Source: Amycolatopsis suaedae (GTDB lineage Bacteria > Actinomycetota > Actinomycetes > Mycobacteriales > Pseudonocardiaceae). Taken from it: DNA of 64,000 nucleotides. Positions 1 to 64,000 of this stretch are shown here, piece after piece. Made by a program: the position numbers and the translations under genes. A model generated the notes under the pieces. The model did not search any database, had not been told where the DNA came from, and saw only the letters and a program-made list of their open reading frames with translations. Where the stretch lies: positions 186,001 to 250,000 of the forward strand of contig NZ_SFCC01000014.1 in assembly GCF_004214935.1 (NCBI RefSeq), read 5' to 3'. How positions within the stretch are numbered: position 1 is the first letter of the stretch; the number at the start of each line of letters is the position of its first letter.

Positions 1-1364
1 AACACCCCGGCCGTTTCGTGCTCGTCGACGCCGACACCGGTGCGCCGGACGTCGCGGCGGCGGTGGCCACCGGGGAACCCCACGTCTCGATGCGAGGCGG
101 TGTGCCGCACATGCCGAGACTGACGAAGACCACCGGGCAGCCACGAACCATCGACCCCGACGGCACCGTCCTGGTCGTCGGCGGCACCGGCGGGCTCGGC
201 AGCCACGTGGCCCGGCACCTCGTCGCCGCACACGGCGTGCGGCGTCTGCTGCTGGTGTCCAGGGGAGGCGCGGCCGCCCCCGGCCTGACCGCGGAACTCA
301 CCGAAGCGGGCGCCGAGGTGACCGTCGCGGCCTGTGACGCGGCCGATCCCGTTGCCCTGCGCGGAGTCCTAGGCGGGGTGGAGCGCCTCACCGCCGTCGT
401 GCACGCCGCGGGCGTCCTCGACGACGGGCTCGTCGAAACCATGACACCCGAGCGCGTCGAGACCGTGCTGAGGTCCAAGGTGGATGTCGCGGTCGCGTTA
501 CGGGAAGCGACCGCCGGTCACGACCTCGACGCGTTCGTGTTGTTCTCCTCCGCCGCGGGCACCCTCGGCTCGCCGGGCCAGGCCAACTACGCCGCGGCCA
601 ACGCCGCACTGGACGCGCTCGCCGCGCACTGGCGAAGGACCGGCCTGCCCGTGACCTCCATCGGCTGGGGTCCCTGGGCCACCGGTGGCATGACCGACCA
701 GCTGGCGGACGGCTGGGAACGCCGGATGGCCAGGAGCGGAATGCTTCCGCTGTCCGTCGACCAGGGGCTCGCCCTGTTCGACCTGGCCATCGGCGGCGAC
801 GACGCGGTCGTGCTGGCCGCCCGCTTCGGTCCCGCCGGACCGCCGCGACGGCGGCGTACCGCGTCCCGTGGCGACGGGACTCCTGCGCTGGCGCAACTCC
901 CCGCCGCACGGCGGGACGCGGCGGTCGGCGAACTGGTCCGTGCCGAGGTGGCCGTGGTGCTCGGCTACGCCCCAGGGGCCGTCGTCGATCCGGCGCGTCC
1001 GTTCAAGGACCTCGGGTTCGACTCGCTCCTGGCGGTGGAACTACGCAACCGGCTGAGCGCGGCGACCGGCCTGCGGCTGCCCGCGACGCTGGTGTTCGAC
1101 CACCCCACCACGGCCGACCTCGTCGAGTACCTGCGGGCGGAACTCACCGGTGACGAACCCGCAGGCGACGCGCTCCACGCCCACGTCGACCGGCTCGACG
1201 AGGCACTCGGCCTGCTCGAAGGGGACGACGGCACCCGGGCGGCCCTCGTTGCCCGGTTGCGGGCACTCGTCACCAGACACACCGCCGGGACGGCGGGTGC
1301 GGACAAGCTCGCGACCACAACGGACGACGAGATGTTCGCCCTCATCGACGGCGCACTCGGCTGA
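1..1364 (+). CDS. Type I PKS, C-terminal part (KR-ACP-docking), 5' end outside the window
   Basis: The reading frame is open from the first bases (codons in phase with position 3), so the gene starts upstream. What remains is the end of an extension module. A ketoreductase begins near 180 with a GGTGGLG nucleotide-binding motif, has a GVLDDG motif typical of B-type ketoreductases, and an active-site Tyr codon at 588 in NYAAAN. An ACP follows with its phosphopantetheine Ser codon at 1023 in GFDSLLAV. The last 60 or so residues form a helical, charged tail like PKS C-terminal docking domains, so the chain is passed to another protein, probably the PKS starting at 6826. A TTA codon at 498 hints at bldA-type control. 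KS, AT and any DH/ER of this module lie outside the window. Confidence 0.93.
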
Positions 1365-1381
1365 CCGGATAGGAGATCTCG

Positions 1382-2644
1382 GTGCGAGTCCTGTTCACCT
1401 CGTTCGCGCTCGACGCGCACTTCCTCGGCTCCGTGCCGCTGGCGTGGGCGCTACGGGCCGCGGGCCACGACGTGCGGGTGGCGAGCCAGCCCGCGCTCAC
1501 CGTGACCATCACCCAGGCCGGGCTGAGCGCCGTGCCGGTCGGCGACAACACCTCACTCGGCGGCGCGCTGACCGCGAAGACCGGCGCGTCCGGCGCGTCC
1601 TGGCACTCCGTCGACTTCGACCCCGGACGCCCCGAGGTGCACACGTGGGAGTTCGCCTCCGCATTGCACGCGGTGTTGCCCGCCGAGCTGTTCGCCGGGC
1701 TCAACGACGACACGATGATCGACGACCTGGTGCGGTTCGCCCGGTACTGGCGGCCGGATCTGGTGATCTGGGAACCGTTCACGTTCGCGGGCGGTATCGC
1801 GGCCAAGGCGGCGGGCGCCGCCCACGCACGCCTGCTGTGGGGGGCGGATCTGTTCGGGGACCAGCGAACGGCGTTCCTGTCGCACCTGGCCGACCGCCCC
1901 GAGGCTGAGGACCCGATGGCGGCCTGGCTGTCACCCGTGCTCGACCGGTACGGCCTGGTGTTCGATGAGACCTCCGTGCGTGGGCAGTGGACGATCGACC
2001 AGATGCCCGCGAGTATCCGCCTGCCACTCGGCGAGCACACGGTGCCGATGCGGTACGTCCCCTACAACGGTGCCGCGGTCGTGCCCGGCTGGCTACGTGA
2101 GCCGCCCGGACGCCCGCGGGTGTGCGTGACCGTCGGGCTCACCGCCAGGGACGGCGCGGACTACCTCGTCGGCTCGCTCGCCGGGCTCTTCGACGCGCTC
2201 GGTGACCTGGACGTCGAGGTGATCGCCACCCTGAACGCCGAGCAGCGGGCCCAGGCGGAGCCGTTGCCGCCGAATGTCCGCGCGGTGGACTTCGTGCCAC
2301 TGCAGGCACTGCTGCCAACCTGTTCCGCCATCGCCAACCACGGCGGAGCGGGCACCTGGTCCACGGCCGTCGCCTGCGGGGTGCCACAGTTGATCTCGCC
2401 GTCCACCTGGGACAACTTCTACCGTGCTCGCCGCACGGCGGAGCTCGGCGCCGGAATCGTGACACCACGGGACGAACTGACCCCGGACGCGTTGCGGGAC
2501 GGACTACGCCGGCTGCTCGACGACGAGCGGTTCGCCGATGGCGCGGACCGGCTCCGCGCCGAGATGACGAACGAACCGGACCCCGCCGGCGTCGTGCCCG
2601 CGCTGGAGAAGCTGACGGCCACGCACCAGGACCTGCCGCTGTGA
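1382..2644 (+). CDS. Macrolide-type glycosyltransferase (GT1, EryCIII/DesVII-like)
   Basis: A 420-residue protein with the length and sequence style of the activator-dependent deoxysugar transferases of macrolide clusters. The N-terminus has the RAAGHDVRVASQPALT pattern, and the donor-binding C-terminal half carries NHGGAGTWSTAVACGVPQ, which keeps the diphosphate-contacting HGG. It would transfer a TDP-deoxysugar onto the polyketide. The GTG start follows AGGAG at about 1371 and lies 17 bases after the PKS stop, so the two are probably co-transcribed. Its stop overlaps the next start by four bases. EryCIII-type enzymes usually need a P450-like helper; none is in this window, nor are any deoxysugar biosynthesis genes, so these would have to lie upstream or elsewhere. 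The sugar and acceptor cannot be read from the sequence. Confidence 0.88.
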   Translation: MRVLFTSFALDAHFLGSVPLAWALRAAGHDVRVASQPALTVTITQAGLSAVPVGDNTSLGGALTAKTGASGASWHSVDFDPGRPEVHTWEFASALHAVLPAELFAGLNDDTMIDDLVRFARYWRPDLVIWEPFTFAGGIAAKAAGAAHARLLWGADLFGDQRTAFLSHLADRPEAEDPMAAWLSPVLDRYGLVFDETSVRGQWTIDQMPASIRLPLGEHTVPMRYVPYNGAAVVPGWLREPPGRPRVCVTVGLTARDGADYLVGSLAGLFDALGDLDVEVIATLNAEQRAQAEPLPPNVRAVDFVPLQALLPTCSAIANHGGAGTWSTAVACGVPQLISPSTWDNFYRARRTAELGAGIVTPRDELTPDALRDGLRRLLDDERFADGADRLRAEMTNEPDPAGVVPALEKLTATHQDLPL

Positions 2645-3927
2645 ACGTGTTGATCGTCGCCGTGGGGTCGATGGGCGACCTCGTCCCCTACACCGGCCTG
2701 GCCACCCGGCTGCGGGAAGCCGGACACGCCGTCGCTGTCGCCACGTACGAACGGTTCGCGGCCGTCGTCCGGCGGACCGGTGCGGAGGTTCGGGTGATTC
2801 CCGGTGATCCGGCGGCCGAGGGGGAGTGGACCCAGGCGCCGAACTCCGCGGGAGCCATGCGCAGGATCACCTCGGGCACCGTCGCGCTGGGGGAGCACAT
2901 CTATGCCGTCGCCGAGCCGTCGGACGATCTGATCCTCCTGTGCCAGTCCGCGATCTGCGGGGTGCATGCCGCGGACCGCCTCGGCATCCCCAGCGCAGGT
3001 GTGTTCTTCGAGCCCATGCATCCGACAGCGGCGCACCCGCCGTCCTACCTCGGTACCGGGCGTTCGCTCGGCGCCGTGGGTAACCGGCTCACGGGCAGGC
3101 TGGTGCTCGCGCTGGGGGGACGGCTGATGCGCGGCCCGGTGCGGGTGCTACGCCGCAGGCTCGGACTGCCGGCACAGTCCGGACGCGCGCTCGCGGCGCG
3201 GATGGCCGACTGGCCGATCCTCCACGCCTACAGCCCGAGCGTGCTGCCCCGGCCGTCGGACTGGCCGTCCGCGCTGGACGTCACCGGCTACCTGTGGCCG
3301 TCCATCACGTCCCCGGGGTGGACACCACCCGCCGACCTCGCGGACTTCCTGGACGCGGGCGAGCCCCCGGTGTTCGTCGGGTTCGGCAGCCGGGCCATGT
3401 CGGACACGGAGTCCCGGCGCGTCGTCGGGATCGTCGAGGAGGCGCTGTCGCGTGCGGGGGTACGTGGCGTGATCCAGGCCGGGTGGGCGCGGCTCGCGGG
3501 CCGGTCGGCACACACGTTCACCATCCGGGAGACGTTGACGCCACACGACTGGCTGTTCCCCCGGATGGCCGCGGTGGTGCACCACATGGGCGCGGGCACC
3601 GCCGCCGCCGGCCTGCGTGCCGGGGTGCCCAGCGTCGGTGTCCCGATCCTGGGCGCCCAGCCGTTCTGGGCGGCCAGGATCGCGGGCCTCGGCGCGGGAC
3701 CCGCACCGGTGCCCTACCGGAAACTCTCCACGACACGGCTGGCGGACGCGATCACGGCCGCGGTGTCCTACCGGTCCTATCGGGACACCGCCGCCGCGCT
3801 GAGCGAACGTATCGCCGGTGAGGACGGTGCGGGGGCCATCGTCACCGTGCTCGACCGCCTGGTGGACGGCGATCCGACCGGGATTCCACCATCGTTTCCG
3901 CCTGGTGCGGCGGCGAAGGAGCCGTGA
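2641..3927 (+). CDS. Second glycosyltransferase (GT1, sterol-glucosyltransferase-like)
   Basis: A 428-residue GT-B fold glycosyltransferase of the other GT1 branch (UGT80/vancomycin-GT style). The N-terminal acceptor domain opens with a strand-loop containing GSMGDLVPYTGLATRLREAG. The C-terminal donor domain has VFVGFGS and HHMGAGTAAAGLRAGVPSV, followed by QPFWAARI. It starts with GTG overlapping the previous stop (GTGA), so the two transferases are translationally coupled and presumably add two sugars. It is more like the broken transferase at the right end of the window than like its own neighbour, judging by the HHxGAGT and QPFW blocks. Confidence 0.87.
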   Translation: MNVLIVAVGSMGDLVPYTGLATRLREAGHAVAVATYERFAAVVRRTGAEVRVIPGDPAAEGEWTQAPNSAGAMRRITSGTVALGEHIYAVAEPSDDLILLCQSAICGVHAADRLGIPSAGVFFEPMHPTAAHPPSYLGTGRSLGAVGNRLTGRLVLALGGRLMRGPVRVLRRRLGLPAQSGRALAARMADWPILHAYSPSVLPRPSDWPSALDVTGYLWPSITSPGWTPPADLADFLDAGEPPVFVGFGSRAMSDTESRRVVGIVEEALSRAGVRGVIQAGWARLAGRSAHTFTIRETLTPHDWLFPRMAAVVHHMGAGTAAAGLRAGVPSVGVPILGAQPFWAARIAGLGAGPAPVPYRKLSTTRLADAITAAVSYRSYRDTAAALSERIAGEDGAGAIVTVLDRLVDGDPTGIPPSFPPGAAAKEP

Positions 3928-3969
3928 TCCTTCCACCATGTGCGGATCCGATCGACCCCTGGAGTGCAC

Positions 3970-5217
3970 GTGACCTACGACGTCGAGACCCTGCGGGCGC
4001 AGTTCCCTGCACTCGCAGCGGGAAACGCCCATTTCGACGCGCCGGGCGGGCCGCAGGTGCCCCGGCCAGTCATCGATGCGATCGCCGAAGCTCTCGCGAA
4101 CCCGACCGCCAACCGGGGCGAGAACACCGCGGGTGGGCGCAACGCTGAGGAGATCGTCGTACAGGCGAGGCAGGCGCTCGCCGACTTCCTTGGCGCATAT
4201 CCGGCCGGCGTGGTGTTCGGGCGCAACGCGACACATCTCGCGTACGAGTTCTCCCGAACACTCGCCAAGACATGGATGCCCGGCGACGAGGTGGTGGTGA
4301 CCCGCCTCGACCACGAGTCCAACATCAGGCCGTGGGTGCTGGCCGCGGAGCGCGCGGGCGCGGTCGTCCGGTGGGCCGACTTCGACCCGGCAACCGGTGA
4401 ACTGACCGTGGACCACATCCGCGCCGTACTATCGGACCGTACCAGGGTCGTCGCGGTGACGGCGGCGTCCAACCTGATCGGCACCCGGCCGCCGGTGCCG
4501 GAGATCAGCAAGCTCGCGCACGAGGCGGGTGCGCTGTGCTATGTGGACGCCGCCCACTACAGCGCGCACGCGAGCGTCGACTTCGACCGGTTGGGCGCGG
4601 ACTTCGTGGCGTGTTCGGCGTACAAGTTCCTCGGGCCGCATCTCGGGGTGCTGGCCGCGCGGCCGGGGCTGCTGCACTATCTGGGGCCCGACAAGCTGGT
4701 CGCGGCGACGAATGTGGTACCGGAACGCTTCGAGTTGGGCATCCTGCCGTATGAGGCGCTGGCCGGAGTTCGCGCCACGGTCGACTTCCTCGCCTCGCTG
4801 GGCCAGGGCGGCACCCGCAGGCAACGGCTGGTGTCCGCGATGGGCGCCGTCGCGGCACACGAGGACGCGCTGCGGAGGCGGATAGAGGAGGGGCTCGCCG
4901 GGCTGCCCGGGGTGACCGTGTGGTCGAGAGCGGCGGACCGGACGCCGACATTGCTGCTGACGATCGACGGGCGCGACCCCCTTGACGCGGCCAGGTTCCT
5001 GTCAGTCCGCGACGTCGACACGGAGGCTGGGTGCTTCTACGCCGTCGACGCCGCGGCCCGGCTGGGGCTGGACCGCCGCGGTGGCCTGCGGATCGGGCTA
5101 GCCCCTTACACCAACGACGACGACGTCGACCGCCTGCTGGAAGGCCTTGCCGCGTTCGTCGACAGCCCACTGGCGCAGACGCGGATGTTGATCTCGACGA
5201 GAGGAATTCCGTCATGA
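3970..5217 (+). CDS. Cysteine-desulfurase-like PLP enzyme (class V aminotransferase fold)
   Basis: The 415-residue protein fits the cysteine-desulfurase-like branch of class V aminotransferases. It shows the N-terminal FDAPGGPQVPRPV, a Thr/His-rich cofactor pocket (GRNATHLAYEF, RLDHESN), the Asp of VDAAHYSAH that holds the PLP ring nitrogen, and the Schiff-base Lys about residue 219 in SAYKFLGPH. Family members remove sulfur from cysteine or catalyse related beta/gamma eliminations. I do not see an obvious mobile Cys loop of the SufS/IscS type, so the reaction is open. GTG 3970 was chosen because GGAG at 3961 is well spaced from it; GTG 3964 is possible. The stop overlaps the thioesterase start (ATGA), placing it firmly in the cluster operon. 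Confidence 0.82.
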   Translation: MTYDVETLRAQFPALAAGNAHFDAPGGPQVPRPVIDAIAEALANPTANRGENTAGGRNAEEIVVQARQALADFLGAYPAGVVFGRNATHLAYEFSRTLAKTWMPGDEVVVTRLDHESNIRPWVLAAERAGAVVRWADFDPATGELTVDHIRAVLSDRTRVVAVTAASNLIGTRPPVPEISKLAHEAGALCYVDAAHYSAHASVDFDRLGADFVACSAYKFLGPHLGVLAARPGLLHYLGPDKLVAATNVVPERFELGILPYEALAGVRATVDFLASLGQGGTRRQRLVSAMGAVAAHEDALRRRIEEGLAGLPGVTVWSRAADRTPTLLLTIDGRDPLDAARFLSVRDVDTEAGCFYAVDAAARLGLDRRGGLRIGLAPYTNDDDVDRLLEGLAAFVDSPLAQTRMLISTRGIPS

Positions 5218-5978
5218 CGACGTCCACGCTGGACGAGATCTGGGTCCGGCAGTTCCACCAGGATTCCGGTGCGCGGGGGAATCTGGTGTGCTTCCCGCAC
5301 GCGGGCGGCTCCGCGAGCTACTTCACGCCGCTGTCGGACCTGCTGCGGTCGGAGCTGCGGGTGCTGTCGTTGCAGTACCCCGGGCGGCAGGACCGGTTGC
5401 ACCACCCGATGCTGACGACGATCCCCGACCTGGCAGAGGGCGCGTACACCGCGCTGGAGCCGATCCTGGACGAGCCGGTCGCGTTCTTCGGGCACAGCAT
5501 GGGGGCGATGGTGGCGTTCGAGGTCGCGACGAGAATGGCGGCCAGGCGTGGCACGGCCCCGGTGGCGCTGTTCGTGTCCGGCCGGCGGGCGCCGTCACGC
5601 AGTCGTGCCGGGGAGGTCGTGCACCAGCGCGACGACGCGGGGGTCGTCGCGGAGCTGAAGGCGTTGAGCGGTACCGACAACCGGTTGCTCGACGATCCCG
5701 ACGTGGTACGGATGATCCTTCCCGCTCTGCGCGGGGACTACACCGCGGTGGAGACGTACCGGCATGAGCCGGGTCCGCCGCTCACCTGCCCGGTCGTCGG
5801 ACTGCTCGGTGAGGACGACGACAAGGCCGACCAGGACGAGGTTCGGGCGTGGGAGACGCACACCACGGCGACGTTCCGGCTGCACATGTTCCCCGGTGGG
5901 CATTTCTACCTCGATGACACGGCGAACCGGCGCGCGGTGGTGGAGATCATCACCCGCCAGCTCGCCGGAACCGCCTGA
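5214..5978 (+). CDS. Type II thioesterase (editing)
   Basis: A 254-residue alpha/beta hydrolase of the stand-alone thioesterase family that clears stalled or mis-primed acyl chains from PKS/NRPS carriers. The oxyanion region LVCFPHAGGSA, the nucleophile Ser at residue 95 in GHSMGA, an acidic GEDDD loop and the general-base His in FPGGHFYL are all present and in normal order. The ATG overlaps the preceding stop and has GAGAGGA just upstream. It is the last gene of the plus-strand operon that starts left of the window. It is the only thioesterase seen here; none of the assembly-line proteins ends in a TE domain. Confidence 0.93.
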   Translation: MTTSTLDEIWVRQFHQDSGARGNLVCFPHAGGSASYFTPLSDLLRSELRVLSLQYPGRQDRLHHPMLTTIPDLAEGAYTALEPILDEPVAFFGHSMGAMVAFEVATRMAARRGTAPVALFVSGRRAPSRSRAGEVVHQRDDAGVVAELKALSGTDNRLLDDPDVVRMILPALRGDYTAVETYRHEPGPPLTCPVVGLLGEDDDKADQDEVRAWETHTTATFRLHMFPGGHFYLDDTANRRAVVEIITRQLAGTA

Positions 5979-5981
5979 CTC

Positions 5982-6013
5982 GTGAAGGCCACCTTCACCA
6001 CGTGATACGTCAG
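5982..6013 (+). repeat. Intergenic repeat, copy 1 (GTGAAGGCCACCTTCAC element)
   Basis: Seventeen bases form a 7-bp stem with a CCA loop (GTGAAGG-CCA-CCTTCAC), followed by ACGTGATACGTCAG. The same block occurs at 12177 and, with an added complementary right arm, at 23185. It lies directly after a stop codon between convergent genes, so it may act as a terminator. The bases from 6014 to 6146 contain two near-copies of GGAGCGCGTAACTCGCGTTC but no gene that I can see. Confidence 0.7.
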
Positions 6014-6146
6014 GGCCCGGCAAAGTCTGGTGGCCGGAGCGCGTAACTCGCGTTCCGGAGCCCGTAACTCATACTGCGAGAGGTGGTTCTCACTCTGTGG
6101 TGATCGTGCCTGAGCGGTGCTTTGGCCGAGCCAGGCGCTGGGCGGC

Positions 6147-6616
6147 TCAGCCACCCCACTCGTCCAGTTCCACCGCGGGCGAGCGCAGGCCGTTGAGGGT
6201 CTCGCGGTCGAAGTCCGGACGGTCCGGGACTCCGGTGACCCGGCCCTCGATGTCATAGGCCCAGTTGTGCCAGCGGCAAGTGAAACGCCTGGCGCCGGTG
6301 CCGCTCTCGGGCACGATCCGGGCGCCCCGGTGCTGGCAGACATTGTGGAAACCGGCCAGGCCGCCGTCCTGGCGCCTTGTTATGACGATGTTCTCGCCGT
6401 TGCCCGACCACGCGTGGAAGTCGCCGGGGTTCGCGATCTGGCTCGACCGGCAGATGATCTGCCAGCTGCGGTTGAGCACGCGGATACGTTCCAGCTCATA
6501 CCGCTGCGGGTCCCGGTAGACGTCCGCGTCCAGTGTGGATGGGCCGATCGGCGGCACGCTCGGTATGCCAGGCCCGAAGCGGGCGGGCAGATCACCACGG
6601 TTGGCTGGAAAACCAC
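6147..6616 (-). pseudogene. Truncated copy of the Rieske oxygenase gene
   Basis: This is the first third of the oxygenase encoded at 12442-13620, with about nine in ten residues the same by eye. It keeps the [2Fe-2S] ligands (CQH and CRWH) but ends in a stop codon immediately after the shared DEWGG/EEWGG position, so the catalytic iron domain is gone. A one-base loss near the N-terminus (within the codons after VVFQPT, about 6597) also breaks the frame, leaving only an internal start near 6557. It sits back to back with the PKS gene, exactly as the intact copy does with the hybrid gene, so it is a relic of a segmental duplication. Confidence 0.85.
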
Positions 6617-6688
6617 TGTCGACCTCCGTCGAGTTTCGTTCACTCTCTGCTTACGCGCACCCGATGATCTGCCCGCGGTCCGGTGGGC

Positions 6689-6752
6689 GTCCATGTGGAA
6701 CCGGCGGCAGAGGTGAAGGTGGACCGGGTTTCGCCGCCGTTTCCACATGGAC
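6689..6752. promoter_or_regulatory. Inverted repeat in the divergent oxygenase-relic/PKS promoter (copy A)
   Basis: The left arm GTCCATGTGGAACCGGCGGC (6689-6708) is complementary to 6733-6752 with one mismatch and a 24-base gap. The same dyad, same gap class and same position recur at 13689-13762 in the duplicated promoter. Conservation of both arms while the surrounding bases drift suggests an operator or a paired binding site for a cluster regulator. Confidence 0.6.
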
Positions 6753-6825
6753 GGGGCCGGGGCAGAACACCGACGATTCGCGGGGCGGGGAACTGTCGTG
6801 TGTGAGTGAAGGACGGGGATGCCAG

Positions 6826-9800
6826 GTGGGCGCTGAGACCGAGGAACGGCTCCGCGGCTATCTCAAGCGGGTGACGGCCGAGCTGCTCGCGGCGCGGGAA
6901 CAGCTCGCGGACGGTGACGAGCCGATCGCCATCGTCGGCATGTCGTGCCGGTTTCCGGGCGACGTGCGGAATCCGGATGACCTGTGGCGGCTGGTGTCCC
7001 GGGGCGGTAGCGGCATCTCCGGGCTCCCCACCGACCGAGGGTGGCGGATCGACGACGGCGCGGAGGGACAGGAGAACGGCCGTCCGCTGCCACGACAAGG
7101 CGGGTTCCTCACCGACGCCACCTCCTTCGACGCCGACTTCTTCGAGATCTCCCCGCGCGAGGCTGTCGCGATGGATCCACAGCACCGGTTGCTGCTGGAG
7201 ATCGTGTGGGAGGCGCTCGAACATGCCTCGATAGCGCCGGATTCGGTGCGTGGCAGCGCGACGGGCACCTATATCGGGATGATGTCCGGCGACTACGCGA
7301 TGCCACTGACCGCCGCCGGACAGTCAGACAACTTCGGCGGGTTCCTGGTCAGCGGCAACACGAACGCGATCGCGTCCGGCCGGATCGCCTACACGCTCGG
7401 CCTGACCGGGCCCGCGGTCACCATCGACACGGCCTGTTCCTCCGGGCTGGTCGCCGTGCACGACGCGTGTCAGGCTCTGCGTCGTGGCGACGTGTCGCTG
7501 GCGCTGGCCGGCGGGGTCGCGGTGATGTCGACGCCCACACTGCTCGTGGAGTTCAACCGGCAGGGCGGCCTCGCGGCGGACGGCCGGTGCAAGCCGTTCG
7601 CCGCCGCGGCGGACGGGACCGCGTTCGCCGACGGCGCGGGTATGCTTGTACTGCAACGGCTTTCGGACGCCCTGCGGGACGGGCGCGACGTGCTCGCGGT
7701 GATCCGGGGCAGCGCGGTGAACCAGGACGGGACGTCGAACGGGCTGCTCGCGCCGAACGGTGCCGCGCAACGTCAGGTGATCGCACGGGCACTCGACGCG
7801 GCCGGACTGACCGCGGACCAGGTCGATGCCGTGGAGGCACACGGAACCGGGACGCCGCTGGGCGATCCGATCGAGGCGCAGGCGTTGATCGCCACCTACG
7901 GGCAGCGACGGGCGCGGCCGTTGTACCTCGGGTCGGTCAAGTCGAACATCGGCCACACCCAGGCCGCGGCCGGCATCGCCGGGGTGATCAAGATGGTGCT
8001 CGCGATGCGGCACGGTGTGCTGCCGCCGAGTATCGGGGTCGACGAGCCGACGCCGCACGTGGACTGGTCCGCGGGGGAAGTCCGGCTGGTGACCGGGACG
8101 ACCCCGTGGCCGGCGACGGACGCACCCCGCCGGGCCGGTGTGTCGTCGTTCAGCCTGAGTGGCACCAATGCGCACGCGGTGCTCGAGGAAGCGCCCACGC
8201 CGGACGAGCCCGATGCGCCCGGGACGGCGCTGCCCGCGGTGCCCTGGGTGCTGTCCGCGAAGTCCGCGACCGCACTGCGCGCGCAGGCCCGCCGGCTGTT
8301 GTCCATCGACGAGTCCGCCGCGGACGTCGGGTTGTCCCTCGCAACCGGCCGGGCCGCGCTGCGGCATCGTGCGGTGGTTGTGGGCTCGGACCAGGCCGAG
8401 CTGCACGCCGGGCTCACGGCCCTGGTCGAGAGTTCCTCCGCGGTGAACCTCGTTGAGGGCACTGTGCCCGCCTCGGACGGTCCCGGACCGGTGTTCGTGT
8501 TTCCGGGTCAGGGGCAGCAGTGGTGTGGGATGGCGGTGTCGTTGTTGGGGTCGTCGCCGGTGTTTGCGGCGAAGGTCGCTGAGTGTGTGGCGGCTTTTGA
8601 GCCGTTTGTGGGTTTTTCGTTGTGGGATGTGTTGTGGGGTCGTGCGGGTGCGCGGGGTTTGGATTGTGATGAGGTTGTTCAGCCGGTTTTGTTTACGGTG
8701 ATGGTGTCGTTGGCGGGGTTGTGGCGGTCGTGGGGTGTGGTGCCGTCTGCTGTGGTGGGGCATTCGCAGGGGGAGATCGCGGCGGCGTGTGTGGCGGGTG
8801 TGTTGTCGGTGGAGGATGCTGCTCGTTTGGTGGCGGTGCGTGCGGGGTTGTTGGGGTCGTTGGCTGGACGTGGCGGGATGGTGTCGCTCGCGTGCTCGGC
8901 GGCGGATGCGGAGAGTGTGCTGGAGCGGTGGCGTGGGCGGTTGGGGGTTGCGGCGGGGAATGGGCCGGTGTCGACCTCGGTGTCGGGTGATGTGGGCGCG
9001 GTGGAGGAGTTGCTGGCGTGGTGTGAGGTGGAGGGTGTTCGGGCGCGGCGGATTCCGATCGAGTACGCCTCGCATTCGGTGCAGGTGGATGTGATCGAAG
9101 AGGATCTGGTGGCGGGGTTGGGTTGGTTGTCGCCGTCGGTTGGTGAGGTGTCGTTCTACTCGACTGTGACCGGTGGGCTGATGGACGGGGCTGAGCTAGG
9201 GGCGCGGTATTGGTTTGAGAATGTGCGGCGGCCGGTGGATTTTGTGGGTGCGGTGTCGTCGTTGGTGGCTGATGGCTATCGGTCCTTCGTGGAATGCGGC
9301 GCGCACCCCGTGCTGTCCATGGGACTGCAGGGGCTGATCGACGAGGCCGGGGTGGATGCCGCCGTGGTCGGCACCCTTCGCCGTGGCGACGGCACCCTCA
9401 CCCGCGCGCTCACCTCGCTAGCCGAGGCCTACGTCCAGGGCCTTCCCGCCGACTGGCCTGCGGTGTTCGCGGGCACCGGCGCGCGGCGGGTACCGCTGCC
9501 GACCTATCCCTTCCAGCGCAACAGATTCTGGATCGACCAGCCCGCCCCCAGGACGGCCTCGGCCGGACACCCACTGCTCGGTGTCGCCATGGCCCTGGCC
9601 AACGGCGACGGTCACGTGCTGGCCGGACGGATCTCCCGCGCCGACCACCCATGGCTCGCCGACCACGCCATCGCGGACACCGTCCTCCTGCCCGGCACGG
9701 TGTGGGTGGAGCTCGCCGCACACATCGGCGGGGTCGAGGAGCTGACGCTGCGGGCGCCGCTGGTGCTCCAGGACGACGGCGTCCACGCCCTCCAGGTGAT

Positions 9801-12096
9801 CGTGGGTGCGCCGGACGAGACCGGGCGCCGGGCCGTGACCATGCACTCACGGCCCGAGAACACCGACGAACCATGGACAGTCCACGCGGAAGGCATCCTG
9901 ACGGCGGCACCGGCGGACACCTGGCGAGAAGGACCCTGGCCACCACCGGACGCCACGCCTGTCGACATCGCCGACGCCTACACCGACCTGGCGGACGCGG
10001 GCTACAGCTACGGGCCCGCCTTTCACGGGTTGCGGGCGGTGTGGCGGGACGGCGACGTGCTCTACGCGAACGTGACGCTCCCGGAGACCGTCTCGCCCAG
10101 CGGCTACGGCGTGCACCCGGCATTGTTCGACGCCGTGTTGCACCCGATGCTGGTGGCCGCGGGCGGCGGGCGGGACGAGATGCGCCTGCCGTTCGCCTGG
10201 CGTGGCGTCACCGTTCACACGAAGGGTGCCACGGAACTACGCGTCCGGCTGGCCCGGGACGGTGACGGCGTCGCGATCCGGGCGACCGACACCAGCGGTA
10301 CGCCGGTGCTGTCCGTCGAATCGCTCGACACCCGGCCGGTCGCGGTGGCGGGACTCCGCGTCGCGCGCCGTGCCGGCCTGTTCCGGCTTGACTGGCCGGT
10401 GCTGACGGGCGCAGGCGCGGCACCCCCGGCGGACCACGTGTTCGCCCGACTGTCGACGTCGGACGACACCGGAACGGGTCCGACCGCCGTCCGTGCTCTG
10501 CTCGGCGAACTGCTCCCCCTCTTGCAGGAGTGGCTCGCCGCTGAGCACGGGGCCAGCGCGCGGCTGGTGGTCGTGACCACGAACGCGGTCGCCGTGGACG
10601 GGGCTACCCCCAACCCGGTCGCGGCGACCGCGTTCGGCCTTGTGCGGTCCGCGCAGGCCGAACACCCCGGCCAGTTCGTGCTGGTGGACACGGATGGAAC
10701 CCTCGAATCCGACGACCGGTTGCACGCCGCGGTGGAAACCGGCGAACCGCAACTCGTGCTGCGGAAGGGCACGATCCACGCCGCGCGGCTCGTCCGCGAG
10801 CCGTGGCCGTCGGCGGCGTCCGTGCCACCGATAGACGGCACGGTGCTGATCACCGGTGGCCTCGGCGCACTCGGCGGTCATGTGGCCCGGCACCTGGTGG
10901 CGAGCCACGGCGTCCACCGGTTGCTCCTCGTCGGCCGCAGAGGTGTGGACACCCCCGGGGCCACCGAACTCCTCGCCGAGCTCACCGCCGCCGGCGCGGA
11001 CGTCACCGTGGCGCGCTGCGACGTGTCCGACCGGGCCGCGCTCGCGGCCGTGCTCGACGCGATCCCGGACGAACACCCGCTGACGGCGGTCATGCACACC
11101 GCCGGTGTCCTCGCGGACGGTGTGGTCACGGCGCTCACGCCGGAACGGCTCGACGACGTGTTGCGTGCCAAGGTCGACGCCGCCTGGCACCTGCACGAGC
11201 TGACCGACGGCCTCGCGGAGTTCGTGCTGTTCTCGTCGGTCGCGGGCACGTTGGGCGCCGCGGGGCAGGGCAACTACGCGGCCGCGAATGCCTTTCTGGA
11301 CGCACTCGCCCAGCAACGGCGCGACGCCGGCCTACCGGGACTGTCCATCGCGTGGGGGCAGTGGGCTCAGGACAGCGGCATGACCGCCGCGCTCGGCGAC
11401 GTCGACCGCGGCAGGCTTGCGGGGGCCGGACTGACACCGATGCCCGCCCCGGACGCGCTGACGCTGTTCGACGCCGCTCGCGCGGCCGGTCCGGCGAACC
11501 TGGTCGCCGCGCACGTCGACCTGGCCGCGGTGCGGGCCACGATCGGGACGGACCACGCTCCCCACGTGCTGCGGACCCTCGTCCCCGCACGCGACAGGGA
11601 AACGCCGTCCTGGCGACATGAACTGACCGGGCTGTCGCCGGCGGACCAGCTCGACCGGCTGACGGAGCTGGTCCGGTCCCGGGTGGCCGTCGTGCTGGGA
11701 CACCAGGGCACCACGATCGACGTGGACCGGCCGTTCCGTGAGCTGGGCTTCGACTCGCTCACCGCCGTGGACCTGCGCAACCGGCTGGCGTCGGCGACCG
11801 GTCTGCGGCTGCCCGCGACGCTGGTCTTCGACTACCCGACGCCCGCCGCACTCGCGGCGCGGCTGCACACCGAGCTGGCCGCCGTCGCGGAAGAACCTGA
11901 CCCGGTGCACGCCGCCGTCACGCGGCTCCGCACCGAGATGTCCAACTGGGACGACACGGCACGCGAGCAACTGGTGGACCGGCTGAAGGACCTGGTGCGT
12001 GAGTGGACGCCCGCCGCCACACCGGCTGCCCAGCTGGCGTCGGCGAGCCCGGACGAAGTGCTCGCGCTGCTGGACGCGCAGCTGGAACGGCACTGA
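6826..12096 (+). CDS. Type I PKS module: docking-KS-AT-DH-KR-ACP-docking
   Basis: A 1756-residue single extension module. The first 30 residues are a coiled docking helix ([16 protein letters not shown]). KS starts about residue 31, with active Cys 204 in TACSSG (the usual third Ser is Gly) and the HGTGT and NIGHT histidines. AT runs about 556-860, with Ser 647 in GHSQGE and YASH at 747, which predicts methylmalonyl-CoA. DH runs about 916-1200, with His 947 in [10 protein letters not shown] and DAVLH near 1102. KR starts near 1340 (GGLGALG, VLADG, NYAAAN). ACP Ser is about 1644, then a docking tail. No ER, so the unit should leave as an alpha-methyl enoyl. GTG 6826 was chosen because it aligns with the ATG of the hybrid gene; GTG 6802 is an alternative. 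Confidence 0.93.
8491..9290 (+). other. AT-domain segment with foreign codon usage
   Basis: Within the PKS gene the AT core switches to codons ending in G or T. In the 100 codons from 8521 to 8820 I count only two that end in C, whereas in 9541-9600 twelve of twenty do. The change begins near the VFVFPGQG motif and ends near FVECG, matching AT-domain boundaries. The reading frame stays intact. It looks like a domain replacement or gene conversion from another PKS. Confidence 0.8.
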
Positions 12097-12176
12097 CGGT
12101 TCCAGGTCCGGACGTTCAGTGTCGCTGGGCCTGCAACCGGGCCTGATCCGGCCGCCAGGCCAGGCAGTCAAAGCTC

Positions 12177-12192
12177 GTGAAGGCCACCTTCA
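12177..12192 (+). repeat. Intergenic repeat, copy 2
   Basis: GTGAAGGCCACCTTCA again lies shortly after a stop codon, 80 bases past the PKS gene. The right arm and the ACGTGA block have degenerated (GCACGCCAGACGACAG). The interval 12097-12441 has no gene that I can support. Confidence 0.65.
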
Positions 12193-12303
12193 GCACGCCA
12201 GACGACAGAAACTCGGCGTTCATCCAGGCTCGTGTGTCTCACCGGCGCCCCGCACCACGGCAGCATCAACGGTCACCACGAACGAGACCACCGCCAGGCC
12301 AGC

Positions 12304-12354
12304 AACGGTCCCATGCTTGCGCAACACTGAACCAAGGGACCGTTACACGCGGCC
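12304..12354. terminator. Possible bidirectional terminator dyad
   Basis: AACGGTCCC (12304-12312) pairs perfectly with GGGACCGTT (12346-12354) across a 33-base loop. It lies between the convergent PKS and oxygenase genes, where a terminator is expected. The long loop and missing T-tract make this tentative. Confidence 0.3.
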
Positions 12355-12441
12355 CAGCACACCCAGCCCGCAGCACGCCACTCACGTACCCGCACCCGGG
12401 TACCGGGCCGGCCTCACCCACAACAGCCAGGGATGAAAGGC

Positions 12442-13620
12442 TCAGTGCAGGGTGGCGGAATCCCGCGCATGCTTCGGTTCGAGTCCTAGTCCGTTGCCGC
12501 CGGCGAGCATGTCGTCGCAGACGCGGTGGAAGTGCGTGATGAGACACTCGCGTTCGTTGAAGATGTTCTGCCGGTAGGCGGAGGATCCGGCGACCGCCGC
12601 GACGTTCGTCCACTCGTCGACGTCCTCCTGAACGATCGCCTTGACCACTTCCCAGTGCATCTCGGCGGAGTCGTTGTACTCCTCGTCGTCGGTGTCGTAC
12701 TGCAGTTCCCAAGCCTCGAACCGTGTTTTGTCGACGGCGAGCGGGACCGCGCGGAACAACTGGGTGTGCACTCGGTGGCAGTTGAACACCGCGGTGGGGA
12801 ACAGGTTGTAGTTGCAGATCGCCAGTGCGTTGTGGTCGAGCGTGCTACGCAGGTCGTCAAGTGCGCCCTGGAGCGGCACGACCATCATGCCGTTGCGACC
12901 GAAGACATCCATTGTGGACTGACGGGCATCCTTGACGTCGGCTGCCGGAATTCTGTGCAGTGCTTGAGCGTGGTAGTACTCGCTGAAGGCGTCGACGCAG
13001 ACCTTCCAGTTGACATCGACTTCCCACTCGACCTTGTCGGCGAGCCGCATCTCCTCCATACGGTAGGCGGACAGCTCGCCCGCGATCTCCGAGCCGAGCC
13101 AGTCGAGTAGCGGCCCGGCCACCCCGGGGCCGGCCAGTACCGCCCACACCCAGCCACCCCACTCTTCGAGATCAATCGTGGGGGAACTGAGCCCTTTGAG
13201 GGCCTCGCGGTCGAAGTCCGGCCGGTCGGGTACGCCGGTCACCCGGCCGTGGATGTCGTACGCCCAGTTGTGCCAGCGGCAGGTGAACCGGCGCGCGCCG
13301 GTCCCGCTCTCCGGCACGATCCGCGTGCCTCGGTGCTGGCAGACGTTGTGGAAACCGGCCAGGCCACCGTCCGGTCGCCTGGTGATGACGACGTTCTCAC
13401 CATTGCCTGACCACACATGGAAATCGCCCGGGTTCGCGATCTGGCTGGACCGGCAGATGATTTGCCAACTGTTGTTGAGCACGCTCGTACGCTCCAGCTC
13501 GTACCGCTGCGGGTCCCGGTAGACGTCCGCATCCAGCGTGGACGGCCCGATCGGCGGCACGTTCGGGATGCCGGGGCCGAAGCGGGCGGGCAGCTCACCA
13601 CGGGTTGGTTGGAAAACCAC
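12442..13620 (-). CDS. Rieske non-heme iron oxygenase, alpha subunit
   Basis: A 392-residue enzyme of the aromatic-ring-hydroxylating dioxygenase type. The N-terminal Rieske domain has CQHRG and CRWHNW ligating the [2Fe-2S] cluster. The C-terminal domain has the mononuclear-iron motif around [13 protein letters not shown] and a later acidic region. It would hydroxylate, desaturate or otherwise oxidise the cluster product using O2. Electrons must come from a ferredoxin and reductase, neither of which is encoded in the window. The GTG at 13620 is 209 bases from, and divergent to, the hybrid synthetase start, with a dyad between them. The substrate cannot be inferred. A truncated duplicate lies at 6147-6616. 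Confidence 0.92.
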
Positions 13621-13688
13621 AGTTGACCTCCGTCGGCTTTCGTTCGCGATTCGACGCGCCCCCGATGATCAGCCTCTCGCTGGCGGCA

Positions 13689-13762
13689 GTCCATGTGAAA
13701 ACGGCGGCGATTCGTCGGGTGCCGAGCACTCGGCCGGCTTTCGCCGCCAGTTCCGCATGGAC
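13689..13762. promoter_or_regulatory. Inverted repeat in the divergent oxygenase/hybrid-synthetase promoter (copy B)
   Basis: The left arm GTCCATGTGAAAACGGCGGC (13689-13708) pairs at 16 of 20 positions with 13743-13762. The dyad occupies the same place as copy A at 6689-6752 relative to both flanking genes. It may be an operator shared by the oxygenase and the assembly-line genes; the regulator is unknown. Confidence 0.6.
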
Positions 13763-13829
13763 CTGGCTGAGTGCCGCCGCTGACGATGTGTGCGGGATTG
13801 GTGTGGTGCGAGCGGAGGACGGATGCCAG

Positions 13830-22688
<8,859 letters not shown>

Positions 22689-22715
22689 CGCACCAACAGA
22701 TAAGGAGGCACCGAC

Positions 22716-23153
22716 ATGGGTGTGGTTACCGGCTCCATCGTCGTCAACGCGCGGGCAGCAACGGTCCTCGACATCCTGCTCAACCTGGAGGCGTATCCGA
22801 CCTGGCAGGGTGGGATCGACCGGATCGACGTCAAGGAGGTCGACGACCAGGGGAGGCCGACCCTGACCCAGTGGCACGTGCGGGCGATGGGACATCGCGC
22901 GACGCACGCCGTGCGGTACGAGTACCCGGAGCGGGAAGCGTTCGAGTACCACCTCGTCGAGAGCGAGGTGTTGACGAAGTACGACTTCAGTTGTGCGGTC
23001 ACCACTAACGACGACGGCACGAGCGAGGTCACGCTCAGCCAGGAACTCGGCATCAAGTGGAAGATGCCGGAGCGGATTCTCGACAAGCACGCGAAGAAGG
23101 GGATCAACTCAATGCTGACCGCGCTCAAGGAGAAGGTGGACCAGAGGTCGTGA
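22716..23153 (+). CDS. SRPBCC-family (polyketide cyclase/START-like) protein
   Basis: A 145-residue single-domain protein with the helix-grip pattern: an N-terminal strand ending in a helix (ATVLDILLNLEAYPTW), a central run of beta-strands, and a long C-terminal helix (a Lys-rich stretch after KWKMP). Such proteins bind hydrophobic ligands and in biosynthetic clusters act as cyclases, aromatases or dehydratases. The ATG has a strong AGGAGG Shine-Dalgarno and lies 27 bases after the hybrid synthetase, so it belongs to that operon. With no thioesterase domain in the assembly line, a role in cyclising or releasing the chain is possible but is only inference. Confidence 0.8.
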   Translation: MGVVTGSIVVNARAATVLDILLNLEAYPTWQGGIDRIDVKEVDDQGRPTLTQWHVRAMGHRATHAVRYEYPEREAFEYHLVESEVLTKYDFSCAVTTNDDGTSEVTLSQELGIKWKMPERILDKHAKKGINSMLTALKEKVDQRS

Positions 23154-23184
23154 TCCCGTCGTCGTCCGCCTCACGCGGATGCGG

Positions 23185-23227
23185 CGAAGGCCACCTTGAT
23201 TACGTGAGACGTCAGCAAGGTGGCCTT
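23185..23227 (+). terminator. Hairpin of the GTGAAGGCCACCTTCAC repeat family, copy 3
   Basis: GAAGGCCACCTTG (23185-23197) pairs perfectly over 13 bp with 23215-23227 across a 17-base loop carrying ACGTGAGACGTCAG, the block also seen after copy 1. It lies between the SRPBCC gene and the next synthetase. It may end or attenuate transcription, giving the downstream synthetase its own promoter in 23228-23325. Confidence 0.65.
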
Positions 23228-23340
23228 CACGATCTTCCGCCGGGCGTACGGTGCCGCGTTCTGCTGGTGTTCTCGCATGGAAAGCGGTGGGTTGGTTCGA
23301 GATCATGTTTACCGGCCCCACAACGCGGAGGTAGCCAACC

Positions 23341-26300
23341 TTGTTTCCTCTTGTGACACCCGACCCGGACGCTCTCACCGAACCGTTTCCGCTCAACGAC
23401 ACCCAACAGGTGCAATGGCTGGGCAGGCACGGGGCTTTCGAAGGCGGCAACTTCGACGGTGACGCCATCGTGCACGTCTACTGGGAGATCGACGCGCGGG
23501 ACATCGACCTGGTCCGGTTGGAGGAAAGCTGGCAACAGGTGATGCGGCGCCACGGCATGCTGCGGGCGGTGCTGCTGCCCGATGGCCGCCAGCAGGTTCT
23601 GCCCGAGGTCGGGCACTACCACATCGAGGTCCTCGACCTGCGCGAGCTGTCACCGGACCAGCTCGTCTGCCGGCTCGGCGAGGTGCGTGCGGAGTTGACG
23701 AGCCATACCCGGGGCGCGGACGTGTGGCCGTTGTTCGACATCAAGGCAGCGCTGATGCCGGACGGTGGAACCCGGGTGTGTCTCGGTTTCGACCTGCTCA
23801 TGGTGGACATCGGCAGTGTCCGGTTGATCTCGCGGGACTGGCGGCGACTGTACGCGGGGGAGGAGCTGCCGCCCCTCGAGCTGTCGTACCGCGACTACGT
23901 CCTGGCCGTGGCGAGGGCCAAGGACACACCGGAGTACGCCAAGGCGCGTGACTACTGGCGGGAGCGGGTCCGGCACCTGCCCGCCAGGCCGGAACTGCCA
24001 CTGGCCGTGACCACGGCCGAGGAAGGGCGCGAGTCCGTCTCGTTCGAGCACTGGCTGGACGACGCAGGGTGGCACCGGATCACCGAACGGGCAGACGCGC
24101 TCGGGCTACCCCCTGCCACGGTGCTGCTGGCCGCATACGCCGTCGCGCTGGGGCGGTGGAGCAGGACCGCCGAATTCACCATCAACGCGACCGTTGTCAA
24201 CCGGCTGCCCATGCACCCCGCGATCGATGACCTGGTGGGTGAGTTCATCTCCTTCGACCTGTTGTCCGTGGATCTGGCCGGTGCCAAGGACATCATCGAC
24301 GTGGCGCGAAGTCTGCGTGAGCAGGGTGACGCGGCGGCGGAACACCGGATGTTCAGCGGGGCCGAGGTGCTCCGCGAGCTCGCGGAGGTGCAGGGTGGCA
24401 TCGGCCGGGTGGCGTTCCCCGTGGTGTTCACCAGCACGATCCTGCGGGGCACCGAACCCGGCGACGTCACGTGGTTCGGCTGGCTCGGAGACATCGTCGA
24501 CGTGCTCGCGCAGACACCGCAGGTGTGGCTCGACTTCGCGTTGCTGGAAACCCCCGTGGGGGCACACCTTGCTTGGCACGGCGCCCGAAAGCGGTTTCCG
24601 GACGGTGTGCTGGACGCCATGTTCGACGCCTTCCGCGCCCTGGTCGACGATCTGGCCGCCGAGGAGGACCGGTGGTCCGCGCCGTTGACCGCGGGCGTCG
24701 CGACCGCGCCGGAGGAGGACGAGGCTCCCGAGGGACTCCTGTGCGACGGCGTGATGGCGTGCGCCCGCCGGACGCCCGAGCGTGTGGCCGTGGTGTCCGG
24801 TGACGGCGAGGAACTGACCTTCGGCGCCCTGGGTTCCTGGGCCACGGGTGTGGCGGGGGAACTGCGTGCACTGGGCGTGCGGCCGGGCGAGCTGGTGGCC
24901 GTGGCCGTCCCGAAGTCGGGGGCGCAAATCGCGGCGGTGCTGGGGGTGCACCTGGCGGGCGCAGGATACCTGCCGGTGGACCTCGACCTGCCTGCCCGGC
25001 GGCGTGCGGAACTGATCGAGGCCGGTGGTTGCGACGTCGTGCTGGTGCGGTGCGCCGACGACACGGTGACCTGGCCGGACGGGGTCCGTACGGTGGTGGT
25101 CGACGACCGCCGCGACCACGTCGGCGAACTGGCGGAATCACCGGCGGCGCCGTCCGACGTGGCCTACGTGATCTTCACGTCCGGTTCGACCGGCGTACCG
25201 AAGGGCGTCGCGGTGTCGCACCGGGCCGCGCTGAACACGTGCGTGGACGTGTGCGCGCGGTTCGCCGTGACAGCCGACGACGTCGTGCTCGGCCTGTCGT
25301 CGTTGAGTTTCGACCTGAGCGTGTTCGACATCTTCGGGATCCTCGGCGCGGGCGGGCGGCTCGTGCTGCCACGCCCGGACGCGCGCCGCGAACCCCGGCA
25401 TTGGCTGGAGCTGGCCCGCGACCACGGGGTGACGTTGTGGAACAGCGTGCCCGCGCTGGCCGAACTCGCGCTGTCACAGGCGGTCGCGAGCGGCGAGACG
25501 ACCGCGTTGTCCGGTGTCCGGCTGGCGTTGTGGTCGGGCGACTGGATTCCGGTCGACCTGCCGGACCGGTGGCGCGAGGTCGCGCGTTCCTGCCAGGTGG
25601 TGTCCCTCGGCGGCGCGACAGAGGCGGCGGTGTGGTCGGTCTGCTACGAGGTCGGCCGGGTGGACGAGTCGTGGGACTCGATCCCGTACGGCCGGGCGCT
25701 GGGCAACCAGCGGTGTCACGTGTTGAACGACCGGCTGGCGGATTGTCCCGTGTGGACGGTGGGGGAGCTGTACATCGGCGGGGCCGGGCTGGCCGACGGG
25801 TACTGGCGTGACCCGGACCGGACCGGCGAGCGGTTCGTCGTTCATCCGGTCTCCGGGGAACGCCTCTACCGGACCGGAGATCTGGGCCGGTGGCTGCCGG
25901 ATGGGAACATCGAGTTCCTCGGTCGTGAGGACCTCCAGGTGAAGGTCGGCGGCTATCGCATCGAGCTCGGCGAGATCGAGGCCGCGCTCATCCGGCACGA
26001 GCGGGTCGCGTCGGCGGTCGTCGTGGCGGCGGGCGAGCGGCAGCACCGGCGGTTGGCGGCATTCCTGCTGCCCGAAGCCCCGGTGACCGACGAGGACGCC
26101 CTCGTGGCGGAGTGCACGGAGTCGCTGCGGGCGTCCCTGCCCGGCTACATGGTGCCCGGTGTGATCACGGTGGTCGACCGGATGCCGTTGACCAGCAACG
26201 GAAAAGTCGACAGGGGCCGACTCGCCGCACTCGTCGGCGGGGTGGACGGCGACGTGGCGGCCATACCCGGTCGCGGTGACGTGGTCGCGGTACTGGCACG

Positions 26301-27528
26301 CATCTTCCGCGACGTGCTCGGCGTCGAGGCGGTCGGCCCCGGTGACAGCCTGTTCGCGCTGGGCGGCGATTCCATTGCCGGGATCCAGATCGTCATCAGG
26401 GCGATCGCCGAGGGTCTGGACGTGACGCCGTCCGATCTCTTCGCGAACTACACGCTCGATGAGCTGGCCATGACCGTGACGGTTCGTGGAGCCGGGGCCG
26501 CCCGCGCGACGGCGGAGTGGCCGCTGAGCCAGTACCAGACCACGGTCCTGGAACGAGCCGGCGGTCCCGAGCACGTCGGTGTCCACCGGATCGTCCTGCC
26601 GGTGTCCGATCCCGAGGCCGCGGCACGGGCCGCCGGCCGGTTGCTCGACGAGGAACCGGCGCCACGGCTGCGCCTGGCGGCCGAACCGGACGGCTGGGGG
26701 CAACGGATCGTCACCCCCGCCACCGAGGACGCGGCCGGTGTCCCGGTCGTCGACCTGACCACCCTCCCGCGGGCACGCAGGGCCGTCGCACTGGCGGAGA
26801 TGGTGGACGAGCTGGCCGGCGAGCTGGACCTGGTGCATGGCCCGGCCGGCAGGGCGTCCGTGTTCACCCTCGGCGAGGACGACCATCGGGTCGCCGTCGT
26901 GCTGAGCGTGCTCGTCGCCGACGCGGCCTCGTTGCCGGTACTCGTCGGCGCACTCGGCGGGAATGACCAGGTCGTCCACCATGCGAACGCCGCCGGGACG
27001 GTGCTGCGACTGGACGCCGACCGCACCGACCTGCTGCTCAGGACATGCGCACGGCCTGAATGGCCCGCGCCGGACGAGCTCGCGGTGGCGGCCGTCGCCC
27101 TCGCGCTGGGACGGGTCGAGGCGCCGGGCCCGGTCGTGCTGGACGTCGAGCGCGACCGGCGGCGGCAGGGCACGGTCGACGTCGACGGCCAGGTGGGCCC
27201 GTTCGCGGCCATCGTCCCGGTTTCGGTGGACGTGGGCCCCGGCATGTCGGTGACCCGGATCGGTGAGGCGTGCCGTGCCGCCACCCGACCCGCGCGGGGT
27301 GACCGGACGGCGAGGGTGCTGGTGCGGCACGCCGGCGACCTCGGTGCGGCGCTCGGCGACGACACCGTTCGCGGGCTGGCCGGAGACCTGCCGTACCCGG
27401 TAGCCGTCACATCGCTGATCACCGGCGGGCAGCTGGTCCTCGTCGTCCACCAGGACGCACCGGACGACGAGCTGGTGAGCGCGCTGGACCAGGCCGTGCA
27501 CGAGTTGTGCGAGCTGGCCGTCCGGTGA
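23341..27528 (+). CDS. NRPS: Cy-A(Cys-like)-PCP plus degenerate C-like tail
   Basis: A 1395-residue synthetase. Residues 1-450 are a heterocyclisation domain: the condensation motif is replaced by DLLMVD (about 151-156), the DxxxxD signature. The adenylation domain (about 475-985) has FTSGSTGVPKG near 612. Its pocket residues read D-L-F-N-L-S-L-V-W-K, close to the cysteine code DLYNLSLIWK, so a thiazoline from cysteine is likely. PCP Ser is about 1011 (LGGDSIAG). The last 340 residues resemble a condensation domain by position and length, but the active-site motif has decayed (SVLVADA). Translation starts at TTG 23341, nine bases after GGAGG; no better start exists. No oxidase or TE domain is present. 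Confidence 0.9.
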   Translation: MFPLVTPDPDALTEPFPLNDTQQVQWLGRHGAFEGGNFDGDAIVHVYWEIDARDIDLVRLEESWQQVMRRHGMLRAVLLPDGRQQVLPEVGHYHIEVLDLRELSPDQLVCRLGEVRAELTSHTRGADVWPLFDIKAALMPDGGTRVCLGFDLLMVDIGSVRLISRDWRRLYAGEELPPLELSYRDYVLAVARAKDTPEYAKARDYWRERVRHLPARPELPLAVTTAEEGRESVSFEHWLDDAGWHRITERADALGLPPATVLLAAYAVALGRWSRTAEFTINATVVNRLPMHPAIDDLVGEFISFDLLSVDLAGAKDIIDVARSLREQGDAAAEHRMFSGAEVLRELAEVQGGIGRVAFPVVFTSTILRGTEPGDVTWFGWLGDIVDVLAQTPQVWLDFALLETPVGAHLAWHGARKRFPDGVLDAMFDAFRALVDDLAAEEDRWSAPLTAGVATAPEEDEAPEGLLCDGVMACARRTPERVAVVSGDGEELTFGALGSWATGVAGELRALGVRPGELVAVAVPKSGAQIAAVLGVHLAGAGYLPVDLDLPARRRAELIEAGGCDVVLVRCADDTVTWPDGVRTVVVDDRRDHVGELAESPAAPSDVAYVIFTSGSTGVPKGVAVSHRAALNTCVDVCARFAVTADDVVLGLSSLSFDLSVFDIFGILGAGGRLVLPRPDARREPRHWLELARDHGVTLWNSVPALAELALSQAVASGETTALSGVRLALWSGDWIPVDLPDRWREVARSCQVVSLGGATEAAVWSVCYEVGRVDESWDSIPYGRALGNQRCHVLNDRLADCPVWTVGELYIGGAGLADGYWRDPDRTGERFVVHPVSGERLYRTGDLGRWLPDGNIEFLGREDLQVKVGGYRIELGEIEAALIRHERVASAVVVAAGERQHRRLAAFLLPEAPVTDEDALVAECTESLRASLPGYMVPGVITVVDRMPLTSNGKVDRGRLAALVGGVDGDVAAIPGRGDVVAVLARIFRDVLGVEAVGPGDSLFALGGDSIAGIQIVIRAIAEGLDVTPSDLFANYTLDELAMTVTVRGAGAARATAEWPLSQYQTTVLERAGGPEHVGVHRIVLPVSDPEAAARAAGRLLDEEPAPRLRLAAEPDGWGQRIVTPATEDAAGVPVVDLTTLPRARRAVALAEMVDELAGELDLVHGPAGRASVFTLGEDDHRVAVVLSVLVADAASLPVLVGALGGNDQVVHHANAAGTVLRLDADRTDLLLRTCARPEWPAPDELAVAAVALALGRVEAPGPVVLDVERDRRRQGTVDVDGQVGPFAAIVPVSVDVGPGMSVTRIGEACRAATRPARGDRTARVLVRHAGDLGAALGDDTVRGLAGDLPYPVAVTSLITGGQLVLVVHQDAPDDELVSALDQAVHELCELAVR

Positions 27529-28676
27529 CGCCACCACTGCCGGTGACGCGGCTACCGGTCGCTGACGAGACCTGGCGGGCCTCGGTGCGCGCGTTCGCAC
27601 GCGACGCCGTCGCACCACGCGTACGTGCCATGGACGAGGCGGCGACGCTGGACGGGGCCCTGCTGCGCGAACTGTTCGACGCCGGGCTGATGGGCGTGGA
27701 GGTCCCGGAGTCCTACGGCGGCACCGGTGGCGACCTGTTCCGGGTCATGCTCGTCATCGAGGAACTCGCCACGGTGGATCCCGCGGTCGCCGTGCTGGTG
27801 GATGTCCAGAACGCGCTCGTGGTCAGTGCGGTGCTGCGGCACGGGGACGGGGACACGCGGCGCCGCCTGCTGCCCCGGCTGGCGACCGGAACGGTGGGCG
27901 CGTACGCGATCTCGGAGGCGGACGCGGGCAGTGACGCGTTCGCGATGACCACCACCGCGCATCAGGACGGCGCCGGTTTCGTACTCAGTGGCGCGAAGCG
28001 CTGGACGACGAACGCCGCCGAAGCCGGGCTGTTCCTGGTATTCGCCAGAACGGCCGGCGCGGGCATGACCGCGTGCCTTGTCGATCGGGACGCCGCAGGT
28101 GTGCGGGTCGGCGAGCCGGTGTCGAAACTGGGCATCCGGGCGACCTCCACGTGCGACGTGACCTTCGACGACGTCCGGGTCCGGAAGCAGGACGTGCTGG
28201 GACGGCCCGGCGGTGGCGAGGTCATCGCGGTGGAGACACTGAACATCGGCAGGCTCGGTATCGCGGCGCAGCTCGTCGGCCTCGCGGAAGGAGCGCTGGG
28301 TGCCGCCGTCGCCCACGCACGTGACCGCCGTCAGTTCGACCGGCCGATCCTGGAGTTCCAGGGCGTGGCCTTCCCCCTGGCGGACCGGTCGGCGGAACTG
28401 GCGGCGGCACGCACGTACCTGTACGACGCGACCAGACTGTTCCAGCACGGCGGCGACGCGGCCGAACGCGTAAGGGCGAGCGCCGTAGCGAAACACCTCG
28501 CCGCGAACGTCGCCGAACGTGCGGCGGCACAGGCGGTCGAAATCTTCGGTGGAGCGGGCGTCCTGCCGGAGAACGGTGCGGAGAAGCGTTACCGTGATGC
28601 GAAGATCGGCAAGATCTACGAGGGCACGACGAACATGCAGCTCCGTGCGATCGCCGGTTTGCTCGCCAGGGAGTAG
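27525..28676 (+). CDS. Acyl-CoA dehydrogenase
   Basis: A 383-residue flavoprotein with the full acyl-CoA dehydrogenase pattern: FAD-binding block AISEADAGSDAFAM, the WTTNA segment, and the C-terminal EIFGGAGVLPEN and IYEGTTNMQ with the catalytic Glu. The GTG overlaps the synthetase stop (GTGA), so the two are coupled. Enzymes of this family in NRPS clusters can desaturate carrier-bound aminoacyl or acyl groups. Here it could oxidise a thiazoline or introduce an alkene, but neither is shown by sequence. It is the last gene of the biosynthetic operon; a regulator runs towards it 30 bases further on. Confidence 0.9.
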   Translation: MTPPLPVTRLPVADETWRASVRAFARDAVAPRVRAMDEAATLDGALLRELFDAGLMGVEVPESYGGTGGDLFRVMLVIEELATVDPAVAVLVDVQNALVVSAVLRHGDGDTRRRLLPRLATGTVGAYAISEADAGSDAFAMTTTAHQDGAGFVLSGAKRWTTNAAEAGLFLVFARTAGAGMTACLVDRDAAGVRVGEPVSKLGIRATSTCDVTFDDVRVRKQDVLGRPGGGEVIAVETLNIGRLGIAAQLVGLAEGALGAAVAHARDRRQFDRPILEFQGVAFPLADRSAELAAARTYLYDATRLFQHGGDAAERVRASAVAKHLAANVAERAAAQAVEIFGGAGVLPENGAEKRYRDAKIGKIYEGTTNMQLRAIAGLLARE

Positions 28677-28706
28677 CTGCGGGCAGCCGGCCCGTCCAGC
28701 GCCCGG

Positions 28707-29450
28707 TCAGGCGAATGCGCGGAGGTTCACAGTCCATACGTTGTCCCCGAGGGCGAGCTCGTGCGGGGCGATCACGACGAGCACACTGCCACTACCCGTC
28801 GTCAGCAGGGGACGAACCGCGCTGGCGTCCGTCACGTTGTCCAGCACGAGCAGCGCACGGCGGGTGTGTAGTGCGGAGCGGAGCCGCTCGACCAGAGCGG
28901 AAGACTTGTCCTCGATGCCGAACATGTCGCCGAGTCGGGGGAGAAGCGTGCCGTCCGCAGCGTCCACATAGTACCGGCCGTCGGGGAAGGACGTGCGGAA
29001 TCGTGCCGATGCCCGTGCCACGAGCGCTGCCCGATTCTCAGTCGGGCGCGCGATCACCTGCAGCACCCGCTGCTGCCGTGTCGGCTCGTCGACCAGCACG
29101 CGGCACATCCACTGCGCGAGTTCAGTCGTGCCACCGACCTCCAGCTCATCCGGCGCGTGCGGTGTGGATGAAACCGCCGCGATCCTGGCGATGCGCCGGA
29201 ACCGCTCCGACTCGATGTCGCCCATGCCCAGCGCGGCTGACAACAACGCCACCGACTTGCGGTGTGGTTTGCGGGTCCGCCCACGCTCCAGATCCGAGAT
29301 CGTCCGGATGCTCACGCCCGAGCGCTCCGCGAGCTCCTCCTGCGTCAGGCACGCCTGCTCCCTCAGCTCGCGCAACAACGAGCCCACGTATTCCGTCCGT
29401 GGCGCGCGTACCTCGTCAGCGCGATCACGATCAACGATGTAGGCCGTCAT
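28707..29450 (-). CDS. XRE-family regulator with degenerate NB-ARC-like module (copy 1)
   Basis: A 247-residue protein. Residues about 20-75 are a helix-turn-helix of the XRE type (LTQEELAERSGVSIRTISDLERG). The rest resembles the first half of an AfsR-style NB-ARC domain: FPDGRYYVDAADG and the Walker-B-like LLVLDNVTDASAVRPLL are clear, but the place of the GxGKT P-loop reads RPTENRAAL, so nucleotide binding is doubtful. The protein stops before any ARC or TPR region. ATG 29450 follows GGGGGA. A directly repeated paralogue at 34847-35590 is about four-fifths identical by eye. It is convergent with the acyl-CoA dehydrogenase gene. Confidence 0.8.
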   Translation of the reverse strand: MTAYIVDRDRADEVRAPRTEYVGSLLRELREQACLTQEELAERSGVSIRTISDLERGRTRKPHRKSVALLSAALGMGDIESERFRRIARIAAVSSTPHAPDELEVGGTTELAQWMCRVLVDEPTRQQRVLQVIARPTENRAALVARASARFRTSFPDGRYYVDAADGTLLPRLGDMFGIEDKSSALVERLRSALHTRRALLVLDNVTDASAVRPLLTTGSGSVLVVIAPHELALGDNVWTVNLRAFA

Positions 29451-29520
29451 TGAATCCCCCACAATCCCTCTAGCGAAGATCGATCCTGAATGCCTCCACT
29501 AACTCGTCCGACGCTAGAAC
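28707..29520 (-). repeat. Direct repeat, left copy (XRE gene plus upstream)
   Basis: Similarity to 34847-35660 covers the whole XRE gene and reaches about 70 bases upstream, ending in a shared GCCTCCACxAACTCGTCCGA block with CTAGAAC. The two copies are in the same orientation and enclose the sdp/SARP region. Confidence 0.75.
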
Positions 29521-30503
29521 TGTCCGCTATCAGGCTGCTCTCTGTCCTGACTCCTCTCGCCGAGAGCCGTTCCCGGCTTTGGATAGGCGGCCGGAGAATC
29601 CAGGCCGGTGCGGGCCTCCGTTGCCCGCGGGCGCCCCGCTCCTGCGCAGACGATGGCCCACAGACCCGCCATGGTCATGGCGAATGTCGTGAAGCCCATC
29701 AGAAGCGCGATCGCCCCGTGCATGCTGACCGCGAGTGCCCATCCCGTCCTACGGACACGTCCCGAGCCGAAAAGGCACAGGGCCAAGGTCAGTTCGACCG
29801 CCAGGGCGCCCCAGGTCACGACCGAAACGCCGATCCGGTCATGCAGGACGGTTCCGAGCGGTGGTTGGACAGCGAGGGCCGAGCCGTAATGCTGGTGCAC
29901 CAGCCAGTAGTAGCCGGCCGTGCCGTCCCGCCACGCCGGCACTGCGAGTTTGCTGAGCGATGCCTCCGCGTAGATCGTCACTCCGAGCACGCGGACGAAC
30001 AGTTGAGCCGCGTAGGCCCGGCCCCGCCAGGCGGCGGGCAGCGGACGGGCGGGTCGTCGCCACTGCCACCGCCGGTCGTCGGCCAGGCAGATCGGGATGA
30101 GCAACAGGGTGAGGATGCGGATCACCTGCTCACCCGCATCGGGCAGGGCCATTGTCACACTGAGGCTGTAGGTCACGTACCAGTGCGGGACGCAGGTCCA
30201 TCGGGGCCGGTAACCGAGTGCGACGAGCGTCAGCACGACAAGCGCGATTACCCGGCAGACAAGAAGGTTCACGCCGCCGGACTCGGCCAGGCACCACATC
30301 GAGAGCCGGCCGATCCCGTCGCAGACCGGCCCATCGGTGACACCCGCCGTACGCGGGAACAACGCCTGGTCCGGACTGAGTGCCAGCAGGCATCCACTGG
30401 CCAGGGCGAGCAAGGTCCGGCCCGCCGCCAGCGGCCTGCCGCGCGGCTCGAACTCGTCCGCCGTGCGGGTCAGGTCCGCCCACAGCCGCCTCACCGGCCG
30501 CAT
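29514..30503 (-). CDS. sdpB: SdpB-family membrane protein
   Basis: A 329-residue polytopic membrane protein with the layout of sporulation-delaying protein SdpB (HTTM-related). It has several hydrophobic segments, the block RPRWTCVPHWYVTYSLSV, a LTLLLIPICLADDRRWQW loop, and a conserved GYYWLVHQHYG region. In Bacillus, SdpB works with SdpA to mature the secreted SDP peptide toxin. ATG 30503 lies inside the end of sdpA (13-base overlap), so the pair is coupled. The last 40 residues are polar and poorly conserved in character. The gene ends 63 bases from the start of the XRE gene. Confidence 0.82.
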   Translation of the reverse strand: MRPVRRLWADLTRTADEFEPRGRPLAAGRTLLALASGCLLALSPDQALFPRTAGVTDGPVCDGIGRLSMWCLAESGGVNLLVCRVIALVVLTLVALGYRPRWTCVPHWYVTYSLSVTMALPDAGEQVIRILTLLLIPICLADDRRWQWRRPARPLPAAWRGRAYAAQLFVRVLGVTIYAEASLSKLAVPAWRDGTAGYYWLVHQHYGSALAVQPPLGTVLHDRIGVSVVTWGALAVELTLALCLFGSGRVRRTGWALAVSMHGAIALLMGFTTFAMTMAGLWAIVCAGAGRPRATEARTGLDSPAAYPKPGTALGERSQDREQPDSGQF

Positions 30504-31057
30504 GTCACGTCCAGCAGTGTGACGGAATCTATCCGGCGGGTCCGGCCGGTGGCCGGCTCGGCGTCTCGCCAGGCAATCGGAGTTTCCCGCGAGAACACGA
30601 CCCGGCCGCACATCGTCGCGTCGAGGGTGGGATTCGCCACCGCGACGGCTGGGATCGACGCCAGCACTGGCTGGCACTCCTGGATCACGTCGGCCACGCA
30701 GACGTGCCACCGATTCGCGGGCACGACGTCGTCCAGCGCCGCGGTCTCCATCCACAGCGTGTAGGCGTTCCGGCTGAGCCCCCAGCGGTTGCCGGCGCTG
30801 GTGGCGTACATGGTGATCGAGGTCAGGTCCCGTGCGTCGTAGACGACCGTGTCCGGTCCGATCGGCGCGCGCGTGAAGACTCTCCAGTCCTGGTGCCAGA
30901 TCAGGCTGGCCGTCTGAACCTGCCGTGCCCACCAGGCGGAGGTGGATTGTGGAGCCCCGACCTGGAGCAGCAAGGTAACTGCGAAGACTACCGACAGAGC
31001 GACCAGCATCGAAACGAAGCCCTTGGTGCTCCGGGCTCGGGGAGGCGAATCGGTCAT
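30491..31057 (-). CDS. sdpA: SdpA-family antimicrobial peptide system protein
   Basis: A 188-residue protein with one N-terminal membrane anchor (FVSMLVALSVVFAVTLLL) and an extracytoplasmic domain containing WHQDWRVFTRAP, a feature of SdpA-family proteins, and paired cysteines (HVCVADVIQEC, TMCGRVV). SdpA and SdpB together are needed to produce active SDP toxin in Bacillus. Here the gene lies between a 54-codon peptide gene (10-base gap) and sdpB (overlap). It lacks a clear Shine-Dalgarno, so it may depend on translation of the peptide gene. Confidence 0.8.
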   Translation of the reverse strand: MTDSPPRARSTKGFVSMLVALSVVFAVTLLLQVGAPQSTSAWWARQVQTASLIWHQDWRVFTRAPIGPDTVVYDARDLTSITMYATSAGNRWGLSRNAYTLWMETAALDDVVPANRWHVCVADVIQECQPVLASIPAVAVANPTLDATMCGRVVFSRETPIAWRDAEPATGRTRRIDSVTLLDVTCGR

Positions 31058-31067
31058 TTAGGGCGAA

Positions 31068-31232
31068 CTAGCCCTCGCATGGAGGCCCGCAGATCGGCCC
31101 CTTCATGTTGACCAGCATCGGGTCAGCCGGGGGCCGGATCGGTGAGGGGCCCTCGGTGGTGCCTGTCAGGCCCAGCGCCAGGCCCAGGCCCGTGACTACC
31201 ACGGCCAGGCTGGTCACGATGACTTTCCGCAT
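31068..31232 (-). CDS. Small secreted peptide, candidate SDP-like toxin precursor
   Basis: A 54-residue product with AAGGAG eight bases before its ATG. It has a basic start (MRKVI), a hydrophobic signal-like core of about 18 residues, then a short Pro-rich stretch and a C-terminus with KGPICGPPCEG, whose two cysteines could form a disulfide. It is the first gene of an operon with sdpA and sdpB. Bacillus SdpC is much longer, but its toxin is a short, disulfide-bonded peptide. I infer that this is the maturation substrate; no sequence match supports it directly. Confidence 0.6.
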   Translation of the reverse strand: MRKVIVTSLAVVVTGLGLALGLTGTTEGPSPIRPPADPMLVNMKGPICGPPCEG

Positions 31233-31424
31233 GCGCACACTCCTTCTTCGAACGACGCGCGGCATGCCGTCCTGCGTGACAAGCCGCGAGTGGTGGTTCC
31301 TCGGCGTCCCGATGATCGCAACAGCTCCTCTCCGTTTGCTATCGAGTCTCTTCGAGGCACCCTCGAGGGATTCGTTCATTGGGTACTCTGTGTCGGGTCG
31401 GCGACGCGGAGGGGGTATTGCCGC
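31233..31424. promoter_or_regulatory. Divergent promoter region, sdp operon / SARP
   Basis: These 192 bases separate the two oppositely transcribed starts and must hold both promoters. SARPs usually bind direct heptamer repeats; I did not find a convincing set by eye. AAGGAG for the peptide gene and GGAGGG for the SARP flank the region. Confidence 0.5.
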
Positions 31425-34400
31425 ATGGATTTTCGGATCCTGGGGCCGCTCGAAGCAAGGACCGGGGAGGAAGTCGTACGCCTCGGCGGTCGCCGCCAGC
31501 AGAGGCTGCTGGCGATGCTGTTGATCTACGCGAACGAGGTAGTCACCCTTGACCGCCTGGTGGAGGGGCTGTGGGACGACGCGGCGCCCCCGACCGCCCA
31601 GGCGCAGTTACATAACGCGGTCTGGGCACTGCGCCGCGTGTTCTCCGCCGCGGGCGGGGACGGTGATTCGCTCGTCACCGAGCCCGCGGGCTATCGGCTG
31701 GTCGTACCCGGGAACAGTCTCGACGTGCACAGATTCTGGGCGGACGTCCAGGCCGCGGACAAGGCCGAGGCGGCTGGGCAGCCAGGTGACGCAATACAGG
31801 CGTTGTCGGCCGCCACTGCGCTGTGGCGGGGCCCCGCGATCGCCGGCCTGCGGATGGGCCGCGCACTCGATGCCGCGGCAGCCGGACTGGACGAGCAGTA
31901 TCTGGTGGTGGTGGAACGGCTGAGCGGGCTCCGGTTGAAGCTTGGGCAGACCGAGGAGCTCGTGGTCCAGCTGAGGGGTCTGGTGGGCGAGCACCCGTTC
32001 CGGGAGTCGCTGCGCGCGTTGCTCATGCTCACGCTCGCCGCTCTGGGCCGGCAGTCCGAGGCTCTGACTGTGTATGAGGAGGGCCGTCGGCTGCTCGCCG
32101 ACGAGCTGGGCGTGGATCCGGGTGCGCAGCTCCGTGAAGCACACGACCAGGTCCTGCGCGGCGCCGTCCCTGAACCCGCACCCGTGGCACCGTCCCGGCC
32201 CTCCCATCTACCCGCCGGCGCGAGCGACTTCGTCGGGCGCTCGGCCGACATCGATCGGGCGTTGACCGACGTACGCCGCGGTCCCACCGGGCCGCTGATC
32301 ATCACCGCGATCGACGGCATGGGGGGCGTTGGCAAGACTGCGCTCGCGGTCCGCCTGTCCGAGCTCTTGGCCCACGACTACCCTGATGGGCTGTATTTCA
32401 TCGACCTGCATGGTTTCTCGCTCGACGAGAGGCCGCGGACCCCGGAGGCTGCGCTGGACGTGCTGCTCCGCCAGGCGGGTATGCCGGTGGAGCTGATCCC
32501 GTCCGGATCTACCGAACGTGCCGAGCAGTGGCGGTCGATGACGGTGGGCAGGCGGATCATCGTCGTGCTCGACAATGCCGCCGACGCGGCACAGGTGAGG
32601 CCACTGCTGCCGGACACGACGGAGTGCCTGGTTCTAGTGACCAGCCGTCGCCGGATGACTGCGCTGGATGGCAGCCAGCCGATCTCACTGGATGTGCTGC
32701 CTCCCGCTGAAGCGGTGGCGCTGTTCCGACGGATCGCGGACCGGGGCATCGAGGACTCGGACGCGGTGGCCGATGTGACCGAACTCTGTGGCCGGTTGCC
32801 TCTCGCCATTCGGATCGCCGGTGCCCGTCTACGGCACAGACCCGCCTGGACCGTCGCGGACTTGGCTGAACGACTTCGGGAAACCCGACGTCGGGTCCAC
32901 ACCCTGGCTGTGGACGATCTCAGCGTGTACGTGACGCTGCGGCTGTCCTACGAATCGTTGCCGGAGCATCAACAGCGGACGTTCCGTCTGCTGGGTGTGC
33001 ATCCGGGCCAGGACTTCGATCGGTACGCCATCGCCGCGCTGGTGGGGCTTCCGGTGGACGAGGCTGAGGAGCAGCTGGAAAGCCTTTGCGACTGCAACCT
33101 CCTCATGCAGCCTGCCGCGGGGCGTTATCAACTGCACGATCTGGTCCGTGATTGTGCGAAACAACTTGTGGAGGTGATGGAGCCCGAGTCCAGCCGTCGT
33201 GACGCGGCCGCCCGGCTCTTCGACTACTACCTTTACCTGGCCCACCTGCACTGTAGTCCGATGGCGCGCAAGATCTCCCGCTTCGAGCCGGAAGTCCCAG
33301 CCGACCCAATAGCAGTCCCACCAGCGCGGAACGAGGTAGAAGCGATCGGCCTGCTGGAGGCCGAATACCAGAACCTGCTCGCAGTGGCCACCCTTGCCCA
33401 GGCAACCGGTTGGCCCACGCACGCATGGCAGCTGCCCTGCGTACTGCGACCGTTCCTGGAGCTGATGAACTTCCGGGTCGCCTGGTTGCACCTGTTCGAG
33501 GGCGCCCTCGGCATGGCGCGGCAGCTGAAGCATCGCCGCGGTGAGTCCGCCGCGCTGGCTAACATCGCCGTGATCCGCCGTGAGCTCGGCCAACTCGCCG
33601 ACGCGGTCGAGTTGCTGAAGCAGGCTCTGCTGATCAGCCAGGAGACCGGTGATCAGGCCGGCGAGGCGTATCAGACTTCGGACTTGGGCATCGCCTATGT
33701 GCGGATGGCCCGGTATTGGGAAGCGCAGGAGTGTTTCGAGATCGCCCGCGACCTGTCGGAGAAGCTGGGCAGCACGCGTGACGTTGGCGCACTCGTCAAC
33801 AATCTCGGTTTCGTGGCAGCGGACCTCGGCGAGTATTCCGAGGCGCAGGAGCAATTCGTGCGGGCGCTCGCCATCAATCGGAAAACCGGCTTTCGGCAGG
33901 GCGAGGTGCTGGCGTTGGCCAACATCGGCAGGCTGCACGGCCGCTTCCACCGGTATCCAGCGGCCCGGTCCAATCTGACGCAGGCGTTGGAGCTCAGCCG
34001 CGAGATCGGCTACCGGTTCGGGGAGGGATGGGCGCTGGCATGGCTAGCGACGCTGCATCGCCGAGAAGGAAACCTCCAGTCAGCGATTGAACTCGGCCGG
34101 CTGGCGCTCGAGGTGGGGACGGTGGCGGGGCTCACCGACGTCGAGTGCGAGGCGCTCAACTGCCTCGGTGAGACGTACCTGACGATGGGGGACGTCAATA
34201 TAGCGATCGACTTGCACCAACGCGCCGAAGAACTGGCCATGAGCCATCAGCTCACTCTGGCGATCGCACGTGCCGTCGAGGGTCGGGCCCACGTCGCACA
34301 GCGCCGTGGTGAACTGGCCGAGGCCCGCCGACTCTGGGAGCGGGCCTTGATGTTGTACCCCGAGTCTCTGGCCGACCGGGCCCACCCGCGTGCGCATCTG

Positions 34401-34442
34401 ACCACCGATGATGCCAGATGCGAACGGTGCGTGGTCAGCTGA
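31425..34442 (+). CDS. AfsR-type SARP regulator (wHTH-BTAD-NB-ARC-TPR)
   Basis: A 1005-residue pathway-type regulator. Residues 1-95 form the OmpR-like winged helix (MDFRILGPLEA, GGRRQQRLLAMLL). A bacterial transcriptional activation domain follows to about 250 (ALMLTLAALGRQSEAL). An NB-ARC ATPase has Walker A GMGGVGKTAL near 300 and Walker B-like IIVVLDNAADAAQVRPLLP. TPR repeats occupy the last 350 residues (ALANIGRLHGRF). Such proteins activate antibiotic operons by binding direct repeats. A TTA codon at 31608 suggests bldA-dependent timing. It is divergent from the sdp operon and within 3 kb of the biosynthetic cluster, so either could be its target. ATG 31425 follows GGAGGG. Confidence 0.9.
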   Translation: MDFRILGPLEARTGEEVVRLGGRRQQRLLAMLLIYANEVVTLDRLVEGLWDDAAPPTAQAQLHNAVWALRRVFSAAGGDGDSLVTEPAGYRLVVPGNSLDVHRFWADVQAADKAEAAGQPGDAIQALSAATALWRGPAIAGLRMGRALDAAAAGLDEQYLVVVERLSGLRLKLGQTEELVVQLRGLVGEHPFRESLRALLMLTLAALGRQSEALTVYEEGRRLLADELGVDPGAQLREAHDQVLRGAVPEPAPVAPSRPSHLPAGASDFVGRSADIDRALTDVRRGPTGPLIITAIDGMGGVGKTALAVRLSELLAHDYPDGLYFIDLHGFSLDERPRTPEAALDVLLRQAGMPVELIPSGSTERAEQWRSMTVGRRIIVVLDNAADAAQVRPLLPDTTECLVLVTSRRRMTALDGSQPISLDVLPPAEAVALFRRIADRGIEDSDAVADVTELCGRLPLAIRIAGARLRHRPAWTVADLAERLRETRRRVHTLAVDDLSVYVTLRLSYESLPEHQQRTFRLLGVHPGQDFDRYAIAALVGLPVDEAEEQLESLCDCNLLMQPAAGRYQLHDLVRDCAKQLVEVMEPESSRRDAAARLFDYYLYLAHLHCSPMARKISRFEPEVPADPIAVPPARNEVEAIGLLEAEYQNLLAVATLAQATGWPTHAWQLPCVLRPFLELMNFRVAWLHLFEGALGMARQLKHRRGESAALANIAVIRRELGQLADAVELLKQALLISQETGDQAGEAYQTSDLGIAYVRMARYWEAQECFEIARDLSEKLGSTRDVGALVNNLGFVAADLGEYSEAQEQFVRALAINRKTGFRQGEVLALANIGRLHGRFHRYPAARSNLTQALELSREIGYRFGEGWALAWLATLHRREGNLQSAIELGRLALEVGTVAGLTDVECEALNCLGETYLTMGDVNIAIDLHQRAEELAMSHQLTLAIARAVEGRAHVAQRRGELAEARRLWERALMLYPESLADRAHPRAHLTTDDARCERCVVS

Positions 34443-34484
34443 AACGCCAAGGGCTTGGTAGGACTCACTCGTAGGGTAGCCCTG

Positions 34485-34760
34485 ATGGCAGAACACGAGC
34501 GACCAAGCGACCCCACGGACTCGGCTAGCTGGGCGGCGACACCGCACCGAAACGCAATCCTATCGCGTTACACGGCCGCACAAGCCGGAAGACAGTCCGG
34601 CAAGGGGCCTGTCCTGGCATGGCTCCGCAAATCAAGATCCGGGAAAGTGGCCACCACGATCGCGTTGGCGGCGATCCTCATCGTCGTCGACACGGACCTG
34701 GTGGCCGGCCCGTTCAGCCTTCTCACCTACGCGGCCGGCGCGGGATTGGGTGGTGGCTGA
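34485..34760 (+). CDS. Small hypothetical protein with one hydrophobic segment
   Basis: A 91-residue product 42 bases after the SARP gene. The first 60 residues are polar; then comes a basic KSRSGK stretch and a hydrophobic segment (TIALAAILIVVDTDLV), ending Gly-rich. I do not recognise it. The Shine-Dalgarno is weak (TAGGG), so it may be co-translated with, or be a by-product of, the SARP transcript. Confidence 0.4.
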   Translation: MAEHERPSDPTDSASWAATPHRNAILSRYTAAQAGRQSGKGPVLAWLRKSRSGKVATTIALAAILIVVDTDLVAGPFSLLTYAAGAGLGGG

Positions 34761-34846
34761 GCAGCGCGACGGGTCGTAGTGGTCACCGAAGGCCCAGGCG
34801 AGGCCGAAGCCGTGGAAGTGAGCAATGACCGGCCGTCAGCGCCGGG

Positions 34847-35590
34847 TCAGGCGAAGGCGCGGAGATTGACCGTCCAGACGCTGTCGCCGAGGTCGAGTCC
34901 GTGCGGGGCGATCACGACGAGCGCACTGCCACCGCTCGTCGTCAGCAGGGGACGAATCGCGTTGGCGTCCGTCACGTTGTCCAGTACGAGCAGCGTCTGG
35001 CGGGTGTGTAGTGCGGAGCGGAGCCGCTCGACCCGAGTCGAGGGCCTGTCCTCGATGCCGAAGATGTTGCCAAGTCGGGGGAGAAGTGTGCCGTCTGCGG
35101 CGTCCAGGTAGTAGTGGCCGTCGGGGAAGGACGTGCGGAACCGTGCCGATGCTCGTGCCATGAGTGCGGCCCGATTCTTGGCCGGGCGCGCGACCACCTG
35201 CAGTAACCGCAACTGCCGCGTCGGCTCATCGACCAGCACGTGGCCCATCCACCGCACGAGTTCTGCGGTGTCATCGACTTCCAGCTCATCCGGCGTATGC
35301 GGTGTGGATGAAACACCCGCGACCCGGGCGATGCGCCGGAACCACTCCGACTCGATGTCCCCCATGCCTAGCGCGGCTGCCAACAACGCTACCGACTTGC
35401 GGTGTGGTTTGCGTGTCCGCCCACGCTCCAGGTCCGAGATCGTCCGGATGCTCACTCCTGAGCGCTCCGCGAGCTCCTCCTGTGTCAGGCACGCGTGCTC
35501 TCTCAGGTCGCGCAACAACGAGCCCACGTATTCAGTGTGTGGCCGTCGCACCTCGTCAGCGCGGTCACGATTACCGATGTAGACCGTCAT
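34847..35590 (-). CDS. XRE-family regulator with degenerate NB-ARC-like module (copy 2)
   Basis: A 247-residue paralogue of the protein at 28707-29450, the same length from first to last residue. The HTH (LTQEELAERSGVSIRTISDL) is unchanged between copies. Differences cluster in the middle, where the ATP-binding loop would be (RPAKNRAAL here). The Walker-B-like LLVLDNVTDANAIRPLL and the common ending WTVNLRAFA are kept. ATG 35590 has AAGGGGA just upstream. Because the DNA-binding helix is identical, both copies should recognise the same operator, quite possibly their own duplicated upstream regions. Confidence 0.8.
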   Translation of the reverse strand: MTVYIGNRDRADEVRRPHTEYVGSLLRDLREHACLTQEELAERSGVSIRTISDLERGRTRKPHRKSVALLAAALGMGDIESEWFRRIARVAGVSSTPHTPDELEVDDTAELVRWMGHVLVDEPTRQLRLLQVVARPAKNRAALMARASARFRTSFPDGHYYLDAADGTLLPRLGNIFGIEDRPSTRVERLRSALHTRQTLLVLDNVTDANAIRPLLTTSGGSALVVIAPHGLDLGDSVWTVNLRAFA

Positions 35591-35660
35591 GAATCCCCTT
35601 ACCGTTCCTCTCGTGAGGACCACCCTAAGAGGCCTCCACCAACTCGTCCGACCCTAGAAC
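34847..35660 (-). repeat. Direct repeat, right copy (XRE gene plus upstream)
   Basis: Counterpart of 28707-29520, with the same GCCTCCAC/CTAGAAC block upstream. The repeat pair brackets about 5.3 kb of unique sequence, and recombination between the copies would delete the sdp/SARP island. Confidence 0.75.
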
Positions 35661-35786
35661 GTCGGATCGATACGTCGGATACCGCGCCAATATGGCGGGT
35701 TGATAACAGAGTCGGTGGCGACAGAAGTCCGAGCAACACCTTTTCGCTGGAGCGCAAAGGGTATGAATACCTGTTCCGACACTAGG

Positions 35787-35888
35787 TCATTCGAGTGGCT
35801 GTGACGGTGGGGCTGCGGCGATGTCGGCGCACAGGGATAGGGCGACGCCGAAGGTGAAGGCGAGCCAGGCTATCCAGCGGGCGGCTCG
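35787..35888 (-). pseudogene. DUF2637-like membrane protein fragment
   Basis: About 30 residues (RWIAWLAFTFGVALSLCADI and a few more) match the character of a transmembrane segment in DUF2637 proteins, which are common on actinobacterial integrative and conjugative elements. No start and no flanking part of the domain is readable, and a stop follows shortly. The stretch 35661-36206 otherwise holds only AT-richer sequence and, around 36060-36188, the plus-strand 3' end of an unrecognised gene (VGVVFGDPAALPVVPADWV). Confidence 0.4.
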
Positions 35889-36206
35889 GTCATCCTGGGT
35901 CTTCCCTGGTACCAGTTCGGGCCACGGCGGTGCGGTCCGCACACCCGGATCAAGGGCCGCTACCCGGCCGGTGCCTCCACCGCGTGGGGACCGGGTGTGG
36001 AGGACGCGATGGCGGCCTGAGCCGGCGCCGCGGGTGCGGTACTGGGCCGCGACATCGGCGCGGCGATCCGGGTCGGCGTCGTGTTCGGCGACCCGGCCGC
36101 GCTGCCCGTCGTGCCCGCCGACTGGGTCCCGTTGATGGAGCTCGGCGGCCCCCGACATCAGCGTTTCACCCCGCGATCGGTCGCCTGAGGCGTCTGGAGG
36201 TACCCC

Positions 36207-36420
36207 ATGAGACTGGTGAGCACGCGCCGCGACAGAACCGTGCTGACGATCCGGTTGAACAACCCGCCGTTCAACTTCCTCACCATGGACATGCTGATCG
36301 AACCGGAGAAACTCCTCGGCGAGATCCACCGGGACCTCGGCCTGCGGGCCGTGGTGCTGACCAGCCACGTGCCCGGCGTGTTCGTCAGCCACTACGACGT
36401 CGGCGAGTTTTCCCTGTTCA
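36207..36420 (+). pseudogene. Enoyl-CoA hydratase/isomerase, 5' fragment
   Basis: The first 70 residues read as a crotonase-fold protein (VLTIRLNNPPFNFLTMDML, AVVLTSHVPGVFVSHYDVGE), with a GGAGG ribosome site at 36196. After about 36418 the sequence no longer resembles the family, although the frame stays open to 36935 by chance. The catalytic second half is missing, so this is a remnant cut by a deletion or insertion. Confidence 0.65.
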
Positions 36421-36536
36421 AGGGATGCGCGAGCGCAACTGGGCAAGAGGCGGTGTGGCCGGGGGTGACGCTGTTTGTTCGACGGAGCGCGGTGCTGTTG
36501 ATGCCGTGGTCGCGGGCCGGCCTGGGGTGGTCTCGG

Positions 36537-36950
36537 TCAGTTAGTGTGCTCCCCGCGCACGCGGGGATGATCCGCATCAACATCGACGTGGCCGCCCGGC
36601 CGAACCGTCTGCCATTGATGCCGTGGTGCCGTCGTCGGTCGTTGCCGGCGTGTCCAGGTGGTGATGAAGCGGACCCAGCGGCCGGCTCGGCGGTGACGCG
36701 GTGCGGCTGCTCGATGGCGGAACACGGTCAGTGCGCGCAGCGTATCGAGATGGGCGATGCACGCACGGCACGGTGGCCGTGGTGGTGCGGTCATCGCTGC
36801 TGGCTGGAAAGCCGTGCCGCACAGCCCGACGAACCGGCAGCGGCCGGCGAGGGCGTTCGACAAGCGTTCGTCGGTGACCGCGTGATCGGCCGGCTCGCTC
36901 GCACTGGTCATCCAGACGGTCCGGAAAGCTCTTGACCCAGGAGTTGCCAT
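36537..36950 (-). CDS. Small hypothetical protein with CxxC-type zinc-ribbon-like motif
   Basis: A 137-residue reading frame starting at ATG 36950 with GAGGTG eight bases upstream. The middle has LCGTAF and, about 15 residues later, PPCRAC, a possible metal-binding pair, followed by many His/Arg. I recall similar small actinobacterial hypotheticals but cannot assign a function. The last 12 or so residues (DHPRVRGEH) are simply the translation of the CRISPR repeat, so the original 3' end was replaced. Confidence 0.45.
   Translation of the reverse strand: MATPGSRAFRTVWMTSASEPADHAVTDERLSNALAGRCRFVGLCGTAFQPAAMTAPPRPPCRACIAHLDTLRALTVFRHRAAAPRHRRAGRWVRFITTWTRRQRPTTAPRHQWQTVRPGGHVDVDADHPRVRGEHTN
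36546..36574 (+). CRISPR. Solitary type I-E CRISPR repeat
   Basis: Twenty-nine bases with the actinobacterial type I-E pattern: GTGCTCCCCGCGC, the complementary GCGGGG, and an ATGATCCG end. No second copy follows after a spacer length, and no cas gene is in the window. It is either the last repeat of a deleted array or an isolated capture. A TTGATGCCGTGGT sequence lies on both sides (about 36498 and 36616). Confidence 0.7.
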
Positions 36951-36997
36951 TGCGAATACACCTCGATGTGGACGACTGAGTGCCGTCGCCGCTCAGC

Positions 36998-37600
36998 TCA
37001 GAGGCGCCCGGTGACGTACTCGACCGTGCGCTTCAGAGCCTCCTCGCGGTCGCCGGACGGCAGGAGCTGGTGCGGGAGTTCGAGATCGGTGAGCACTCGC
37101 GCGACGTGGTGATCCGCGAGCTGGCGGAACCGCTGGTCCTGGTCACGGGGTTTGGCTGTTCCCAGCGGGATCGTGTCGTCGAGTTCGCTGCGGAGAAGCA
37201 GGTCGTAGTGCCGGCTGTGGTTTCGGACGAGCGTTTCCAGCTGGCTCGTCAAGTGCGGATCCGCTTGCTCGTCCCGGTAGGCGAGGGCCGCGCGGTAGTA
37301 GCCGAGGGCGTCGGGTACGGCGCGATCGACAAGCACGACCTCGGTGTGCGGCCAGGTCCCGAGCTCGTTGCTGATCCCTCGGGTGACGATCCAGAAGGTT
37401 GACGTCCAGGTGTGGGCATGCAGGATCGGCAGCCCGTGGTGCTGCGCCTGCTCACCGAGGTCGGCGACGGTGGCCACCTGTACGTCCTGACGACGTAGCG
37501 CGCTCGCCAGCTGGGCGAGGAAGGTGGTCTTGCCGGTCGAGTGTGCGCCGACGATCCCGACGGTCACGGGACGATCCACCTCGGGGTGCGCGGTGCTCAC
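36998..37600 (-). CDS. P-loop ATPase/kinase-like protein (AAA, NadR-like)
   Basis: A 200-residue protein with Walker A GAHSTGKTTF near residue 18, a hydrophobic strand ending in Asp (VVLVDRAVPDALGYY), and Arg/Asp-rich later motifs. It resembles small AAA or nucleoside-kinase-like proteins. The GTG at 37600 overlaps the stop of the exonuclease gene (GTGA), which in turn overlaps the radical SAM gene, so the three form one operon. Unlike its two partners it appears full length. Function is unknown; linkage to an exonuclease suggests nucleic-acid or nucleotide metabolism. Confidence 0.7.
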   Translation of the reverse strand: MSTAHPEVDRPVTVGIVGAHSTGKTTFLAQLASALRRQDVQVATVADLGEQAQHHGLPILHAHTWTSTFWIVTRGISNELGTWPHTEVVLVDRAVPDALGYYRAALAYRDEQADPHLTSQLETLVRNHSRHYDLLLRSELDDTIPLGTAKPRDQDQRFRQLADHHVARVLTDLELPHQLLPSGDREEALKRTVEYVTGRL

Positions 37601-38046
37601 CACAGGCCGCCTTCGATCGCCTGGGTACCGATCCCCGGTAGCGCCGCCATGTCGGCGACCTGGGCGAGCCGCAGCGAGTCGAGTACGAGCGCCGGCTCCC
37701 AGGCCGGAAGGTGGCTGGTGAGCACCTTGTATTCGACGGAAGCGTTGTGGGCCACCAGGATCCGGTCGGCCAGGAGCGACCTCACCTGGTCGGCCACTGC
37801 CGACCAGGGCGGCACACGGGCGACGTCTTCGTTGGTGATCCCGTGCACGCGGCGGGTCACGAACGTCGTGATCGGCTCGCTGGGGCGAACCAGCCAACCG
37901 AGGATGTCCTCGCCGCGTGCCTCTCCAGGGCTGGAGATGGGGAGCAGACCGAGCTCGACGATCTCCGGAGGGTGCTGGCCGTTGCCTTCCACATCGACGA
38001 CCGCGAGCCGCCGGCCGTCGAAGGCCGGGGGAATGGTGCTGTTCAC
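37597..38046 (-). pseudogene. DEDD 3'-5' exonuclease with internal deletion
   Basis: The N-terminal part is a normal DnaQ/RNase T-type exonuclease: VVDVEGNG with the Asp/Glu metal ligands, RRVHGITNEDV, and LVAHNASVEYKVL. After LVLDSLRLAQ the frame jumps straight to ADMAALPG and a GGLW end. About 60-80 residues of the usual middle, with the last His and Asp of the active site, are missing without loss of frame. At 149 residues it is shorter than the family's 210-230. It is probably inactive, though still in a coupled operon (GTGA overlaps on both sides). Confidence 0.65.
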
Positions 38047-38660
38047 AGTGACTCCGATCCTGTGGTCGGCCAGCCGAGGTCCGCGCGGCCGTGGCGGTAG
38101 CGACGATGTGGCTTGGCGACATCGTGCACCTGGTAGCCGAAATGGTGCTGCAGGCGGTACCGGCGTTGCTCGTCCAACCCGGACACGACGATGGCTCGGG
38201 AGTTGGTCTCGACGAGCTCTCCGCCGAGGTCGGCGACCATTGTCCGCACGACCGCGGCCTCGGGCTGGTTCCAATGCCTGGAACAACGACGTTGTTGTAC
38301 GGCAGGACAGATGTCGCACAGCTCCCGGATCCCGTAGTGACCTGAGTAGTCCGGCCCACGGTGGACATACGACACCGCACACGACGTCTTGCGGAAAAGC
38401 GGGCCACCATGTGGCTGGTCCGCCGCGGCCGCGAGCACTCGCTGCTCGAGATGCTGCGGGAACACCTTTCTGCGGGCACCGACCCCGTACGGCTCCGGGA
38501 GCCCGTTCGCCCGGTAGTAGTCGCGGATCTGGTCCTTGTAGAACAGTCCGGTGTAGACACAGGCATGTGCGTGCCGCCGCAGAGCGAGCGCTTGAGCCCG
38601 GGCACCAGCGGCCGCCAGTACAACACCACCCGGAAACGCTCGGCGTTCTCGAAGTGACGC
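38043..38660 (-). pseudogene. Radical SAM protein remnant, truncated and frameshifted
   Basis: Two pieces of one protein lie in different frames. ENAERFRVVLYWRPLVPG is encoded at about 38600-38656. The C-terminal part, from HAHACVYTGLFYKDQIRDYY to the end at 38043, lies in another frame and includes the cysteine-rich RELCDICPAVQQRRC. Roughly 15-25 residues between the pieces are gone. The N-terminal half, with any CxxxCxxC cluster, is absent because a plus-strand gene fragment begins at about 38653. I assign radical SAM from memory of the C-terminal pattern, so treat the family name with care. Confidence 0.5.
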
Positions 38661-39057
38661 GGACTTCGAGGCCGAACGCCGGGAGAAGGCACGCAAGGCA
38701 GCCGAACTGGCGAAGGTGCTCAAACACCTCATTCCCGACTTCGAAGAGTTCGAGTACGTCGGCGGCGGAAGCTGTACCACGGCGTGCGTGGGCCTCCGGA
38801 TCAGCGGGGGCGCGTTCACCAGCTGCAAACTCGACGATGGGGCCGACACGACCTCCGATCGAGTCGGCATAAACGCCCAGCCAATCCTGTCGGTTTCCGA
38901 AATCGCCCGCTATCAGCGAAAAGGTACCCAGGCATCCGTTGTCACGCCGGGGATCTACTATCGTGGCTCGATAGCGAGTGATGGACGGGCCATTGCCTTC
39001 GTGGCCCAGGTGACAGTCGACGGCAGTAGCTTCTCGATAAGCCTGGGGGAGTCGTGA
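38653..39057 (+). pseudogene. Hypothetical protein, 5'-truncated
   Basis: The frame reads about 20 residues of charged helix (DADFEAERREKARKAAELAK), then HLIPDFEEFEYVGGGSCTTACVGL and a beta-rich region ending in SISLGES. The helix begins at the junction with the radical SAM fragment and has no start codon or ribosome site there. GTG 38716 could serve as a makeshift start. I do not recognise the family. Its stop overlaps the start of the next small gene (GTGA). Confidence 0.45.
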
Positions 39058-39221
39058 AATACAAGACGGCCGGCACGAATCCAGCTCGGAAGCCGAAATG
39101 GGGACCCGAGATGGGAATGGTCATGACCTACCGGCATTACCCCGGACGGCCAGTTGGTGGCCCAGCGGACACCGGTCCGGGCCTGCTGCGGGAACTTCGG
39201 GAAATGCGGGAACGTCGCTGA
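39054..39221 (+). CDS. Small basic protein, 55 residues
   Basis: GTG 39054 overlaps the previous stop and has GGGGGAG three bases upstream, a good case for translational coupling. The product is strongly basic (VKYKTAGTNPARKPKWGPEM at the start, LLRELREMRERR at the end) and contains no hydrophobic segment. Function is unknown; it may be the partner of the beta-rich protein encoded just before. Confidence 0.45.
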   Translation: MKYKTAGTNPARKPKWGPEMGMVMTYRHYPGRPVGGPADTGPGLLRELREMRERR

Positions 39222-39980
39222 CACTTCCCGCGCGTACGCCCAATGCGGTGTGCTGAAGACTCGATGGTGACGGACGACGAGGTGCGGTCCATGCGAGTGT
39301 TGCTGGTGGAGGACGACGATGGTGTGGTGGCGGCGCTGGTGGATGCGTTGACCGCGCGTGGCCACCACACCCATCGGGTAGCACGCGGTGCCGACGCGCT
39401 CACCGCCCGCGCGGGCGCCGACCTGGTTCTGCTCGATCTGGGCCTGCCGGACCTCGACGGCCTGGAGGTGCTACGCATGTTGCGCCGGGTGGCGCGGACG
39501 CCGGTACTGGTGCTGACCGCCTGCGGTGACGAGCGCTCGGTCGTGCGGGCTCTGCGGTTGGGTGCCGACGATTACGTCGTCGAGCCCGTCCGGCTGGCTC
39601 AACTGATGGCCCGGATGGATGCGATCATCCGGCGGGTGACTCCCATGCAGAGTCAGGACGGGAGGTGGTCCGGGTGGCCGATCTGACAATCGACCTCGCG
39701 GCACGGCGAGTCCAGGCGCACGATACCGACATCGCGCTGACCCCGAAGGAGTTCGACCTGCTGGCGATCCTGGCCCGCCGGGTGGGCGTCGCGGTGAGCC
39801 GGCAGCAGTTGATGGACGAGATCTGGGGGACGCCTACCTTGCGGTGGAGCAATGATCAGAACCTGTGGATGGTCCTCGGCGGGGAGAGGTGAGGGGCCGT
39901 ACCTTCCCGAGGAAGATCTGAAAGCCGAAAGAGTTCTGATCAGGGCTGGCGTTGGCGCGCCGGTTCGGGAGGGTACGCCC

Positions 39981-41267
39981 ATGCTCAAGGTAGTTCATGA
40001 CGAGTCCGCAACCAACGACAGCCCAGGTGGCTCGTCGGCGTCGTTGATCGACGAGATCGTCCGTGAAGGTGCCCGGCGGATGCTCGCTGAGGCGCTGCGG
40101 GCCGAGGTGGACGCCTACATCGCCGCGTTCGCTGGCGAGCGCGACGAGCATGGCCACCGGCTGGTGGTGCGTAACGGCTCGCATCAGCCGCGGGAGGTGC
40201 TCACCAGCGCCGGTGCGGTCCAGGTAACCGTGCCGCGGGTTAACGACAAGCGGATCGACCCTGATACGGCCGAGCGGATGAGGTTCTCCTCGGCGATCCT
40301 GCCGCCGTGGGCGCGCAAGACGCCGAAGGTGACCGAGGTGCTGCCGCTGTTATATCTGCACGGCCTGTCCTCGGGCGACTTCGTGCCCGCTCTGGGCCAG
40401 TTCCTCGGCTCGACCAAGGGCCTGTCGCCGGCGGTGATCACCAGGCTCACCGAGACGTGGAAGGCCGAGCAGCGCGCCTTCGCCGAGCGTGACTTGTCCG
40501 AGGTGGACTACGTGTACCTGTGGGCCGACGGGATCCACGTCAACATTCGCCTGGAGGAGCACAAGCTGTGCCTGCTGGTGCTGATCGGAGTGCGTGCCGA
40601 CGGCCGCAAGGAACTCGTCGCGCTGACCGATGGCTACCGCGAATCCGCCGAGTCGTGGGCCGACCTGCTGCGTGACTGTCGCCGGCACGGCATGCGCGCC
40701 CCGGTCCTAGCCGTCGGGGACGGCGCGCTCGGGTTCTGGGGCGGCCTGCGCGAGGTGTTCCCCGAAACGCGGGAACAGCGCTGCTGGTTCCACAAGTCGG
40801 CGAACGTCCTTGCCGCGCTGCCGAAGTCCGCGCGTCCCAGCGCGAAGAAGGCACTCGCCGAGATCTGGGGCGCGGAAGACAAGCGGCACGCCCAGGACGC
40901 GGTGCAGGCGTTCGCGGCCGCCTACGGCGCCAAGTTCCCCAAGGCCGTCGCCAAAATCACCGACGACGTCGACGAGCTGCTCGCGTTCTACGACTACCCC
41001 GCGGAGCACTGGGTCCATCTCCGCACCACCAACCCCATCGAATCTACTTTCGCCACCGTTCGGCATCGGACAAAGGTGACGAAAGGACCGGGGTCGCGGG
41101 CGGCTGGGCTGGCCATGGCGTTCAAGCTCATCGAGGCCGCCCAGTCACGCTGGCGCGCGGTGAACGCACCCCACCTCGTCGCCCTCGTCCGCGCGGGCGC
41201 ACGCTTTGAGAACGGCCAACTTGTCGAGCGCCCCGACGAATCGGCAGACCATGACCAAGCCGCGTGA
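39981..41267 (+). CDS. IS256-family transposase
   Basis: A 428-residue Mutator/IS256-type DDE transposase. It has the N-terminal GARRMLAEALRAEVDAYIAA block, the first catalytic Asp in YVYLWADGIHVN, the second in VLAVGDGALGFW followed by the CWFHK zinc-like motif, and the catalytic Glu in TTNPIESTFATVRHRT. ATG 39981 has GGGAGGG upstream and matches the usual start. The gene is intact and full length. Confidence 0.93.
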   Translation: MLKVVHDESATNDSPGGSSASLIDEIVREGARRMLAEALRAEVDAYIAAFAGERDEHGHRLVVRNGSHQPREVLTSAGAVQVTVPRVNDKRIDPDTAERMRFSSAILPPWARKTPKVTEVLPLLYLHGLSSGDFVPALGQFLGSTKGLSPAVITRLTETWKAEQRAFAERDLSEVDYVYLWADGIHVNIRLEEHKLCLLVLIGVRADGRKELVALTDGYRESAESWADLLRDCRRHGMRAPVLAVGDGALGFWGGLREVFPETREQRCWFHKSANVLAALPKSARPSAKKALAEIWGAEDKRHAQDAVQAFAAAYGAKFPKAVAKITDDVDELLAFYDYPAEHWVHLRTTNPIESTFATVRHRTKVTKGPGSRAAGLAMAFKLIEAAQSRWRAVNAPHLVALVRAGARFENGQLVERPDESADHDQAA

Positions 41268-41335
41268 CACTCCGATCGACAGGTGTTGACATTCCTCGAC
41301 GCGGCCGTTTGACACGCTGCGCGACACTGGAAGCA

Positions 41336-41575
41336 GTGGACCACGGCACACCGCCCCCGTGGAGCGAGGACGAGATCAACGACCTCGTGTTGCTGATCCA
41401 CGATCTTGACCGGGATTCACGGGTAGGCCACAACTACGAGCCTGATACCCGTCGAGACGATCCGTATGAGGACGAGATCGCAGATCGCGGCGCGTGCCCA
41501 GTCCTCAACCTCGGCGATCGGCCGGGCTGGCTGACCGAGGACGAGGACCTCACAGACGGATTCCTGCTGGAGTAA
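41336..41575 (+). CDS. Acidic passenger ORF inside the IS
   Basis: A 79-residue, strongly acidic product (PPWSEDEINDLVLLIHDLDR, WLTEDEDLTDGFLLE) lying between the transposase and the right inverted repeat, on the same strand. GTG 41336 with a nearby GGAAG is the likeliest start; the frame extends upstream to 41264. IS256 elements normally carry only the transposase. I do not recognise the protein; it could be an antitoxin-like, regulatory or chance ORF. Confidence 0.45.
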   Translation: MDHGTPPPWSEDEINDLVLLIHDLDRDSRVGHNYEPDTRRDDPYEDEIADRGACPVLNLGDRPGWLTEDEDLTDGFLLE

Positions 41576-41789
41576 GCCGACACGCCGATCCACAGTTCTT
41601 GACTATTCCTCCTTGCGGTGTCCCGTTCGCTGGATGTCCATCTGACCCAGCTTCGGGCCAAGCTCGGTCGCCCTGGTCTGCTGACCACGATTCGCGGCTT
41701 CGGATATCGCCTGGGCGGCTGACTCGTGACAGCGGAGGGAAGAAGTCGAGAAGACCGGCGCACCGACGCGTTCCTTCCTCGTGGCGGTG

Positions 41790-43274
41790 CTACCTCAACC
41801 CGTATTTCAGTGAGGAGTTCTGAGACGGACTCCGGCTTGGCGAGATCCGGCATACGGCGTGGCGGGCGAAGCGGGCGAGTACCCAGGGCGAGAACAGGCT
41901 GGTCGGCGGCGATGTCATGGACATGACTTGGAAGTACCGGTTCGCCAGGGCGCTGTCGTGCACGGCGACGCTGAGCACGAGATCGATGTAGCGGCGTATG
42001 GTGCCCAGCCCGCGAGGCGGTTCTGCGCCGTGCAGGCGTACGGCAGGCCAACGCAGGTCTTCGATGGTGGTCACCATCCACGCGGTGGATACGACACGCG
42101 CCGCGAGACGGTGGTAGCGCACTTCAAGCGATGTCTCTCGGCCGGACTCTTGGCGCAGGCAGTCGCGTAGTGCGAGGGCTTGGATCGCGGCGACGGTCAT
42201 GCCTTGCGCGTACACGGGGTTGAACGAGCACACGGCGTCGCCGATGGCGATCAGACCGGAGGGGCGGCGGGGCATGTGTTCGAAGTGTCGCCATCGGCTG
42301 GTGGGGGTGCGCCAGCCTCGGATCGGACTCACGGGGCGAGCACTGCGGATCGCTTGGTGGACGCTGGGGTCGGGCAGCGCCTGGGCCCAGCTCAGGAAGC
42401 CGTCCTCGTCGGTGGGAACTCGCTGCCCGTTCCCCCCGCCGAGGGTGACGTGCCAGTGATCGTTCTCGATCTCGATGATTGACCCGACGCGGGGGTTGTC
42501 CGGTGCCCGGCTCTGGACCACAAGGCTCTTGAAGTCCTCCGGGACGCCGCCTGGGCGCTGATAGATACGTGAGGCGTAGGAGAGCTCAGATGTGAGGATT
42601 TCCTCGTCGACCGGGCCGTAGCCGAGGTCGGTCAGCCAGGTCTGGAGGCGGGATTGACGTCCTGAGGCGTCGACGATGAGGTCACCGAATAGAGTCCGGT
42701 CGTCGTGCGGTCCGGCGGCGCCGCCTCGGCGTCGTACCCGTACCCCGCGGACCTGGCTGGTGTCGTCCTCGCGAGCCAGCAGCCCTACGACGTTGGCGGA
42801 GGCGACGAACTCGACCCGCGGGTGGCGGGAGAGGATGTCACGTAGGTGCCATTCGAGCAGGGCCCGGCTGAAGAACAACGCGCCGACGTCGATCTGCTGG
42901 GTCAGGGGCAGCAGGCCTTTCGGTGTCACGAACCGGGCTTGGGCGATGGTGGTGGCGTGGGCGGCGCCGTCGCGGGCGAGCCGTTCGCGCAGCTCGGGGA
43001 ACAGCTCGTGGAGGATCTTCGCGCCGCGCGGCAGCAGGGCGTGGGCATGGTGGGATTGCGGTGCACCGCTGCGGTGGCCGGGTGTGGCGGGGAAACGGTC
43101 GCGGTCGAGAACGAGGACCTCGGTGAACTGTTCGGACAGCACCCGGGCGGCAAGCAGCCCGCTGATGCCCGCACCGACCACGATCGCGCGTGTTCGGCTA
43201 TGCGGCGCCCCAGAGGTGCCGGTCATGGGGGTCTCCGAGGGATTCGAGGCCGTCGTCGGAGTGGCCCTGGTCAT
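41790..43274 (-). CDS. FAD-dependent monooxygenase/oxidoreductase
   Basis: A 494-residue flavoprotein. GxGxxG FAD motif VVGAGISGLLAARVL near residue 31, followed by LVLDRDRFP; the second FAD motif is GLIAIGDAVCSFNPVYAQGM near 360. It resembles the squalene-monooxygenase/halogenase-like hydroxylases seen in secondary metabolism. The ATG shares a base with the stop of the carotenoid-oxygenase remnant (TGATG), so the two were one operon, perhaps for apocarotenoid or terpenoid oxidation. The last 20 residues look non-conserved and run up to the response-regulator relic. An internal ATG at 43226 is an alternative start. Confidence 0.82.
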   Translation of the reverse strand: MTRATPTTASNPSETPMTGTSGAPHSRTRAIVVGAGISGLLAARVLSEQFTEVLVLDRDRFPATPGHRSGAPQSHHAHALLPRGAKILHELFPELRERLARDGAAHATTIAQARFVTPKGLLPLTQQIDVGALFFSRALLEWHLRDILSRHPRVEFVASANVVGLLAREDDTSQVRGVRVRRRGGAAGPHDDRTLFGDLIVDASGRQSRLQTWLTDLGYGPVDEEILTSELSYASRIYQRPGGVPEDFKSLVVQSRAPDNPRVGSIIEIENDHWHVTLGGGNGQRVPTDEDGFLSWAQALPDPSVHQAIRSARPVSPIRGWRTPTSRWRHFEHMPRRPSGLIAIGDAVCSFNPVYAQGMTVAAIQALALRDCLRQESGRETSLEVRYHRLAARVVSTAWMVTTIEDLRWPAVRLHGAEPPRGLGTIRRYIDLVLSVAVHDSALANRYFQVMSMTSPPTSLFSPWVLARFARHAVCRISPSRSPSQNSSLKYGLR

Positions 43275-43687
43275 CAGGTGGGCAGCCAGTTGCCGTGGAA
43301 GCCGTGCGGTACCCGGGCGGGCAGCAGGACTTCGGCGACGGTGTCCAGGGACGCGGCGTCGAGCAGCGTCAGCCGGGACCGGTCACGGTCGGCGTCGTAG
43401 ACGAACCCCATGAGCACGCCATCGTGCTCGGCGGCGTCGGAGCTGGAGGGGACGAACACGAACTCGCCGGCCTGGGCGTGAGTGCCGAGGCGGCGGCGGG
43501 TGATGGTGCCGGCGTCGAGGTCGTGCCGCAGCACCGCGTCACCGACCGGGTCGCCGATCGGGTTCGGGCCGTTGCGCACGTAGCGCCCCTCGAGGTGGGT
43601 CGGGATCGTCCCGGCCACCTCGAGCTCGACCAGAGTCTTCTCCTCGCTGACCGGGGCGTAGTTGCCGGTCAGATAGGGGTTACTCAT
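43274..43687 (-). pseudogene. Carotenoid cleavage oxygenase with large in-frame internal deletion
   Basis: The first 45 residues match the start of RPE65/carotenoid oxygenases (GNYAPVSEE, LEGRYVRNGPNPIG) and the last 90 match the end (GEFVFVPSSSDAAEHDGVL, PHGFHGNWLPT with the final iron-ligand His). About 350 residues between them, including three of the four iron-binding histidines, are absent, yet the frame is kept. At 137 residues it cannot be a working enzyme. ATG 43687 has GGGAGGA, and a palindrome sits just upstream. It is coupled to the FAD monooxygenase. Confidence 0.8.
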
Positions 43688-43708
43688 GTCGTCCTCCCGC
43701 CACCCGCG

Positions 43709-43729
43709 TTCCGTAACAGCGTTACAGAA
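43709..43729. promoter_or_regulatory. 21-bp palindrome, TetR-type operator candidate
   Basis: TTCCGTAAC and GTTACAGAA flank a central AGC and are complementary except at one position. The site lies 22-42 bases upstream of the start at 43687, a normal place for a repressor operator. No TetR gene is adjacent. Confidence 0.6.
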
Positions 43730-43806
43730 CAGGTGGATTCAAGCACGGTTGTAGCGACTGGGCAAGGGTGTGGCTACCGCGGACGTGCGGGATCGGTTAG
43801 TGGAAG

Positions 43807-43846
43807 CCGCGCCGCTGCCGGACGTCGAGAGCCAGCAGCGGCGCGG
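43807..43846. terminator. GC-rich hairpin
   Basis: CCGCGCCGCTG (43807-43817) pairs perfectly with 43836-43846 across 18 bases. It has no T-tract. The gap 43730-44224 contains no gene that I can support, and from about 43990 to 44220 it is noticeably AT-rich for this genome. Confidence 0.35.
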
Positions 43847-44224
43847 GTGCGCCAGCCCTGGAGATTGACGCGTCGACGATGGTGGTCTACCACTGCTTTG
43901 GAGGCACACCCGCGCTGCTGTGCGGCGTTAGTGGTCGTCGTCCGGAAGCTGCCGTAGAAGCCCTGCAGGCGTCGATAGGAATCCCAACGTGCGCGGCTAT
44001 TCACGAATCGCCCTCGCTTTTTTGGCTCGTATTTATTGATCGCTGATCGCGAAGATTAAAAATAAGATGAAACGCGCGTGAGAAGGTCTTTAGAAATGGG
44101 CTAATTCTGTTAGGATCGGGCGTTTCGCTCGCTGTTGATGTGCACTATGCTCGTTTTGTTGGAGCGGCGCCGAGAAATCACCGGTGGTCTCGTGTATTTG
44201 TCAACTCTACTTTTAGGAGGAACC

Positions 44225-44390
44225 ATGCGTAGGCTAGCCAAGCTCTGCGATCGGCGCGGCGGCGCTAGGTGTAGTGATGCTGTTCGGAACCAGTATCGCC
44301 AACGCCGAGGGCGACACTGTCGCGGGCCCTCTGGTCGGCGAGTCTCAGGCGGCCCAGCTGCCCCCGCTGCCCGAGCTGCCGCAGCCGTAA
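44225..44390 (+). pseudogene. Small secreted Pro-rich peptide gene, frameshifted
   Basis: AGGAGG precedes ATG 44225, which starts MRRLAKL. A one-base insertion near 44246 moves the rest into another frame, where a clear signal peptide (AIGAAALGVVMLFGTSIANA) and a short mature part ending QLPPLPELPQP run to TAA 44388. Removing one T restores a 54-residue secreted peptide. It may be a sequencing error or real decay. The AT-rich region upstream looks like a strong promoter zone. Confidence 0.6.
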
Positions 44391-44504
44391 CGATGGCCGT
44401 GGTGGCGCGGCGATTCTTCTCGCCGCGCCACCGCGGAACACTTCTGTCGGCGCCTTCGATGAGATTCGTGCTGGCGTCATCCAGAACCGACACGTTGACG
44501 TACT

Positions 44505-45030
44505 CAAGTACGTCGCCTTACGCCGCTGGCGATAGCTGGCGGACTTGTACTTGTTTCCGCATTCCGCCATGCCACACCACCGGCGTGCGCCGGATCGGGA
44601 AAGTTCGACGAACAGTCGTGTGCATTCCGGGTTCGAGCATTCCTTGACTCGGTCGAGTTGGGATGAGCCCAGCAGTTCGACAGCGTCACGGGCGACGTAG
44701 CCGAGCACCTCGTCGACACCGCCTGCCCGGGGCAGCCTCAGGTTGCGGTTCACTTGCACCCGGGGAAGCGGAAGACGCGCGGCGTCGTTGATCCGGGCGA
44801 GGTCATCTTCGGCGCTGCGAAGACCTTGTACAGGCTTTCCCGCAGGTCGCGCACGCGGGCCAGGTCGTGCGCACTCAGCGTGCCGACTCGGTCCAGGATC
44901 GCAGCCTCGAAGATCCACTGGGCGAGGGCAACCGGTGATTCCAGCAAGTCCGTGCGGCGGTCCGGCGCCACTGCATTGTGCCGATGAAGCCGAGGCACGG
45001 GCGGCCGCTGACGAACACGAACTCAGCCAC
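44505..45030 (-). pseudogene. CGNR zinc-finger (ABATE-type) regulator, frameshifted
   Basis: Three frames carry successive parts of one protein: AEFVFVSGRPCLGFIGTM from GTG 45030; RRTDLLESPVALAQWIFEAA and ARVRDLRESLYKV; then DDLARINDAARLPLP, ending with the zinc finger KECSNPECTRLFVE, RRWCGMAECGN and SYRQRRKA. The CGNR motif is recognisable (CGNK here). At least two indels (near 44960 and 44815) break it. It converges on the peptide gene at 44225. Confidence 0.75.
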
Positions 45031-45312
45031 GTCAGCATGTTGACAGGTGACAGTTTGGATGTCACGGGCGCATCGCCGCGCGGAGAAGGTACCGCAGCTG
45101 ACGCTGGGTCCCGCCGACCGTCATGTCATCCCGAAGCAGTGGACTTATGAACACACTCCCGTCGTACGCCGGCGGGGCGACGAAACTACTTCTGTTTGAT
45201 TCGCGAAGGGGTCGTCGGGGTTTCCACCTTTAGGTAATACCGCCGTCGTCGGATCCATGCTCAAATCGAGGGGTCGTTGAATTCCCTGCATAACGGAAGA
45301 TCTGGAGCTACC

Positions 45313-45648
45313 GTGAAAAAGCAATACGCGTCGCTGTCACTGATTGCGGCAGCCGTCGGAGTGCTCGCCGTGGCGTCGCCGTTGTCGGCTACTGCGTCGA
45401 CGGACCGGACGGGAGCGGCGTCACAGGTCGTGGTGTCCGATGTGCCGTGCGGCTATGACCCGACGCCCAATGCGACGTGGAACAACTGCAGCGGTGGCCG
45501 TGAAGAGATCCGGATCACCTGGATCGACCACCGCGGCCGAGGCGGACACACGGACTACTGCGCCAATCCGGGAGTGACTTACCTCAGCAACGCTATCGGC
45601 GGGATCGGCTACCCGACCGGTGCTTTCAAGATACGCGATCGGTGCTGA
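45313..45648 (+). CDS. Small secreted Cys-containing protein (DUF6355-like)
   Basis: A 111-residue product with a signal peptide (VKKQYASLSLIAAAVGVLAV ending at an Ala-rich cleavage site) and a mature domain of about 80 residues with four cysteines: VPCGYDP, NNCSGG, YCANPG and the final DRC. The pattern recalls DUF6355 proteins annotated near natural-product genes, a weak family guess. GTG 45313 follows GGAG by five bases. The preceding interval 45031-45312 shows only promoter-like sequence. It is one of the few intact genes in this zone. Confidence 0.7.
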   Translation: MKKQYASLSLIAAAVGVLAVASPLSATASTDRTGAASQVVVSDVPCGYDPTPNATWNNCSGGREEIRITWIDHRGRGGHTDYCANPGVTYLSNAIGGIGYPTGAFKIRDRC

Positions 45649-45705
45649 GCGCGGTGTGCTGCATACCGCTTTCCGCTTGACGTGCGGTGGTGACGATCCC
45701 GAGTG

Positions 45706-46614
45706 ATGGTTGAGCTGATCGGTGTTCCGTTCGACGGCTACGGCCGCGACGGCCATCAAGCAGGCGCCGCCAGGACGCTACGCGAGTCTGGTCTCTCGAC
45801 GGCTCTCGGGCCGCATCAGGTCGTCGACGGTGAGGACCTGATGCGGCCGTCCGACACCTCGGCACGGGGGTCGAGACGTCGTTGATCAACGAGCCGGCGT
45901 TGCTGGTGATGACCGAACAGCTCGGAGCCCGTGTCGGGGCCGCGGTGAACGCGGGGCGGTTTCCGCTGGTGTATGGCGCTGACTGTTCGACTCTGCTCGG
46001 GATGGTCCCCCGCGTTGCGTGAACGCGGGCGGGTGGGCCTGTTGTTCGTCGACGGCCACGAGGACACGATGCCTCTGGGTGTCTCCGAGGACGGTGAGGC
46101 CGCCAACTCCACGCTCGGTCTGCTGCTCGGACTGACCGGCCGCCTCCTGCGTGGCCGGTTGGCCGGGAGACTTCCGTGCTTGGGACTGGACGATCTGGCT
46201 GTGCTCGGGCCGCGCGATGCCGAGTGGCGTCGGCGGTTCAACGTCGGCTCGCTGCGTGACAGCGGGGTATGGCTGCGCGACTGGACCGAGGTCGCCGCAG
46301 AGCTCGAAGCATGTGGCGCGACGGCAGCCGCGTACCTCCGGAAGGGGCCGGGGCGCTGGTGGCTTCATGTCGACCTCGACGTCCTCGACCCCGGCGTGTT
46401 TCCCGCGCAGGGCTTGCCGGGGATCGAGGATGAGCCGGATGGCCTGACGTGGAACCAGCTCACCGCCGTCCTCACCAGCGCCGTGCCCCTTGGCGGATGC
46501 CTGGGCATGAGCGTGGCCGTCTACGATCCTGATCAAGATCCGGACCGTGCGGGCGCACATCGTGTCGTGCGGCTTATCGGTGCTGTGCTGGGAGCGTGGG
46601 GTGACCGGAGGTGA
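45706..46614 (+). pseudogene. Arginase/agmatinase-family enzyme, frameshifted
   Basis: Three frames hold consecutive arginase-fold segments: VELIGVPFDGYGRDGHQAGA from about 45706; ETSLINEPALLVMTEQLGAR and LVYGADCSTLLG; then LLFVDGHEDTM with the metal ligands, WWLHVDLDVLDPGV and the usual C-terminus. Breaks fall near 45868 and at a C-run near 46011. All metal-binding motifs remain, so the breaks may be recent or artefactual. If restored, the enzyme would hydrolyse a guanidino compound with a dimanganese centre. Confidence 0.8.
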
Positions 46615-46629
46615 TCGGGGGGCCTGGGC

Positions 46630-47096
46630 GTGACCGCTGCGCGTCGCCTGGCCGAGCTGGGGGCTGTGAGATCGCTCCGGGGCTGACCGGCGCGGAGTTC
46701 GCCCGGATCGAGGGCGAGTACGGTTTCGAGTTCGCGGACGATCATCGGGCGTTCCTGGCGGCGGGCCTGCCGTTGAACGGCCCGTTCGAGCCGGAACCCG
46801 GGGCCAGCTATGCCTGGCAGAAGCCCTGGCCGCAGTGGCGTGACGGAGACCGCCGAGCTTCGGGAGCAGCTCGGCTGGCCGGTCGCCGCCGTGGTGCGGG
46901 CGGTCGAGCACGACGGGCACTGGAACACGGCCTGGGGTGTGCGGCCGAGCGGCGTCGAGGCAGCTGTGGCGTTGGCTCGACGGTTGCTGGCGAGCGCACC
47001 CAGGATGATCCCGGTCTACGCGCGCCGGTTCCTGCCGGGAGGGCGTGGCACGTTCGGGCACCCGGTTGTGTCTCGTTCTGGCGTGACTACCTGTGA
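46630..47096 (+). pseudogene. SUKH (SMI1/KNR4) family protein, frameshifted
   Basis: The pieces PGLTGAEFARIEGEYGFEFA with DDHRAFLAAGLP, then ELREQLGWPVAAVVRAVEHD and PVYARRFLPGGRGTFGHPV, then SFWRDYL, lie in alternating frames and together make a normal SUKH domain of about 155 residues. SUKH proteins are often immunity proteins or toxin partners. Breaks fall near 46670, 46845 and 47075. No toxin gene is adjacent. Confidence 0.7.
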
Positions 47097-47210
47097 CACC
47101 GACCTGGGTCGCCGGCACCGAGATTCCACGGCAAGGGTTTTCCCCGTTTCCTCCTGGTTTGCCGGACGTTAGCCTGGATCCTGGTTGCTGGCGGCTGTCG
47201 GGAGATCGAA

Positions 47211-48194
47211 GTGGATCTGGGTCCGCAACATCTGCGCATGATCGATGCCGTCGCCACGGCCGGTTCCATCAGCAAGGCGGCCGCGCGGCTGGACCTGACC
47301 CAGCCGGCGGTCAGCACCATGTTGCGCCGGGTCGAGCGACACCTCGGTGTCCGGCTGTTCAACCGCTCGTCGGAAGGTGTCGAACTGACGGCGGTCGGCG
47401 CCGAGGTGGCCTATCGGGCCCGGGCCATTCTGGCCGGCGTCGACGATCTCACCGCCACTCTGCGCGGCGTGCAGCCGGGAGCGGTGGCGGTGCTGCGGGT
47501 CGGGGGGCAGATGGCGCCCGCGCTGATCCGGTTGTGCGCCCGGATCGGCGCGTTGTGGCCGAGAGCGCGGATCCAGCTGCGCTTGGACGCGGGCAGTGGC
47601 CGGATACTGGCGTTGCTGGCTTCCGGCGCGCTCGACATCGCGCTGGTGTATGAACCGGTGCCCGAGCCGGTGACGGTGCCGTTCAATGTGGACCGCTGTG
47701 TACTGGTCGACGCCGAGCCGCTGTTCGCGGGGGTGCCTGCCGACAGCGCACTCGCGAGCAGGGAGACGCTGGCCCTGGCGGATCTCGCCGGCCAGGAGTG
47801 GGTCGACGACCCGCTCGACGACGGTCCCTGGCCTACCTACCTGCGGCGTCGCTGCGCCGAAGCGGGGTTCGTGCCTTCGGTGAGTTACTGGACCGGCAGC
47901 TGGGACGTCGGCGCGTCACTGATCCGGTCGGGCAGGGCGGTCGGCATCTACCACGCGACCGCCCCGCCGCGTGAGGGGATCGTGTTCCGCCGGTTGCGTG
48001 GTGATCCGCTGGCGCACCGGGTCGTGCTGCTCTCGCGGCGGGAGCGGCGTGACGCCTCGCTGCGGTTACGCGCCGAGATCGGCCGGATCTACCAGGGTCT
48101 GGTCGCGGACAACCCGTTGTACGCGCGGTGGTGGGACGAGAACCCCCAGGCACACCCGGCGATGCCCGCGGCGAGCATCGCGCACGCGGGATGA
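47211..48194 (+). CDS. LysR-family transcriptional regulator
   Basis: A 327-residue LTTR. The N-terminal winged helix reads LRMIDAVATAGSISKAAARL, TQPAVSTMLRRVERHLGVRL and FNRSSEGVELTAVG. The C-terminal half is a two-lobe effector-binding domain. GTG 47211 has GGGAG about eight bases upstream. It overlaps the LAL regulator gene by four bases (ATGA), so the two regulators are co-expressed. Their joint position ahead of the chitinase operon suggests that they control it, which is inference. Confidence 0.9.
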   Translation: MDLGPQHLRMIDAVATAGSISKAAARLDLTQPAVSTMLRRVERHLGVRLFNRSSEGVELTAVGAEVAYRARAILAGVDDLTATLRGVQPGAVAVLRVGGQMAPALIRLCARIGALWPRARIQLRLDAGSGRILALLASGALDIALVYEPVPEPVTVPFNVDRCVLVDAEPLFAGVPADSALASRETLALADLAGQEWVDDPLDDGPWPTYLRRRCAEAGFVPSVSYWTGSWDVGASLIRSGRAVGIYHATAPPREGIVFRRLRGDPLAHRVVLLSRRERRDASLRLRAEIGRIYQGLVADNPLYARWWDENPQAHPAMPAASIAHAG

Positions 48195-50905
48195 ACGGCG
48201 CCGAGCCTGCCTGTGTCGGTCGCGACGAGGTGATCGCCGGTGTTGTCGCGGCCCTGCGCCGGCACGGCCGGGTCACGGTCTGCGGCCCGGCGGGTATCGG
48301 CAAGACGGTGGTGCTCGACCGGGTCGCCGGTGCCGCGGCCGAGGACGGCGTGCGGGTACTGGTTACCCGGCCGGTGGACGGCGACGTCCCCTACAGCGGG
48401 TTGGTCGAGCTGCTGTCCGCGGTCGACCCCGAGGTGCTCGAACGGGGTCCGCCACCGCAGCGAGAGGCGTTGTGCGGCGTGCTACGCCGGTGTCCGCTGC
48501 CCGAGGGTGGTATCGACTCGCTGGGTGTCCGCGTGGCCCTGGCAGGGCTGCTGGACCGGCTGGCCGCCGTCGCACCGGTGCTGGTGGTGCTGGACAACCT
48601 CCAGTGGCTGGATCGGACGAGCCTCGCGGCGGTGGACGGTGCGCTGCGGGTCGTACGATCGGACTCGGTGCGAGTGCTCACGGCGGAGCGCGGCCCGGCC
48701 CCGGCTACCGACGGTCCGCTGATCCGGCTGGAGCCCTTGGCATTCGAGGAGGTCGCCGAACTCATCGTCGGCCTGGGCCTGCCCTTCCGGTGGCTCGGCC
48801 AGGTGTACTCGCAGGCCGGTGGCAACCCGGCAGCCGTGGTCGCGACCGTCGATGCCATCCTGGCCATGGGCCGGAGGGCAGGGCCGCCGGAATCCGTGCC
48901 GGTGACCGGGGCTCTGCGGCGGGTGGTCGGTGCCTGGCTGGCCGACGTGGGTCCCATGGTGCTCGAGACGCTGCTGCTGGCCGGACTGGCACGCAAGCCC
49001 ACGGTCACGGTGCTGAATCGGATCCGGCCGGGCCGGGCCGAGGACGACCTCGCCGTGGCGGCCTCGGCCGGCCTGGTGACCGTCAGCGGGGAGGTCCTCC
49101 GGTTCGCCGCGGGCGCCATCCCCGCGGTGCTCGCGGAACAGGCGGGTGAGGCGGCCCGCCGAGCAGCCCACGAACTTCTGGCGGACGCCGTCGACGACTC
49201 GGTCGAGGCCGTGTGGCACCGGGCACTGGCCACGCGCGAGACCAGCGAGCGGCTGGGCTCCACCCTGCGGGCGGCCGCGGTGACCTGCCGCGAGTGCGGC
49301 GACCACACGTTCGCCGCCGAGCTGGGCTTGCTCGCTGTCCGCAGAATGCCCGGTGGCAACCGGGCCGAGGTCCTGGCCTTACTCGTCGACGTCGCCGAGA
49401 ACGCCGGCCTGGCCGGGCACGCCGACCTCGCCAGGCGAGCTGCCGTCCAGGTGCTGGCCGGCTCGCGGCACCCGGCCGACCGGGTCCGGGTGCGGCTCGC
49501 CCTGATCGACAGCGCCGGGCAGGACCTCGCCGGTACCGACGAACTGTTCATCCGGGCGGACATCGAGGCCGCCGGTGATCAGGAGTTGCTGGCCGCGGTG
49601 CGGCTGCGTGCCGCGTTGAAGGCCCACCTGACCGGGCAGCCCCTGCGCGCCGCCGAGGAAGCGGGACGGGCGGCACGCTTGTCCCGCGACGACGGCGTGC
49701 GTGCGGCCGCGCTCACCATGCGGGCACGCATGGAGCGGGGGCTGGGAGATCCGGCGGCAGAGGACACGCTCGCCGAGGCGTCCGCCCTGGGATCGCCGAT
49801 GATCGCCCGGTTTCTCGCGGCACGGCACGCGTTGTTCGACGACCGGCTCGCCGAGGCGCTGGAGGAACTACTCGGCTTGCTGCCCGCGGTGGAGACGGCC
49901 GGCGCCACTGACGAAATCGGTGAGGTGCTGCGGTGCCTGGTGGAGGTCGAGGCTCGCCTGGGGCACAGCGGCGCCTGCCTGGAACACGCCGCACGGCTCG
50001 CCCAGGTGCGCACCGACGCCGGCATGTCGCCGGGGCTGTCGTGGTACGTACTGGCGCTGGCCGAGTCCGTGGCCGGCGACTTCGATCGCGCCGCAAGACT
50101 GGCCCGGCTCGGCGCCGCCGCGACCGAAGAGGACCACGACGTCGTCTTCCTTCCCCGTAACCTCTCCGTGCTGGGACTGGTTTCGATGGTGACCGGCGAT
50201 GCCGCCGCGGCGGTGCCGGTGCTGCGCCGTGTCCAGCGACTGGAGGTGGCCCAGGGCATCGTCGACCCTTCGATCCTGCGCTGGCATGGGGACCTGGCCG
50301 AGGCGCTGGCCGCGGTCGGCGAGGATAGGGAGGCGGCCGAGCTCGTCGCGGCCGCCCGGCCCGCCGCGTCGGACCGGCCGGGTGTGCTCGCGGCACTGGA
50401 CAGGGCACAGGCCGCGGTGTGCGTGGCGGGCAGGGATCTGGCCGGCGCCACCACGCTGCTCGAGAAGGCCGCCGCCCGGTTCGCCGAGCTGGGTTTGCGG
50501 GTCGAGCACGGTCGCACGCTGCTGACGCTGGGACGGCTGTTGCGCAGCAGGCGGCGGGGCACGGCCGCACGGGCTGCGGTGAGCGATGCCCTCGGCGAGT
50601 TCACCGCGCTCGGTGCGCGGCCGTGGATTCGGCTGGCCCGGTACGAGCTGGAGCGGCTGGGTGTTCGCTCCGACCACGCGGTGTCCACGCTGACCGAGGC
50701 GGAGGCCGAGCTGGCCGGGCTTGTCGCCGCCGGCCTGACCAACCGGGAAGCGGCGAGCCGTCTCGTGCTCAGCGTGAAAACCGTTGAGGGCCGGCTGACC
50801 CGCGTCTACCGCAAGCTCGGGGTCGCCTCCCGGGCGCAGCTGGTCGGCCTGCTGCGCGGAACGGATCCGGTACGGATAACCCGCGGGAATGACCCGGCGA
50901 CATAG
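48191..50905 (+). CDS. LAL-type LuxR regulator (large ATP-binding)
   Basis: A 904-residue MalT-like regulator. Walker A GPAGIGKTVVL near residue 33, Walker B VLVVLDNLQWLDR near 140, a long Ala/Leu-rich helical middle, and a C-terminal LuxR HTH (LVAAGLTNREAASRLVLSVK, TVEGRLTRVYRKLGV). Such proteins sense an inducer and ATP and activate catabolic or antibiotic genes. It starts within the LysR stop codon. The chitinase operon begins 84 bases downstream on the same strand, so regulation of chitin use is a reasonable guess. Confidence 0.9.
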   Translation: MNGAEPACVGRDEVIAGVVAALRRHGRVTVCGPAGIGKTVVLDRVAGAAAEDGVRVLVTRPVDGDVPYSGLVELLSAVDPEVLERGPPPQREALCGVLRRCPLPEGGIDSLGVRVALAGLLDRLAAVAPVLVVLDNLQWLDRTSLAAVDGALRVVRSDSVRVLTAERGPAPATDGPLIRLEPLAFEEVAELIVGLGLPFRWLGQVYSQAGGNPAAVVATVDAILAMGRRAGPPESVPVTGALRRVVGAWLADVGPMVLETLLLAGLARKPTVTVLNRIRPGRAEDDLAVAASAGLVTVSGEVLRFAAGAIPAVLAEQAGEAARRAAHELLADAVDDSVEAVWHRALATRETSERLGSTLRAAAVTCRECGDHTFAAELGLLAVRRMPGGNRAEVLALLVDVAENAGLAGHADLARRAAVQVLAGSRHPADRVRVRLALIDSAGQDLAGTDELFIRADIEAAGDQELLAAVRLRAALKAHLTGQPLRAAEEAGRAARLSRDDGVRAAALTMRARMERGLGDPAAEDTLAEASALGSPMIARFLAARHALFDDRLAEALEELLGLLPAVETAGATDEIGEVLRCLVEVEARLGHSGACLEHAARLAQVRTDAGMSPGLSWYVLALAESVAGDFDRAARLARLGAAATEEDHDVVFLPRNLSVLGLVSMVTGDAAAAVPVLRRVQRLEVAQGIVDPSILRWHGDLAEALAAVGEDREAAELVAAARPAASDRPGVLAALDRAQAAVCVAGRDLAGATTLLEKAAARFAELGLRVEHGRTLLTLGRLLRSRRRGTAARAAVSDALGEFTALGARPWIRLARYELERLGVRSDHAVSTLTEAEAELAGLVAAGLTNREAASRLVLSVKTVEGRLTRVYRKLGVASRAQLVGLLRGTDPVRITRGNDPAT

Positions 50906-50989
50906 CCGCGGGGTGGCTTCACGGGTGATCGTGGAAGGCGGCGCGGTGGTCCAGACCACTCGCGTTCCCGTCCCCTGAAGGAGAGCTGC

Positions 50990-52405
50990 ATGAGATCCCC
51001 CGCAACGAGGCGCCGGATCGTCTTGGCCGCCACGGCGTCCGCCGCGGTCACCGTGGCCGGGCTAGTCGCACCGGCGACCTCCGGCGCGACCGGCGTCCCC
51101 GCCGCGAACGAGACGTCCGCGCAGAACTACCACGTCGTGAACTACTACCCGCAATGGGCGGTCTACGGCCGCAACGTCTACCTCGGTGACATTGAGCGCA
51201 ACGGGTCGGCGAACGGGCTCACCGTGCTCAACTACGCCTTCGCCAACATTCACGCCACCGACCTGACCTGCTTCGAGAACACCTCGTCCGTCGGCAACCC
51301 CGGTGATCCGGATTACCCCAGGGACAACGCGGGAGACGCGCATGCCAATTACCAGCGCGACATCACCGCGGCGCAGTCCGTCGACGGCGTGGCGGACGTG
51401 CCGACCTCGCGGCTGCGCGGCAACTTCGGGCAGCTGAAGAAACTCAAGGCGAAGCACCCGGGCATGAAGGTCCTGATGTCGATCGGCGGCTGGTCGTTCT
51501 CCAAGTACTTTGCCGACGTGGCCAAGACCGACGCGGCCCGCAAGAAGTTCGTCCGCTCGTGCATCGACCTCTACATCCGCGGCAACCTTCCGGTACGCGA
51601 CGACTGGGGCACGGGCAGGCCCGGTGGCGGGCCCGGCACTGCCGCCGGGATCTTCGACGGCTTCGACCTCGACTGGGAGTACCCGGGCGGCGGCGGGCTG
51701 GAGGGTAACCACGTCGACCCCAACGACAAGCAGAACTTCACCCTCCTGCTGCAGGAGTTCCGCACCCAGCTCGACGCCGTTCGCTCCGGCATGCTGCTGA
51801 CGGCCTTCACCGCGTCGGACCCGGCGAAGATCCAGAACGGCCTGGAGCTGGACAAGATCTTCAACTACCTGGACTTCGCCAACCTGCAGGGCTACGACTT
51901 CCACGGCTCGTCGTGGGAGCCCCACCGCACCGGGCACCAGGCCAACATCCATGACGACCCGAAGGACCCGAACCCGCCCGCCAGCCAGTTCAGCGTGCAG
52001 AAGGCGGTCGACATCTACACCGCGGCAGGGGTGGATCCGCGCAAGATCGTGGTCGGGATACCGTTCTACGGTCGTGGCTGGACCGGTGTACCGGACGGCG
52101 GGACGAAGGGCGTCTACCAGCCGGCGACCGGTCCGGCACCGGGCGACTTCCCCGAGGAGCCGGGGGTCCGTGGCTACCGCAACCTCAAACGGCAGATACC
52201 GGCGAACCAGATCCACCGCGACGAGAACCTGCTCACGGCGTGGGGCCACACCGGAACCGAGTTCTGGTCCTTCGACGACCCTCAGACGGTGACGGCCAAG
52301 ACCAGCTACATCAAGGAGAAGGGCCTCGGGGGCGCGTTCGCGTGGAACCTCGCCGAGGACGACGGCACCCTGTCCGCCGCGATGCGAACGGGGCTGGGCG
52401 GATGA
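50990..52405 (+). CDS. Secreted GH18 chitinase
   Basis: A 471-residue exported enzyme. The signal peptide (about 33 residues) has an Arg-rich start (RSPATRRRIVLAATASAAVT). The GH18 barrel has VLMSIGGWSFS and the catalytic DGFDLDWEYP, with the acid/base Glu about residue 230, and ends with GAFAWNLAEDDG. No separate binding module. It cleaves beta-1,4 bonds in chitin. ATG 50990 follows GGAGAG. The stop overlaps the next chitinase start (ATGA), the first of two such couplings in this operon. Confidence 0.93.
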   Translation: MRSPATRRRIVLAATASAAVTVAGLVAPATSGATGVPAANETSAQNYHVVNYYPQWAVYGRNVYLGDIERNGSANGLTVLNYAFANIHATDLTCFENTSSVGNPGDPDYPRDNAGDAHANYQRDITAAQSVDGVADVPTSRLRGNFGQLKKLKAKHPGMKVLMSIGGWSFSKYFADVAKTDAARKKFVRSCIDLYIRGNLPVRDDWGTGRPGGGPGTAAGIFDGFDLDWEYPGGGGLEGNHVDPNDKQNFTLLLQEFRTQLDAVRSGMLLTAFTASDPAKIQNGLELDKIFNYLDFANLQGYDFHGSSWEPHRTGHQANIHDDPKDPNPPASQFSVQKAVDIYTAAGVDPRKIVVGIPFYGRGWTGVPDGGTKGVYQPATGPAPGDFPEEPGVRGYRNLKRQIPANQIHRDENLLTAWGHTGTEFWSFDDPQTVTAKTSYIKEKGLGGAFAWNLAEDDGTLSAAMRTGLGG

Positions 52406-54522
52406 GGACCCCGATGAAACGAACCCGGGCCCTGCTGATCGCGGTGCTCACGGCAGTCACGGGCATCGCGGCGAGTGTGATGCCCGTCGCCGCTGCCACG
52501 CAGGCCAACGAGGAATGCCGTCCCGACGGGCTGTACCGCCCCGCGGGGCTGAATGTGCCGTACTGCCAGGTCTATGACACGGCGGGGCGGGAGAAGCTGG
52601 GCGGTGAGCGCACGCGGCGGGCCATCGGCTACTTCACCAGCTGGCGTACCGGCCGCAACGGTGCACCGGCCTACCTGGCGCACAACATCCCGTGGGACAA
52701 GGTCACCCACATCAACTACGCGTTCGGTCACGTCGGCACCGACAACAGGGTGTCGGTCGGTCCGGACGGCCCGGACAACCCGTCGACCGGGATGGAGTGG
52801 CCGGGGGTGCCCGGTGCCGAGATGGACCCGACCCTGCCGTACAAGGGCCATTTCAACCAGCTGACCAAGTTCAAGAAGCAGCATCCGCACGTCAAGACGC
52901 TGATCTCGGTCGGCGGCTGGGCGGAGTCCGGCGGCATTCTCAACCCCGACGGCACTCGTAATCCCACCGGCGGGTTCTACAAGCTGGCCCAGAGCCAGGC
53001 CGCGATCGACACCTTCGCCGACTCCATGGTGCAGTTCCTGCGCACCTACGGGTTCGACGGGGCCGACATCGACTACGAGTACGCGACGTCGGCGCCCTAT
53101 GCCGGGCATCCCGAGGACTACTGGATCTCCAACCCCAACCGGGGTCAGCTGATGCGGGGCTATGTCAACCTGATGAAGACCCTGCGCGACAAGCTCGACG
53201 CGGCCAGTGCCGCTGACGGCAAGTACTACCAGCTGACCGCGGCGGTGTCGGCCTCCGGCTGGATCCTGCGGGGAGCGGAAACCTACCAGGTGACCCAGTA
53301 CCTGGACTTCGTGAACATGATGACCTACGACCTGCACGGTTCGTGGAATCAGTACGCCGGCCCCAACGCGGCGCTCTACGACGACGGCAAGGACGCCGAG
53401 CTGGATTTCTGGGACGTCTACACGACACCGCAGTACGAGGGCATCGGCCATCTCAACACCGACTGGGCCTATCACTACTTCCGTGGTGCCATGCCCGCGG
53501 GGCGCATCAATATCGGTGTGCCGTTCTACACCCGTGGCTGGCAGGGCGTGACCGGTGGCACCAACGGTCTGTGGGGCACCGCACCGTTGCCCGACCAGAC
53601 CCAGTGTCCACCGGGGACCGGAGGGAACGTCGGTTCGCAGGTGCCGTGCGGTAACGGCGCTGTTGGTATCGACAACTTGTGGCATGACGAGACCGCGGCC
53701 GGTGACGAGGTCCCGTCCGGGGTGAATCCGATGTGGCACGCGAAAAACCTCGAGAAGGGCATCACGCCGGACTATCTCGACGACTACGGGCTGGACCCGA
53801 ACGATCCGAAGAACCAGCTCACCGGCACCTACACCCGGCACTACGACCAGACGCTGACCGCGCCGTGGTTGTGGAACGAGCGGAAGAAGGTGTTCTTGTC
53901 CACAGAGGACGAACAGTCGCTCGCGGCGAAGATGCGGTACGTCGCGGACAAGGGCCTCGGTGGCGTGATGATCTGGGAACTGGCCGGCGACTACGCCTTC
54001 GACCAGACCACCGGCCAGTACTTCATGGGCCAGACACTGATCAACACGATCACCGACGGCCTGCGCGGTGCCGCGCCGTACGGCAACACCAAGGGATCCG
54101 GACCGGCGCCGGCCCAGGTGCTCGACGTCGGCGTGGAACTGACCGGCTTCGCGCTCGGCGACGCGAACTACCCGATCAACCCGAAGATGCGGTTCACCAA
54201 CCGGTCCACCCGGACGATCCCCGGTGGCGCACGCATCGAGTTCGACTACGGCACCAGCGCTCCGGGCAGCATGGCCGACCAGTCCGGCATGGGGCTACGG
54301 GTCACCTCGAAAGGCCACAGCGGACCCAACGTCGGCGGCCTGAAGGGCGACTTCCAGCGTGCGAGCTTCACCGTGCCGTCCTGGAGCTCGATCCCGGCCG
54401 GCGGATCACTGGAGATGCAGGTGCGCTACTACCTGCCGATCGCCACACCCTCCAACTTCCGAGTCACCTTCGGCGGTACCACCTACGGGCTCACCGCCGA
54501 CCACCCACGGAGGACACCATGA
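52402..54522 (+). CDS. Secreted GH18 chitinase with C-terminal binding-type domain
   Basis: A 706-residue exported enzyme. The signal peptide follows MRTPMKRTRALL. An N-terminal segment with two cysteines leads into a GH18 barrel with LISVGGWAESGG and catalytic DGADIDYEYA (Glu about residue 226), and MIWELAGDY near the end of the barrel. The last 140 residues form a beta-rich module (ELTGFALGDANYPINPKMRF, VRYYLP) likely to bind chitin. It differs enough from the upstream chitinase to be complementary (for example exo versus endo), but the mode is not readable. It starts inside the previous stop; ATG 52414 is an alternative. Confidence 0.92.
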   Translation: MRTPMKRTRALLIAVLTAVTGIAASVMPVAAATQANEECRPDGLYRPAGLNVPYCQVYDTAGREKLGGERTRRAIGYFTSWRTGRNGAPAYLAHNIPWDKVTHINYAFGHVGTDNRVSVGPDGPDNPSTGMEWPGVPGAEMDPTLPYKGHFNQLTKFKKQHPHVKTLISVGGWAESGGILNPDGTRNPTGGFYKLAQSQAAIDTFADSMVQFLRTYGFDGADIDYEYATSAPYAGHPEDYWISNPNRGQLMRGYVNLMKTLRDKLDAASAADGKYYQLTAAVSASGWILRGAETYQVTQYLDFVNMMTYDLHGSWNQYAGPNAALYDDGKDAELDFWDVYTTPQYEGIGHLNTDWAYHYFRGAMPAGRINIGVPFYTRGWQGVTGGTNGLWGTAPLPDQTQCPPGTGGNVGSQVPCGNGAVGIDNLWHDETAAGDEVPSGVNPMWHAKNLEKGITPDYLDDYGLDPNDPKNQLTGTYTRHYDQTLTAPWLWNERKKVFLSTEDEQSLAAKMRYVADKGLGGVMIWELAGDYAFDQTTGQYFMGQTLINTITDGLRGAAPYGNTKGSGPAPAQVLDVGVELTGFALGDANYPINPKMRFTNRSTRTIPGGARIEFDYGTSAPGSMADQSGMGLRVTSKGHSGPNVGGLKGDFQRASFTVPSWSSIPAGGSLEMQVRYYLPIATPSNFRVTFGGTTYGLTADHPRRTP

Positions 54523-55823
54523 CATCGAGATCCAGCCGGAAGCTGGTCACGCTCGTGGCGACGATCGCCGCGGCGTTGACCGCCGCGGTCGCGCCGGCGA
54601 CCGCGGCGACCGATCTCCCCGAGGGCATGCTGGCCGCCATGCAACGCGATCTCGGCCTGACCGCCGAACAGGCACGCGATCGCGTCGACCGCGACCTACG
54701 GGCCAGTGCGTTGGAACGCGAGCTGGCGCCGCGCCTCGGCGACGCCTTCGCCGGCGCCTGGCTGGACCCGGGCGCCGATCGGCTCACCGTCGCGGTCACC
54801 GATCCCGCCACGGCGGCGCGGGCCAGTGCGGCCGGCGCGGCCCCGCGCCTGGTCGGCCGGAGTCAGCGGGAGCTGGACGAGACCAAGCGGCGGCTGGACA
54901 GCGCGGCGGCCACCGTTCCGCGCACGGTGCCGGGCTGGTACGTCGACGTGCGGGCCAACACCGTTACCGTGCTGACCCACCCGGCCGGCCGGGAGGCGGC
55001 GCGCCGGTTCGTCGAGTCCGCTGGTGTGGACCCCGCCACGGTGCGGCTGACCGAATCCGACCTCGAGCCCCGTCCGCTCTACGACGTGCGCGGCGGGGAC
55101 GAGTACGGCATCGACGGCAGGTCCCTGTGCTCGATCGGCTTCTCGGTCAACGGCGGCTTCGTCACCGCCGGGCACTGCGGGCGTGTCGGCTCCCAGACCG
55201 TCGGAGCCAACGGCGTCGCCCAGGGCACCTTCCAGTCCTCGGTCTTCCCCGGCAGCGACTACGCCTACGTGGCGGTGAACTCGCAGTGGACACCGCGCGG
55301 CGTGGTCAACCGCTACAACGGCACCACGGTGCCTGTCGCGGGTTCGCAAGAGGCGGCCGTCGGCGCGGCCGTCTGCCGGTCCGGGCGCACCACGGGCTGG
55401 CGGTGCGGCACGATCCTCGGCAAGAACGAGTCGGTGACCTACCCCGAGGGCACCATCACCGGGATGACCCGCACCAACGCCTGTGCCGAGCCGGGCGACT
55501 CCGGCGGTTCGTGGCTGACCGGCCAGCAGGGCCAGGGCGTCACCTCCGGCGGATCGGGAGACTGCACCCGGGGCGGAACCATCTGGTTCTACCCGCTGAC
55601 AACGATCCTCAGCAGACTGGGCCTGACGCTGGTCACCGACGGCGGCGGTGAGCCGGGCCAGCCCTGTGAGGGCCTGTCCGCCTGGGACGGCGCCACGGCG
55701 TACGGCCCCGGCGACGTGGTCGCGTACAACGGGCAGCGGTGGGAGGCGACCCACTGGTCCACCGGTGCCGTACCCGATGATCCTCGCTCGTGGGCTGTTT
55801 GGCGTTCCGTAGGCGCCTGCTGA
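54519..55823 (+). CDS. Secreted trypsin-like protease (streptogrisin type) with chitin-binding domain
   Basis: A 434-residue preproprotein: signal peptide, alpha-lytic-protease-type prodomain (about 35-195), then a chymotrypsin-fold protease with His 219 (TAGHCG), Asp 247 (GSDYAYV) and Ser 328 (EPGDSGGSW). A C-terminal CBM5/12-like domain follows (SAWDGATAYGPGDVVAYNGQ, then RWEATHW). It starts inside the stop of the second chitinase (ATGA) with GGAGG upstream. A chitin-anchored protease made with two chitinases fits attack on insect cuticle or fungal walls, where protein sheathes chitin. Confidence 0.93.
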   Translation: MTSRSSRKLVTLVATIAAALTAAVAPATAATDLPEGMLAAMQRDLGLTAEQARDRVDRDLRASALERELAPRLGDAFAGAWLDPGADRLTVAVTDPATAARASAAGAAPRLVGRSQRELDETKRRLDSAAATVPRTVPGWYVDVRANTVTVLTHPAGREAARRFVESAGVDPATVRLTESDLEPRPLYDVRGGDEYGIDGRSLCSIGFSVNGGFVTAGHCGRVGSQTVGANGVAQGTFQSSVFPGSDYAYVAVNSQWTPRGVVNRYNGTTVPVAGSQEAAVGAAVCRSGRTTGWRCGTILGKNESVTYPEGTITGMTRTNACAEPGDSGGSWLTGQQGQGVTSGGSGDCTRGGTIWFYPLTTILSRLGLTLVTDGGGEPGQPCEGLSAWDGATAYGPGDVVAYNGQRWEATHWSTGAVPDDPRSWAVWRSVGAC

Positions 55824-55840
55824 CCCCCGCGAGCAAAACA

Positions 55841-55872
55841 GGGTCCCGCCGGGTGCGATCCCGGCGGGACCC
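55841..55872 (+). terminator. Perfect 13-bp stem-loop terminator
   Basis: GGGTCCCGCCGGG (55841-55853) pairs perfectly with 55860-55872 around the loop TGCGAT, 17 bases after the protease stop. There is no T-tract, as is common in actinobacteria. It closes the chitinase operon. Confidence 0.8.
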
Positions 55873-55885
55873 GCCCTGTGAGGGC

Positions 55886-56206
55886 TTGCTGGGAATCTTC
55901 GCCGTTCTCGACAAGGGATTCGTTGTCCGGCGCGCAACGCGCGGCGTCCGGATCCGGATCTCCTCGACGGCGTCGGTCTTCGCGATCGGCGTGATGTTCC
56001 TGCTCACCGACGCGACCGCGAGCATCGGCGGCTTCGCCGACGTGGACAGCCAGTTCTCCCTCCAGGTGTGGTTGCGCGCCGTCAGCGACAACGTGCCCGA
56101 CGTCGCCATCGTCGTGCTGGTGGCCGCACTGGTCGCGGCGGCGTGGCGTCGCGTGCGACAGCGTCGACGCCGGGCCCGGTCAGACCGCGGTCAGCGCGAC
56201 ACGTGA
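55886..56206 (+). CDS. Hypothetical small membrane protein
   Basis: A frame of about 106 residues with two hydrophobic segments (TASVFAIGVMFLLTDATA and VAIVVLVAALVAAAW) and an Arg-rich tail. TTG 55886 is the first plausible start after the terminator; no good ribosome site is visible. I do not recognise it. It ends 17 bases from the convergent NmrA-like gene. Confidence 0.35.
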   Translation: MLGIFAVLDKGFVVRRATRGVRIRISSTASVFAIGVMFLLTDATASIGGFADVDSQFSLQVWLRAVSDNVPDVAIVVLVAALVAAAWRRVRQRRRRARSDRGQRDT

Positions 56207-56223
56207 CTATCCCAAGCCCGGCA

Positions 56224-57083
56224 TCACACCGCCGACGAGTGAGCGCGGAAGTCGCCGGCGTGATCCTCGGCCCAGCGGGCGAAGGTCAGTGCTGGTCTGC
56301 CGAGGATCCGTTCGACGGTGGGGTACACCGGTTCGGGTGCGGTGTCGGCTTCGGCCCACAGTTCGAGCATCATGTCCGCGACGAAGTCGGGCATGAAGCG
56401 TACGGCGTCCTCGCGCCACTGTGCCGGCGAGATCTTCGCGAAGCGGATGGGCCTGCCGATGGCCTTGCCGATCGCCGTCGCCTGATCCAATTTGGTGATG
56501 GCCTCGGGGCCGGTCATCAGGTGGGTCTGGCCGATGTGGACGTCGTGGAGGAGGGCCTGTGTGGCGACCGAGGCGATGTCTGCCTCGTGGATGAGTGCCT
56601 GGGCGGCGCCGGGGTAGGGCGTGCGGACCACGCCCTCGGCGAGGATGGCCAGGGCCCATTCGAGGGTGTTGGCGGCGAACCCGCTGGGCCGCAGGAAGGT
56701 CCATTCGACCCCGGCGTTCTCGACCGCGCGCTCGACCGACCTGTGGTACTCGACGCTGAACAGGTTGGCCTGCCGTGGATGTCCCGCTGCCTCCGAGGAC
56801 AGCACCACGACTCGTCGTACCCCAGCTCCCGTCGCCAGCTCCATGAATTCAGTGGCGGCCTCGGCGACGGCGGGGAACAGGAACACCCGGTCGACCCCGT
56901 CGAGTACCGGCCGCAGCGTGGTGGGGCGAGTCAGGTCGGCTCTGCGGACGTCCACCGCGGCGGGCAGTCGGTGGCGGCGGGGTCGCGGGTGGTGGTGGCG
57001 CGGACGTTCTCGCCCGCCGCGAGCAGCTCGGCCACGACATGGCGGCCGACGGTGCCGGTGGCTCCTGTCACCAGGATGGTCAT
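56224..57083 (-). pseudogene. NmrA-like NAD(P)-binding oxidoreductase, one-base frameshift
   Basis: ATG 57083 (GAGGAG upstream) begins MTILVTGATGTVGRHVVAEL, the NAD(P)-binding start of an atypical short-chain dehydrogenase. Near 56962 the frame is lost; adding a single C there would restore DLPAAVDVRRADL and join the remaining 240 residues (VFLFPAVAEAA, VVVLSSEAAG, WTFLRPSGFAANTLEWAL), which read cleanly to 56224. The rest is intact, so this may be a recent mutation or a sequence error. Such proteins are redox sensors or quinone/ketone reductases. Confidence 0.8.
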
Positions 57084-57196
57084 CAGTACTCCTCTTCTCG
57101 TGGGGAACCCTTGGGGAGCAAAGGGGTCAGTGCGAGGGCGAGCAGCAGGACGCCGACGTGTGGCGTATGCATTGGGAACATACGACTGTCGTACGG

Positions 57197-57670
57197 ATGA
57201 ACTGGGAGATCGCACAGGTCAACATCGCTCTGCCGGCGGTGCCATTGACGGAGCCAGAGCTCGAATGGTTCGTGGAGGCGTTGGATCCGGTAAATGCTGT
57301 GGCCGAGACCGCACCTGGCTTTAGGTGGCGGTTGCAGACCGAGGACGGTGACGCGACGGCGGTTCGTGCGTTCGGGGATGATCGGATCATTGTGAACATG
57401 TCGGTGTGGGCATCGATTGAGGCGCTGGCCGACTTCGCATACCGCAATCCGGACCACCTTGCCGTGCTGAGGCGTCGGCGGGAGGGGTTCGAGCGGATCG
57501 GGCAGGCACACATGGTGCTGTGGTGGGTGCCCGAGGGGCATCGCCCGACGGTAGTGGAGGCCGAGGAGCGTCTGGACCACTTGCGTATTCACGGACCGAC
57601 GGGTCGGGCGTTCACATTCAAGGTGCCGTTCCCCGCGCCGGGATACGACGTTGCGAGATCCGCACGGTGA
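57197..57670 (+). CDS. DUF3291 protein
   Basis: A 157-residue protein with the DUF3291 (dimeric alpha/beta-barrel) pattern: AQVNIALPAVPLTEPELEWF, GFRWRLQTEDGD, NMSVWASIEALADFAYRN, and HMVLWWVPEGHRPTVVEAEE with LDHLRIHGPT. The family is related to antibiotic-monooxygenase folds, but its role is unknown. ATG 57197 lies 113 bases from, and divergent to, the NmrA-like start, so the two share a promoter region and perhaps a function in detoxification. Confidence 0.8.
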   Translation: MNWEIAQVNIALPAVPLTEPELEWFVEALDPVNAVAETAPGFRWRLQTEDGDATAVRAFGDDRIIVNMSVWASIEALADFAYRNPDHLAVLRRRREGFERIGQAHMVLWWVPEGHRPTVVEAEERLDHLRIHGPTGRAFTFKVPFPAPGYDVARSAR

Positions 57671-57793
57671 CGCCGGGCTCGCAGATGTCGGTGTGAGAGG
57701 CGCGGCTGCGAAACTGGTCCCGGACGGGGGCGAAGCCGGCGATCATGAATGCGCCGATGACGACAATACGGGCGGCTCGGTCCGTGTCCAGGG

Positions 57794-59230
57794 TCAGCTC
57801 AGCGTGGTTTCGGCGATGCGCTGTGCGGCGGTCCGGAGCCGGTGTGGTGAGTGGGCGGCGTAGCCGAGCACCAGGCCCGGAGGGCCTGGCTTCACGCGGT
57901 ACCAGGACAGTGGGTGCACGTTGACGGCCGCCTGGCGGATTCGCTCGGCGACCGCGGTGTCGGTGCCGAGTCCGGCGTCGTCGGGCAGGGTGAGCTGGAC
58001 GTGCAGGCCAGCGGCCACCCCGTGCACTCGTGCCTGGGGAAGGTGCTGGTGCAGGGAGGTGAGCAGGGCGTCGCGCCGGGTTCGGTGGCGGGCCCGCATG
58101 AGCCGGATGTGCCGGTCGAGTTCACCTGTGGCGATGAGGTGGGCGAGGACGAGCTGGGGCAGAGCGGGGCTACCCAGGTCACTGGCATGCCGTGCGACGA
58201 CGAGGTCGGCGTACATGTGCCGGGGCGGGATCAGCCAGCCGAGTCGCATGCCAGGGGCGAGGCTCTTGGACGTGCTGCCGGTGTAGGCGACGTGGTCGGG
58301 CGCGGAGGCCTGTAGCGCGGGGACCGGCGCGCGGTCGTAGCGGTAGTCGGCGTCGTAGTCGTCCTCGACGATCAGCGCGTTCTCCTTCGCGGCCCAATCG
58401 AGCAGGGTGTGACGGCGGTACGGGGCGAGCGCGGCTCCGGTGGGGAACTGGTGTGCCGGTGTCAGCAGGACGGCCGGCGGACCGCTGGCGGCGAGTTCGC
58501 CGGTCCGCATGCCGTCGCTGTCGACGGGCACCGGAACGGGATCGAGTCCCCAGTGGACGAGTTCATCGCGGGCGCCACGAGACCCCGGGTCCTCCACGCC
58601 GATCGCGGTGCTGCCGCGGCCACGCAGCCACTGGGCGAGCAGGGCAAGGGCCTGGGCCACGCCGGCGACGACGATGATGTCGTCGGCCGTGGCCCGGATG
58701 CCGCGGGTGCGGGTCAGCCAGTCGGCGAGTTCCTGCCGTAGTTTGCCCGAGCCGCGCGGGTCGCCGTAGCCAAAGTTGGACGCGGTCGCGTTGTCGAGCA
58801 CTGCCCGTTCGGCCCGCAGCCAGACAGATCGCGGGAACGCCGACAGGTCGGGCACGCCCGGCGAGAGGTCGACGGCGACGCCGGGGCGCGGCGGCAGCGG
58901 CAGCAGCGGCGCCGCGGTGTCGCGCCAGTCGGGCGGAGGCGGCCGCCGGGCAGGCGGGCCCAGGGAGGTCACGACCGTGCCGACACCGGTGCGCCCGCCG
59001 ACCAGTCCCTCGTCGCCGAGTCGCCGGTAGGCCTCGACGACGACGCCTCGGGAGACACGCAGGTCCTCGGCCAGGGCGCGGGTGGCGGGCAGCCTGGCCC
59101 CGTCGCGGAGCCGCCCGTCGGTGATCGCCTGCCGGAGAGCGTCCACCAGCCAGCTGGTCAGCCCCTTCGCGGGCGCGGAAGCGGGTCGCAGCTGCAGGAA
59201 GTCCGCTCCGAGGCCGGAGTCCGATCCCAC
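57794..59230 (-). CDS. MocR/PdxR-type regulator (GntR HTH + aminotransferase domain)
   Basis: A 478-residue fusion. Residues 20-85 are a GntR winged helix (LPATRALAEDLRVSRGVVVE, AYRRLGDEGL). The rest is a fold-type I aminotransferase domain with the PLP Lys in TGSTSKSLAPG and the NFGYGDPRGSGKLR loop. MocR proteins bind PLP to sense vitamin B6 or amino-metabolite levels and often regulate a divergent gene, here possibly the PrnB-like gene starting 81 bases away at 59311. The start is GTG 59230. Confidence 0.92.
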   Translation of the reverse strand: MGSDSGLGADFLQLRPASAPAKGLTSWLVDALRQAITDGRLRDGARLPATRALAEDLRVSRGVVVEAYRRLGDEGLVGGRTGVGTVVTSLGPPARRPPPPDWRDTAAPLLPLPPRPGVAVDLSPGVPDLSAFPRSVWLRAERAVLDNATASNFGYGDPRGSGKLRQELADWLTRTRGIRATADDIIVVAGVAQALALLAQWLRGRGSTAIGVEDPGSRGARDELVHWGLDPVPVPVDSDGMRTGELAASGPPAVLLTPAHQFPTGAALAPYRRHTLLDWAAKENALIVEDDYDADYRYDRAPVPALQASAPDHVAYTGSTSKSLAPGMRLGWLIPPRHMYADLVVARHASDLGSPALPQLVLAHLIATGELDRHIRLMRARHRTRRDALLTSLHQHLPQARVHGVAAGLHVQLTLPDDAGLGTDTAVAERIRQAAVNVHPLSWYRVKPGPPGLVLGYAAHSPHRLRTAAQRIAETTLS

Positions 59231-59310
59231 GATGCCTCCCGGATTGGTCCACGTCGATGGTCGTCGCGTGGTACTGGTCGTCGGACCATTGGGCTATCAC
59301 GATGGTAGCC

Positions 59311-60363
59311 ATGACAGGGGAGATCGGCCGATTCGACCGGTGGCTCAGACACGAGTTCGTCGATGTCAACACCGAACTGGAGGAAGCCTATTTCGCGGAG
59401 CGCAGCGAGATCATCCACGGCGTTCCCGCGCTCGAGTCAGCGAAGGGGGCCCTCGAGCGCGACGGTGCGGACCACATCGCCGCGATCCTGGACAACGCGT
59501 CGCTGCCCGCCGGTGATCAGGCGCGGTACCAGCTTCTCGGCAAGATCGGTCTCTACCTCGCGGCCTGCCGCAGGCACGAGTATCTGACGTTCACGTCGTT
59601 GCCCGACGAGCTCCTTTTCGTCGTGCGCAACGGGCTCGCGGTCCTGGCCTACCAGCGGGCGGCCGACGCGCTCCGGCGTATTCCGCCGATGGGCGTGTCG
59701 AGCCCGCTGGCGACCTACCTGCTGGAGACGGCTCGCGCGGCACTGGACGATGTGCTCGAGTTCAACCGCGGACTCGCTGAGGCGCTGGACGTCGACCGGT
59801 TCTTCCTGAACGTGCGCCCGTACTTCAAGCCCTACCTGGTAGGCACCACCGAGTACCGTGGCGCGAACGCGGGCGACTTCGCCGCGGTCAACGAGGTCGA
59901 TCTCCTGCTCGGCCTGTGCGCGGCCACGGACCCGTTCTACGCCGGGGTCATCCGGGAGAAGACCCCCTTCACACCACCGGAGGACCAGGCGGCGCTACGT
60001 GCCGCCGTCACCGGGGATTTACTGCTGGACATGTTCCTCCGGGAGACGGCACTCGACCCCGTGCCGCCACGGTTGCGGCGCAACACCGAGCTGTTCCTGG
60101 AGGTCTGCCGGGCACACGGAGCTGCCTACATTTTCCACCACCACCGGCTGGTCCGCCCGTTCCTCGAAGCACCGGCGAAGTGGACTCCGCCGGAACGGCT
60201 CGCCACGCTGACCGCCAGCGGCCCGCCGCTGGACGTCGTGATCGCCCAGCTGGAACGGCTGAGTGACCTGCAGGCCGGCCGGGACCGGCCCGGCCTGTCC
60301 ACCGCGCGAGCGTCGCTGAACTGCCTGCTGGAACGGATCGTCCCGGTCAGCCTCACCGGCTGA
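59311..60363 (+). CDS. PrnB-like (DUF1864-type) protein
   Basis: A 350-residue, mostly helical protein. The segment FFLNVRPYFKPYLVGTTEYR with GANAGDFAAVNEVDLLLG recalls PrnB-family proteins, heme-dependent relatives of indoleamine/tryptophan dioxygenases, and HHHRLVRPF later offers candidate heme ligands. PrnB rearranges a chlorotryptophan in pyrrolnitrin synthesis; here the substrate is unknown. The assignment rests on pattern memory and is moderate. ATG 59311 was chosen over ATG 59302. A TTA codon at 60019 suggests bldA control. It is divergent from the MocR gene and followed 28 bases later by a LuxR gene. Confidence 0.5.
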   Translation: MTGEIGRFDRWLRHEFVDVNTELEEAYFAERSEIIHGVPALESAKGALERDGADHIAAILDNASLPAGDQARYQLLGKIGLYLAACRRHEYLTFTSLPDELLFVVRNGLAVLAYQRAADALRRIPPMGVSSPLATYLLETARAALDDVLEFNRGLAEALDVDRFFLNVRPYFKPYLVGTTEYRGANAGDFAAVNEVDLLLGLCAATDPFYAGVIREKTPFTPPEDQAALRAAVTGDLLLDMFLRETALDPVPPRLRRNTELFLEVCRAHGAAYIFHHHRLVRPFLEAPAKWTPPERLATLTASGPPLDVVIAQLERLSDLQAGRDRPGLSTARASLNCLLERIVPVSLTG

Positions 60364-60391
60364 CCGACGTACCACCCGAAAGCAGGGAGTC

Positions 60392-61213
60392 GTGTTGTTG
60401 AGCCCCGAGGATTACCGATCGATGTTCGAGGTCCTGGAGACAGCGGCGAGATCGGTGCACAAGGAAACCTTCTTCGACGAGCTGCGGGAGGCGATGGCGC
60501 GCTGGCTGGGCTGGCGAGACAGCGTGGTGGTCGAGCTGCCCGCGAGAGGAGCCCCGTTTCCGTCGAGAGCGGATCTGCTGAGCTATGTGTACAGCAACCG
60601 CCCGTCCAGCTTCCTCCAGGAGTATGCCGAAAAGTGGCATGCCGACAACCCGTTCAAGACACCGTTCGTCGAACGAGCCTTACGTGCAAACGGCGTGGTC
60701 ACCCTGGCAGAGACCTGTCCTGAGGCGTCACCACTCGGACTGCCGTTCGTCGAACAGTATCTGGCCAGACATGGGATCACCGACGTGGCGGAGGCCATGA
60801 TCGGTGGAGTCGCGGGAAGCGGGATGCTCGTCTGCGTCTACTTCGACGACAGACGTCACCTCGACCGCCGGGACAGGTGGCTGCTCCGGTCAGTGTCCCG
60901 CCAGTTGGCACCATGGGTAACTCTCCACCACGGGCAGGAACCGGCCGTACTGACCCAGCTGTCCGGCCGAGAGCGGCAGGTGGCCGACCTCGTCGCCCAC
61001 GGACTCACTAACCGGGAAATCGCCGAGGACCTCCACGTCAGTGTGGAGACGGTGAAGAAACACCTCACCAACTCCATGGCGAAGCTAGACGTGCGCAACC
61101 GAACCCAACTCGCCCTGCTGAGACGGTCGAGCGCCCCGGAAGCGGATACCGCCGTCAGCGGTCAGGAGCACCGCCACCGGCCAGCTACTCAGCTATCCAC
61201 CGGGAAATGTTGA
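60392..61213 (+). CDS. LuxR-family regulator
   Basis: A 273-residue regulator with an N-terminal sensor-like region of about 185 residues and a C-terminal LuxR HTH (LSGRERQVADLVAHGLTNRE, IAEDLHVSVETVKKHL, SMAKLDVRNRTQL). GTG 60392 follows GCAGGGAG. It is probably co-transcribed with the PrnB-like gene. A TTA codon at 60680 again suggests bldA dependence. Two unlike regulators (MocR and LuxR) around one enzyme suggest tight control of its product. Confidence 0.87.
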   Translation: MLLSPEDYRSMFEVLETAARSVHKETFFDELREAMARWLGWRDSVVVELPARGAPFPSRADLLSYVYSNRPSSFLQEYAEKWHADNPFKTPFVERALRANGVVTLAETCPEASPLGLPFVEQYLARHGITDVAEAMIGGVAGSGMLVCVYFDDRRHLDRRDRWLLRSVSRQLAPWVTLHHGQEPAVLTQLSGRERQVADLVAHGLTNREIAEDLHVSVETVKKHLTNSMAKLDVRNRTQLALLRRSSAPEADTAVSGQEHRHRPATQLSTGKC

Positions 61214-61812
61214 ACGGTGTCGGCCAGCTATGAGTCCTGTAGATTCTTCGCCCCAACCGCTGGAGAAGGTGACTTCGTCGATCGCGCCGGTCAGGAGGTG
61301 CAGGGCCCAATTGCGTACACGCAGTCGGATCGCCCTCATCGATGCGACCTCGCAGCCGTTCCAACTTCGCCGGCTGGTCACCGCGACCTGACCGGAGGAG
61401 ATCCGAGGGCGCCGTCCATACTGGACCCCGAGGACCCCGGAAACGGCTTCCCGGAACGGTTCTGGCGGTGGTTCGCCCGGAACCGGTCAGCGGGCCCGTT
61501 CCGTCCCGGACGTGGCGCTGCCCGTTGTGCGGGCCGTGGTCGACGTCGGTGCTTGCCGTGGTGCTGCGGTGCCGACCACATCGCTGTGAACTGGCCCGAG
61601 GCGGGCCCTCCTGAGCCGGCCGGTGATCCGCCGCCACCCCCACCATCCCGCCGCCGGCGAACTGACCCTGGGACAGCTGGCACTGCGGGTGCCCGGCCTG
61701 TCCCGGCCCAGCCTCGGGCACCGGCTGCGCCGGCTCACCACCGTTCTCCGGGACATAACCACATTTGGTTATCGAATGACATCGACCAGGTCTTGGAAAT
61801 CGTTTGTTGGCG
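61214..61812. other. 600 bases without a recognisable gene
   Basis: Several frames are open by GC bias, but none shows a ribosome site or family motif that I can name. The stretch lies between an intact gene and a chain of gene fragments, so it is probably also scrambled remnant DNA. Confidence 0.5.
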
Positions 61813-62225
61813 TCAGGCGGAGTCAACAGTGACTGTGATGCGCTCGCGTAGCTCGTGAGTTCCCGGGCGCCTTGACAGGCAGCGGCCCGATCGATAGCGC
61901 GCAAGAGGCTGTTTATGCGTTCGGAGCGGATGGGTTCGGTCGCATCGAGGGCGGTAGTGGCGACACTGGCAGCTTCAACCGGGTCGCCGGTCGCCATCGT
62001 GAATGACGCAAACTTAAGTTCGGCTACTATCCGTGCACGTGGGTACTTGGTGCCAAATCCTTCGCGCACAATGATAAATCTTGAGCGAATATCAGCCTTG
62101 CCAAGGTTCTTCGCTCGCAGCGTTGCTAGCACTTCAGCGGTGTCACCGGCGTGGTGAGCACTGGTGTACAGATCCGTCCACAATGGGGAATACTTGTCTT
62201 CGGGTGCCCGAAAGAACGAGTCGTC
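61813..62225 (-). pseudogene. TPR-type regulator, C-terminal fragment
   Basis: SFFRAPEDKYSPLWTDLYTS, ATLRAKNLGKADIRSRFIIV and ATTALDATEPIRSERI read like the C-terminal helical repeats of an XRE/TPR regulator. One indel near the end shifts the final HELRERITVTVDSA into another frame. The DNA-binding N-terminus is missing because the sequence changes to protease-type repeats at about 62226. Codon usage is less GC-biased than in neighbouring genes. Confidence 0.55.
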
Positions 62226-63300
62226 TGCGGCGCTGACGGCATGCGCTGAGGCTGATGGTGCCCGTGCCGCCGGCGACGGTGACCGTGGTGCTGAGGAAGC
62301 CGCCCGGCGATACGGTGCCGGAGCTCGGTGTGGCGGACGGTTTCGGGCCGTCGGTGGAGCTCCATCATCGACCGTGAGCGTGTAGTCCGCGGTCCGGCTG
62401 CCGGATGCCCCTTGGCCGTGACGGTGACCTTGTACGTGCCCTTCGGCGTGTTCGACGACGTTTCGATGGGAATTTGGCGACCTCGTCGGCGGTGATCGAG
62501 GTGGGCTGGAACGTGGCGGTGGCGCCAGTGGGCAGGCGCGCGGCGGTGAGGTCCAGTTTCTCCGGTTCCTGGTCGCCGGCCTTGCTCGTGACGCTCGTGG
62601 AGATGTGCTGGCCGGGTTCGACCTTGCCGGAGGGCGGTGACAGGGCCACCGTGAACTTGCCGTCGCCGGGCTGCTGGTTACCGATCTCGCTCATGGCCCA
62701 GTCGCCCATCTCGTTGGTCAGCCGCGCCATGATGCTGTACCGGTCACAGCCGCTGGCGCCCCACGAGACGACCCCGGCAACCATTCCGTCCACAATGTAC
62801 GGACCGCTGCTGTCGCCACTGCAAGGTGGCGGTGCGACCCGTCGTTGTAACCGGTGCACACCATGACGTCCGGGTTGACCCGTACGTTGAAGACCTGGCA
62901 GTTGTTGGCATCGTTGACCGGCAGAGTGGTCTTGTAAAGCACACCCGAACCACCGTTCGCGGCTGTCCGGCCGTAACCGAACACGGTGCCGGACTTACCC
63001 GCTTGCGTGAAGCCGTTGTCCTTCGACCCGGCTACCTTCTCCCACTGGTTCTCCGGCACGGGAAGGTCGTCCGCGGTGGTGATCACTGCGACGTCGTAGC
63101 CGGTTTGCCAGGAGTTCGGGCCGGTGTAGCGCGGGTGGACTTTGTAGGAGGCGACGTTGGTGCGGAAGGTCTCGTCGGCGGGAGTGTTGAGATCGTCGTC
63201 GCCGTAGATGTAGCTCTTGGCGCCGCCGACGTCGATCATGCAGTGGGCCCGCGGTGAGGATCTTGCGTTCGTCCGCGGCCTTCGCGAGGTGCTGCGACAG
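62226..63300 (-). pseudogene. Trypsin-like serine protease with Ig-like repeats, broken
   Basis: Pieces of one secreted protease occur in order on the minus strand: ILTA followed out of frame by HCMIDVGGA (a one-base insertion near 63246 in the catalytic-His motif), TGYDVAVITT (Asp), and CSGDSSGPYIVDG with GVVSWGASGC (Ser region). At least two tandem beta-domains follow (VALSPPSGKVEPGQHISTSV and SSGTVSPGGFLSTTVTVAG). More breaks fall near 62830 and 62460. The N-terminal signal and the end of the second repeat are missing. All three catalytic residues survive, so decay may be recent. Confidence 0.7.
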
Positions 63301-63309
63301 CTGCTGGCC

Positions 63310-64000
63310 CGGGGCGGCGGCCGGAGCGGATCTGCTGCTCGCGCCGACGATCGGCTTCCTGGGCGCCCACCTCGGTGTGCTCGACGTCCAGTTCCGTTTC
63401 CAGTTCAGCGTGCCCACGCGGGCCTTCCCGGACCCGCTGCTGCCCGCGGCCGGCGCCTCGGCCCTGGCGGACGGTGGCTGAGCTTCGGTCTGGCCGACCT
63501 GCTGGCCTGGCAGGTGCTCCGGCTGGACCTGGAAGGCTGGCGGGTGGAGACACTCGGACTGCCTGCGGCGGGTCCGCGTGGCCCTCGCCGGCGGGGACCG
63601 GTGCTGTGCGGGTTCGGCGAGGCCGTCGTCCCCCGGCCGCCGGACTGGCCGCGACGGGTACATGTCACTGGCTACTGGTACCTGGAAGCCGATGCGGGCT
63701 GGCGGCCCGATCCGGTACTCACCGGCTTTCTCGACGCGGGCCCGCCGCCGGTGTTCGACGTGGTCCGGGCCGCCGTGCGGCTGGCCGGATGCCGTGCCGT
63801 GCTCGGCGGTGTCACGGCCGCCAACACCGACGACGTGCTGACCGTCCGGGACGTACCGCACGAGTGGCTGTTCGAACGGATGGCCGCCACGGTGCACCAT
63901 GGCGGCGCAGGTACCACCGGATCCTCCCTGCGTGCCGGGCTGCCCACGCTGGTCTGCCCGGTGTTCTCCGACCAGCCCTTCTGGGGTTCGCGGGTCGCCC
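63310..64000 (+). pseudogene. GT1 glycosyltransferase remnant, truncated at 5' end, deleted and frameshifted
   Basis: ADLLLAPTIGFLGAHLGVLD and PTRAFPDPLLPAAG lie in one frame. FGLADLLAWQVLRLDLEGW then continues in another to the window end: VHVTGYWYLEADAGW, GPPPVF, and VHHGGAGTTGSSLRAGLPTL with QPFWGSRVA. The usual VGFGS strand after GPPPVF is missing (about 10-20 residues lost in frame). The N-terminal third is absent, cut at the junction with the protease fragment near 63305. The gene runs off the window. It belongs to the same branch as the transferase at 2641-3927. Confidence 0.7.

Follow-up and report, generated by a model that had tools for sequence, protein, structure and literature searches.

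The Cy-A-PCP protein and its neighbors

The window (the whole 64,000-nucleotide stretch of Amycolatopsis suaedae DNA that was analyzed, C5:186001-250000 in genome coordinates) carries a gene for a 1,395-residue NRPS protein beside a large antibiotic-type assembly line. The protein consists of Cy, A and PCP domains followed by a condensation-like tail, which we refer to as Ct. The next gene encodes a flavoprotein resembling acyl-CoA dehydrogenases. Both frames are intact, and the base composition of the pair is of the coding type. Further upstream on the same strand are a hairpin, a stand-alone SRPBCC protein and a synthetase with both polyketide and peptide domains. Judging from a visual comparison with known motifs, we take the A domain of this synthetase to have a Ser-type code, and its MT is presumably an N-methyltransferase. 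A Rieske-type oxygenase gene lies on the minus strand between PKS genes (12442-13620) and is also present in two other genomes (G228 and G774). Downstream of the cluster there is a mutator-family transposase at 39852-41267.

Table. Features of the locus, in window coordinates.
Feature	Position	Strand	Remarks
Stand-alone type II thioesterase (TE)	5214..5978	+	PF00975, 189.7 bits; GHSMG
Preceding synthetase, KS-AT-ACP-C-A(Ser-type code)-MT-PCP-C*	13605..22688	+	First codon of the ORF may not be the true start
Terminal C* of preceding synthetase	21318..22685	+	Full length; F(S/T)LxxQDGWS replaces HHxxxDG
Stand-alone SRPBCC (Polyketide_cyc2) protein	22716..23153	+
Hairpin, 20-nt arms, possible terminator	23186..23228	+	Between SRPBCC gene and freestanding synthetase
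Freestanding NRPS, Cy-A(Cys)-PCP-Ct	23341..27528	+	TTG start; GGAGG Shine-Dalgarno nine bases ahead, 23327-23331
Cy domain	23341..24690	+	DxxxxDxxS intact (DLLMVDIGS); CaeA2-type clade
A domain	24721..26265	+	Code DLFNLSLVW, Cys-type code of CaeA2-type family
PCP	26266..26487	+	LGGDSI motif; active Ser present
Ct domain, predicted flavoprotein docking	26488..27525	+	C/E-like fold without catalytic His
CaeB1-type acyl-CoA-dehydrogenase-like flavoprotein	27525..28676	+	GTG start overlaps synthetase TGA stop; KIYEGT

Relatives of the module

Searches with the tail alone came back empty: phmmer against the PDB gave nothing significant, and a scan of genomes found no relative. We therefore turned to the Cy domain; an alignment of Cy domains, run against the named genome collection, yielded 76 loci. 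At 27 of them a closely matching Cy has a KS some 3 kb upstream, and among these 27 a Ct match follows Cy-A-PCP wherever the module is complete on its contig. Several KS-bearing relatives are encoded as a single frame of about 2,400-2,600 aa. The relatives include Actinoalloteichus caeruleus DSM 43889, Amycolatopsis azurea (a dipyrimicin producer) and Lentzea aerocolonigenes. The A. caeruleus DSM 43889 protein is 2,484 aa long, which is the reported length of CaeA2, and it contains the published CaeA2 PCP peptide SLGGDSIMGIQFVSR. KS, Cy-A, Ct-like and CaeB1-like matches also occur together in a non-actinobacterium, Desulfoluna butyratoxydans (L132).

A Cy tree of 99 rows placed the window Cy within the CaeA2-type group (29 rows, the window plus 28 others; support 99), with Micromonospora halophytica as its sister (support 98). 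The window branch is longer than that of its sister (0.70 vs 0.24), and root-to-tip lengths fall inside the family range or slightly exceed it. The A-domain code is identical in two relatives and close to the codes of all members. The module thus has the parts of a CaeA2-type module: a Cy with DxxxxDxxS inside the pyridine-forming clade, an A code that is Cys-type by family likeness together with a PCP that has its active Ser, a shortened terminal C-like domain without the catalytic His, and a CaeB1-type trans flavoprotein encoded alongside with its catalytic Glu present.

The C-terminal tail

The earlier note had described a C-like tail with a lost active site on this protein and had proposed structural modeling of it; the tail and the lost motif both proved real. 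About 336 residues follow the PCP, and SVLVADA occupies the position of HHxxxDG. Pfam Condensation does not match this region. AlphaFold2, given an alignment of 23 tails, nevertheless predicted a full two-lobed C fold (pLDDT 88.6, pTM 0.88), and the best PDB matches of the model were NRPS E, Cy and C domains, covering the whole length. Structure by itself does not settle the subtype of the modeled tail, because Foldseek ranks E domains first and VIA-align a Cy domain. The E-type model TIGR01720 matched the tails of three relatives, below its cut-off, and did not match the window tail. The HHxxxDG motif of an active epimerization or condensation domain is missing.

The HH is absent from the Ct of 22 of 22 relatives (all tails that could be read). 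The apparent erosion is therefore ancestral, and decay was rejected as the reason why the His is absent. The window Ct has 37% identity to its nearest relative. At 346 aa it is shorter than all others compared (350-461), lacking an internal stretch and a terminal DFPL linker that the relatives have. In those relatives a CaeA3-type protein comes after the linker, and the contig of the window encodes none. We infer that the loss of the linker and the loss of the CaeA3-type protein are connected.

The published Ct of CaeA2 is a C-like domain about a third shorter, with its catalytic His missing. It binds CaeB1 with a Kd of about 0.5 μM by ITC, and the reaction is abolished when it is deleted (PMC8149447). 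From this likeness, the window tail is probably a CaeA2/ColA2/KnmA2-type Ct domain that recruits a flavoprotein in trans, and not a decayed release domain. Points against this reading are the shortness of the tail, its missing stretch and linker, its modest identity to the nearest relative, the absence of KS-AT-ACP and of a CaeA3-type Leu module, and the longer Cy branch.

The flavoprotein gene

Because the CaeA2 Ct binds CaeB1 and a CaeB1 homolog is encoded here with an overlap, the tail points to recruitment rather than release. The flavoprotein has 69% identity to its M. halophytica homolog, where the stop/start overlap with the synthetase gene is also found, and 58% to its A. caeruleus homolog. 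By alignment, the catalytic Glu is present in KIYEGT (the published residues are E372 and S168), and WTTNA in the window protein aligns with WTSNA in that of A. caeruleus. The protein has evolved no faster than its relatives. On sequence grounds, the predicted partner of the tail is this downstream gene and not the SRPBCC gene.

Proposed reactions of the pair

The homology, the intact catalytic motifs and the pairing of the two genes are evident at this locus; by analogy with the studied systems, recruitment, dehydrogenation and ring formation could proceed as follows. The A domain would load L-Cys onto the PCP. The Ct would serve, by homology, as a non-catalytic docking platform that brings in the flavoprotein encoded by the overlapping gene, which would then α,β-dehydrogenate the cysteinyl thioester. 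The Cy would link an upstream acyl group with the dehydrocysteinyl unit and close the heterocycle, which is of the pyridine type in studied relatives. The usual fused KS-AT-ACP is absent, and the nearest candidate for the acyl donor would be the seryl-PCP of the preceding synthetase. One candidate for product release is the type II TE.

It is possible, although not probable, that the chemistry alone differs, with the tail still acting as the recruiter. In that case the Cy would turn Cys on the seryl chain into an ordinary thiazoline, which the flavoprotein would oxidize to a thiazole. Such a route would fit the Cys-type code, the intact Cy motif and a flavoprotein family that acts α,β to acyl thioesters (PMC8149447). 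With the preceding synthetase as donor, the upstream group would also be aminoacyl and not β-ketoacyl. Against this route stands the Cy tree, which puts the window Cy among the pyridine-forming domains and apart from the thiazoline-type ones.

The freestanding state

The module is a known kind of domain set in a new arrangement: it is freestanding, its usual polyketide partner having been lost. In each of the 27 relatives with sequence upstream, a KS neighbors the module. Here no KS-AT-ACP is fused upstream of the Cy, and a CaeA2-type KS was not found in the genome (best match 47%). The other end of a bipyridine or karnamicin assembly line is also missing, with no C-A-PCP (Leu) protein downstream; there are just three Condensation matches on the contig, and none is a CaeA3-type Leu module. 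The first residues of the protein align with the ACP-Cy linker of relatives, and they include no docking domain.

Adjacency and shared strand are what suggest a tie between the module and the preceding synthetase. Three things argue against such a tie: the hairpin, the lack of a docking domain, and the four sampled genomes with a homologous synthetase (G034, G228, G096 and G774), where no copy of the Cy-A-PCP-Ct protein was found near it. Exact GAAGGCCACCTT occurs at 5984, 12179, 23186 and 23217 (four sites vs 0.2 expected). Three of the four sites are in gaps after cluster genes, and two of the four make the hairpin.

Several features favor a reading in which the module and flavoprotein no longer work and are what is left of a karnamicin- or caerulomycin-type cluster that was acquired or trimmed: KS-AT-ACP and CaeA3 are missing, the gene begins inside the ACP-Cy linker and has no docking domain, a hairpin lies between it and the SRPBCC gene, and no module was found beside the homologous synthetase in four genomes. 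On that reading the tail could still be a Ct by descent. We consider it doubtful, since the frames, the Shine-Dalgarno sequence and the catalytic motifs are intact, the flavoprotein gene is coupled, the base composition is coding-type, and the flavoprotein rate is no higher than in relatives.

For a working pair, one specific scenario is that the module separated from its polyketide half and came to serve at the end of a macrolide-type PKS-NRPS; there, dehydrocysteine would be C-C-joined to a seryl thioester to give a heterocycle from two amino acids. We regard this as unlikely; if true, it would be a ring logic not described for the CaeA2-type family.

The preceding synthetase and chain release

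We searched the seven assembly-line proteins (C5:149650-213528) for release domains. These are the upstream PKS proteins at C5:149650-187364, where the earlier note had suggested looking for a terminal TE, the PKS at 6535-12096, and the two NRPS-containing proteins. None has a TE or reductase domain, and the upstream PKS proteins are no exception. The earlier statement that the window has no TE or reductase therefore holds for assembly-line domains but overlooked the stand-alone type II TE, which is complete and is the one match inside the cluster in a PF00975 search of the genome. The TE gene is coupled to a gene for a cysteine-desulfurase-like PLP enzyme (3940-5217; TIGR01976 over cut-off), and G774 has a 67% identical copy of this enzyme, likewise accompanied by a TE, close to its homologous synthetase. 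No product of the PKS-NRPS core was identified in the literature searched.

The two C-terminal domains that had been grouped as eroded are not of one kind. C* is full length and strongly conserved, with 54-60% identity in four genomes (G034, G228, G096 and G774). An SRPBCC gene follows the homologous synthetase in three of these four, all of which are without the Cy-A-PCP protein; in the fourth, neither an SRPBCC nor a matching MT was found. The SRPBCC was rejected as a marker of C* because its homologs in G330 and G073 have no C* nearby.

A joint release or cyclization system made up of the tail, C* and the SRPBCC is very improbable. In its favor, the assembly line lacks a TE domain and the SRPBCC sits between the two proteins. 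Against it, the role published for the Ct family is a recruiting one, three genomes without the module have SRPBCC together with C*, and one has C* without SRPBCC. A possible unusual main-chain release via C*, perhaps with the SRPBCC, is a separate matter from the tail. Ct recruitment, which the earlier note had joined with release, can now be treated apart from the question of how a TE-less line that ends in the conserved C* frees its chain.

Comparison with known systems

The closest counterparts of the pair are CaeA2/ColA2 with CaeB1/ColB1 (caerulomycin and collismycin; PMC8149447). They share the domain order, the Cys-type code, the Cy motif, the shortened His-less Ct and the homologous flavoprotein gene. 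In contrast to CaeA2/ColA2, the window module is not fused to KS-AT-ACP and has no CaeA3-type Leu module, its Ct is shorter and without the terminal linker, and the cluster context is different. KnmA2/KnmD (karnamicin; PMC9838390) belong to the same module and flavoprotein families, and the A code of the window equals that of the Lentzea aerocolonigenes relative. The differences from KnmA2 are again the missing fused KS-AT-ACP and CaeA3-type Leu module, the shorter, linkerless Ct and the other context. A natural freestanding Cy-A-PCP-Ct protein with its flavoprotein would be a useful system for studying substrate uptake in trans and C-C bond formation.

The CaeA2 Ct has been likened to the X domain of glycopeptide synthetases, an inactive C-family domain that serves as a recruitment platform (PMC8149447). 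The X domain sits after the final PCP, ahead of a TE, and recruits P450s, whereas no TE domain comes after the window tail. The window tail illustrates how a domain can seem eroded when viewed alone and yet be a conserved platform for docking.

Follow-up and report, generated by a model that had tools for sequence, protein, structure and literature searches.

The analysed stretch of 64,000 nucleotides (hereafter the window; bases 186001–250000 of a 250124-base contig in the 7.5 Mb, 32-contig genome of Amycolatopsis suaedae) very likely holds a graveyard of decaying genes, in which short-repeat deletions, truncations, frameshifts and a transposon insertion remove genes piecemeal and catalytic cores are not targeted. 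Some genes of the region were probably acquired horizontally. For one of the decaying genes, encoding a carotenoid oxygenase, the loss of the core could be traced base by base (Table 1), and the case cautions that, in a GC-rich genome, what looks like a small protein encoded by a short in-frame ORF can be a dead gene.

Table 1. Features of the window discussed in the text (window coordinates).
Feature	Position	Strand	Remarks
Decayed zone	28601..46700	.	43% non-coding by codon model; no 3′ stop in 7 of 17 coding segments tested
AAA_28-type ATPase	36998..37606	-	Apparently intact, downstream of exonuclease
DEDDh exonuclease remnant	37597..38046	-	149 aa; ~57 codons missing in frame at ~37663/37662
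Radical SAM gene (presumed), 3′ half only	38046..38653	-	25-bp frameshifting loss at ~38591
Mutator-family element	39847..41610	+	Inserted in response-regulator gene; flanked by 10-bp direct repeat (39837–39846 and 41611–41620)
FAD-dependent oxidoreductase gene	41790..43274	-	36 bp shorter in frame than in A. arida, 3′ end replaced
Carotenoid oxygenase remnant	43274..43687	-	137 aa; central 347 codons missing in frame (profile matches, gap against A. arida)
Oxygenase deletion junction	43551..43558	-	Sole remaining copy of 8-bp word ATCGGCGA
TetR-type regulator (presumed), 5′ remnant	43754..43928 (limits approximate)	+	79% DNA match and A. arida ORF
Glycosyltransferase remnant	63244..64000	+	5′ end missing, frameshifted, ~45 bp in-frame loss at ~63753

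Loss of the oxygenase core between two copies of an 8-bp word

The RPE65 profile matches the oxygenase frame in two stretches with the middle absent, the best match being to the last 89 positions. Despite this absent middle, the Pfam score of 111 bits passes the cut-off of 27, and the best-scoring NCBIfam model is that of an 8′-apo-carotenoid 13,14-cleaving dioxygenase. The gene was compared with its 484-codon counterpart in A. arida (L111), which was equated by matching identity and residue range with genome G068, of another genus of the same family. Both ends of the protein are kept in the window, and with both sides of the gap aligned to A. arida exactly 1041 bp are missing, in agreement with the initial annotation, in which the gene was read as having lost its middle in frame. 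The block running from the oxygenase 3′ part through the FAD-dependent oxidoreductase gene is 92% identical to A. arida DNA over 1752 columns.

In A. arida, the word ATCGGCGA is located at both ends of the missing stretch, in copies 1041 bp apart, while it occurs once in the window; relative to A. arida, the oxygenase gene thus lost one copy of the 8-bp repeat together with the intervening 1033 bp. Microhomology of at least 8 bp was found for 0.085% of random breakpoint pairs in the A. arida oxygenase gene (deletions of 300–1299 bp), and the same gene offers 37 repeats of at least 9 bp, so that ATCGGCGA was not the longest available. Full-length carotenoid oxygenases of the RPE65 family carry four iron-binding histidines; the window frame lacks the A. 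arida histidines of the missing stretch and retains the C-terminal HGFHG. Together, the two remaining pieces show a dN/dS of 0.59 versus A. arida (16 differences in all), with 10 nonsynonymous changes against 11.7 expected under neutrality. Since the pieces disagree (2.04 for the 5′ piece and 0.29, on 9 differences, for the 3′ piece), the 3′ piece alone could be constrained.

Deletions between short direct repeats can arise through replication slippage, single-strand annealing or microhomology end joining, and the oxygenase loss resembles them in that a close relative has a repeat copy on either side of the missing DNA, of which a single one is left here. This kind of event is already known, being ordinary bacterial DNA loss. 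The oxygenase core probably went by strand slippage, by single-strand annealing or by end joining at the 8-bp repeat, routes that cannot be told apart from the junction sequence. The genome contains three Ku genes, making end joining possible. A report on NHEJ-type mutagenic repair in Streptomyces (PMC5869714) describes deletions that followed induced breaks, with estimated sizes of 191 to 23,591 bp; the likeness lies in an actinomycete host and in the presence of Ku genes here too, whereas no break was induced in the present case and the origin of the junction is deduced.

The exonuclease, radical SAM and ATPase genes

A comparable shortening was seen in the exonuclease gene, of which homologues encode ~205 aa. 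Both ends are kept, the LRLA block being joined directly to the AALPG...EGGLW end, where homologues have ~57 more residues in between; the claim of the initial annotation that this gene, too, lost its middle in frame was thus upheld. Among the absent residues is the third motif HxxxxD. Of 29 other loci, 28 retain it, with L065 ending shortly after the LRLA block, and it is likewise present in each of the 25 exonucleases located next to 29 related ATPases. The window protein retains the first motif DxE (as DVEG), and its RNase_T match (30.4 bits versus a cut-off of 24) spans profile positions 2–97 of 164 only.

The adjacent gene is one that we take to encode a radical SAM protein, going by the CxxxCxxC motif of its homologues; the remnant itself yielded no Pfam or NCBIfam match. 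In all ten full-length homologues this motif is present as GCPLDC(G/S)YC in the N-terminal half, while the window frame begins at approximately residue 188 of 400, nothing in the window matches the motif-bearing 5′ half, and the DNA beyond the remnant reads as a plus-strand coding fragment. An out-of-frame loss of the middle had been proposed for this gene. A small out-of-frame internal loss is indeed present (25 bp versus seven of eight homologues and 28 bp versus the eighth, with at least 1 bp of microhomology as judged from distant homologues), but CxxxCxxC went with the whole 5′ half and not by internal deletion.

The radical SAM, exonuclease and ATPase genes are also neighbours elsewhere in the family: within the DNA examined, an exonuclease was near 25 of 29 ATPase loci, and a radical SAM gene was also near 24 of these 29. 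No close DNA relative of the trio was found among 60 relatives, 150 family, 80 genus and 390 family genomes (overlapping sets), the best protein identity there being ~60–68%, and for this reason the exonuclease junction was not placed to the base. When defence-system models were applied, a generic DEDDh model and two models of a candidate system (PDC-S48) were matched by the exonuclease remnant, the ATPase gave only a weak match to mad8, and the radical SAM remnant gave none.

Short forms in other genomes

To place the window oxygenase among its homologues, 110 loci were considered, i.e., 30 from family genomes (the window's own included) and 80 named ones, the two sets overlapping at least for A. 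arida. The middle is present in 106 of them. The four others are the window's own locus, L042 (a C-terminal part only, from a family genome consisting of one contig), L043 (where the match falls at the end of the available DNA) and L174. The latter (5992–6384), on a contig of a Chloroflexi metagenome-assembled genome, is a 130-aa frame that retains the first ~60 residues, the last 19 residues and, apparently, as seen by eye, a middle piece, and the pieces it keeps differ from those kept in the window. As read from its sequence, L174 may represent either a second, independent in-frame core-less oxygenase or a misassembly; with such a frame in existence, short oxygenase forms are not unique. The initial annotation had also considered that the short forms might belong to common natural short families, and these were not encountered: the two ends are kept while most of the middle is absent in 2 of the 110 oxygenase loci (the window's own and L174), and none of the 29 other exonuclease loci keeps both ends without the core.

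In-phase bias of direct repeats within genes

The phase of exact direct repeats 100–1500 bp apart was determined in 185,745 bases of this genome, made up of 121 long stop-to-stop frames. The share of repeats in phase rose from 40% at 3 bp to 68.5% at 8 bp and to 87% for lengths of at least 12 bp; summed over all repeats of at least 8 bp it was 70%, compared with 33% by chance. When codons were shuffled within genes, 65% (8 bp) and 80% (at least 12 bp) were still in phase, whereas shuffling of bases reduced these values to 32% and 33%, respectively, indicating that the bias follows mainly from codon usage. In the A. arida oxygenase gene, 75 of 94 repeats of at least 8 bp were in phase, and in 20 E. 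coli genes this was the case for 60% of such repeats.

Repeat-mediated deletions should therefore mostly stay in frame without selection, and the null expectation for in-frame deletions at repeats of at least 8 bp is ~60–80% (across three gene sets) instead of 33%, a figure that helps to judge whether in-frame deletions signal selection. The in-frame outcome seen here would thus be favoured by codon structure, long direct repeats within genes being mostly in phase. An in-frame excess as proof of selection was rejected after these controls. A count of five in-frame cases among six internal losses (p of 0.018 at one third each) was likewise left unused, as the 36-bp difference in the FAD-dependent oxidoreductase gene and a 12-bp difference in the glycosyltransferase gene are unpolarised and frameshifts were not counted. 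A limited literature search found no paper on the in-phase bias of within-gene repeats, although one may exist in print.

More speculatively, it is conceivable, if somewhat doubtful, that repeat-mediated deletion is intrinsically frame-preserving in codon-biased GC-rich genomes, and that decaying genes there spend some time as short ORFs that lack their core but remain open, are annotated as proteins and may occasionally be reused. The independent core-less frame of L174, from another phylum, fits such a decay stage.

Lesions in further genes

The FAD-dependent oxidoreductase gene next to the oxygenase has a dN/dS of 0.32 versus A. arida (46.5 nonsynonymous changes against 70 expected if neutral). 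Its 36-bp difference from A. arida has 3 bp of microhomology and is not polarised as loss or gain, and its last codons have been replaced relative to A. arida. On the other side of the oxygenase, the gene that is presumably of TetR type keeps its 5′ part and misses its 3′ part versus A. arida.

The glycosyltransferase gene, for which the best NCBIfam model is the rifamycin-inactivating Rgt with a score far under the cut-off, starts inside the gene, beside a trypsin-like frame on the opposite strand, and changes frame twice between ~63320 and ~63476. Versus homologues L232, L233 and L236 it has lost ~45 bp (15 codons) in frame, including a GFGSM stretch that is present in all six genus homologues compared; judged from distant homologues, the microhomology at this loss amounts to ~2 bp. 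The 12-bp difference in the same gene sits in a tandem repeat that is also variable among relatives and is not polarised. The in-frame loss proposed for this gene was therefore recovered, yet its 5′ end is missing as well, its reading frame is shifted, and it is located at the contig end.

Genes with frameshifts include those for the glycosyltransferase, the response regulator and a protease. The response-regulator gene, split by the mutator-family element, also changes frame near 39660, and inspection by eye showed a lesion of a single base in one of its G runs. The element itself is presumably IS256-like; the repeat finder reported no terminal inverted repeats for it, and its imperfect ends were compared by eye.

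Extent of the decayed zone

The density of damage was assessed with a codon model for which 18 other genome stretches (17.7–20 kb each), and not the window, provided the training data, a choice that may slightly favour these stretches, which also served as controls. The stretch from 28001 to 48000 was 40.5% non-coding and contained 13 short segments; 9 of 19 tested coding segments, or 4.5 per 10 kb, lacked a 3′ stop. The controls averaged 9.5% non-coding (maximum 33.8%) and 0.61 segments without 3′ stop per 10 kb (maximum 1.5), and 28001–48000 fell outside their range in all three measures. Values were also raised in 44001–64000 (7 of 21 segments without 3′ stop, 20.5% non-coding), while 1–20000 and 14001–34000 were normal by this model. 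Elsewhere in the genome, L254 (G000:C1:100001-120000) is 34% non-coding by the codon model and is possibly a second decayed zone.

Weighing of the explanations

The initial annotation ascribed the losses to a specific deletion process, perhaps one driven by microhomology. A process peculiar to the region and preferring gene cores (e.g., error-prone end joining of repeated breaks) would fit with several deletions inside a few kb, with one junction having 8 bp of microhomology and with the presence of three Ku genes, but the lesions are mixed (genes truncated at the 5′ or 3′ end, frameshifts, an inserted transposon), two of the four genes named lost a large 5′ part by truncation, and the other junctions that can be judged have little microhomology. 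The microhomology part of the proposal is well supported at the oxygenase junction, while at the FAD-dependent oxidoreductase, glycosyltransferase and radical SAM genes it is weak (~1–3 bp); strong microhomology and base resolution thus coincide at one junction only. With the lesions being of several kinds and the whole zone decayed, a dedicated core-deleting process is not needed, and we consider it highly improbable. Piecemeal decay would involve no special aim at catalytic cores: as the core is the middle of a gene, an internal deletion tends to remove it. Bacterial genes that have escaped selection are shortened and lost. Set beside the deletional bias in bacterial pseudogenes (Kuo and Ochman, 2010; PMC2916853), the window would offer a local case in a GC-rich actinomycete.

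It is also very unlikely that the short proteins are functional mini-forms retained by selection. Two of the deletions do preserve the frame and both ends, the L174 frame has both ends without most of the middle as well, and the 3′ piece of the window oxygenase shows the low dN/dS mentioned above on its nine differences. Set against this, the middle is present in nearly all oxygenase loci (106 of 110), the pieces kept by L174 are different and include only ~19 C-terminal residues, adjoining genes are broken, and the preserved frame can be explained by in-phase repeats. Sequencing or assembly errors as the source of the deletions appear extremely unlikely, even though the genome is a draft in 32 contigs, the contig ends 124 bp past the window, and the one-base response-regulator lesion seen by eye lies in a G run. 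For an ordinary assembly to collapse 1041 bp, a repeat of 8 bp is far too short; no near-identical second oxygenase copy was found in the genome (the only other match being a paralogue of 40% identity), and the assembly is clean in most of its 18 control stretches.

Other features of the region

Near a truncated frame resembling an enoyl-CoA hydratase (under the Pfam cut-off), a single CRISPR repeat, presumably type I-E-like, was identified at 36546–36573; a 24-base pattern of this repeat, allowing up to two mismatches, had one match genome-wide. An arginase-family gene (45703–46614) seems to be split over two frames, the later part matching positions 105–276 of 280 of the Pfam Arginase profile and the start being read from the ORF list only. 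Finally, the segments 28687–29520 and 34829–35660 are 87% identical, the second containing the frame of a helix-turn-helix regulator.
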